Positions 1-31,184 of a DNA stretch of 31,184 nucleotides are shown piece after piece. The stretch's first letter is position 1, and every line of letters starts with the position of its first letter. A program made the translations under genes and the position numbers. The notes beneath the pieces were generated by a model. That model made no database searches. It was not told where the DNA came from and saw nothing but the letters and a program-made list of their open reading frames with translations. Source of the stretch: a virus; IMG/VR virus record IMGVR_UViG_3300035157_000679, positions 1 through 31,184 of that record; one strand, given 5' to 3'.

Positions 1-76
1 GAGCTGCTTCATCGAGTACCTTTTTATTGTACTCTACGGTGTCATACTCGACACCTCTGTATGTGACTTTTGCCAT
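1..76 (-). CDS. Partial small protein, DUF4278-like N-terminus
   Basis: Only the first 25 residues lie in the window; the gene runs off the left edge. It opens MAKVTYRGVEYDTVEYN, and the TYRGVEYD stretch resembles the short DUF4278 proteins common in cyanobacteria and their phages. The start is well supported: on the minus strand AGGAG lies about 7 bases before the ATG at 76. It is followed (in transcription) by nothing visible. Family assignment rests on a few residues and the function is unknown. Confidence 0.6.
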   Translation of the reverse strand, partial: MAKVTYRGVEYDTVEYNKKVLDEAA

Positions 77-119
77 TGGATTAACTCCTAAAGTAGTTGG
101 GTTTTTTAAGTCCGTTCCT

Positions 120-284
120 TTAGTCGGCTTTTGCGTCCCACTCACAATGAGTAGTTTCTTCTAACACTACACTGATCATCTCAGCTCGTGTCTCTTCTTC
201 TATCTTAAACTCATTGATCTTAGCGACCAATAATTGAGCATCAATACAAGAAAAGGTGGTTGCGATAACGACTAGATGAAACAT
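120..284 (-). CDS. 54-residue small protein with hydrophobic N-terminus
   Basis: A complete 54-codon frame, ATG at 284 to TAA at 120. The protein starts MFHLVVIATTFSC and ends HCEWDAKAD. The hydrophobic first 12 residues followed by Cys13 look like a short membrane or secretion signal, possibly a lipoprotein-like one, and the rest is acidic and probably helical. I recognise the general form (hydrophobic start, acidic CEWDA-type end) as a small protein recurring in T4-like cyanophages, but I know no function. No strong ribosome site is seen before the ATG. A CATAAATA late-type motif lies about 80 bases upstream, with a hairpin in between. Imperfect repeats flank the gene on both sides. Confidence 0.65.
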   Translation of the reverse strand: MFHLVVIATTFSCIDAQLLVAKINEFKIEEETRAEMISVVLEETTHCEWDAKAD

Positions 285-341
285 GGGATGAACGATTCCG
301 TTCCGAGTCGGCTTACTTGCGTCCCTTTCGGGATGAACGAT
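285..341. repeat. Short direct repeat and copy of the 3' end of the 54-residue gene
   Basis: GGGATGAACGAT occurs at 285-296 and again at 330-341. Between them, 297-326 resembles 111-140, the 3' end and trailer of the 54-codon gene: both contain TCCGTTCC, then AGTCGGCTT, then TTGCGTCCC, with small differences. The upstream region therefore carries a degraded copy of the gene's own end. This fits a remnant of a tandem duplication, although a conserved leader element is possible. Confidence 0.6.
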
Positions 342-359
342 GTGTTAATAATAACACAT
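340..359. repeat. AT-rich inverted repeat in the leader
   Basis: The 8-base arms ATGTGTTA and TAACACAT are separated by ATAA. It sits just downstream (on the minus strand) of the CATAAATA motif, so a late transcript would begin close to or inside this hairpin. It could be a 5'-end stability hairpin, an operator or a weak terminator. There is no U-tract after it, which argues against a terminator. Confidence 0.5.
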
Positions 360-365
360 TTCAAT

Positions 366-373
366 TATTTATG
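366..373 (-). promoter_or_regulatory. Candidate late promoter CATAAATA
   Basis: The minus strand reads CATAAATA, matching the NATAAATA late-promoter form of T4-like cyanophages (T4 itself uses TATAAATA). It lies in the only intergenic gap of this part of the window, upstream of the 54-codon gene at 284. The motif is short, so the assignment depends on position and on its recurrence upstream of other genes here. Confidence 0.5.
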
Positions 374-401
374 CAAGTAGAACTGTATAACAGTATACCG
401 T

Positions 402-584
402 TTACATATCCAGCTCTATCTCATCTGGACAAAGCAGAGAAGCAACAAGATCTTTAGCATGTTTATCACTCTCTACTAATTTGTTCATCCAAATTCTTTC
501 GTTTAGTGTAACAGGTACACCATCAGTTGTCTTCATTCGACAGCAGATATCTGTAAGTTCTAGTCTGGATCTCTTGCTTAACAT
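402..584 (-). CDS. 60-residue phage protein, paralog of the protein at 3069-3257
   Basis: The function is not recognised. The frame can be extended to a TTG at 596, but alignment to the paralog at 3069-3257 fixes the start at the ATG at 584: MLSKRSRLELTDICCR against [16 protein letters not shown]. Both proteins share the pattern L-x-L-x-DICCR, then VTL-x-ERIWM-x-KL, then an Ala/Lys-rich helix and an acidic tail. The paired Cys of DICCR are kept in both. The gene overlaps the 3' end of purN by about 62 bases in another frame, which is unusually long for this genome, yet the paralogy argues it is translated. It may be a small helical regulator or binding protein, but this is not shown. Confidence 0.7.
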   Translation of the reverse strand: MLSKRSRLELTDICCRMKTTDGVPVTLNERIWMNKLVESDKHAKDLVASLLCPDEIELDM

Positions 585-1101
585 GTTCAATTGCAATAGG
601 TAAAATACGGTGCTCTTCTTTTTGAATACTGCGAGTCAATGTCTCAACAGTATCTTGAGGACGGATAGGTATCTCTCTTGATTGACAGATAACTTCTCCA
701 GAATCTAATTCTTCAGTGACATAGTGAACACTACATCCTGTATAAGATTCGTTACTATCTATAGCCTGTTGAACTGCATGTAGTCCTTTGTGTTTAGGTA
801 GTAACGAAGGATGTACATTTATAATAGTCTTAGGGAATGCTTTAATAAAATCTGCTGAGATTACTCGCATCCAACCAGCAAGAACTACAAGATCAACACG
901 CCATGCTTTAAGTAACTGAATGATCTGATCCTCATCCTTCATCTTTATACAACAGTGAGCGATGCCTAGTTTATCTGCTCTCTTAGCAGCACCACATTCT
1001 TTTTTATTGTGTATCATCAACACAACCTGATCTTGATTACAAACTCTAACTATATTCTCAAAGTTTGAACCGTTGCCTGAACATAGTACTGCTAAACGCA
1101 T
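523..1101 (-). CDS. purN: Phosphoribosylglycinamide formyltransferase (GART)
   Basis: Transfers a formyl group from 10-formyltetrahydrofolate to GAR, the third step of de novo purine synthesis, in the cytoplasm. At 192 residues it matches the usual PurN length. The N-terminal SGNGSNF loop (residues 8-14) binds substrate phosphate. The catalytic set is present: Asn95 and His97 in INVHPSLLP, and Asp133 in EELDSGEV. Its ATG at 1101 overlaps the end of purM by 10 bases, so it is translated after purM in the same message. PurN and PurM act in the same pathway. PurN with PurM and PyrE is a known auxiliary metabolic set of T4-like cyanophages, thought to feed phage DNA synthesis. The C-terminal tail overlaps a small gene. 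Confidence 0.95.
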   Translation of the reverse strand: MRLAVLCSGNGSNFENIVRVCNQDQVVLMIHNKKECGAAKRADKLGIAHCCIKMKDEDQIIQLLKAWRVDLVVLAGWMRVISADFIKAFPKTIINVHPSLLPKHKGLHAVQQAIDSNESYTGCSVHYVTEELDSGEVICQSREIPIRPQDTVETLTRSIQKEEHRILPIAIEHVKQEIQTRTYRYLLSNEDN

Positions 1102-2024
1102 ACAACCTCCCCAATAATGTGTGACTTAAATCCATGTCCATCAATCATTACTTGAGCATCTTTTGTTACCTCTTCAGGAACTACTAAACAATAACCTATA
1201 CCTAAATTAAAGGTGGTCTTCATCTCTTCTTCTGGTATCTCACCAGCAAGCATAACCTTACTAAAAATCTCTGGTAAATTCCAAGAATTATAATCAACAT
1301 GTGCTTCCAGACCATCTGGAATACACCGTGGTAGGTTACCAGGAATTCCACCACCTGTTATGTGTGCCATACCTAGAATTGGTATGTGTTCTAAAAGATA
1401 CTGTACTAATGGTGCATAGATTCTAGTAGGAGTAATTAACTCAGGAGTATCTGCCCACATGATCTTATGTCTCCATAACATATCATTGATAAGACTGTAC
1501 CCATTACTATGCAACCCACTACTTTCTATACCAAGAATCACATCTCCTTTTTTAATAAGACGACCATCAACTATCTCACTCTTCTCTACAATACCTGTAC
1601 AAAATCCTGCTAGATCAATATCTCTAGCAAACCTACCATGTTCAGCAGTCTCGCCACCCAACAGTTCCATCTCTGCTAACTCACATCCTTTAAGGATGCC
1701 ATCCATTATGTCATCTAATCTATCATCTAACTTTTTAGTTGAGATATAATCTAAGAAGTGTAATGGTTTAGCACCACATGTGATTACATCATTAACACAC
1801 ATAGCAACTAGATCTATACCAATAGTTGTCCAGTCACCAGATACTTGTGCAATATTAATCTTAGTACCTACCCCATCAGTACCAGATACTAAAACAGGTT
1901 CCTCAAAACCTGCAGGAACCTCCATCATACCATTGAATCCACCAATGGAAGGTGCTTTCTTCTTAAGTCTTTCAACAAAAGCATTACCTGCTTCTATATC
2001 AACACCAGAATCTTTATAATTCAT
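1092..2024 (-). CDS. purM: Phosphoribosylformylglycinamidine cyclo-ligase (AIR synthetase)
   Basis: Closes the imidazole ring of FGAM using ATP to give AIR, the fifth step of purine synthesis. The 310-residue protein is somewhat shorter than bacterial PurM (about 345) but keeps the family hallmarks. MNYKDSGVDIEAG is the typical N-terminus. SGTDGVGTK (47-55) and DLVAMCVNDV (71-80) form the nucleotide and phosphate site. GGETAEH and SSGLHSNGYSL follow, and HITGGGIPGNLPR lies near the C-terminus. The ATG at 2024 overlaps the preceding stop as ATGA, implying translational coupling. It lies directly upstream of purN. The role fits raised purine supply during infection. Confidence 0.96.
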   Translation of the reverse strand: MNYKDSGVDIEAGNAFVERLKKKAPSIGGFNGMMEVPAGFEEPVLVSGTDGVGTKINIAQVSGDWTTIGIDLVAMCVNDVITCGAKPLHFLDYISTKKLDDRLDDIMDGILKGCELAEMELLGGETAEHGRFARDIDLAGFCTGIVEKSEIVDGRLIKKGDVILGIESSGLHSNGYSLINDMLWRHKIMWADTPELITPTRIYAPLVQYLLEHIPILGMAHITGGGIPGNLPRCIPDGLEAHVDYNSWNLPEIFSKVMLAGEIPEEEMKTTFNLGIGYCLVVPEEVTKDAQVMIDGHGFKSHIIGEVVCV

Positions 2025-2203
2025 TTCTTTTGAGGTCTAGGATTAGTTCTTCTATTAATAATAGAGATGAACTTATCAGCAGCAAAGGTTCCTCCCAAAC
2101 ACACTTCAAGTTCATCACCATCCAACCAGTTAGGATCACCATTCATCTTAGTATGGTTCATTGCCTCTTGAATCTGGTCAATTACTTCTTGGGTTAATTT
2201 CAT
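2021..2203 (-). CDS. 60-residue conserved phage protein
   Basis: No recognised domain. It begins [15 protein letters not shown], an amphipathic helix, continues through a Gly/Asp/Trp turn (GDPNWLDGDELE), and ends in a basic tail rich in Arg, Pro and Lys. It is joined by ATGA overlaps both to the gene before it (2200-2544) and to purM after it. It is therefore certainly translated as part of the nucleotide operon, but its link to purine synthesis is only positional. I have the impression that similar proteins occur in related cyanophages. Confidence 0.8.
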   Translation of the reverse strand: MKLTQEVIDQIQEAMNHTKMNGDPNWLDGDELEVCLGGTFAADKFISIINRRTNPRPQKK

Positions 2204-2544
2204 TGATAATATCCTGGATTATAATTCTTTTTTGGGTTATCTGTCTGTGACCAATCTTGATACGGTGGTTCCTCTTCCCCAACAATATGTTGGAAGTGTT
2301 TAGTATCAAAGTATGATGGTGGTAAAGGTTCAACATTATCATATGGACCTGCCATCCTCTTCTTATGTTCACGCTCATCTAAGACTTCATTGATAAGGAT
2401 CTTCATCTCCTTAACATACATCTCAGTGAATAACCTACGAGGTGTAACGGTAGCCTTAGGAAGGTCTCTTTGCTGTTCTTCTAATGGTCTACCCTTGAAA
2501 TTAGGATCAGCAGGACCACTCATCCCTTGGGTATCAATCTTCAT
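2200..2544 (-). CDS. 114-residue hypothetical phage protein
   Basis: Function not recognised. A good ribosome site (GGAGG, 6 bases before the ATG at 2544) supports the start. The N-terminal third is polar and extended ([16 protein letters not shown]). A helix follows at about residues 37-64, rich in Glu, Lys and Met. The last 45 residues are rich in Pro, Tyr and acidic residues and are probably disordered. There are no cysteines and no membrane segments. It starts inside the end of pyrE (11-base overlap) and ends by ATGA overlap with the next gene. Confidence 0.75.
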
Positions 2545-3076
2545 TAAAATCCTCCAAGGTGAATAAAGATTTTAATTCTAACCCTGCTAACTTCATAGCA
2601 GTAGTTGCCTCATCATTCTCTTGACGATCTACAATAGTAACAACTCTCTCTACTACATAACCAGCATCACGCAGTCTCTTAACTGCTTTAATTGATGAAC
2701 CACCTGTCGTAACCACATCTTCTAACACAGTTACTCTAGACCCTTCTGGAAGGGTTGGACCTTCAATCCATGCCTGTGTGCCGTGTCCCTTTGCTTCCTT
2801 GCGAACAATCAAAGCATCAAGGAGTCTCTTATCAAGACCAGATACTACTGCTACTCCTGCTACTAGTGGATCAGCACCTAATGTGAGTCCTCCTACTGCA
2901 ACAGATTCTTTCTCTACTTGTTCTAGTAACATTATACTAGCAAGTGTAAGACCTCTTGCTGTTAAGGTCACAGGTTTACAGTTAACATAATGCTCACTGG
3001 TTTTACCTGAGGAGAGTTTAAACTCACCCTTCTTATAAGCAAATGCTTTTAGTAATGCTAGAAGTTCATCAGTCAT
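2534..3076 (-). CDS. pyrE: Orotate phosphoribosyltransferase
   Basis: Joins orotate to PRPP to make OMP, the fifth step of UMP synthesis. The type I phosphoribosyltransferase signature [14 protein letters not shown] lies at residues 116-129, with the paired acidic residues Glu119 and Asp120 that contact the PRPP ribose. The flexible catalytic loop is [10 protein letters not shown] (92-101). [15 protein letters not shown] (20-34) is the usual orotate-side N-terminus. At 180 residues it is slightly short but complete. The ATG at 3076 overlaps the previous gene by 8 bases. With purM and purN it gives the phage genes for both nucleotide pathways. pyrE is a known cyanophage accessory gene. Confidence 0.95.
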
Positions 3077-3257
3077 CGGTAATAATTGTGTGTCTGTGTT
3101 CTATTAAATCCATAATGTCATCTGCAATACGCTTTGCTTGTGGATTCTTTTCACATAGTTTAGACATCCATATCCTCTCATCCAGAGTTACATGTCCTTC
3201 AGATACAATGCGACAGCATATATCTATTAGATCTAAACGTTGTTCAGTGCTTATCAT
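3069..3257 (-). CDS. 62-residue phage protein, paralog of the protein at 402-584
   Basis: Not recognised by function. In-frame starts lie at 3272 (TTG), 3269 (ATG) and 3257 (ATG). The last is preferred because it aligns end to end with its paralog: [17 protein letters not shown] against MLSKRSRLELTDICCRM, then [12 protein letters not shown] against VTLNERIWMNKL. The C-terminus is acidic and ends ITDD. It overlaps the preceding oxygenase-like gene by 14 bases and pyrE by 8, so it sits at the entrance to the pyrE-purM-purN run, while its paralog sits at the exit. Confidence 0.75.
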
Positions 3258-3741
3258 AGGTTGCTTCATCAAAGAAAAATACTTGGGTTAATCTTCCAGT
3301 CTCAACTGAGTTACCAAAACCTGGTTGAAGACTACGATGGAATAAATCACCACGATAAATTACAAGTCTATTATACACGTTACCTATCATTGTGACAACA
3401 TTCTCATCCTCATCAAATATTACTGTCCCTCCGTCTACTGGTGCGTCTGGTGTTAAATATAAAACTCCTGCCCACTGAGTATCATCTTTGTGTATCCACG
3501 TCTCTGCACCTTCTAAACATAATTGATAACGAAAACAATCCCTGTCCATCCTAAAATAGACAGGGAATTGTAGTACCTCACTAAATTTTTTCTTAACCAT
3601 CTCTCGATAATCTTTGTCAGTACAACCTGATCTATGACCAGGAAACTGACCCGTCTCATAAAAATCTAAGGTTAGTACTTGTTCTCTAACCTTATCAGGA
3701 TTGTCTAAAAAATTATCAAGAATAATAGTATCAATCTTCAC
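3244..3741 (-). CDS. 2OG-Fe(II) oxygenase-like protein (DUF6445 type)
   Basis: The 165-residue protein has the double-stranded beta-helix pattern of 2-oxoglutarate/Fe(II) dioxygenases. His84 and Asp86 (TWIHKDD) form the HxD pair, His135 (LFHRS) is the distal His, and Arg150 (GRLTQVFF) would bind 2-oxoglutarate. The spacing and the W-A-G-V-L-Y-L strand after HxD resemble the small DUF6445 family. The substrate is unknown. The start appears to be GTG at 3741 because no nearby ATG fits. It overlaps the previous gene by 11 bases. It is one of four proteins of this general fold in the window. Confidence 0.75.
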   Translation of the reverse strand: MKIDTIILDNFLDNPDKVREQVLTLDFYETGQFPGHRSGCTDKDYREMVKKKFSEVLQFPVYFRMDRDCFRYQLCLEGAETWIHKDDTQWAGVLYLTPDAPVDGGTVIFDEDENVVTMIGNVYNRLVIYRGDLFHRSLQPGFGNSVETGRLTQVFFFDEATYDKH

Positions 3742-3946
3742 TGTCTAGGTCACCACCATACTCATCAAGTAATTTTTTAACCTTAGTCTCAGTACCCTCC
3801 ATAGTTTTAACTTGATAGAGGGGTGACTTCATGTACTTCTTAATCTTTTTATAGTCCTTCATAAGTTTTTGGACTTCATCATCGTTGATGACAACTGTGG
3901 CTTTACTGACAGAATTCTCTATCTCACCACCAAAACCTAATCCCAT
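3731..3946 (-). CDS. 71-residue hypothetical phage protein
   Basis: Function not recognised. After a Gly-rich start (MGLGFGGEIE) comes a lysine-rich helix at about residues 23-42 (DDEVQKLMKDYKKIKKYM). A second charged helix follows (KVKKLLDEY), and the tail is acidic (GGDLDSED). It could be a small coiled-coil scaffold or binding protein. A clear GGAGAG ribosome site precedes the ATG at 3946. Confidence 0.7.
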   Translation of the reverse strand: MGLGFGGEIENSVSKATVVINDDEVQKLMKDYKKIKKYMKSPLYQVKTMEGTETKVKKLLDEYGGDLDSED

Positions 3947-3958
3947 TTCTCTCTCCGA

Positions 3959-4240
3959 TTATGAAGAGGTCTTCCTCTTCCTTTTCTTTTGTTGTGGTTC
4001 CTGACCTGGAGGATGCCACATCTTTGGGTTTACTCTACCCTCTGCCTGTGTGAACTTTACAAAATCCTTCTTGAACTTATCATAATAATGGTCAAACAAA
4101 TCTACTGCCTTCTGAGAAATGGCAATATCATATGTTGACTTACCCTCTAGTTTATATTCAACTAGGTATGCTGTGTTAGGTAACTTCCTATCTTGAGCAG
4201 CATCGGGTTCGCATTTTTCATGCAGGATTGTTACGCTCAT
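3959..4240 (-). CDS. 93-residue hypothetical phage protein with basic tail
   Basis: No recognised domain. The frame is open from an ATG at 4258, but the ATG at 4240 is the better start. It overlaps the previous stop as ATGA and has GGGGAGG 9 bases upstream, while 4258 has no ribosome site. The body (residues 1-75) is mixed alpha/beta with a helix VDLFDHYYDKFKKDF. The tail PQQKKRKRKTSS is strongly basic and may bind nucleic acid. It is coupled to the DUF6433-like gene upstream. Confidence 0.75.
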   Translation of the reverse strand: MSVTILHEKCEPDAAQDRKLPNTAYLVEYKLEGKSTYDIAISQKAVDLFDHYYDKFKKDFVKFTQAEGRVNPKMWHPPGQEPQQKKRKRKTSS

Positions 4241-4794
4241 CCTCCACGTCCTCCCCATGTGACATCAGGATATGCTTCCTGAACATTACGAAGAACAAGT
4301 TTATACTTCGACTGAAGCATGTGATCTTTAACCAAGACCATGATCTCTGCCTCTTTAGGATGTAATCCCTCAAGCATCTGAATAAACATAGTCTCTCTAC
4401 GAAGACCATTCATACCAGGATTACCACCCTGTAAATAATTGTAGAAGTTCTGGAACTCCTTACGAATTGATGTATGTTTATTTCTTACCGCTTCATCAGG
4501 AACATAGTTACTATTCGCTGCCTTGTTCATTGTTGATGACAAAGTATCATCAAATGGTGTCTGCTCTTCTACTCTTGAATAAGGTACTGGACCTTCAGGT
4601 AACAGAGACTTACAGGTATCATCAAAGTTCCAAATTAAAATAGTAACAAGTGCATCGCACCTATACTTTTGCAGAACCTCTGCTTTTAACTTGGAACTTC
4701 TTTGTTTAGAAGCCAACTCCAATATCTCATGCATAAATGGGTTGGCCTGAAGTTCAGGAAGTTCTTTAGTCTTCGTCGTCTTCTTGGTTGTCAT
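4237..4794 (-). CDS. Conserved cyanophage protein, probable DUF6433 family
   Basis: A 185-residue soluble, helix-rich protein starting MTTKKTTKTKEL. The frame can be read from a TTG at 4806, but the ATG at 4794 is preferred. Recognisable stretches include NPFMHEILELASKQR (residues about 18-32), KHTSIRKEFQNFYNYL, and KEAEIMVLVKDHML near the C-terminus. I recall this as a strongly conserved protein of T4-like cyanophages (DUF6433) of unknown role. It starts 29 bases inside the end of the membrane-protein gene and ends in an ATGA overlap. No catalytic motif is visible. A structural or replication-accessory role is possible but unproven. Confidence 0.75.
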   Translation of the reverse strand: MTTKKTTKTKELPELQANPFMHEILELASKQRSSKLKAEVLQKYRCDALVTILIWNFDDTCKSLLPEGPVPYSRVEEQTPFDDTLSSTMNKAANSNYVPDEAVRNKHTSIRKEFQNFYNYLQGGNPGMNGLRRETMFIQMLEGLHPKEAEIMVLVKDHMLQSKYKLVLRNVQEAYPDVTWGGRGG

Positions 4795-4996
4795 AAGTTT
4801 GTTCAAACCTCACAGCTACAATTTCATCAGGTACTACGTGACCGTTCTCATCAAACATCTCAGGGTGAGTGTAGACATACTGCGGTGTAGTGTCATAAGA
4901 GTGCTGTCGTGCCATCCATCCTATCATACCTCCAACTAATAAGGCAAGGAACGACACAACTGTCGTCAGGGTCAGGGTTACTACCATAGTTTCCAT
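4766..4996 (-). CDS. Small single-span membrane protein
   Basis: The 76-residue protein starts METMVVTLTLTT and has one clear membrane helix at about residues 5-27 (VVTLTLTTVVSFLALLVGG), followed by GWMARQHS. The remaining 45 residues are polar and strongly acidic at the end (QEDDED). The ATG at 4996 is chosen over a TTG at 5011 because GGAGAAG lies at the right distance. The likely topology is a short N-terminus outside or in the membrane and a cytoplasmic acidic tail, but this cannot be fixed by sequence alone. No function is known. It could be an envelope-acting infection protein. Confidence 0.75.
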   Translation of the reverse strand: METMVVTLTLTTVVSFLALLVGGMIGWMARQHSYDTTPQYVYTHPEMFDENGHVVPDEIVAVRFEQTYDNQEDDED

Positions 4997-5014
4997 GATT
5001 CTTCTCCGCAAGAG

Positions 5015-5236
5015 TTACTGTTTTTTGATGTCAATCGACAATTCAAAATTAATTCGTATCTCTCGCTTGAAGAGAGAGATAACTTTGCCAAACATTATAC
5101 GAAATGTTTTTGGTCGTAGTTTCTTTCTCCTCCTGTTACGATGACGTAACATTAACTCGAACCCCTTGTTAATTTCAAGTGGTTCACTCTTAATTTTATT
5201 TAGAGAGTTTTTTTCTCCATTCTTATCTTCTGTCAT
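5015..5236 (-). CDS. 73-residue highly basic hypothetical protein
   Basis: Function not recognised. The centre is dense in Arg and Lys (LRHRNRRRKKLRPKTFR, residues about 30-46), followed by a more hydrophobic basic segment (IMFGKVISLFKREIRI). It starts by ATGA overlap with the carbamoyltransferase gene, which supports translation. The composition suggests nucleic-acid or membrane-surface binding. No other evidence bears on the role. Confidence 0.65.
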   Translation of the reverse strand: MTEDKNGEKNSLNKIKSEPLEINKGFELMLRHRNRRRKKLRPKTFRIMFGKVISLFKREIRINFELSIDIKKQ

Positions 5237-6834
5237 AGTAACTGCTCAGTATCGTAAAACCAAAGATGATCTAATGTAGATGAACTCAATGTTTTAAGTG
5301 CATCTTCAGGAGTCTCAACTAATGGTTCGCCAGCAAGATTAAAACTGGTGTTGAGTAAGATACCATGACCACTTAGTCGTTTAAATTCTAGCAAGAGATC
5401 ATAAAGATGTCCAGTGCTTACTGTTTGTATCCTACATGTGTTATCAATATGAGTAACACCTGGTATGAGATCCGTCCTGACTGGGAAGCACACTGTCATG
5501 TACGGATTAGGTATTACATCATCAAAATATAGATGAGCATCCTCTTCTAATACTATGGCAGCGAATGGTCTATACCATTCTCTCTTCTTAATTCTATTTA
5601 CAATGTCTCTAGCATCAGGATTTAGAGCATTGAATAAGATAGATCTATTACCTAATGCACGTTGACCTGCCTCTGCATACCCCTTAAAGATCGCAACAGA
5701 CTTATTATTATATAACAGACTAGCAATGCCCTTGAGATCTATAGTCTCACCCATATACTCACTAACATTATGATGTTCTCCATGATATGAAGTAGTTGTT
5801 ATGGGTCTAACCGTAGTATCTTTACTAAGTTTCCTATAAGAATACATGGCAGCACCTATAGAGTTACCACCATCATCACACAATGGTTCAAAATAAAACT
5901 CAACATCTGGGAACTGCTTAATCAAATGGTAGTTGGTAACTATATTCATACCAAAACCACCACTAATACATACCTTCTTTATCCCAGTCTTCTCTATAGC
6001 ATCTCGAATATACTTAGTCACTCTCTCTTGACATTGCACCTGAACCTCATAACAATAATCAGCAAAGAACTTATAGTTATCCTTTGTTATAGTCATATTA
6101 TATTCAACATCATCCCTTCCACTTAATACCTTTACAAGTTCTGGATACTCTGAGAAGTAATTCTCGATACGTTCTATTACTTTACCTGAAAATAGATTAC
6201 CAAACTTATCATTACTACTACCATATGATGATAGTCCCATTGCTTTACCACAATCATCAACAGTCTGACCAATGACAAGTGCAGCAGTATTATATAAATT
6301 ACCTATACCTGGATAAGTATTGAGAACATTGTGTATATTATATGTACATCCATTCTTCTCTGTTTTAATATCCTTTATCTCTTTATTAACACTCCAATAA
6401 CTCTTATAAAATGGTATGAACTTAGAAGGATACTCTGCAATGTAAATAGATTCTCCTTCATATATCTCATCATGAACTCCACCAGCAGCATCACATACAA
6501 ATACAATTGACTTATCAAATCCACTATTATAAAATGCAAGTGACGCATGATAGATATGATGCTGGGATTCACTCCCTTTAAGAAACTTGATAGTAGGATT
6601 TACAGACGTGATTATATCACGCTGCTTCCTCTCATCCTTTTGAGATAACTGAGTAGAGAACAGAGCATAATCAATATCACTTAGTTCTGTCAGTATCTTA
6701 TTAAAAATATGTTTAGTACCTTCAGCATGTTTCTTCTTAGAATATCTCTCTTCCTTATAATAATTTTTAACAACACCATCCTCTAGTAAGCAAGCAGATG
6801 CTTCATGACCAGAAAATAATGTTAGAATTCTCAT
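5233..6834 (-). CDS. Carbamoyltransferase, NodU/CmcH (TobZ-like) family, copy 1
   Basis: Family members move a carbamoyl group from carbamoyl phosphate, via carbamoyl-AMP, onto a hydroxyl of a sugar or other small molecule. The 533-residue protein has the N-terminal Kae1-like domain with metal ligands His92, His93 and His96 in HHIYHA and the VCDAAGG strand (Asp115). SGGFGMN lies at 291-297. The C-terminal YrdC-like half carries QRALGNRS (391-398) and REWYRPFAA. Substrate unknown. It is the first minus-strand gene of the block that ends with the nucleotide genes. It is clearly divergent from the 597-residue copy at 16508-18301, so this is not a recent duplication. Confidence 0.9.
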   Translation of the reverse strand: MRILTLFSGHEASACLLEDGVVKNYYKEERYSKKKHAEGTKHIFNKILTELSDIDYALFSTQLSQKDERKQRDIITSVNPTIKFLKGSESQHHIYHASLAFYNSGFDKSIVFVCDAAGGVHDEIYEGESIYIAEYPSKFIPFYKSYWSVNKEIKDIKTEKNGCTYNIHNVLNTYPGIGNLYNTAALVIGQTVDDCGKAMGLSSYGSSNDKFGNLFSGKVIERIENYFSEYPELVKVLSGRDDVEYNMTITKDNYKFFADYCYEVQVQCQERVTKYIRDAIEKTGIKKVCISGGFGMNIVTNYHLIKQFPDVEFYFEPLCDDGGNSIGAAMYSYRKLSKDTTVRPITTTSYHGEHHNVSEYMGETIDLKGIASLLYNNKSVAIFKGYAEAGQRALGNRSILFNALNPDARDIVNRIKKREWYRPFAAIVLEEDAHLYFDDVIPNPYMTVCFPVRTDLIPGVTHIDNTCRIQTVSTGHLYDLLLEFKRLSGHGILLNTSFNLAGEPLVETPEDALKTLSSSTLDHLWFYDTEQLL

Positions 6835-6842
6835 AATAAATA
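6835..6842 (+). promoter_or_regulatory. Candidate late promoter AATAAATA, plus strand
   Basis: AATAAATA lies 20 bases before the bilin reductase ATG, in the 28-base gap between divergent genes. It matches the NATAAATA late form and is the only such motif placed for a plus-strand gene. On the minus strand the same gap contains TATAAT (6855-6860), a possible sigma70 -10 box for the carbamoyltransferase gene, but no convincing -35 box was found for it. Confidence 0.45.
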
Positions 6843-6862
6843 CTACAAAGACTGATTATATA

Positions 6863-7522
6863 ATGGAACTAAAGAACATTTTGTTAAAACTTCTTCCATC
6901 TATGGAAGAATTGTCTTTGCCTGATTGGTTATCCAGTGAGGTAAATGATGATGGTTCTGTTATAAAATCTTATGTGTGGAGATGGAATAACCTACGACGA
7001 ATTAGACTGTGTGAATTAAACCTACAGAATAAATTCATTGCAGAATCACTAGTTATATATCCCGACTACAAATATATCCACCCAGTATTCGGAACAGAAT
7101 ATGTTGAGTGTGGTGGTCGAAGATTCTTTGGTACTATAGACTTCCACCCCATGAGTATGAGTGAAGATTATATTGATAAGTATATCAATAACAATCTAAA
7201 AGATCAACCAGATAGAGCAAAAAATAAATCCAATATCTATGACCTAGACAAATACTTCTCAAAAAAACTTTGGATAAGATCCACAACAGATAATTTTTAT
7301 CAAGAATATTTAAAGAGTTTTAAACTATATCTTGAGAGGTATATAATAAGCACAGCAAAACTTAACCCTTCTGATGAGGGTAGTGGACACTCTTATCAGA
7401 AGGGTTATGATTACCACCTAGCAAGTACTGACCCTGCTTATGGTATCTTAAAGACATATTACAACGAAGAATTCGCAAACAAATATATCAATACATTCTT
7501 ATTCGATCTAGCTAAGCTATAA
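6863..7522 (+). CDS. Ferredoxin-dependent bilin reductase, PebA/PebS-like
   Basis: Members reduce biliverdin or dihydrobiliverdin with electrons from ferredoxin to make phycobilins. The 219-residue protein aligns best, from memory, with PebA: SVIKSYVWRW, then IYPDYKYIHPVFG (His73), then the TIDFHPM strand with the conserved catalytic Asp93. DYIDKYI follows, and the C-terminal GYDYH (Asp183), STDPAYGIL and FLFDL motifs close the protein. It could be a PebA-type, PebS-type (four-electron) or PcyX-type enzyme; motifs alone cannot tell. No heme oxygenase is in the window. It is one of only two plus-strand genes, and its end overlaps the glutaredoxin stop by 11 bases tail to tail. No good ribosome site precedes the ATG. 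Confidence 0.88.
   Translation: MELKNILLKLLPSMEELSLPDWLSSEVNDDGSVIKSYVWRWNNLRRIRLCELNLQNKFIAESLVIYPDYKYIHPVFGTEYVECGGRRFFGTIDFHPMSMSEDYIDKYINNNLKDQPDRAKNKSNIYDLDKYFSKKLWIRSTTDNFYQEYLKSFKLYLERYIISTAKLNPSDEGSGHSYQKGYDYHLASTDPAYGILKTYYNEEFANKYINTFLFDLAKL
7363..7407. repeat. 13-base perfect inverted repeat inside the bilin reductase gene
   Basis: TAACCCTTCTGAT at 7363-7375 pairs perfectly with ATCAGAAGGGTTA at 7395-7407 around a 19-base loop. It lies fully inside the coding region, just before the GYDYH motif. No U-tract follows on either strand. Confidence 0.85.
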
Positions 7523-7757
7523 GTTTATTCTCTTGTAAAAAATTAGCAGTAGAAGAACAACCACCAAGTTTTTTACCATCGACTACAACCTGTGGGAAGG
7601 TAGAACCTTGTCCAAACTCACCATAAAATGCCTTCTTATCAAAGTGTTGATCTAATTTATAAACAACATGCTTAAGCTGACCTAGCTCAAGCAGTTGTAC
7701 AATCTTATCGCAATACGGGCATCCATCTTTAGAGTAAACAGCAAAGTTCATATCCAT
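7512..7757 (-). CDS. grx: Glutaredoxin
   Basis: A small thiol-disulfide oxidoreductase. The CPYC active site lies at residues 13-16 (SKDGCPYCDK). The cis-Pro loop TFPQVVVDG (63-71) and LGGCSS (74-79) complete the glutathione-binding face. At 81 residues it is a typical monodomain glutaredoxin. Starts at Met1 (7757) or Met3 (7751) are both possible. In T4-like phages glutaredoxins serve ribonucleotide reductase, but no nrd gene lies in this window. The 31-base gap before it contains a minus-strand TATAAT (7774-7779), a weak -10 candidate. Confidence 0.93.
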   Translation of the reverse strand: MDMNFAVYSKDGCPYCDKIVQLLELGQLKHVVYKLDQHFDKKAFYGEFGQGSTFPQVVVDGKKLGGCSSTANFLQENKLIA

Positions 7758-7788
7758 TTAAAAAATAATTCGTATTATACAATACAAT

Positions 7789-9723
7789 TTATACTTGCAT
7801 CAATACCCAACCTTGTGTATTGTCCACAAACATTAACTCAAAGGCAGCACCTTCGGTATTAACTGTCATATCTGCAGCGTCACCCATGATTGGTTTACCA
7901 TTTCTACCAACAGTTAGAGCAGCAGTATCAAAACTCTTTTTAATATCCACAAACTTAATTCTCTCTCCTTGTAGTGGAGATGCTGGTAAAGTAATAGTAA
8001 ATGCACCACTAGTAGCAGTATCTACTAAGACTGTTGACCAAGATTTAACAGTAGTGTTAGATGTTAGGGTATAGAAGTGAGTATCAGTACCCAAAATAGG
8101 TACGTTCCTATTCAGAGACTTATTAAAGATAACTAATTCATCAGCAGTATTATCATATGATAATTGAGCTAAGGTTGTTGTACCAATCCCTACCTCACCT
8201 TTAATTAATAGGTCTCCGTCAGCAGCAAGATTACCTAGTGCCATAACTGCTGTAGTAGCAGCACCAATGATTGCTTGCGTTGTAGTAGCACCATAACCAA
8301 CACCAATGGTTGCTATACCAGTAGTACCATTACTTAAATCAATCTGATTACCTCTAAGTGTATCAGCATAGTATACATACCTCCACTTCTTAGAGTCTTG
8401 ACCTAAGTCAAAGGAGTTAGCAACACCTGGAGTAATGTTTGAGTTAACATTAGCATCAAGAACAACTGCGTTCTCTGTACCAACACCAGTGTTAATAGTA
8501 CCACCCTCAAAGGTTACAGTACCAGAGAATGTAGATACACCAACAGTCTTTACGTTACCTTGTACATGAAGATCATCACTAACATCTAATTTAGAAAGTG
8601 ATGTGTCACCAATAACCTTAAGTCCGTAAGAACCTGGATCAGTAATACCAATACCAAGACCTTCCTTAACGTAAGCGTTGGTTGCAGATAATGTAGATCC
8701 AATACCAACAGAACCATAGAAGTGTTGATAGTCTACATAATATCCACTAAGAACAAAGTTTACAGCACCAGTCTTCCTTTTTAATGCATTTGTATGTGCC
8801 GATACAAATGTGTGATCAGTTACGTTAGTAGATGGAATCTTATCGGAGTTTGTAGCAGCAGCACCAACTGTCTTATCCAACACCTGAATATCAAACGTGT
8901 TAGTTGTAACATTATAAATGGGAACCCAACTATTATAGATTGGGTCAGTTGCTCTTGGATAATAATGCTTTGTAAGATGATTATCCTTAGCACATGTTAA
9001 ACAAATAGACTCACCTGTAATGTATACCTTATCAGTATCAACAAATTTATGAGCATTTAATTGGATAGTCATAAATCCTGTATTAGGATTATAATCTATA
9101 CCCTGTATAGTATGCTCAGTCTCACGAATACTATCAGCACGAACATACATCTGATCACCAGGTTTTGCTGATATATCAGACCTAACATGTGTTGAGTTAC
9201 GTTTTACCTCATAATTATATTCTAAATAGTCTGTCGCAGTTGTACCAAGACCTACACGAACCTTACTATCACCAGAAGACTTATTACATACAAACAAATT
9301 CCCTCTAAAACTCTTACCTGTTGGGAATTCAAATAGTAAATCAGCACCATTATCAGCAGTAGAAAATCCTTGTGCTAAAAATCCTGCACCACCTTTATTA
9401 GGACTCTCTTCTCCAACAAATGTAAATGCGGAACTTGTATCCGTAGATCTAATAACTACACTATCTCCATCCGCAAAGAATAAAGGATCGGATTCAAAAT
9501 ACTCTCCGACTCCTATCTCCTGATCAAATGTGACATATCCATTTGCTTTAAATGAATCTAATCCACCTGCAGTGGCTAATCCAACTCTAACCCAGATCGT
9601 CTGAGGAGTTTGGTTTGTAACATATACTTTACCTTGGGTCAACGTTCCTGCTGGAGCAGTATATAATACTTGATTTAACTTAGCCGTCGCTGGCTTAACG
9701 TTCGCTAATTTACCAAATGACAT
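7789..9723 (-). CDS. Modular virion (tail fibre/adhesin-like) protein, 644 residues
   Basis: Beta-rich, Ser/Thr/Gly/Val-rich protein with no enzyme motif. Residues 1-105 and about 106-205 look like two diverged copies of one beta domain (APAG...GKVYVTN...VRVGL against FPTG...GNLFVCN...VRVGL). Residues about 208-310 (YNPNTGFMTI, TDPIYNSWVP, FDIQVL) match residues about 116-215 of the 1385-residue protein at 23390-27547. The last 90 or so residues (TITLPASP, GRNGKPIMGD, ADMTVNTEGAAF) match that protein's C-terminus. A host-contact or tail role is inferred from composition and sharing. A late promoter lies 34 bases before the start. Confidence 0.8.
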   Translation of the reverse strand: MSFGKLANVKPATAKLNQVLYTAPAGTLTQGKVYVTNQTPQTIWVRVGLATAGGLDSFKANGYVTFDQEIGVGEYFESDPLFFADGDSVVIRSTDTSSAFTFVGEESPNKGGAGFLAQGFSTADNGADLLFEFPTGKSFRGNLFVCNKSSGDSKVRVGLGTTATDYLEYNYEVKRNSTHVRSDISAKPGDQMYVRADSIRETEHTIQGIDYNPNTGFMTIQLNAHKFVDTDKVYITGESICLTCAKDNHLTKHYYPRATDPIYNSWVPIYNVTTNTFDIQVLDKTVGAAATNSDKIPSTNVTDHTFVSAHTNALKRKTGAVNFVLSGYYVDYQHFYGSVGIGSTLSATNAYVKEGLGIGITDPGSYGLKVIGDTSLSKLDVSDDLHVQGNVKTVGVSTFSGTVTFEGGTINTGVGTENAVVLDANVNSNITPGVANSFDLGQDSKKWRYVYYADTLRGNQIDLSNGTTGIATIGVGYGATTTQAIIGAATTAVMALGNLAADGDLLIKGEVGIGTTTLAQLSYDNTADELVIFNKSLNRNVPILGTDTHFYTLTSNTTVKSWSTVLVDTATSGAFTITLPASPLQGERIKFVDIKKSFDTAALTVGRNGKPIMGDAADMTVNTEGAAFELMFVDNTQGWVLMQV

Positions 9724-9745
9724 CGGCTATATCCTATCGTATAGT

Positions 9746-9774
9746 TTGCAGTAAAACTATTTATCTGTTAAAAT
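9746..9774 (+). promoter_or_regulatory. Candidate sigma70-like promoter for the epimerase
   Basis: TTGCAG at 9746-9751 and TAAAAT at 9769-9774 are separated by 17 bases, 16 bases before the ATG at 9791. The -10 box matches 5 of 6 consensus bases but the -35 box only 3 of 6. It overlaps the opposite-strand late promoter, so the two may compete. Confidence 0.35.
9758..9765 (-). promoter_or_regulatory. Candidate late promoter GATAAATA
   Basis: The minus strand reads GATAAATA, 34 bases upstream of the virion gene at 9723. A perfect TTGACA also occurs further upstream on the same strand (complement of 9777-9782), but no good -10 box lies at the right spacing, so the late reading is favoured. Confidence 0.6.
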
Positions 9775-9790
9775 ATTGTCAAAAAGAGCA

Positions 9791-10606
9791 ATGAGAATTA
9801 TACTTACAGGTTCAAAAGGATTCATCGGTAAGAATCTACATGACCGATTAAAAATATATGGTGAAGAAATAATAGAAGTAAACTATGAGGATTGTTTAGA
9901 CTTCCGTGACACTTTTAATGAATGGAATACCGTAGATATGATAATACACCAAGGTGCAATATCATCTACAACATGCACAGACCTCAATAAACTACACAAA
10001 TATAATGTTGACTGGTCTGTATGGTTGTTTGAACAAGCAATCAAACACCAACTTCCAGTTAAATATGCATCATCAGCATCAGTGTATGGTGGTGCTGCTG
10101 GAGCACATACTGGATTTAACTGGACAATTAATCCACTAAACTTTTATGCACTATCAAAACTAACAGTTGATTACTGGGTTCAGGATCACATGGAAGAATT
10201 TATTGGTGTTCAGGGATTCAGATACCACAATGTATATGGTAGAGGTGAAGATCATAAAGGTAACCAAGCAAGTCCTATACATACCTTTATTAAACAAGCA
10301 CAAGAGACTGGAGTAATAAAAGTATTTGAAGGATCTGATAGATTCCTAAGAGATTTTATTTGTGTAGATGATGTAGTAGAAGTTGTTCTCAACAATGATA
10401 AAGGATCGGGTATCTATGATCTAGGTACAAGTAAACCAATCAGCTTCCAAGATGTTGCAGATATGGTTGCTAAAAAATTCAATGCAAAGATAGAAACTAT
10501 ACCATTCCCTAAACATCTAGAAGAGAAGTATCAAAAATATACTAATGCTATAGAAGAATGGAAGTATTATAAGTTTAAATCAGTTAAAGATTATCTAATG
10601 GTTTAA
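9791..10606 (+). CDS. NAD(P)-dependent sugar epimerase, HldD-like (ADP-heptose 6-epimerase type)
   Basis: An extended short-chain dehydrogenase of 271 residues. G7-SKG-FIG13 is the Rossmann dinucleotide loop, and YASSASVYG (92-100) and Tyr119-x3-Lys123 are catalytic. Several stretches are specific to HldD/RfaD: QGAISSTTCTD, FRYHNVYG, EDHKGNQAS, FEGSDRFLRDF, LGTSKPISFQDVAD and IPFPKHLEEKYQ. HldD inverts C6 of ADP-D-glycero-heptose to give the L-glycero form used in lipopolysaccharide. The ATG at 9791 is preferred over a TTG at 9776. It is the only plus-strand gene of the sugar island, and its TAA overlaps the cupin stop. A relative acting on another nucleotide-sugar is possible. Confidence 0.85.
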   Translation: MRIILTGSKGFIGKNLHDRLKIYGEEIIEVNYEDCLDFRDTFNEWNTVDMIIHQGAISSTTCTDLNKLHKYNVDWSVWLFEQAIKHQLPVKYASSASVYGGAAGAHTGFNWTINPLNFYALSKLTVDYWVQDHMEEFIGVQGFRYHNVYGRGEDHKGNQASPIHTFIKQAQETGVIKVFEGSDRFLRDFICVDDVVEVVLNNDKGSGIYDLGTSKPISFQDVADMVAKKFNAKIETIPFPKHLEEKYQKYTNAIEEWKYYKFKSVKDYLMV

Positions 10607-10962
10607 TCTCCAACCATTATCCTATAACTATCTGTATCAAAATGCTGTGTAGAGAACTCAAATAATTCAGAGTGTTCCATAGCATACATCTGATGCCGTA
10701 ATCCACGATATATGTGGAAGGTATCACCAGGTTCTAGTATCTTAGTGTTTGCCTTTGATAAATCATCAGTCTCACCATAAAACAAAAGAATCCTACCAGA
10801 CTGTAGATAGAAAGTCTCATCCTTTAGTTTATGATAGTGCCAAGAACATCTCTTACCACCCTCAAAGAATAATAATTTACCACAGTACTCTTCAGTGTTG
10901 ACAATCCATTTCTCATGTCCCCACCCTTTAGTTACTATTTTAATTGGTTGTTCAGTATTCAT
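10603..10962 (-). CDS. Cupin-fold protein, phosphomannose-isomerase-type
   Basis: A single cupin domain of 119 residues. His42, His44 and Glu49 (SWHYHKLKDE) and His90 (GLRHQM) are in the usual metal-ligand positions. GWGHEKWIVN at the N-terminus resembles the start of the C-terminal domain of type II mannose-6-phosphate isomerase / mannose-1-phosphate guanylyltransferase. LEPGDTFHI is the second cupin motif. It may isomerise or epimerise a sugar phosphate, or be a binding protein; no test is possible from sequence. It directly abuts the HAD gene (TAA then ATG) and is last in the sugar operon. Confidence 0.8.
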   Translation of the reverse strand: MNTEQPIKIVTKGWGHEKWIVNTEEYCGKLLFFEGGKRCSWHYHKLKDETFYLQSGRILLFYGETDDLSKANTKILEPGDTFHIYRGLRHQMYAMEHSELFEFSTQHFDTDSYRIMVGD

Positions 10963-11340
10963 TTACCAACAAGTTCCACCTGTCTTAGTAGGAGTATCTT
11001 TAAAAAATACATGATCAGGAGATGCTTTATCATCTATAAAGATATCTGCATGGGGTTTACCCATAAGTAATTCATGATACTTAACACCCCACATTTTTAA
11101 TTGTGCTTGAGTAAGAGGTCTCAACAAATCATCTGCTACTGCTGCTGCCTCCGCATGAGGTTTATCTTTATTCCTACCCATTGCACGAGCAGTAAAGTAT
11201 ATGATGTAGTGTCCCTCATCATATAATTTATTGATCACTTCTATTCTATCCTTCTTAGGAGTAGCACCTTCATACTGACAAGTACCACACCCTTCACCAG
11301 GTGTGCAGATAGTACCATCAATATCTATACAGTATCTCAT
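10963..11340 (-). CDS. HAD-superfamily phosphatase, sugar-phosphate type
   Basis: The 125-residue protein starts with the HAD motif I DIDGT (Asp6 nucleophile, Asp8 acid/base). YFTAR supplies the motif II Thr and IFIDDKASPD is the motif IV acidic pair. It resembles small capsule and lipopolysaccharide-associated HAD proteins rather than GmhB itself. Extra cysteines (GEGCGTCQY, 16-23) follow motif I. In a heptose pathway a HAD phosphatase removes the C7 phosphate between the kinase and nucleotidyltransferase steps, and its position next to those two genes fits, but the substrate is inferred. It is joined to the kinase by an ATGA overlap. Confidence 0.82.
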   Translation of the reverse strand: MRYCIDIDGTICTPGEGCGTCQYEGATPKKDRIEVINKLYDEGHYIIYFTARAMGRNKDKPHAEAAAVADDLLRPLTQAQLKMWGVKYHELLMGKPHADIFIDDKASPDHVFFKDTPTKTGGTCW

Positions 11341-12104
11341 AGTGATTTAATATCCTCAGCAGTTAAAGTATAACATCCATAGTTTTGTACGGCAATAGCA
11401 GATGCTTTATTAGCAATCTTAATTGATGCTTCCATGTCATGTGCCTTAAGGAATTCAGCAGATAAAGCAGCAAGGAATGTATCACCAGCACCTACCACAT
11501 CAAATACATTTACATTCTCACTAGGATATAACTTATCCATATAATATGCACCTGCACCTCCTGCAGTTGTAATTAAATTATGTGGATCGGGTTGCACTCT
11601 CAAAGTAGATGCTTCCCTTTGATTGATTTTAAAGATAACATTCTGTGCTGAAAATAAATCCTTCTTCTTAGTATCTATAAAGACTGGTCCAGAAAAATTC
11701 TTACAGAAGGTTATAAGATCTTCTATAGTAACAAAACCTTTATCATAATCAGATATAACAATGGCATCAAACTGTTGCATAAGAAATGCCATTTTAACTT
11801 CAGCAACCTTTATAGGATCTACATGATCATCTTCATCAATCCTAACCAACTGCTGCTTACTGGCACTGTCAAGTACTCTCTTCTTCTTTATCAACTTCTT
11901 ATTAGTAATGTGAGTTACATGAACCCCAAACGCTTGCAAATTCCTCTTAACATTCTCAGACATACCAAGAACAGTAACTGTCTCTTCATGTTTTACAACA
12001 GGAACTGGTGCTTCTGGACTTATTCTATCAACACTACCAAAGATATAACTATCTTCACATGTCTCTCCTATCAATAATACTTTGTACTGTTTTTGTTGTT
12101 GCAT
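11337..12104 (-). CDS. PfkB/ribokinase-type sugar kinase, HldE kinase-domain-like
   Basis: Resembles the N-terminal half of HldE, which phosphorylates heptose-7-phosphate at C1. RISPEAPVPVV (27-37) is the diagnostic HldE/RfaE1 stretch. SDYDKG (118-123) and DVVGAGDTF (202-210, catalytic Asp208) are intact. The usual GGAANVA substrate motif is replaced by GMSENV (47-52), and the protein (255 residues) is shorter than the usual kinase half (about 315). The ATG at 12104 is chosen over a TTG at 12122, and it overlaps the nucleotidyltransferase gene by 50 bases. In most bacteria these two activities are one fused protein, with the kinase first; here they are split and in reverse order. Confidence 0.85.
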   Translation of the reverse strand: MQQQKQYKVLLIGETCEDSYIFGSVDRISPEAPVPVVKHEETVTVLGMSENVKRNLQAFGVHVTHITNKKLIKKKRVLDSASKQQLVRIDEDDHVDPIKVAEVKMAFLMQQFDAIVISDYDKGFVTIEDLITFCKNFSGPVFIDTKKKDLFSAQNVIFKINQREASTLRVQPDPHNLITTAGGAGAYYMDKLYPSENVNVFDVVGAGDTFLAALSAEFLKAHDMEASIKIANKASAIAVQNYGCYTLTAEDIKSL

Positions 12105-12492
12105 AATCACTAACCCTATCAAAGAATACTAACTTAGCAGCAGACATAGATCCTATTACAGACTTATTCTTCCAATCAGATCCAACAACCATGACATGTG
12201 GTTTTATAAACTCAACCATTGCTGCTAACTGAGTATCACTATCAAAGACTGCTACTCTATGTACTGCCTTTAAATTCTCAAGAAAAAATTTCCTATCTTC
12301 CACATTATATATGGGACGAGAAGGACCTTTCATTTCGGATACCCGTCTATCACTATCAATACCAACGTATACTCTGTCACCTAATGTCTTAGCATAATTA
12401 AGTAACTCAAGATGACCACGATGAAGTAGATCAAATGTCCCGTTGACAAATACTTTAGTAGATGGAACGTAAAATTGTCTGCCTATGCTCAT
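12055..12492 (-). CDS. Nucleotidyltransferase, HldE C-terminal (RfaE2)-like
   Basis: A cytidylyltransferase-like enzyme of 145 residues. NGTFDLLHRGHL (17-28) contains the HxGH nucleotide-binding motif (24-27). YVGIDSDRRVSEMKG (42-56) and RPIYNVEDR (59-67) are typical of RfaE2 and relatives that join a sugar-1-phosphate to ATP or another nucleotide. The active-site end is less standard (DYATTKTVQSI in place of the usual STT motif, though TTK is kept). It is coupled to the 2OG-like gene before it by ATGA and overlaps the kinase gene after it by 50 bases. GDP-heptose or ADP-heptose formation are both possible. Confidence 0.87.
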   Translation of the reverse strand: MSIGRQFYVPSTKVFVNGTFDLLHRGHLELLNYAKTLGDRVYVGIDSDRRVSEMKGPSRPIYNVEDRKFFLENLKAVHRVAVFDSDTQLAAMVEFIKPHVMVVGSDWKNKSVIGSMSAAKLVFFDRVSDYATTKTVQSIIDRRDM

Positions 12493-13016
12493 GGTTGGTA
12501 AGTTAGTTTAATGTTTCCTGCTATGGTTGTGCCTTTAGAACCATGCAAAACACTATGCATAATAAAGGAAGGGAAAATTATTATACTACCAGACTCTAAC
12601 TGTGGTTTATAATCCAAAGGAAAATCTGGTAGTCCACTATGAAAAATTTGGTTCTGAATATCCTTAAAGGAAGGATTGTGTAACACAGTCTTAGAGACTG
12701 GTACTGATTCATATATTATAAAACTCCACTGACAATTTGGATGTATGTGAAGTTCTTGATAATCGGTCTCAGTATAAACGTTCCTCCATAATCTGTCAAT
12801 CCTAGCATCTGTATACGAACACTGAATAGTTTGGATATTTCTAAGAACAACTTCTGTTATATGTTGCCATGTTTCAGGAGGTACATCGGTGTCAGATCCA
12901 AAACTACTATGAACTCCACTGTCCCATGTAGGTTCGTAGACACCATTCTCTATGTGAATTTTATTTAGATCAACCTTATCTTCAAAGATTGGTATAGTAA
13001 ATATATCTTTTCTCAT
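12489..13016 (-). CDS. Putative 2OG-Fe(II) oxygenase-like protein (PF13759-like)
   Basis: A 175-residue beta-helix protein. The stretch ELHIHPNCQWSFIIYES (88-104) resembles the QxHxHPxSxxSGVYY strand pair of the putative 2OG-Fe(II) oxygenase family, with His90 and His92 as candidate ligands. GSIIIFPSFIMHSV (143-156) supplies the distal His154. No clear HxD is present, so the metal site may be altered or use another residue. It lies between the halogenase pair and the nucleotidyltransferase gene, with ATGA overlaps on both sides. A hydroxylase acting on the island's product is plausible, not shown. Confidence 0.65.
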   Translation of the reverse strand: MRKDIFTIPIFEDKVDLNKIHIENGVYEPTWDSGVHSSFGSDTDVPPETWQHITEVVLRNIQTIQCSYTDARIDRLWRNVYTETDYQELHIHPNCQWSFIIYESVPVSKTVLHNPSFKDIQNQIFHSGLPDFPLDYKPQLESGSIIIFPSFIMHSVLHGSKGTTIAGNIKLTYQP

Positions 13017-14404
13017 TTAAAATAATTCCTAGTAAATTCTGGAGACGTAACATACCCATCATCAGTAAAGTTTGGAATAGAATTCCTATCAAACTTTCTA
13101 TATGTCTTAGGTTTAATTGGGAACCCAAGTTGAACTAACCAATGTAACCAATTAGTTCCACCAAATATAAAACCCTTGTATTCCATAAAGGAAGGTTCCA
13201 TACTATTCTGTAGGTTATCTAAGTATATCTTTTGTAAATCTGACATCTTATAATTATCTCTAACATATCTCCAGAACTTAGTATCCTTAGTAGACTTAGA
13301 GTAATGCATGTTTACAAAATCTATACAAGTTTCAAATAAAGTATGAACAATATTATTATACAGATCAATATCATTCTTACTATAATAACGAGACATTAAA
13401 CACTTAATTATATGATCTATCTGTTCTATAGTTATTCCAAGACCAGTACTCTCAAGTGGTTCAATAAAACCAGAAGATAATCCAATAGATATAACATTTT
13501 TATCCCAAGGTTTTTTATCATAGAATGGAGTCCAGTCAATTAACTTTAAAGAATCCTTATCAACCCTACCATCCCAATAATCTACAAAGTATTGCTTTGC
13601 TTCCTCAGGATCAGTTAACTGTCTATTAAAAACTAACCCAGATCCTATCCTAGACTGCAAAGGGATCTTCCATATCCAACCATGATCTACAGCAGGACAC
13701 ACAACATAAGGATGATTCTCACTCTCATTCTTATATGGAATGTGACCTGCCACAGCAGTGTCACAGAATAATCTATCAGTTAACTCTACAGTATCAGTTT
13801 GTTTTAATAGTCTTTTAAACCCACTACAATCTATAAAAAGATCTGCTTCTATTTTATTACCATTCTTAAGATAAAGAGTATCATCTTTTAATTGTTCTAC
13901 AGAAGAGTTAACATACTTAACCTTATCAGAAATCTTAGTTTGAATATACTTAACCAACTTACCACAATCCAAAAGAATAGCATATGATTCTAACTTCTGT
14001 GTATTAATTGTACCCCTTAAGGTAGACTCTGATAATGGTAATGCTCTATGAAAAGGAATGTCTTGGTTGTTAGACCAAGCATCTATCATTGGATACTCTC
14101 CACCAAAAAAATAAAATGGATGCCATATATTATTACCATCCTTACCCCAGTCAGGAAATAAAATACCACCCTTTAATACTACATCCGTGGCACTCATCCA
14201 TTCATGCTGAGGGAAACCACATTCATTCATATAATTAACAAACCCTAATATAGTTGCTTCTCCAACACCTACAATCTCTGGTTCCTCTTTATCAACTACT
14301 GTTAGTCTAACGCCTGGTATCTTGTTTGATATACCAGCAGCAGTTAACCATCCAGAAGATCCACCACCAACTATAACTATATGATTTACACACTTCTCAT
14401 GCAT
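13013..14404 (-). CDS. Flavin-dependent halogenase (tryptophan-halogenase family), copy 1
   Basis: Uses FADH2, oxygen and a halide to make hypohalous acid, which halogenates a substrate. In this 463-residue protein the FAD loop is VGGGSSGW (12-19). VGVGEATILGF (45-55) is typical of the family. Lys78 (LKGGILFPDW) aligns with the catalytic lysine. WIWKIP (243-248) is the halogenase WxWxIP signature. FIEPLESTG (313-321) carries the conserved Glu318-Ser pair. All key residues are present, so it should be active. The substrate need not be tryptophan. No flavin reductase is in the window; the host would have to supply FADH2. Tandem with a paralog; the stop TAA of the upstream copy shares a base with this ATG. 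Confidence 0.9.
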   Translation of the reverse strand: MHEKCVNHIVIVGGGSSGWLTAAGISNKIPGVRLTVVDKEEPEIVGVGEATILGFVNYMNECGFPQHEWMSATDVVLKGGILFPDWGKDGNNIWHPFYFFGGEYPMIDAWSNNQDIPFHRALPLSESTLRGTINTQKLESYAILLDCGKLVKYIQTKISDKVKYVNSSVEQLKDDTLYLKNGNKIEADLFIDCSGFKRLLKQTDTVELTDRLFCDTAVAGHIPYKNESENHPYVVCPAVDHGWIWKIPLQSRIGSGLVFNRQLTDPEEAKQYFVDYWDGRVDKDSLKLIDWTPFYDKKPWDKNVISIGLSSGFIEPLESTGLGITIEQIDHIIKCLMSRYYSKNDIDLYNNIVHTLFETCIDFVNMHYSKSTKDTKFWRYVRDNYKMSDLQKIYLDNLQNSMEPSFMEYKGFIFGGTNWLHWLVQLGFPIKPKTYRKFDRNSIPNFTDDGYVTSPEFTRNYFK

Positions 14405-15861
14405 TAGAATATAGGGATAGGTTTAACAATTAAATCATTCATTTTCATATCCTTTAACTTCACTATATTCAGTGGAGTCTGAGATTTAAACTCATTATAT
14501 TGTTCTAAACTTCTACGAGCAAAGAGTGGGTCGGGAGTCATCTTTGGAGTCAATTCATAACCCATTTGCATCATCCAGTATATCCAATTAGATCCACCAA
14601 ACATTGCTGGTTTACCATTAATAATTGATGGAATATTACTCTTCATATTATCAATGTAAACATTATGCTGATCAGATCTCTGATATGTTCCCCGAACATA
14701 CTCCCAGAATGGTGATTGTATTGTACTGAGATCATAATGCATTGATACAAAATCAGTACATGTCTCAAACATATTAATCATGTAGGTATTAAAAGAATTA
14801 ATATCAAACTGATTAAAATATCTACCTCTTACATATGATGCAAGTTGATTAGCACCTTCAATAATTAAAGATATACCTGTACTCTCAAGTGGTTCAATAA
14901 AACCAGCAGATAATCCAACAGATACTACATTCTTATCCCACTGATTCCTATCATAATAAGGAGTCCAATCAATAGTTCGTAAATCTTCTGGTGTTATTCT
15001 ACCATCCCAAAAATCACAAAGATACTTCTTTGCTTCCTCAGGATCAGTTAACTGTCTATTAAAAACTAAACCAGATCCTATCCTAGATTGTAAAGGGGTA
15101 TCCCATATCCAACCATGATCTACAGCAGTACATGTAGTATATGGTTTCAATTCTTTATCAATATCTTGATAAGATATACGACCAGCAACAGCAGTATCAA
15201 CAAACAAACGTCCCTTTAATGGAACTCTATCTCTTTTACTCTTGAGGATACTCTTAAACCCTGTACAGTCTACAAATAGATCTGCATCTACATAAGTACC
15301 ATCTTCAAGTATTAAACGTTCTACTTCACCATCAGCAGTATGTTTAACTTCAACTACTTCAGATTCAATATGAACAAGTGATGTATTTTCTTCTAACTTT
15401 CTCTTAAAAAACTTAACTAATTTAGTAGCATCAATATGCCACGAGTATGCTTGCTGATTCTCAAGATCAACTTCATTCTTTAATGCAGAATCATATAATG
15501 GAAGATAGTTTCTAACATCTTCACCCACATGAGATAGAGCATCACATAAAGGTACATCATGAGATGCTAGGGGAAAATAAAATGGATGCCATACTTGGTC
15601 AACACCACTACCCCAACCTGGAAATAAAATAGATGCTTTAGGAACTGCATCTGTCTCAGGAACCCATTCATTCTGATCAAACCCACAATGAACATTCATA
15701 AAGGTATCAAACCCTAGTAATGTAGCTTCTCCTACACCAACAGGTGTTGATACTTCCTTATCAATTAATACAATCTGTATATTAGGACATTTCTTTTCCA
15801 ATACTGTGGCAGTCAACCATCCTGATGTACCACCACCAACAATAACAACTCTATTAATCAT
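14404..15861 (-). CDS. Flavin-dependent halogenase (tryptophan-halogenase family), copy 2
   Basis: A 485-residue paralog of the gene at 13013-14404 with the same layout: VGGGTSGW FAD loop (8-15), VGVGEATLLGF (41-51), Lys75 (PKASILFPGW), and FIEPLESTG (321-329) with Glu326. The signature is WIWDTP (251-256) instead of WIWKIP, so the Ile is lost while both Trp and the Pro remain. It has about 22 extra residues, partly at the C-terminus (LNIVKLKDMKMNDLIV). The two copies share patches of near-identical DNA (see findings). It is ATGA-coupled to the 2OG oxygenase before it. Two different halogenation sites or substrates are the simplest explanation for keeping both. Confidence 0.88.
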   Translation of the reverse strand: MINRVVIVGGGTSGWLTATVLEKKCPNIQIVLIDKEVSTPVGVGEATLLGFDTFMNVHCGFDQNEWVPETDAVPKASILFPGWGSGVDQVWHPFYFPLASHDVPLCDALSHVGEDVRNYLPLYDSALKNEVDLENQQAYSWHIDATKLVKFFKRKLEENTSLVHIESEVVEVKHTADGEVERLILEDGTYVDADLFVDCTGFKSILKSKRDRVPLKGRLFVDTAVAGRISYQDIDKELKPYTTCTAVDHGWIWDTPLQSRIGSGLVFNRQLTDPEEAKKYLCDFWDGRITPEDLRTIDWTPYYDRNQWDKNVVSVGLSAGFIEPLESTGISLIIEGANQLASYVRGRYFNQFDINSFNTYMINMFETCTDFVSMHYDLSTIQSPFWEYVRGTYQRSDQHNVYIDNMKSNIPSIINGKPAMFGGSNWIYWMMQMGYELTPKMTPDPLFARRSLEQYNEFKSQTPLNIVKLKDMKMNDLIVKPIPIF

Positions 15862-16511
15862 GTTCTAGGTGGCAAAGGATCTTTACGCATTGTTTTATAG
15901 ACCAAAGATGCTCTTAGTCCATGATAGTAATCACCATTAGGTGGTGCTCCTCTATGAGGTATATTACCTTTGAAGAAACATATTCTTCCTGGTTTAGGAA
16001 GTATCTCTACATTCTCTCCATTAAATTCAACTATTGTTGGACCACCCCACTGTTCATCCCACCTTTTATTAACATAATAGATCCAACTAAGTCCATTATC
16101 ACAACTACAATCTTGATGTATAACAGTATCATGTATATACTGCTGACCATTAACTAATATCTCACCCAACTCTAACTCAAATGGTATAGTTGCTGTTACT
16201 GCATTGTATATCATTCCATAAGCACTGTCCTGTGCAGACTCAGACATTGGTGGATAGATTGATTGTTTAAAACATGGTACTTCTAAACTAAGATCTGCAC
16301 CCTTATCATAATCAAAGTCAGGAGTACCATCTGAATTTTCTTTATGACCACTACACAATCCATACTGCCACCCAAAACCATGTAGTATAGTTTTATCTAA
16401 ATGATAAACAAACCACCACGGAAATAAATTATCAATAACAAAGATCTCATCTTTAGCGAGATCATACTGGGCAAAATTTAATTGTTCTTTAGTGCAATCA
16501 ATATGAATCAT
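15858..16511 (-). CDS. 2OG-Fe(II) oxygenase, prolyl-4-hydroxylase-like fold
   Basis: The clearest 2-oxoglutarate oxygenase of the window, 217 residues. His132 and Asp134 (VIHQDCS) form HxD, followed by the strand SWIYYVN. His186 (NIPHRG) is the distal ligand and Arg200 (GLRASLVYK) would bind 2-oxoglutarate. GGPTIVEF and LPKPGRICFF are typical of the P4Hc/PF13640 group. It probably hydroxylates a small molecule, sugar or peptide. It sits between the carbamoyltransferase and the halogenase pair with ATGA overlaps on both sides, so it is co-translated with them. Confidence 0.85.
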   Translation of the reverse strand: MIHIDCTKEQLNFAQYDLAKDEIFVIDNLFPWWFVYHLDKTILHGFGWQYGLCSGHKENSDGTPDFDYDKGADLSLEVPCFKQSIYPPMSESAQDSAYGMIYNAVTATIPFELELGEILVNGQQYIHDTVIHQDCSCDNGLSWIYYVNKRWDEQWGGPTIVEFNGENVEILPKPGRICFFKGNIPHRGAPPNGDYYHGLRASLVYKTMRKDPLPPRT

Positions 16512-18301
16512 TGATTCTTAACCTCTATTAATAGATCGTACTCAGGAAGATACAAATACTCAATATCACTATTAGCAAGAGTGCGTAACGCATCATCGAG
16601 TGTTTCAACCAAAGGTTCTCCACCCAGATTAAAGGAAGTATTAAAGATGATAGGGCAACCAGTCTGTTCAAAGAATTCTTGGATGAGTCCATAGTAATGA
16701 GGGTTAACGTCTTCAGTTACAGTTTGGATACGACAAGTACCATCAACATGAATGATAGAAGGGATCTTCTCTTCAATTCCTGGTTGGCACTTCACAGCAT
16801 ACATCATGAACGGAGTGTCATCCATACCACGAAGATCAAACCACTCATGTACATGTTCTTTTAGAATAGAACCTGCAAATGGTCTAAAGTATTCACGGTG
16901 CTTAACATTATTAACATGATCCTTTCCATCTGGATCACGAGGATCATATAGAATAGAACGATTACCAAGTGCTCTTGGACCTGCTTCAGATGATCCTTGG
17001 AACATTGCAACGATATTCTTATCACTAATGAGTTTAACCACATCACTATAAGATGCATTAGTCACATCAGTAGCACCCCATTTCTGACAAGACTCAGAGA
17101 TATCTTCAGTTGTATAGTTATATGTAGGACCAGTATATAAATTTGTAATCCTTTCTTTAATTTTCATGTCTTCATTTACTTGATGATGTACATATAATGC
17201 TGCTCCAAGAGCAGTACCAGCATCATTACTTACTGGTTCAACAAACAAATTAATACCTTCACCCTTTAACTGTTCAAGATACCAATAATTTGCAACACAA
17301 TTTAATCCATATCCACCAGACAATACCACATTCTTATTACCACTCAAGTCAACTGCCTTACGAATCAGATCAAGAACCATCTGTTGTGATTCTGTTTGAA
17401 TAGCATAGGCAACATCTCTACGGTTCTGAAGTTTAGTTAGATCTTCAGTACCTTGAGGTGTCCTAAGATATTCATACCTACCTTCATTAACTACAGCACC
17501 ATTTGGATAAGTAGGAACTATAACATTACGATCAGAAGTCTTCCAAGCACCACCATTACCATCAGTATAAATTGTTGGAACCTTATCATTAGGTTCACCA
17601 TAGGGGAACAACCCCATAGTTTTACCTGCTTCTATAGGAGCCCATCCACAGTATTGTGTTACTGCTTCATATGCTTTAACAATACCAGCACTCTCATCTA
17701 AAAATAATTCATGAGTTCCTTCTTCACCTTCACCTTCACTATCCATCTCAGGTATATGTGCAGAACCCCACGGTCCTCTACCTGCCATGTGCTTATAAAT
17801 TGTTTTAAATTCTGATGGATAATCACAAGTAAACATGGACTCAAGTTCCCATGTCATCTCTTGTTCTCTTCCAATTTGCATCGGTACAAATGTACCTGCA
17901 CCATCTACTATAAGTGCGACTGCTGATTCAAATCCAGAACGATAGAATGCACAAGCAGCATGAAGTTTATGATGTGTTCTACTAAGATCTATAACTTGAG
18001 GATGCTCATAACTATTTGCTTTACGATCAATCAATCCTAACTTCCTAGCGAACCCTGTGTATACATCTTCTCCAGTAAAATCTACCTTACCAGCATCACT
18101 TAGAGGTTGAGTGTGAGCAATCACAAGGTAATCAATATGATCAGTATAATCTAAGATCTTAACCATAGAGGCATAAGGTCCGCCATCATACTTATTCCTA
18201 GAAAATCTCTCCTCTTCAGTAGCAAATACTATCTCACCATCTTTAAGTAAACATACACCAGAGTTATGCCCTCTAGCAAGAGCTGCAATCCATTGAGTCA
18301 T
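16508..18301 (-). CDS. Carbamoyltransferase, NodU/CmcH (TobZ-like) family, copy 2
   Basis: The 597-residue protein is of full family length. ARGHNSGVCLL and EEERFSRNKYDG (29-40) open the Kae1-like domain. His110, His111 and His114 (THHKLHAA) and the IVDGAG strand (Asp133) form the metal and adenylate site. LSGGYGLNCVANYW follows. The C-terminal domain carries GPRALGNRSILYDP and KHREYFRPFAGS. It should O-carbamoylate a sugar or similar hydroxyl using carbamoyl phosphate and ATP. It starts 7 bases after the glycosyltransferase stop with a GAGG ribosome site and is ATGA-coupled to the 2OG oxygenase. Diverged well beyond the 533-residue copy. Confidence 0.93.
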   Translation of the reverse strand: MTQWIAALARGHNSGVCLLKDGEIVFATEEERFSRNKYDGGPYASMVKILDYTDHIDYLVIAHTQPLSDAGKVDFTGEDVYTGFARKLGLIDRKANSYEHPQVIDLSRTHHKLHAACAFYRSGFESAVALIVDGAGTFVPMQIGREQEMTWELESMFTCDYPSEFKTIYKHMAGRGPWGSAHIPEMDSEGEGEEGTHELFLDESAGIVKAYEAVTQYCGWAPIEAGKTMGLFPYGEPNDKVPTIYTDGNGGAWKTSDRNVIVPTYPNGAVVNEGRYEYLRTPQGTEDLTKLQNRRDVAYAIQTESQQMVLDLIRKAVDLSGNKNVVLSGGYGLNCVANYWYLEQLKGEGINLFVEPVSNDAGTALGAALYVHHQVNEDMKIKERITNLYTGPTYNYTTEDISESCQKWGATDVTNASYSDVVKLISDKNIVAMFQGSSEAGPRALGNRSILYDPRDPDGKDHVNNVKHREYFRPFAGSILKEHVHEWFDLRGMDDTPFMMYAVKCQPGIEEKIPSIIHVDGTCRIQTVTEDVNPHYYGLIQEFFEQTGCPIIFNTSFNLGGEPLVETLDDALRTLANSDIEYLYLPEYDLLIEVKNQ

Positions 18302-18308
18302 TATAACC

Positions 18309-19481
18309 TCACTTAAGATTATTTAAAATGTCCTTTACCTGACCTTCTACACTTGATTTTGGTGCTGCATTCTTTATATCTGCCATGAATCCTTTAGAAG
18401 ATGATGGTTTCAACTGTGGTTTTGCAGTGTTCTTTGGAACACCATAAGTAGGAGAACTATTCATTCCCATGTTTGTAGTTGGAGCACAACAATCATTTTG
18501 TTGAGCAGGTTGTTTCTGTTTCTTGTAATTAGTATAGGCAGTAGACTTACCCATCCTCTTACGAACAGAAGTTAGTATAGATCTGATCTGATCTTTGTCA
18601 AGTTCCATTGCTTGATCATTATAACGATCAACTCTCTCATCAGTAGTAAGTCTAATAGGTGAGTACTGTCTCCTACCTTCTCCCACATCAATGATATCAA
18701 AATCCTTACAGTCAGGATAAGATATATTAATTGGGAATGTTGATCCAGTTACAACTGTAGCAGTCTTACCAAACGCTCTAGCAAGATGCTGACCCATACT
18801 ATCACAACCTAAGAAGTGATCAGCAGCATTAATAATACCACCCCATGTTCTCATGTCTGCAATTTGAGGTCTTGCTACTTTAATCTTTGCCTTCTCTTCA
18901 TTCTCTTCAACTGGAAAATGAATCTCACTCATTATAATGACACCATAGTCCTTCTTAAGATCATTAATAATCTCAACAATAGCATTCAAAGGAAAACTAC
19001 GAGATGTAATATCAGCAATAAAATCTTCACCAACCTGCTCAACTGATCTACCAAAAGGTTGTATAACAATTACTTTATCTTTACCTGTGCCCTGTTTTAC
19101 TTCTTCTACTGCTTGGAACCCTTGGATCGCTTCCATCTTTGCTAGTTCAATTTTAGGAACTGGAAGTTCTCTTGGTTCATCTAACTCATTGATTTGAATA
19201 TCATATGCTTGTGCAAGACTACACTTCTGATTATAGTAATGCCAAATTCTATATGGTTCTGTTGATATAATATCACGATCCTTTAATTCTGTTTGAAATA
19301 AATTCTTGTGCCAGTTATCATATACTTTACCATCTAATGTTGGATGACCCTTAAAAAAGTCTGTCCCTCCTTCACAAACGATGATAAAATCATCATGTGT
19401 TTCTGCATACTTTTCAAACGCAGGAATGGAACAAATAACTCTACCAGCTCCACCATTAACAAAAAACGCCTTAGATCTCAT
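18309..19481 (-). CDS. GT-B glycosyltransferase, heptosyltransferase (GT9)-like
   Basis: The 390-residue protein resembles GT9. An N-terminal Gly-rich loop (NGGAGRVICSIPAFEKY, 9-25) stands where heptosyltransferases have GALGD. VIVIQPFGRS (137-146) opens the second Rossmann domain. LGCDSMGQHLARAFGK (224-239) and VVTGST match the donor-binding GxDSGxxHLAAAxG...LFGxT pattern of ADP-heptose transferases. A C-terminal tail of about 80 residues is polar and probably disordered. The Asp of GALGD is not evident, so donor or activity may differ. It is the first gene of the ten-gene run, downstream of a late-type promoter, and is the natural transferase for a heptose-like donor made by the island. Confidence 0.7.
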   Translation of the reverse strand: MRSKAFFVNGGAGRVICSIPAFEKYAETHDDFIIVCEGGTDFFKGHPTLDGKVYDNWHKNLFQTELKDRDIISTEPYRIWHYYNQKCSLAQAYDIQINELDEPRELPVPKIELAKMEAIQGFQAVEEVKQGTGKDKVIVIQPFGRSVEQVGEDFIADITSRSFPLNAIVEIINDLKKDYGVIIMSEIHFPVEENEEKAKIKVARPQIADMRTWGGIINAADHFLGCDSMGQHLARAFGKTATVVTGSTFPINISYPDCKDFDIIDVGEGRRQYSPIRLTTDERVDRYNDQAMELDKDQIRSILTSVRKRMGKSTAYTNYKKQKQPAQQNDCCAPTTNMGMNSSPTYGVPKNTAKPQLKPSSSKGFMADIKNAAPKSSVEGQVKDILNNLK

Positions 19482-19514
19482 CGTATGTACTCCAAAGAAT
19501 AATAATCTCTGCTC

Positions 19515-19522
19515 TATTTATC
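19515..19522 (-). promoter_or_regulatory. Candidate late promoter GATAAATA at the head of the sugar/tailoring run
   Basis: The minus strand reads GATAAATA, 33 bases upstream of the glycosyltransferase ATG at 19481. It has the same form and spacing as the motifs before the virion genes at 9723 and 28378. Confidence 0.6.
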
Positions 19523-19527
19523 CCCTT

Positions 19528-19556
19528 ATTATAGGGCATTTAGTCAACTAAAGCAA
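19528..19556 (-). promoter_or_regulatory. Candidate sigma70-like promoter, TTGCTT-17-TATAAT
   Basis: On the minus strand TTGCTT (19556-19551) and a perfect TATAAT (19533-19528) are separated by exactly 17 bases, just upstream of the late motif at 19515-19522. The -35 box matches only 3 of 6 bases. If both are active, the run is read early by host polymerase and again late. Confidence 0.45.
19537..19554. repeat. Small hairpin at the end of the 177-residue gene
   Basis: TTTAG and CTAAA pair around TCAA, with GC pairs outside after one bulged A. It overlaps the stop codon at 19548. There is no U-tract, so it is a poor terminator, and it overlaps the sigma70-like spacer and -35 box. Confidence 0.4.
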
Positions 19557-20081
19557 GGGAATCTGCCCATACTGCTTAGTTGCATTAGTAGAATTAAGTT
19601 CGCTTCCAGGTATAGCATCATACCCAATAGTAAGTCTCTTACCAGAGTAGTGTGAATTATTTACTACTCTATGACGAACATTACCTCTACCAAAATATAT
19701 ATTACCAATCTCATTCTTTATCTCCCAATCCTCAAATTCAGTTGTAGTATCCTGCGGTTCTAATGCAACATACCCATGCCAAGGTGAGGAATGATTATGC
19801 CAATCTAAAACCTGATCATGGTCATGATAATTTAACCATGCTTGGAACCATATAACATCTTCATCAGGAAGATTCTCTCTTATTATACCAGTTAACTTCT
19901 TATAAATCTCTAGAAAATGAGAAGATGGACTGGTAACACTGAAGAAGTTATACAAGTAATAACTCCATGTAGTGTCTCCGAATCCATCTTCCATCAGAGC
20001 ACGGTGACAATCAGATGCCACCTTTATAATCTCTGGTTGATTCTCTTTTATATAATCAAATTTATATACCTTATAGGTCAT
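19548..20081 (-). CDS. 2OG-Fe(II) oxygenase-like beta-helix protein, 177 residues
   Basis: WFQAWLNYHDHDQVLDWHNHSS spans residues 78-99 and is rich in His and Asp; His95, His97 and His102 follow the strand that normally holds the first iron ligands. NIYFGRGNVRHRVV (127-140) gives the distal His137, and KRLTIGYD (148-155) the Arg149 expected to bind 2-oxoglutarate. The overall order fits a 2OG oxygenase, but the exact HxD is unclear. It is separated from the tailoring run by the promoter region at 19482-19547 and has no obvious ribosome site before the ATG at 20081. Substrate unknown. Confidence 0.65.
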   Translation of the reverse strand: MTYKVYKFDYIKENQPEIIKVASDCHRALMEDGFGDTTWSYYLYNFFSVTSPSSHFLEIYKKLTGIIRENLPDEDVIWFQAWLNYHDHDQVLDWHNHSSPWHGYVALEPQDTTTEFEDWEIKNEIGNIYFGRGNVRHRVVNNSHYSGKRLTIGYDAIPGSELNSTNATKQYGQIPLL

Positions 20082-20106
20082 AACAAAATTAAATTTTAAT
20101 AATCAA

Positions 20107-20817
20107 TTAGTTGATAAAGCTACCACCATTAGTTGGAGATACTTCATCATCAGGAGAGTTAGGCATCATATAGAATGCTGCGTTAGGTGTAACACTATTC
20201 GCTGCCATTGTAGCAGGGAAATCTCTCAATTTCTCACGGTATGTTTTCCACTTAGCTTTAAGATCTGCTGGCATATCTTCTGTAACCTTACCATCAGTTG
20301 CTTGAAGAGCATTATTTCTATGCTTCCTAATGTCATCCCAAGTAAGATCAGCTTCTCTATCAAGTAGTTTACCTACTGGAGTGAACGGTTGAATAGTAAC
20401 ATTGCCACTTACAACCTTAACACTATCTCTATCATAGATATCACCTGGCATTATAGGTGTACCATATGAGAACTGTGGGTATCCATCTATAGCAGGAGTT
20501 CCTGAGAAGACAACGCTGTCAGTATACTCTTCTTCCTTCTCATCAATAGGCATTCCTCTTAGCTGACATATAAGTGGGTTAGTTGCACAATCAACTTCCA
20601 CCCAATCAGTTACGTCTGCTGGCATTGGACGACCATCTAATATGTCATCTTCATTTAAAGGTCCTGCCTTCTCTGTTCCATCTGCTCCAATCTGTAACCA
20701 GATCTTATCTGGTCCATCGTATGTTGCTTTACGTGTTTTACCATCTGTAAAAGCATGGTCTACCAAGAATTCATTTGGTAGTGGTAAGTCGTATTCGACG
20801 CTAATGTTAGTAGCCAT
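20107..20817 (-). CDS. Virion protein with tail-assembly-chaperone-like C-terminal domain
   Basis: A 236-residue protein. Residues about 158-203 (LTWDDIRKHRNNAL, then LKAKWKTYREKLRDFP) match the pattern of the Phage_tail_APC domain (R-x-R-N-x-L ... W-x-x-Y-R-x-x-L-R-D), found in or beside tail-fibre proteins. The N-terminal part is beta-rich and has ATYDGPDKIWLQIGADG, typical of small virion proteins. It lies next to the cysteine-rich adhesin-like genes. It has AAGGAATT before the ATG and a perfect TATAAATA promoter 42 bases upstream. Probably a tail-tip or fibre-assembly protein. Confidence 0.7.
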   Translation of the reverse strand: MATNISVEYDLPLPNEFLVDHAFTDGKTRKATYDGPDKIWLQIGADGTEKAGPLNEDDILDGRPMPADVTDWVEVDCATNPLICQLRGMPIDEKEEEYTDSVVFSGTPAIDGYPQFSYGTPIMPGDIYDRDSVKVVSGNVTIQPFTPVGKLLDREADLTWDDIRKHRNNALQATDGKVTEDMPADLKAKWKTYREKLRDFPATMAANSVTPNAAFYMMPNSPDDEVSPTNGGSFIN

Positions 20818-20859
20818 AATTCCTTTCGGTTAGTTTGTTCTGGGTAACACCATCGGTAT

Positions 20860-20867
20860 TATTTATA
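20860..20867 (-). promoter_or_regulatory. Candidate late promoter TATAAATA
   Basis: The minus strand reads TATAAATA, the exact T4 late consensus, 42 bases upstream of the ATG at 20817 and 11 bases beyond the terminator at 20879-20906. The terminator-promoter pair cleanly separates two transcription units. Confidence 0.7.
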
Positions 20868-20878
20868 AAATTAAACAT

Positions 20879-20906
20879 TAAAAAAGGAGGGTATTAACCC
20901 TCCTCT
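20879..20906 (-). terminator. Rho-independent terminator after the cysteine-rich genes
   Basis: On the minus strand an 8-base perfect stem (AGGAGGGT / ACCCTCCT, 20885-20904, 4-base loop) is followed directly by six T. It lies 20 bases after the stop at 20926. This is the strongest terminator seen in the window. Confidence 0.9.
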
Positions 20907-20925
20907 AAAATATGTACTTATTATA

Positions 20926-21708
20926 TCAAACGTATGTAATCTTAACAAGTCCTGGACCACCAGTACCACCCTGACCACAACAACGGTCACAATAGTTAGT
21001 CATTGCATTCTGAGCACCGTGTCCATAAGGAACTGTCCAGCAACCGCAACGCATCCAGCAGAAGTTATTCTGTTGGAACACATTAGTTCCAATAAATGGA
21101 GCAGCAGTAGGAATACTATATCTACCGTGGCAATGACAGAACCAACCTTTAGGGTTCCAGAATCCACCAGGCATATTACCCATTCCAAAGTCTCCACCAT
21201 TTTGTCCTGGAGATCTGCAGCAAGCATTATCAGAGAAGCAACCGTATGACCAGTCACCCTGAGCACATCCTCCTCTACCACCAATGGCACAGAAGTTACT
21301 TAAGTTGCACCCATTTACATATGACATACATCCACAACACCCTGTACACTCTCTTGAGTAGCAACGATAAACACCAGCAGCACAGACTGTATAAGACCAA
21401 CCTTCGGTTACATCAATAGTTTTCGTATTATAATATCCACCCTGAGCACCAACATAGGTCTGACAACGGTTACAACTGCAAGCACCTGTACCATTACCTC
21501 CAGCACCCCACATTTCAAAGGTAGCTCTTCTTACTCCAGTAGGTACTGTCCAAAGACAGCAGCAACCTGTAGAACATGGAACTGGATTACCATAAACCCA
21601 TTTAACATTCCACGTATCCAATCCAGTGGCAGCTAGTTTTGCTGGAGTAACACTACCAGCAGGTAATGTAGATCCACTAACCTTTTTATAACTTGAATAC
21701 TGTGCCAT
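20926..21708 (-). CDS. Cysteine- and glycine-rich adhesin-like protein, copy A
   Basis: A 260-residue protein with 27 Cys (about 10 percent) and many Gly. The order is: MAQYSSYKKVSGSTLPAGSV (an N-terminal segment of phage tail proteins), GCCCLWTVP, WGAGGNGTGACSCNRC, VCAAGVYRCYSREC, SNFCAIGG, CWMRCGCWTVPYG, and finally GQGGTGG...LVKITY. WTVPxG...WGAGG resembles glycine-rich phage fibre tips, where Gly loops form a polyglycine sandwich, but the Cys pattern is unusual. Disulfides formed after lysis, or metal binding, are possible. It is last of three tandem paralogs and is followed by the terminator at 20879-20906. Receptor binding is inferred. Confidence 0.8.
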   Translation of the reverse strand: MAQYSSYKKVSGSTLPAGSVTPAKLAATGLDTWNVKWVYGNPVPCSTGCCCLWTVPTGVRRATFEMWGAGGNGTGACSCNRCQTYVGAQGGYYNTKTIDVTEGWSYTVCAAGVYRCYSRECTGCCGCMSYVNGCNLSNFCAIGGRGGCAQGDWSYGCFSDNACCRSPGQNGGDFGMGNMPGGFWNPKGWFCHCHGRYSIPTAAPFIGTNVFQQNNFCWMRCGCWTVPYGHGAQNAMTNYCDRCCGQGGTGGPGLVKITYV

Positions 21709-21717
21709 TTTTAATCC

Positions 21718-22512
21718 TTAGAAGTATGTAATCTTGACGAGTCCACCGCCACCTGTACCACCCTGACCACAGCAGCGTTCGCAGTAAGTAGTCATAGCGT
21801 TCTGAGCACCATTACCATATGGAACTGTCCAGCAACCGCAACGCATCCAACATCCTCTTAGAGATTGTTGTGATACTGTTCCAATCAACGCAGCACCACC
21901 AGAGTAGTGTGATCTGTTATAACAATGACAGAATCCTCTATCATATACAAATTCAGCACCATCCCAGTTAGGAGTATGAGTTCCTTGCATCCAGTCACCA
22001 CCATTGTTACCTGGATTCATGCAGCAGCACCATTGTGAGTGACAATAAGTTGCCCATGATGTTTGTGCTTCTCCCCTTCTTCCTCCAATGGCACAGAAGT
22101 TGGAAAGATTATATCCATTTACATAAGATGAACATCCTCTGCATCCGTTACACTCTCTTGAGTAGCAACGATAAACACCAGCAGCACAAACTGAATACGT
22201 ACATCCTGCTACTGTATCAATAGTTTTTGTATTATAAAATCCACCAGATGCACCCATGTAATGATGACATCTGTTACATGAACATGCACCAGATCCATTA
22301 CCTCCAGCACCCCAGATTTGGATATGAAGTTTCTTTACACCTGCAGGTACTGTCCAAAGACAGCAGCATCCAGGAGTACATGCACCAGGAGATCCATAAA
22401 ACCACTTAACACCATATGTAGTATTAAGAGGAGACGCTAAATCTGCTCCATCGACTGATCCATCAGCCAATTCCTCACCTGTTAATTTTTTATAGCTTGC
22501 ATAAGTTGCCAT
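21718..22512 (-). CDS. Cysteine- and glycine-rich adhesin-like protein, copy B
   Basis: The middle paralog, 264 residues with 26 Cys. It keeps GCCCLWTVP, WGAGGNGSGACSCNRC, VCAAGVYRCYSREC, SNFCAIGG, CWMRCGCWTVPYG and CCGQGGTGG. The most variable stretch (residues about 150-210) holds CHSQWCCCMNPG and an insertion before GFCHCYN, and has no close match in copy A. Conserved frame cysteines with a variable centre suggest one disulfide-stabilised fold with a changeable surface. Separated from copy A by 9 bases; a GGAAGTAGGA ribosome site precedes the ATG. Confidence 0.8.
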   Translation of the reverse strand: MATYASYKKLTGEELADGSVDGADLASPLNTTYGVKWFYGSPGACTPGCCCLWTVPAGVKKLHIQIWGAGGNGSGACSCNRCHHYMGASGGFYNTKTIDTVAGCTYSVCAAGVYRCYSRECNGCRGCSSYVNGYNLSNFCAIGGRRGEAQTSWATYCHSQWCCCMNPGNNGGDWMQGTHTPNWDGAEFVYDRGFCHCYNRSHYSGGAALIGTVSQQSLRGCWMRCGCWTVPYGNGAQNAMTTYCERCCGQGGTGGGGLVKITYF

Positions 22513-22526
22513 TGGTTCCTACTTCC

Positions 22527-23309
22527 TTATGTGTATGTAATTTTGACGACTCCACCACCGCCTGTTCCACCTTGTCCACAACAACGTTCGCAATATGATG
22601 TGATAGCACCCTGTCCACCTTGTCCGTAAGGAGAATACCAACAACCACAACGTATCCAACAGTTAACAAATCCTTGATAAGAACCTGATCCACCCGCTAA
22701 GAACGGAGCATTAGTTGTACAAGTATTAACCCAGTTACAGTGACAGAATATAGATCCACCCCAGAATCCTCTGTGGTTACCCATACCAAAGTCGCCACCA
22801 TTTGACGTAGGTCCTAAGCAACACTCCCATTCAGAATAACATCCAGTCTCCCAAGATGTATTTGATCTACCACGAGCACCGCCAATGGCACAGAAGTTAC
22901 TTAAGTTATAACCATTAACGTAGGATGAACATCCTTCACAACCAGTACATTCCCTACTTAAGCAGCGATACACACCTGCAGCACAGATAGTGTAAGCACA
23001 ACCAGCAGTAGTAGATATGGTTTTACTATTGTAGTAACCACCACCAGCACCCTGGTAATGGTGACACCTGTTACAAGAACAAGCACCATGTCCGTTTCCA
23101 CCAGCACCCCAGATTTCAAAAGTTACTCTTTTTACACCATTAGGTACAGTCCAGAGACAACAACAACCACTTGTACAGTGGCATTGTTGACCGAATACGT
23201 GGAAGACATTATAGGCATAACCAGTACCAGCACCCAGAGCGGAACTAGGGACAGTACCATCTATGATCTGTCCTCCTATAATTTTTTTGTAACTTCCGTA
23301 AGTTGCCAT
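22527..23309 (-). CDS. Cysteine- and glycine-rich adhesin-like protein, copy C
   Basis: The first-transcribed paralog, 260 residues with 27 Cys. It shares the same framework as copies A and B (GCCCLWTVP, WGAGGNGHGACSCNRC, ICAAGVYRCLSREC, SNFCAIGG, CWIRCGCW, CCGQGGTGG). Its variable centre reads GCYSEWECCLGP, then IFCHCNWVNTC. CGCWYSPYG replaces CGCWTVPYG. It is headed by an AATAAATA late promoter 19 bases upstream, so all three copies are probably transcribed together and stop at the terminator at 20879. Confidence 0.8.
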   Translation of the reverse strand: MATYGSYKKIIGGQIIDGTVPSSALGAGTGYAYNVFHVFGQQCHCTSGCCCLWTVPNGVKRVTFEIWGAGGNGHGACSCNRCHHYQGAGGGYYNSKTISTTAGCAYTICAAGVYRCLSRECTGCEGCSSYVNGYNLSNFCAIGGARGRSNTSWETGCYSEWECCLGPTSNGGDFGMGNHRGFWGGSIFCHCNWVNTCTTNAPFLAGGSGSYQGFVNCWIRCGCWYSPYGQGGQGAITSYCERCCGQGGTGGGGVVKITYT

Positions 23310-23328
23310 TTGATTGCCGAATCCTTAT

Positions 23329-23336
23329 TATTTATT
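23329..23336 (-). promoter_or_regulatory. Candidate late promoter AATAAATA
   Basis: The minus strand reads AATAAATA, 19 bases upstream of the ATG at 23309, and just past the hairpin at 23354-23376. It would drive the three cysteine-rich genes. Confidence 0.55.
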
Positions 23337-23349
23337 AGAACATCATATA

Positions 23350-23376
23350 AAGGAAGGGGGAACCTATGTCCCCCTT
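23350..23376 (-). terminator. Probable terminator after the 1385-residue fibre gene
   Basis: An 8-base perfect stem (AAGGGGGA / TCCCCCTT, 23354-23376) with a 7-base loop lies 14 bases after the stop at 23390. The following minus-strand sequence is only weakly U-rich (CCTTTATAT), so termination may be partial. Confidence 0.6.
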
Positions 23377-23389
23377 AAGTCTTGTCTTA

Positions 23390-26300
23390 TTAGACTGTGA
23401 AGACTCTCCAACCTGAGGTGTTATCGTAGAATACAAGATCGAATGCAGCACCCTCAGTGGTTACTGTCATATCAGCAGAATCACCCATAATTGGTTTGCC
23501 GTTTCTACCAATCGTTAGGTTGTTAGTATCGAATGTATTGTCACAATCGAAGAACCTAATGGTATCACCCTTATTAGGTGAAGCAGGTAGAGTAACTGTA
23601 AATCCACCACCGTTTGTCTTACACCAGCATGTCTGGAATGCAGCAGCAGTGTATGTGGTATTTACATCCACGTTCTGTAGACCTCCTAGTGGAACCCATG
23701 CAGAACCGTTATAAGATTCAAAGGCAGCAATTGTTGTGTTGTAACGTAGACCTCCAAGGATTGGAACTGCTGGTCTCTGAGCAGTAGTTCCCTTAGGTGG
23801 AACCATCTGATCAGTACCCATGTTTCCACGAGTTAAGTAACCAACAACTGCGAATTCAGTTGGAGTTGCATTGTTGGAGTTGCCACTCATAGTCTCATCA
23901 GATGAGAACTCAGAGATCGCTTCACCAATTTGACCACCCAATGAACCCAGTCTTAGTTCTGTCAAACCAGATAGGTTGAATGCGGAAGCATCCAAGGTTG
24001 CAGCACCAGTCAACTGGTTAACTGCGAATAGGTCACCAACTCGGAAGTTACCACCTTGGTCAGTAGATACGTAGAATACCTTACCTGGTCCGAAGGTGTT
24101 AGTCTCGTTACCCTGAACGACGTTTGCTTCGTTCACATCTGGGTAATTAGTTTCAACCTTGTTACCAACACCAACTGATAAGAAGTCGTGTCCAGTTAGA
24201 CGTGCGTTAGAGAACTTACTTCTAAACTCTAGGAACGAACCACCTGCATTAACATCTGCACCAGTAGTTGAGATACCAGATAGACGTGTATCCCATGTTC
24301 CAACACCTTTCTCAGGAGAGATTGTGATGGTTAAACGACCTGTATATGTTACAGGAGCAGTGTTACCTGAAGACCCACGATTCTGTGTAAAGTTTGTCTG
24401 GAATCCAGTTACAGCGTTAACGATGTAGTACCTTGGTTGATCTCCAACTCTATCAGAACCAATACCAGCAGCAGTAGTTGTAAATCCAACTGCGTCACCC
24501 ACGAGTGGTAAGTTGTTAGGATCTGCTAGGTCAAGTTCCATAATAACGCCCTTCTGACCACTAACTGATCCAGTAACGTTCTTAACTTGTAGAGCACCAG
24601 TTGTACCAGCACCGATGAATGTAATTTGCTCACCCTTAACGAATGATGTAGTACCAATACCAGTACCACCACCACCGATTGAAGGATCACCATAGCCAGG
24701 ATAGTACTTGAAGTAAACCCTATCTGCGGAAGTCTGGTCGTTAATGAATGTAGCATAAGCACCAGAGGTCTCACCAATCATGGTGTTACCAAGAGCAACT
24801 GTTCCAGTAATAGATCCAGTGGTGATGTCCATTCTGTCACCGAAGAGTCTCGCTGTTCTTGGAGTCTCATCAGTGTTGAATCCAGAAGAGATAACACCGT
24901 AGTCACCGTAAGAGTTGTTACCACCAACAGCACGGATTCTAGATCCACCACCTGAATAGTAACCCCACTTAGCATAGTATGTGAAGGAAGACACAATCTC
25001 AGCACCAGCACCCTTGTCTAGGATGAATCCAGCACCGTCACTTAGAACGTTGGTGAATGCGTCGAACACCATCGTTCTGAATCCAGTGGCGTGAACACCA
25101 CCATCAATCATACATCCAACACCAGCACCCTCACCAGTAACTCTTGCGTCAGAACCAGTTGGAGGTTCACCGAATGCTGTACAGTCCTTAACATAAGGAG
25201 ACTTGTTCAGAATAGGTGATACAGGGTTGAATGCGAAGTACCTACCACAAGCAGTAGAACCAACACCAGTTCTTACACTGGAGTATTCTAACTGAGTAGG
25301 ATTATCTGGGTCATAGTTGAATCCAACCATACCCTTGAAGTTTAGACCCTGAATAGTTGTAGAGTCAGATAGTTGGAATAAAGTAGCACGGTTGTTATCA
25401 AGTCCGTCAGCATTTAAACCAGCAGCAGGTCTGATCATTGAAGATCTTAGAGTAGATCCAACAACTGATGTGAACGGAGGAACAACAATCGGTGTCTGCT
25501 CAACGAATTCAGAAGCAGAACAACGAACAACAGCAGGAGATAGGTTAATAACAGTACCTTCTGCCTCATATGTGTGAGAAATTGTTGATACACCAACGTT
25601 TACCGTGAAGGTATTGTTGTCAACAACTTCGTTAATGTTGAAGTAAGATCCAAGAACCGTACTTGGGAAGTAACTACTTGTAATACCAACGAATACTGTA
25701 CCACCAGATACATAAACGTGCTGGAATGTAGATACACCAACGTTAAAGTTGAATGACTGAGGTGTTAAAACAGTACCAACTGTAAAGTTGTTTCCATTTG
25801 CACGAGTTCCATCTGGATAGATGTCAGTAGTGAATCCAGAATATCCTGGACATGTTAGTTTTAAGTTATCTAATCTGACGGAATCACCAGCAGTGATACC
25901 TGTCATCGCTGCACCAACAGTAACAGTACCGATACCAGACTGTCCATCATACTGGAAGGCGTTAACTAAGTAAGTTCTACCTCCTGAGTAACATCCGAAC
26001 TTAACTCTGTTAAGACGAACTGTAACGTTAGGATAAAGAATACCGTGTGAAGGTGCTGTAACTGTTGATAGACCCGTTACATGGTCATATACAAATCCTG
26101 TAATGTTTGTAATAGCACTCGCATTATCACATGCATACTTCAGAGTTCTGAAGGACATGTCTGGAGAACTACCATTGTAAGTATCAGATCCTTTCTCAGG
26201 GTCAACATAGTAGATACGAGTTGAGTTACCACTGGTCTGCCATTCTGGAATACCTAGTGTACCTATACCTAATGTTTGTCCTGTTTGACCTGCTCCTAAT

Positions 26301-27547
26301 CTCACTGGAGAGGTATTGTCTCTGATTAAAACGTCACCTGGTTGCGTTAGAACCGCATTAGAATCTCCGAGTGACAGTGCCGACCAGAATTCAGCGTTAG
26401 ATCCAGGTGTTACACCCTTCCATGCAGTTGAACCTATACCGACATAAGATGATGATGAATACTCAACAACATCATTTGCATAGTATTCCTTATCTACAGA
26501 ATAAGATCCATCATATCTTAAACCTTGGTTGAATAGAATCCATGCTGTTTTAGCAATACCAACTGTAGTTGAACCAATACCAGTGGTTAAACCCTTGGTT
26601 GGGTGAACGTTGACAGAAGATGTTGCATTGTGACGATAAACATTACCACCTGCCTGTACAAGTTGACCCTTGTAGTATGTTACGCCAGCTTCATAAGTTG
26701 TAAGACCAACAGCATCTACACCTTCGGATAGGAAGTTCCATTCGGTAGCAAGTTCAGTTGGAGGAATTACACCTTGAGTTGTTGTTGTGATAGCAACGTA
26801 AGAGTTACCAGCATAGCTTACAACATCACCGACCTCATAGATGATACCTGCTTGCCATGCACCTTCGCCATTAAATCCAGATGTGTAGGAAGTAACATTG
26901 AATGTATTGACTTTTCTACTAATACATCCTTCTTGAGCAGACACAAACAAGTGTGCTGTAGTGTTTGTTGAAGGAGCAGTTTGTAGAACCTGAACATCAA
27001 AACTATTTTGGGTTACGTTGGAGATTGGTAACCAAGTATTGTGTATCGGGTCACTAACTCTTGGATATCTGTGGTTAGTTTGATGACTATCTTCATCACA
27101 AGTTAATGTAATTGATAGGTCAGCAATTTTAATTTCTTCACCGTTTGATAATCCATGACCGTTGATGACCACTGTCATCACACCAGTTGTTGGATTATAA
27201 TCTACGGATTGTGGTGTATAGGTCGCAGCAGCAAACAATAGCGGATCTGTTGTGCCAATACCAGCAGTAACTCTGTACTGAGTATTACCATACTTAAGTA
27301 CGTCGTTAATCTTATAGAAGGTTCCGTTAACATAAGTGCCAACGTTTCTTATACCCTCTGTATGTAACTGCCAATTCGACGCATCGGTAGTATACCAAGT
27401 CGTTTCATTTGCAGCAGAGGTGTGATTGGTTGTGCAGACATAAGTGTTCGCACCAAACTTTACAATGTCGTCGATGACATAAGCAGTGGATGCAACCCAG
27501 TCGCCTCTCCAATTGAATTTTAGTCTTCCTAATCTAAAATCAGCCAT
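23390..27547 (-). CDS. Large modular tail-fibre/adhesin protein, 1385 residues
   Basis: Reading from the N-terminus: carbohydrate-binding-like W-x-x-G-x-x-Y-x-x-G-D-x-V modules (DWVASTAYVIDDIV at 16-29, AWQAGIIYEVGDVV at 229-242, TTYEAGVTYYKGQLV near 283, GSYSVDKEYYANDVV near 347), interrupted at about 116-215 by a domain shared with the 644-residue protein. A pectate-lyase-like beta-helix region starts near 445 (IYYVDPEKGSDTYNG). The C-terminal region has RPAVPILGGLRYN, ESYNGSAWVPLG and a terminal cap (TVTLPASP, GRNGKPIMGD, TEGAAFDLVF) shared with the 644-residue protein. Likely a host-binding fibre or baseplate adhesin. AAGGA precedes the ATG. Confidence 0.85.
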   Translation of the reverse strand: MADFRLGRLKFNWRGDWVASTAYVIDDIVKFGANTYVCTTNHTSAANETTWYTTDASNWQLHTEGIRNVGTYVNGTFYKINDVLKYGNTQYRVTAGIGTTDPLLFAAATYTPQSVDYNPTTGVMTVVINGHGLSNGEEIKIADLSITLTCDEDSHQTNHRYPRVSDPIHNTWLPISNVTQNSFDVQVLQTAPSTNTTAHLFVSAQEGCISRKVNTFNVTSYTSGFNGEGAWQAGIIYEVGDVVSYAGNSYVAITTTTQGVIPPTELATEWNFLSEGVDAVGLTTYEAGVTYYKGQLVQAGGNVYRHNATSSVNVHPTKGLTTGIGSTTVGIAKTAWILFNQGLRYDGSYSVDKEYYANDVVEYSSSSYVGIGSTAWKGVTPGSNAEFWSALSLGDSNAVLTQPGDVLIRDNTSPVRLGAGQTGQTLGIGTLGIPEWQTSGNSTRIYYVDPEKGSDTYNGSSPDMSFRTLKYACDNASAITNITGFVYDHVTGLSTVTAPSHGILYPNVTVRLNRVKFGCYSGGRTYLVNAFQYDGQSGIGTVTVGAAMTGITAGDSVRLDNLKLTCPGYSGFTTDIYPDGTRANGNNFTVGTVLTPQSFNFNVGVSTFQHVYVSGGTVFVGITSSYFPSTVLGSYFNINEVVDNNTFTVNVGVSTISHTYEAEGTVINLSPAVVRCSASEFVEQTPIVVPPFTSVVGSTLRSSMIRPAAGLNADGLDNNRATLFQLSDSTTIQGLNFKGMVGFNYDPDNPTQLEYSSVRTGVGSTACGRYFAFNPVSPILNKSPYVKDCTAFGEPPTGSDARVTGEGAGVGCMIDGGVHATGFRTMVFDAFTNVLSDGAGFILDKGAGAEIVSSFTYYAKWGYYSGGGSRIRAVGGNNSYGDYGVISSGFNTDETPRTARLFGDRMDITTGSITGTVALGNTMIGETSGAYATFINDQTSADRVYFKYYPGYGDPSIGGGGTGIGTTSFVKGEQITFIGAGTTGALQVKNVTGSVSGQKGVIMELDLADPNNLPLVGDAVGFTTTAAGIGSDRVGDQPRYYIVNAVTGFQTNFTQNRGSSGNTAPVTYTGRLTITISPEKGVGTWDTRLSGISTTGADVNAGGSFLEFRSKFSNARLTGHDFLSVGVGNKVETNYPDVNEANVVQGNETNTFGPGKVFYVSTDQGGNFRVGDLFAVNQLTGAATLDASAFNLSGLTELRLGSLGGQIGEAISEFSSDETMSGNSNNATPTEFAVVGYLTRGNMGTDQMVPPKGTTAQRPAVPILGGLRYNTTIAAFESYNGSAWVPLGGLQNVDVNTTYTAAAFQTCWCKTNGGGFTVTLPASPNKGDTIRFFDCDNTFDTNNLTIGRNGKPIMGDSADMTVTTEGAAFDLVFYDNTSGWRVFTV

Positions 27548-27565
27548 TTTGTGTTAATCCTTACG

Positions 27566-27922
27566 CTATTGAGGTCCTATAGTTGAATAATCATATGTGC
27601 CGTTGACTCGTGCAGTCAAATATCCATCAGAGTCAATAAAATAATGTAAATTCCTGAAGTCAAATCTATACTGTTGATATTTATCATTTACATCATTCTT
27701 ATATTCTTTGTCTTCAGTTGTTTCATCGACGTAATCTTCGCCTTCAAGGAACCCTGGATATTGAGTCCCGTCCAATCTATGGAAATCCGCAACATCGGTA
27801 CTTCCAGAACTAACCTTAGTATAACGAAGCATGCCATCGGCATCTCTACGTAGAGCATGAACTACGAAATCGTTAGATTGTGTTACAGCCTTGCGGCCTT
27901 CTTCCATTCTTGATAGATTCAT
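27566..27922 (-). CDS. 118-residue virion-associated hypothetical protein
   Basis: No recognised domain. It starts MNLSRMEEGRKAVTQSNDFVVHALRRDADGMLRYTKV (residues 1-37 in outline) and is acidic and tyrosine-rich in the middle (EDYVDETTEDKEY, KYQQYRFDFRNLHYF). The end DGYLTARVNGTYDYS is beta-like. The gene abuts the end of the preceding one (TAA then ATG) and lies 18 bases from the 1385-residue gene. Position between adhesin-like genes suggests a small structural or assembly protein, but nothing more can be said. Confidence 0.65.
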   Translation of the reverse strand: MNLSRMEEGRKAVTQSNDFVVHALRRDADGMLRYTKVSSGSTDVADFHRLDGTQYPGFLEGEDYVDETTEDKEYKNDVNDKYQQYRFDFRNLHYFIDSDGYLTARVNGTYDYSTIGPQ

Positions 27923-28378
27923 TTAAAACATCCTCCAGTAGGTTCCTTCCCAAACAAGTTCGACATATGCACCAGCAACGTCACAATTTAAAAATGTGTC
28001 GATGAACCCAGTACTATCTTTTATCTGGTCGCTACCTGCAGCATTTACTGTAAGATTATTTATATTCCAAGTGTATTTGGAATCTGCAAGGTGTATAGTA
28101 TCTCCGTAGTAACGGAGTGTAGGTAAACTGACTGTGAATGGAGAGTTAGAGGTGTCAACAAAGTACTTCATGTTAGTCATAAGTACATTACCATTATGAG
28201 AATTATTCAAATCTTCTAACCTGGATTTCTGTATTTCTACACCAGATAATGTTAGTCCATCGTGTACTCTTATAGTACCCTTATCAGTATCAAAAGTTAC
28301 CTCGGCCAAAGCTCCAGTAAAGGATGCATGTTCTAGCTCCGTTCCTTTACGCAGTTGTACCCGTTTGGTATTAGCCAT
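27923..28378 (-). CDS. Small fibre-type virion protein with Mtd-like N-terminus, 151 residues
   Basis: The N-terminus KRVQLRKGTELEHASFTGALAEVTFDTDKG...VHDG (starts at residue 5) is the phage fibre head motif R-x-G-T-x-x-x-x-x-F-x-G-x-x-x-E-x-x-x-D-T seen in Mtd-type and related tail proteins. The C-terminal half (FTVSLPTLRYYGDTIHLAD, LTVNAAG, AYVELVWEGTYWRMF) looks like a short version of the cap domain that ends the 644- and 1385-residue proteins. It probably attaches or caps a fibre. A late promoter lies 28 bases before the ATG. Confidence 0.7.
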   Translation of the reverse strand: MANTKRVQLRKGTELEHASFTGALAEVTFDTDKGTIRVHDGLTLSGVEIQKSRLEDLNNSHNGNVLMTNMKYFVDTSNSPFTVSLPTLRYYGDTIHLADSKYTWNINNLTVNAAGSDQIKDSTGFIDTFLNCDVAGAYVELVWEGTYWRMF

Positions 28379-28406
28379 TAAAGGATTGTTAAATGCTATT
28401 AATAGT

Positions 28407-28414
28407 TATTTATC
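28407..28414 (-). promoter_or_regulatory. Candidate late promoter GATAAATA
   Basis: The minus strand reads GATAAATA between the stop at 28417 and the ATG at 28378 (28 bases upstream). Same form and spacing as the other late motifs here. Confidence 0.6.
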
Positions 28415-28416
28415 AT

Positions 28417-31184
28417 TTAAATTACTACGATTCTTGTTGGTTGACCACGCTTGAATTCAATATATTCTGACTCTCCACCTGGTTCACCAGCAGAATCATA
28501 AGGTGTCTGGATATCAATGAGACCTTCACATACATGAGGTGCAGGTGTAAAGGACTCATCTTTGGTTCCACTAAATCCAACCTTAGCTCCATTAAGTCCA
28601 CGTCCAGGAAGAATCCTGAGTCTGAATATTGTAATACCTCTTGATATATCTCCAGGTAATCCATCGTTACTAAGTCCAACTCTGACTTGACCAGCACCAT
28701 CGTATGCAGGTGCGAGACTAATCTCTGCTCCACCACTAATGTCGAAGAGAACAAAGGATTCTTCGACGTTGGATACGCTTTCTGCAGCACCGCCAGGAGC
28801 AGGTATAGATCCAGAACCAACAAAGGAATTTGTTCTTGATTGATCTGCTGTACCATCAACATTGAAGAGTCCGTTCGCTGCACCAACGAATGCTGCAACC
28901 TCTGCAGATCCACCAGCAGAAGGTAAGCGACCAGATCCAATAACATCTCTGGTAACTTTTTGTGTAGCATCCCCAACTGGGTTCCTGATAAATGTAGCAG
29001 ATCCAGATCCAACAAATGCATTGGTCTCCCTCTCTCCAGCATTGCCCACGAAGGAGAATAGAGTTCCCTCTGTAAGAGCATTGATGAATAGAGATTCTGC
29101 TGCACCACCTGCGGATGGTAGTCTTCCAAATCCAACAACTGGTTTTGTTTTTGCTTCGTCGCCAGTACCAAGAATTCTGAATAGTGCTGTATCGAATACT
29201 GATGCAGCAAAACATTCTCCCGCACCAACGAAGCTGTATAGAGAACCTTCACCAATATTATTAGTGACCTTACTGTCAGAAGAAGTACCCTCAAATCTGA
29301 ATAGAGTCTTACCTTCTGCCTCAACCTTGGTAGATTCTGCAGAACCAGTGTATCCAAATATGCTACCTGATCCTGGAGGAACGAATGGAATCCATGCTTC
29401 GTTGACAGTACCACGTTGAGCAAAGAGAGTACCAGATCCAGCAGTACGAAGCTTGAAGATTGATAGTGCTTCGTCTGGTAGGAATCTTGCGGATACAAAT
29501 CTCTGTTCGGAGAATGTAAGTAGAGGTGTTGGAATCGCACCCTTGAATGAGAATAATGTACTTCCTTCTGCCTCGACTGAAGTACACTCTGCAGCATCTC
29601 CAAATCCAAATAGTCTTCCCTTCGCAATATATGGAGCACGGGTATATGCTTCATTAGTATCACTATGAAGATGGAATGTACCACTACCAATGTGCTTAGG
29701 TAGAACGAATAGACCTGCGTTACCTCTAAGGATAAGATTTGGAGATTCGGGTGAAGTCTCCCAACCATAACCAAGTTTGACATCGGTAACACCACCAGAG
29801 TAACTGAATAGTGTTCCACCAACCTCAACCTGAGAAGTAGCAACTGTAGTTGATACGTAACTCCAAAGAACACCAGAACCAATGTGTGCGGTAGGTGCAA
29901 TTGCTTCTCCACCTGTACCCTGAATTCTGAAGATTCCTTTAGAGGATGTTGAAGCAGCATATGCATTAGCAGAACCAGTGTATCCAAATAGTCTGCCTGT
30001 AGTCTCGTGTGCGTAAGCAACATTTTGTGGGTATGCAGTACCACTAATATCAAATAGACCTCTACCTTCGTTGTAAACAACGTATGCTTCTGCTCCACCA
30101 ACGAAGCTGTATAGAGAACCAGTACCAATATGTGGTGCAGGTGCAGTTGCCTCTCTAGTATCACTCTCAAATTTGAATAGACCTGTACCAGTAACAGCAT
30201 TGGTTCTAACCTCTGCTGATCCAACAAAGCTGTATAGAGAACCTTCACCTTTAATTCCAGGAGATTGTTTCTCAGCAGTGGTACTAACAAGTCTAGTAAA
30301 TCCAAATGGTCTCTTAGGAACATCTGGGAATAGACTTCCACGATCATGTGTTCTTATATCATTTTCACTATCTACATTGAGAGTTCCCCAATCCTCAACA
30401 AGAGGTGTAGTTCCGAAGGAAGATGCAGTGCTATTTGCATATGTACTAATTGGAACATTAGCATACTGACTAATAGTTGCAGGAGAAGTAACACTGTATG
30501 GAGGTTCAGATATTAATCCCCAATCTTCAGACCAGCGTACTCCAACGGTGAAGGAAGACTCATTGTATGCTGCAGTAGTTCTCTCTGCAGCACCACCGAC
30601 AGAAGGTAGAGATCCAGTACCATTATATCCATAGCTACGTCTATCAACTGCAGCACCTGATGTTCTGAATAGAGGATCAGGTGTATCAATAGTTGCAGAG
30701 TATGCATTGGTTGTACTGCTCCATCCGAAGAGAGTACCAGTTGTTTCATGCTCCCAACCAGCTGCCTCAGTAGTATTACTCTCGAAGGTGAACAGAGTAT
30801 CTTTCTTAGCAGGTACAAATGCAACTGCCTCTGCTGTACTTGAGAAGGAGAATGCTGAACCAGTACCTTCGTTAGCAGGAGACTGTGCGTATGGAGATGC
30901 ACCCTTAACATTAAATTCACCTTTACCAATATGAATTGGTAGAACAAAGATCTTAGCAGTACCAATGATCCTATCAAGATGTCCAGAAGACTCTGGTGAT
31001 TCACTTGTGTATGCTCTAACTCTTGGAGTAGAGGATGCAACATCAGACTTAACTCTGAAGAGACCCATTGGGGTCTTAACATCAATAGGATCAAGAGATC
31101 CGTATGTCTCAATCTCCCATGCATATTCTGTTCCACCAGCAATATGTCCACGATCATCGAAGGAGTTTGGAACCTCAGAGATCT
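28417..31184 (-). CDS. Repeat-rich tail protein, 5' end beyond the window
   Basis: The frame stays open from the stop at 28417 to the right edge. The ATG at 31068 is internal, because the codons before it (GSLDPIDVKTP and further upstream) are free of stops and continue the protein style. At least 921 residues are visible. They are built largely of about 28 tandem units of roughly 20-21 residues, consensus G-x-G-x-L-F/Y-x-F/Y-x-G-x-A-E-A plus a variable link (for example GSLYSFVGSAEV, GRLFGYTGSANA, GTLFSFVGNAGE). Such short Gly/aromatic repeats probably form an extended beta structure. A non-repeat end (FRLRILPGRGLNGA onward) closes it. A fibre shaft is likely. Confidence in function is moderate. 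Confidence 0.75.
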   Translation of the reverse strand, partial: ISEVPNSFDDRGHIAGGTEYAWEIETYGSLDPIDVKTPMGLFRVKSDVASSTPRVRAYTSESPESSGHLDRIIGTAKIFVLPIHIGKGEFNVKGASPYAQSPANEGTGSAFSFSSTAEAVAFVPAKKDTLFTFESNTTEAAGWEHETTGTLFGWSSTTNAYSATIDTPDPLFRTSGAAVDRRSYGYNGTGSLPSVGGAAERTTAAYNESSFTVGVRWSEDWGLISEPPYSVTSPATISQYANVPISTYANSTASSFGTTPLVEDWGTLNVDSENDIRTHDRGSLFPDVPKRPFGFTRLVSTTAEKQSPGIKGEGSLYSFVGSAEVRTNAVTGTGLFKFESDTREATAPAPHIGTGSLYSFVGGAEAYVVYNEGRGLFDISGTAYPQNVAYAHETTGRLFGYTGSANAYAASTSSKGIFRIQGTGGEAIAPTAHIGSGVLWSYVSTTVATSQVEVGGTLFSYSGGVTDVKLGYGWETSPESPNLILRGNAGLFVLPKHIGSGTFHLHSDTNEAYTRAPYIAKGRLFGFGDAAECTSVEAEGSTLFSFKGAIPTPLLTFSEQRFVSARFLPDEALSIFKLRTAGSGTLFAQRGTVNEAWIPFVPPGSGSIFGYTGSAESTKVEAEGKTLFRFEGTSSDSKVTNNIGEGSLYSFVGAGECFAASVFDTALFRILGTGDEAKTKPVVGFGRLPSAGGAAESLFINALTEGTLFSFVGNAGERETNAFVGSGSATFIRNPVGDATQKVTRDVIGSGRLPSAGGSAEVAAFVGAANGLFNVDGTADQSRTNSFVGSGSIPAPGGAAESVSNVEESFVLFDISGGAEISLAPAYDGAGQVRVGLSNDGLPGDISRGITIFRLRILPGRGLNGAKVGFSGTKDESFTPAPHVCEGLIDIQTPYDSAGEPGGESEYIEFKRGQPTRIVVI
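29223..30243. repeat. Dispersed 25-base DNA repeats inside the tail repeat gene
   Basis: The 25 bases at 29223-29247 recur exactly at 30096-30120. All but the first two recur with one change at 30221-30243. They encode the GSLYSFVG unit on the minus strand. Identity at the DNA level, not just the protein level, indicates recent unit copying or recombination. Confidence 0.8.

Follow-up and report, generated by a model that had tools for sequence, protein, structure and literature searches.

The position of a ten-gene sugar and tailoring operon behind the tail-fibre genes of an ocean cyanophage, together with its late-type promoter, suggests that the operon probably serves to decorate the virion parts that recognize the host. 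We propose, with confidence divided about evenly for and against, that a heptose-type sugar is produced by the phage late in infection and serves to decorate the phage's fibres. The operon lies in the virus record IMGVR_UViG_3300035157_000679, of which the whole 31,184-nt stretch (the window) was analysed. The locus is of a known kind of cyanomyovirus cluster and fits the S-SSM6a/S-SSM7 type, in which the core and a convergent epimerase gene are positioned behind the fibre genes. A 10-gene version was described in S-SSM6a by Iyer et al. 2021 (PMC7824862), and the co-occurrence of T4-GCs 304, 305, 307 and 308 by Sullivan et al. 2010 (PMC3037559); the view of the initial annotation that such a composition was undescribed in phages was therefore wrong. 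New here are the seven-gene core, the exchangeable cassette, the synteny with fibre genes, the late motif at the first gene, a second gene order and the contrast with host LPS. For some 15-20 years no native role has been assigned to the halogenases of cyanophages, to their numerous 2OG oxygenases or to their so-called LPS genes, earlier ideas being ‘stuffer DNA’, a 2OG sink for NtcA and antibiotic protection (PMC3037559, PMC2984593). One late-type, fibre-linked locus whose core is constant and whose cassette is exchangeable brings all three into a single testable hypothesis.

Operon layout and predicted sugar-building enzymes

Ten consecutive ORFs fully take up the minus strand at 10603-19481 (Table 1), bearing out the gene positions first reported. 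In gene order, the junctions are a 7-nt gap, two ATGA overlaps, a 1-nt overlap, two further ATGA overlaps, the kinase/nucleotidyltransferase overlap, another ATGA overlap and an abutting pair. The earlier description of these junctions was reproduced, including a 50-base overlap that holds from the first ATG of the kinase (12104), a longer kinase ORF beginning at TTG 12122; the idea of a single coupled operon is supported. Most of the family calls stood by Pfam or profile (Cupin_2, PfkB, cytidylyltransferase-like, 2OG-FeII_Oxy_5, two Trp_halogenase, 2OG-FeII_Oxy_3, Carbam_trans N and C), whereas the GT9 call had no Pfam match by sequence and stood by fold. An HldD-type epimerase gene on the plus strand, convergent with the cupin gene and overlapping it by 4 nt, was absent from the initial gene list.

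Table 1. Operon, upstream fibre genes and promoter motif (positions in the window)
Feature	Position	Strand	Matches and remarks
Long tail fibre protein, candidate target	23390..27547	-	phrog_9851 tail fiber 7e-254
Three tandem Gly/Cys/Trp-rich fibre-tip-like proteins, candidate decoration targets	20926..23309	-	phrog_4205
Tail-fibre assembly chaperone-like protein	20107..20817	-	Phage_tail_APC 5.4e-8; ATAAATA 49 nt upstream
2OG-like protein	19548..20081	-	between chaperone and operon; phrog_2696 1.8e-36, phrog_81 1.2e-4; kept in near relatives
T4-like late promoter motif GATAAATA	19515..19522 (core 19515-19521)	-	33 nt upstream of the operon's first gene
GT9/GT-B-fold glycosyltransferase-like protein	18309..19481	-	T4-GC 302, phrog_8954; fold matches
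NodU/TobZ-type O-carbamoyltransferase	16508..18301	-	T4-GC 303; Carbam_trans_N 3.6e-28, _C 6.5e-60; NodU 5e-39
2OG-Fe(II) oxygenase (cassette)	15858..16511	-	PF13640 1.8e-6; H132-x-D134 ... H186 by motif scan
Flavin-dependent halogenase 1 (cassette)	14404..15861	-	PF04820 5.6e-93; PDB matches LooH, PrnA, RebH, VirX1
Flavin-dependent halogenase 2 (cassette)	13013..14404	-	PF04820 5.5e-84; PDB matches PrnA, VirX1
2OG-Fe(II) oxygenase-like protein (cassette)	12489..13016	-	PF13759 4.9e-9; phrog_81 1.3e-22
HldE domain II-like sugar-1-phosphate nucleotidyltransferase	12055..12492	-	T4-GC 304; rfaE_dom_II 1.7e-31
HldE domain I-like PfkB sugar kinase	11337..12104	-	T4-GC 305; rfaE_dom_I 8.6e-45; GAGD catalytic motif
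Small HAD phosphatase, EcbF/BcbF-like	10963..11340	-	T4-GC 306; 9iqw capsule biosynthesis protein 1.4e-17, 1xpj 5e-13
Cupin, possible sugar-phosphate isomerase	10603..10962	-	T4-GC 307; Cupin_2 1.3e-7
HldD-type ADP-heptose 6-epimerase	9776..10606	+	T4-GC 308; TIGR02197 3.7e-60; 1eq2 HldD 1.6e-65

Judged from sequence, the likely product of the operon is a heptose-like activated sugar, as had been supposed at the outset; the overlooked epimerase strengthens this view. The kinase and the nucleotidyltransferase have the HldE halves as their best matches, and the kinase, which is shorter than HldE, matches the HldA structure 4e84 (1.2e-30), the alignment being interrupted by a gap of ~30 residues. 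The best solved match of the epimerase is HldD, and alignment with the E. coli enzyme revealed that its catalytic set S116/Y140/K144/K178 is kept as S100/Y124/K128/K161. All three enzymes score below the equivalog cut-offs, with 153 bits against 345 for the kinase (rfaE_dom_I), 109 against 181.5 for the nucleotidyltransferase (rfaE_dom_II) and 204 against 274.6 for the epimerase (TIGR02197), and the sugar may thus differ from manno-heptose. The carbamoyltransferase possesses both Carbam_trans domains, with an HxxxH motif at 110. The HAD protein has an invariant DxD motif, its family being recognized via EcbF/BcbF and two solved homologues; the label ‘phosphoheptose isomerase’ in other records was rejected on the basis of this motif and the capsule-phosphatase-like profile matches. 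The metal motif of the cupin is intact (G(X)5HXH(X)4E(X)6G), and its profile matches include, weakly, D-lyxose and L-ribose isomerases. Its closest bacterial relatives lie on phage-like contigs in MAGs and the remaining ones (Erysipelotrichaceae) have no heptose neighbours, so these neighbourhoods give no functional clue. The sedoheptulose-7-phosphate isomerase gene gmhA was found in none of the eight complete phages tested, five of which are core carriers (the window itself is only a fragment), which suggests that the cupin may produce the precursor from sedoheptulose 7-phosphate. Compared to the bacterial ADP-heptose pathway (GmhA, HldE, GmhB, HldD; WaaC/WaaF), the phage shares the HldE-like kinase and nucleotidyltransferase, the HldD-type epimerase and the GT9-fold transferase; however, it lacks GmhA, has an EcbF-like HAD rather than GmhB, encodes the kinase and nucleotidyltransferase separately, adds a cupin, and its transferase has no catalytic Asp.

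The transferase gave no Pfam, NCBIfam or PDB match by sequence. Comparison of its AlphaFold2 model (pLDDT 82) against the PDB yielded the GT9 structure 3tov (E 1e-9), WaaF (1psw), TibC (4rap/4rb4) and WaaC (2gt1), and the model supports a GT-B fold of the GT9 type; the C-terminal tail is disordered and closes in a short helix. The donor-side residues D227, S228 and H232 are invariant, and the catalytic Asp (D13 in WaaC, D110 in TibC) is replaced by Arg14 in 45/45 sequences, at a place where the alignment is weak. A mechanism with this Arg in the catalytic-Asp place is putative. The TibC/BAHT protein heptosyltransferases carry a four-Cys iron finger (PMC4358343), whereas near-invariance in the phage protein is confined to two cysteines, C87 and C226. 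It shares with the TibC/AAH autotransporter protein heptosyltransferases the GT-B fold, an ADP-heptose context and a gene adjoining a surface adhesin, but has neither the iron-finger Cys set nor a counterpart of the catalytic Asp; the resemblance is one of fold only, and assignment as a TibC-type enzyme was rejected.

A conserved core and an exchangeable cassette

A near-DNA search returned a single record at 13% coverage, and homology was therefore traced at the protein level. The GT9-fold transferase, NodU-type carbamoyltransferase, HldE-like nucleotidyltransferase and kinase, EcbF-like HAD, cupin and convergent HldD-type epimerase make up a seven-gene core, all members of which are present in 48/48 complete loci examined; the operon is thus not a chance arrangement. 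The question posed beforehand, whether relatives keep these genes single and scattered, was answered favourably: the genes keep their order together in many phages, and the carbamoyltransferase and GT9-type transferase named in the initial annotation both belong to the core.

The 2OG oxygenases and halogenases form an exchangeable cassette, with 14 contents in 48 loci and halogenases only 57-68% identical where adjacent core genes are 95-100% identical. The ‘LPS’ genes T4-GC 302-308 of P-SSM2, S-CAM1 and S-CAM3 (PMC3037559) are the same core in identical order, but these three phages have no tailoring cassette. The S-SSM6a/S-SSM7 locus shares the core, the place behind the fibres, a halogenase, 2OG enzymes, carbamoyltransferases, the cupin and the HAD; S-SSM7 has a single halogenase in its cassette and additionally carries a methyltransferase, one more 2OG gene and a second carbamoyltransferase, whereas in the window two halogenases lie side by side and the operon has just the one carbamoyltransferase. 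Existing isolates span both states, S-SSM7 with the cassette and P-SSM2 without. A second phage lineage carries HAL-HAL-HldE-HldD-cupin, a different gene order, between neck/sheath and another virion gene. Syn9, S-RIM44 and Sf-CH11 have halogenases and runs of 2OG genes behind the fibre genes with no heptose gene; the operon halogenases are ~30% identical to those of the Syn9 type.

Both halogenases keep the equivalents of PrnA Lys79 and Glu346, which are invariant in the alignment; halogenase 2 retains Lys78, Glu318 and WxWxIP, and halogenase 1 has the variant WxWxTP. The Lys/Glu catalytic pair, GxGxxG and WxWx(I/T)P are shared with VirX1 and PrnA-type halogenases, whereas the phage enzymes have 463-485 aa and the solved ones mostly 497-554 aa. 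Flavin halogenases with this Lys/Glu signature act on electron-rich aromatic positions, and an aromatic acceptor is thus more plausible than a sugar ring for the predicted halogenation. The halogenated sugar unit originally envisaged is doubtful as regards halogenation of the sugar ring. The 2OG oxygenase next to the carbamoyltransferase matches the FlmC-type profile NF052475 at 4e-15, under the cut-off; a literature search for FlmC gave no result.

Tail-fibre neighbourhood and late promoter motif

Fibre or fibre-tip genes lie directly upstream on the same strand in 79/80 loci. The predicted fold of the fibre-tip-like proteins, which contain 10% Cys and 3-4% Trp, matches the fibre of cyanophage Pam3 (7ypx, E 6e-7). 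The late promoter reported for S-PM2 is NATAAATA (PMC2984593). Motifs of this late class precede the first operon gene in 51 of 92 relatives and the fibres in 34 of 59, and internal core genes hardly at all (carbamoyltransferase 0/94, nucleotidyltransferase 1/76, kinase 0/73, cupin 0/63). Raw counts of CTAAATA and ATAAATA in the window are both below chance, and the motif is significant solely by its position relative to gene starts. Rather than function, the synteny could reflect a hot spot for insertions, namely the host-recognition cluster described in PMC7029224. In seven complete genomes, 6 of 10 halogenases lie within 10 kb of fibres against 3.3 expected (p=0.10, not significant); for 2OG genes, 24 of 64 lie within 3 kb against 12.6 expected (p=0.007, moderate, the seven complete genomes being related). 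The notion that these are strictly fibre genes, weakly supported in this set, was not taken up as a main claim. The purM loci were unused as a control because purM is itself near fibre genes.

Proposed fibre decoration and rival explanations

From the gene content, catalytic residues, synteny, late motif and cassette exchange we infer a product, an acceptor, an order of steps and a purpose as follows. Upon late transcription, the cupin might form a heptose precursor out of sedoheptulose 7-phosphate, and the kinase, HAD phosphatase and nucleotidyltransferase would convert this heptose 7-phosphate-like compound to an ADP-heptose-type nucleotide sugar, to be epimerised by the HldD-type enzyme and carbamoylated by the NodU-type enzyme. 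The GT9-fold enzyme would move the sugar onto the tail fibre or fibre-tip proteins encoded immediately upstream. The cassette enzymes might further change either the sugar or aromatic side chains of the fibre proteins, the latter being the more plausible target for halogenation. With another cassette in place, the surface facing hosts, grazers or inhibitors would be altered. A tentative extension, in our judgement somewhat improbable, is that the constant ADP-heptose/carbamoyl/transferase core and swappable halogenase/hydroxylase cassettes retype the receptor-binding apparatus post-translationally. If true, fibres would be halogenated and glycosylated, and the halogenases of viruses, as well as some of the many 2OG oxygenases of cyanophages, would gain a native role.

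Fibre decoration is supported by the intact HldD set and HldE-like kinase and nucleotidyltransferase, the 48/48 core and 79/80 fibre synteny, the late motif at the transferase gene as at the fibres, the Pam3-like fibre-tip fold, cassette exchange, the modelled GT9 fold whose matches include the protein heptosyltransferase TibC, and the second lineage with halogenases and HldE/HldD/cupin beside virion genes. Against it count the Arg for the catalytic Asp, the missing iron finger, the sub-cut-off Hld scores, the gmhA absence, and halogenase and 2OG genes found away from fibres too. A host-surface role, in which the infected cell receives the sugar on its LPS or capsule and superinfection or progeny re-adsorption is thereby blocked, as proposed for cyanophage/pelagiphage ‘LPS’ genes, is a serious rival that we nevertheless regard as unlikely. 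Most GT9 relatives with an established function are LPS heptosyltransferases, the HAD resembles capsule phosphatases, and PMC7029224 reads the genes in this way, as does PMC7824862 in one of its interpretations. However, the LPS of the marine Synechococcus strains WH8102 and CC9311 reportedly lacks both heptose and KDO (PMC4515613), although the full core is present in Sf-FS3, a phage that infects WH8102; the promoter class is that of structural genes, the coupling with fibre genes is constant, and no flippase, polymerase or ligase gene was seen in the operon. Between virion and host glycan as the target, a choice left undecided in the initial annotation, the evidence from synteny, promoter and host speaks for the virion.

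A halogenated small molecule as the operon output is improbable: its halogenase, carbamoyltransferase and 2OG sets are akin to actinobacterial tailoring genes (PMC7824862), but the operon has neither a scaffold-making enzyme (PKS, NRPS, RiPP precursor) nor an exporter, little time is left if a lytic phage expresses the operon late, and the fibre-gene linkage would go unexplained. We give equally little credence to two adjacent systems, a heptose core that glycosylates and halogenases and 2OG enzymes that independently modify fibre polypeptides; the phages with only one of the two parts, namely Syn9, S-RIM44 and Sf-CH11 on one side and P-SSM2, S-CAM1 and S-CAM3 on the other, fit such a division, but the halogenases sit inside the core operon and accompany HldE/HldD/cupin in the differently ordered second lineage. 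Functionless stuffer or decaying DNA, which Sullivan et al. 2010 were explicitly unable to exclude (PMC3037559), is very improbable given the intact frames and catalytic residues, the retention of the core in every complete locus, the late promoter and the many lineages that carry these genes.

Locus layout and the probable heptose-type core

The IMG/VR virus record (31,184 bp) derives from a T4-like cyanophage: PurM, PurN and tail fibres are among the cyanophage PHROGs matched by its proteins, and it encodes a ferredoxin-dependent bilin reductase. The ten coupled minus-strand genes reported in the initial annotation are present with the junctions listed there, and an overlooked, convergent eleventh member encodes an HldD-type epimerase. 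This enzyme keeps the Ser/Tyr/Lys residues and second-base Lys178 of HldD, the functions of which are established. The sugar kinase and the nucleotidyltransferase (NT) find their best matches in the two halves of HldE, both below the equivalog cut-offs, and the HAD phosphatase resembles EcbF/BcbF. The cupin retains a complete metal-binding motif and bears a weak likeness to sugar isomerases; because GmhA is absent from the eight complete phages searched, five of which carry the core, we propose that the cupin may supply the isomerase step. The core probably constitutes an ADP-heptose-type pathway. In NC_015287.1 and similar records, misannotations are propagated, with the HAD protein labelled 'phosphoheptose isomerase' and the cupin 'cysteine dioxygenase'.

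Sequence comparison links the first gene product (GT) to nothing in Pfam or the PDB. Its AlphaFold2 model (pLDDT 82) matches GT9 enzymes, including WaaF, WaaC and the protein heptosyltransferase TibC. On the donor side, the residues equivalent to those of the WaaC D261 motif do not vary, but an invariant Arg (residue 14) occupies the position of the catalytic Asp13 of WaaC (PMC5713226). GT is therefore GT9-like in its fold and a candidate heptosyltransferase. Its disordered C-terminal tail, with the helix at its end, is possibly a docking element.

Coordinates and properties of the features discussed (in the window unless a contig or accession is named)
Feature	Position	Strand	Remarks
Ten coupled genes	10603-19481	-	
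GT	18309-19481	-	residues 320-390: long disordered C-terminal tail, conserved KGF...LLK-type helix at end
HldD-type epimerase	9776-10606	+	profile vs E. coli HldD 1.6e-65; TIGR02197 3.7e-60
Three tandem paralogues, fibre-tip-like	20926-23309	-	~10% Cys, 16-20% Gly, 3-4% Trp; many invariant cysteines
Second NodU-type carbamoyltransferase	5233-6834	-	outside operon
Bilin reductase	6863-7522	+	fibre region; PF05996 4e-30; own ATAAATA 27 nt upstream
CTAAATA	12962-12968	-	within cassette gene
CTAAATA	5197-5203	-	downstream unit may follow
Second-lineage contigs	L154, 9998-15467		also L138, L145, L150-L153, L158, L164, L177
2OG-Fe(II) oxygenase, misannotated	NC_015287.1, 106959-107513		'DNA endonuclease V' or 'minor coat protein' here and in similar records

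Constant core and exchangeable cassette

Among viral loci from IMG/VR and isolates, 48 non-duplicate loci have both ends, GT and the epimerase. All 48 carry the carbamoyltransferase, NT, kinase, HAD and cupin genes in between, whereas the carbamoyltransferase-NT interval shows 14 distinct contents; it is empty in 13 loci and holds 2OG oxygenase-halogenase-halogenase-2OG oxygenase in the window. At least one halogenase occurs in 32 of the 48, and its presence changed at least three times on the GT tree. Compared to locus L103, the window's NT, kinase, HAD and cupin share 95-100% identity and its carbamoyltransferase 96%, but its halogenases only 57% and 68%; with L102 as the reference, identity is 97% for the halogenases and 75-94% for the downstream genes. 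Judged from these identities, the pattern is one of mosaic exchange, similar to that of surface-antigen loci. A second carbamoyltransferase is frequent in relatives, inside the locus or just downstream.

The ten-gene locus is real, conserved and of a known kind, and its reading is now sharper and testable. T4-GCs 304, 305, 307 and 308 co-occur, with function versus stuffer DNA left undecided (Sullivan et al. 2010, PMC3037559), and a 10-gene cluster of S-SSM6a was proposed to serve capsule decoration or secondary metabolite synthesis (Iyer et al. 2021, PMC7824862). As far as the literature consulted shows, what is new is the assignment to HldD, the contrast of a constant core with an exchangeable cassette, the coupling to fibre genes and a late promoter, the second lineage and the replacement of Asp by Arg.

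Fibre linkage and the proposed decoration target

Of the 80 loci that extend 3 kb or more upstream of GT, 79 have tail-fibre or Gly-rich genes there on the same strand. The predicted fold of the Gly-rich proteins matches the fibre of cyanophage Pam3, and that of the three tandem paralogues also matches ALK glycine-rich domains; so many cysteines are unusual in a fibre-tip protein. ATAAATA stands within 70 nt upstream, on the coding strand, of six of the 30 window genes, GT among them, compared to 0.95 in shuffles (0 of 1000 reached six). Among relatives, whose related contigs make the counts non-independent, (A/C)TAAATA precedes GT (51/92) and fibre genes (34/59), but hardly the carbamoyltransferase (0/94), NT (1/76), kinase (0/73) or cupin (0/63). 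The S-PM2 late promoter is reported to be NATAAATA (PMC2984593).

The glycosyltransferases of a variable host-recognition cluster, located between VrlC and gp14, were read as changing the host O-chain (PMC7029224). Here, a sugar imitating host LPS fits less well than self-decoration: the pathway is expressed late and sits beside fibre genes, and marine Synechococcus WH8102 and CC9311 make an LPS that lacks both heptose and KDO, according to the statement in PMC4515613 citing Snyder 2009. The complete core is present in Sf-FS3, a phage infecting WH8102. De novo remodelling of the host surface is possible, and the chances that the fibre or virion is the decoration target are about even.

Halogenases and 2OG oxygenases in other lineages

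Both window halogenases retain Lys and Glu of the PrnA type together with WxWx(I/T)P. In a second phage lineage (10 contigs), two halogenase genes, an HldE-like gene, an epimerase gene and sometimes a cupin gene are coupled in this order; the HldE-like protein is a kinase-NT fusion in L154 and a single NT/kinase ORF elsewhere. This locus adjoins neck/sheath genes in most of the contigs, and another virion gene also adjoins it in L154 and L158. A NUDIX gene precedes the set in L154. One further contig, L181, has a third gene order. Behind fibre genes, Syn9, S-RIM44 and Sf-CH11 have halogenases and several 2OG genes in a row, with no heptose genes alongside. In several lineages, therefore, halogenases have a functional tie to the heptose set, though they are also found alone.

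Flavin halogenases act at electron-rich aromatic positions, which would make an aromatic side chain a better candidate acceptor than a sugar carbon; that fibre aromatics are halogenated is a tentative reading, less likely than not. In a strict genome-wide test, halogenases were not significantly enriched near fibre genes, and 2OG genes were moderately so (24 of 64 within 3 kb compared to 12.6 expected; seven genomes). In S-RIM44 and S-SSM7, 2OG oxygenase genes flank giant short-tail-fibre genes.
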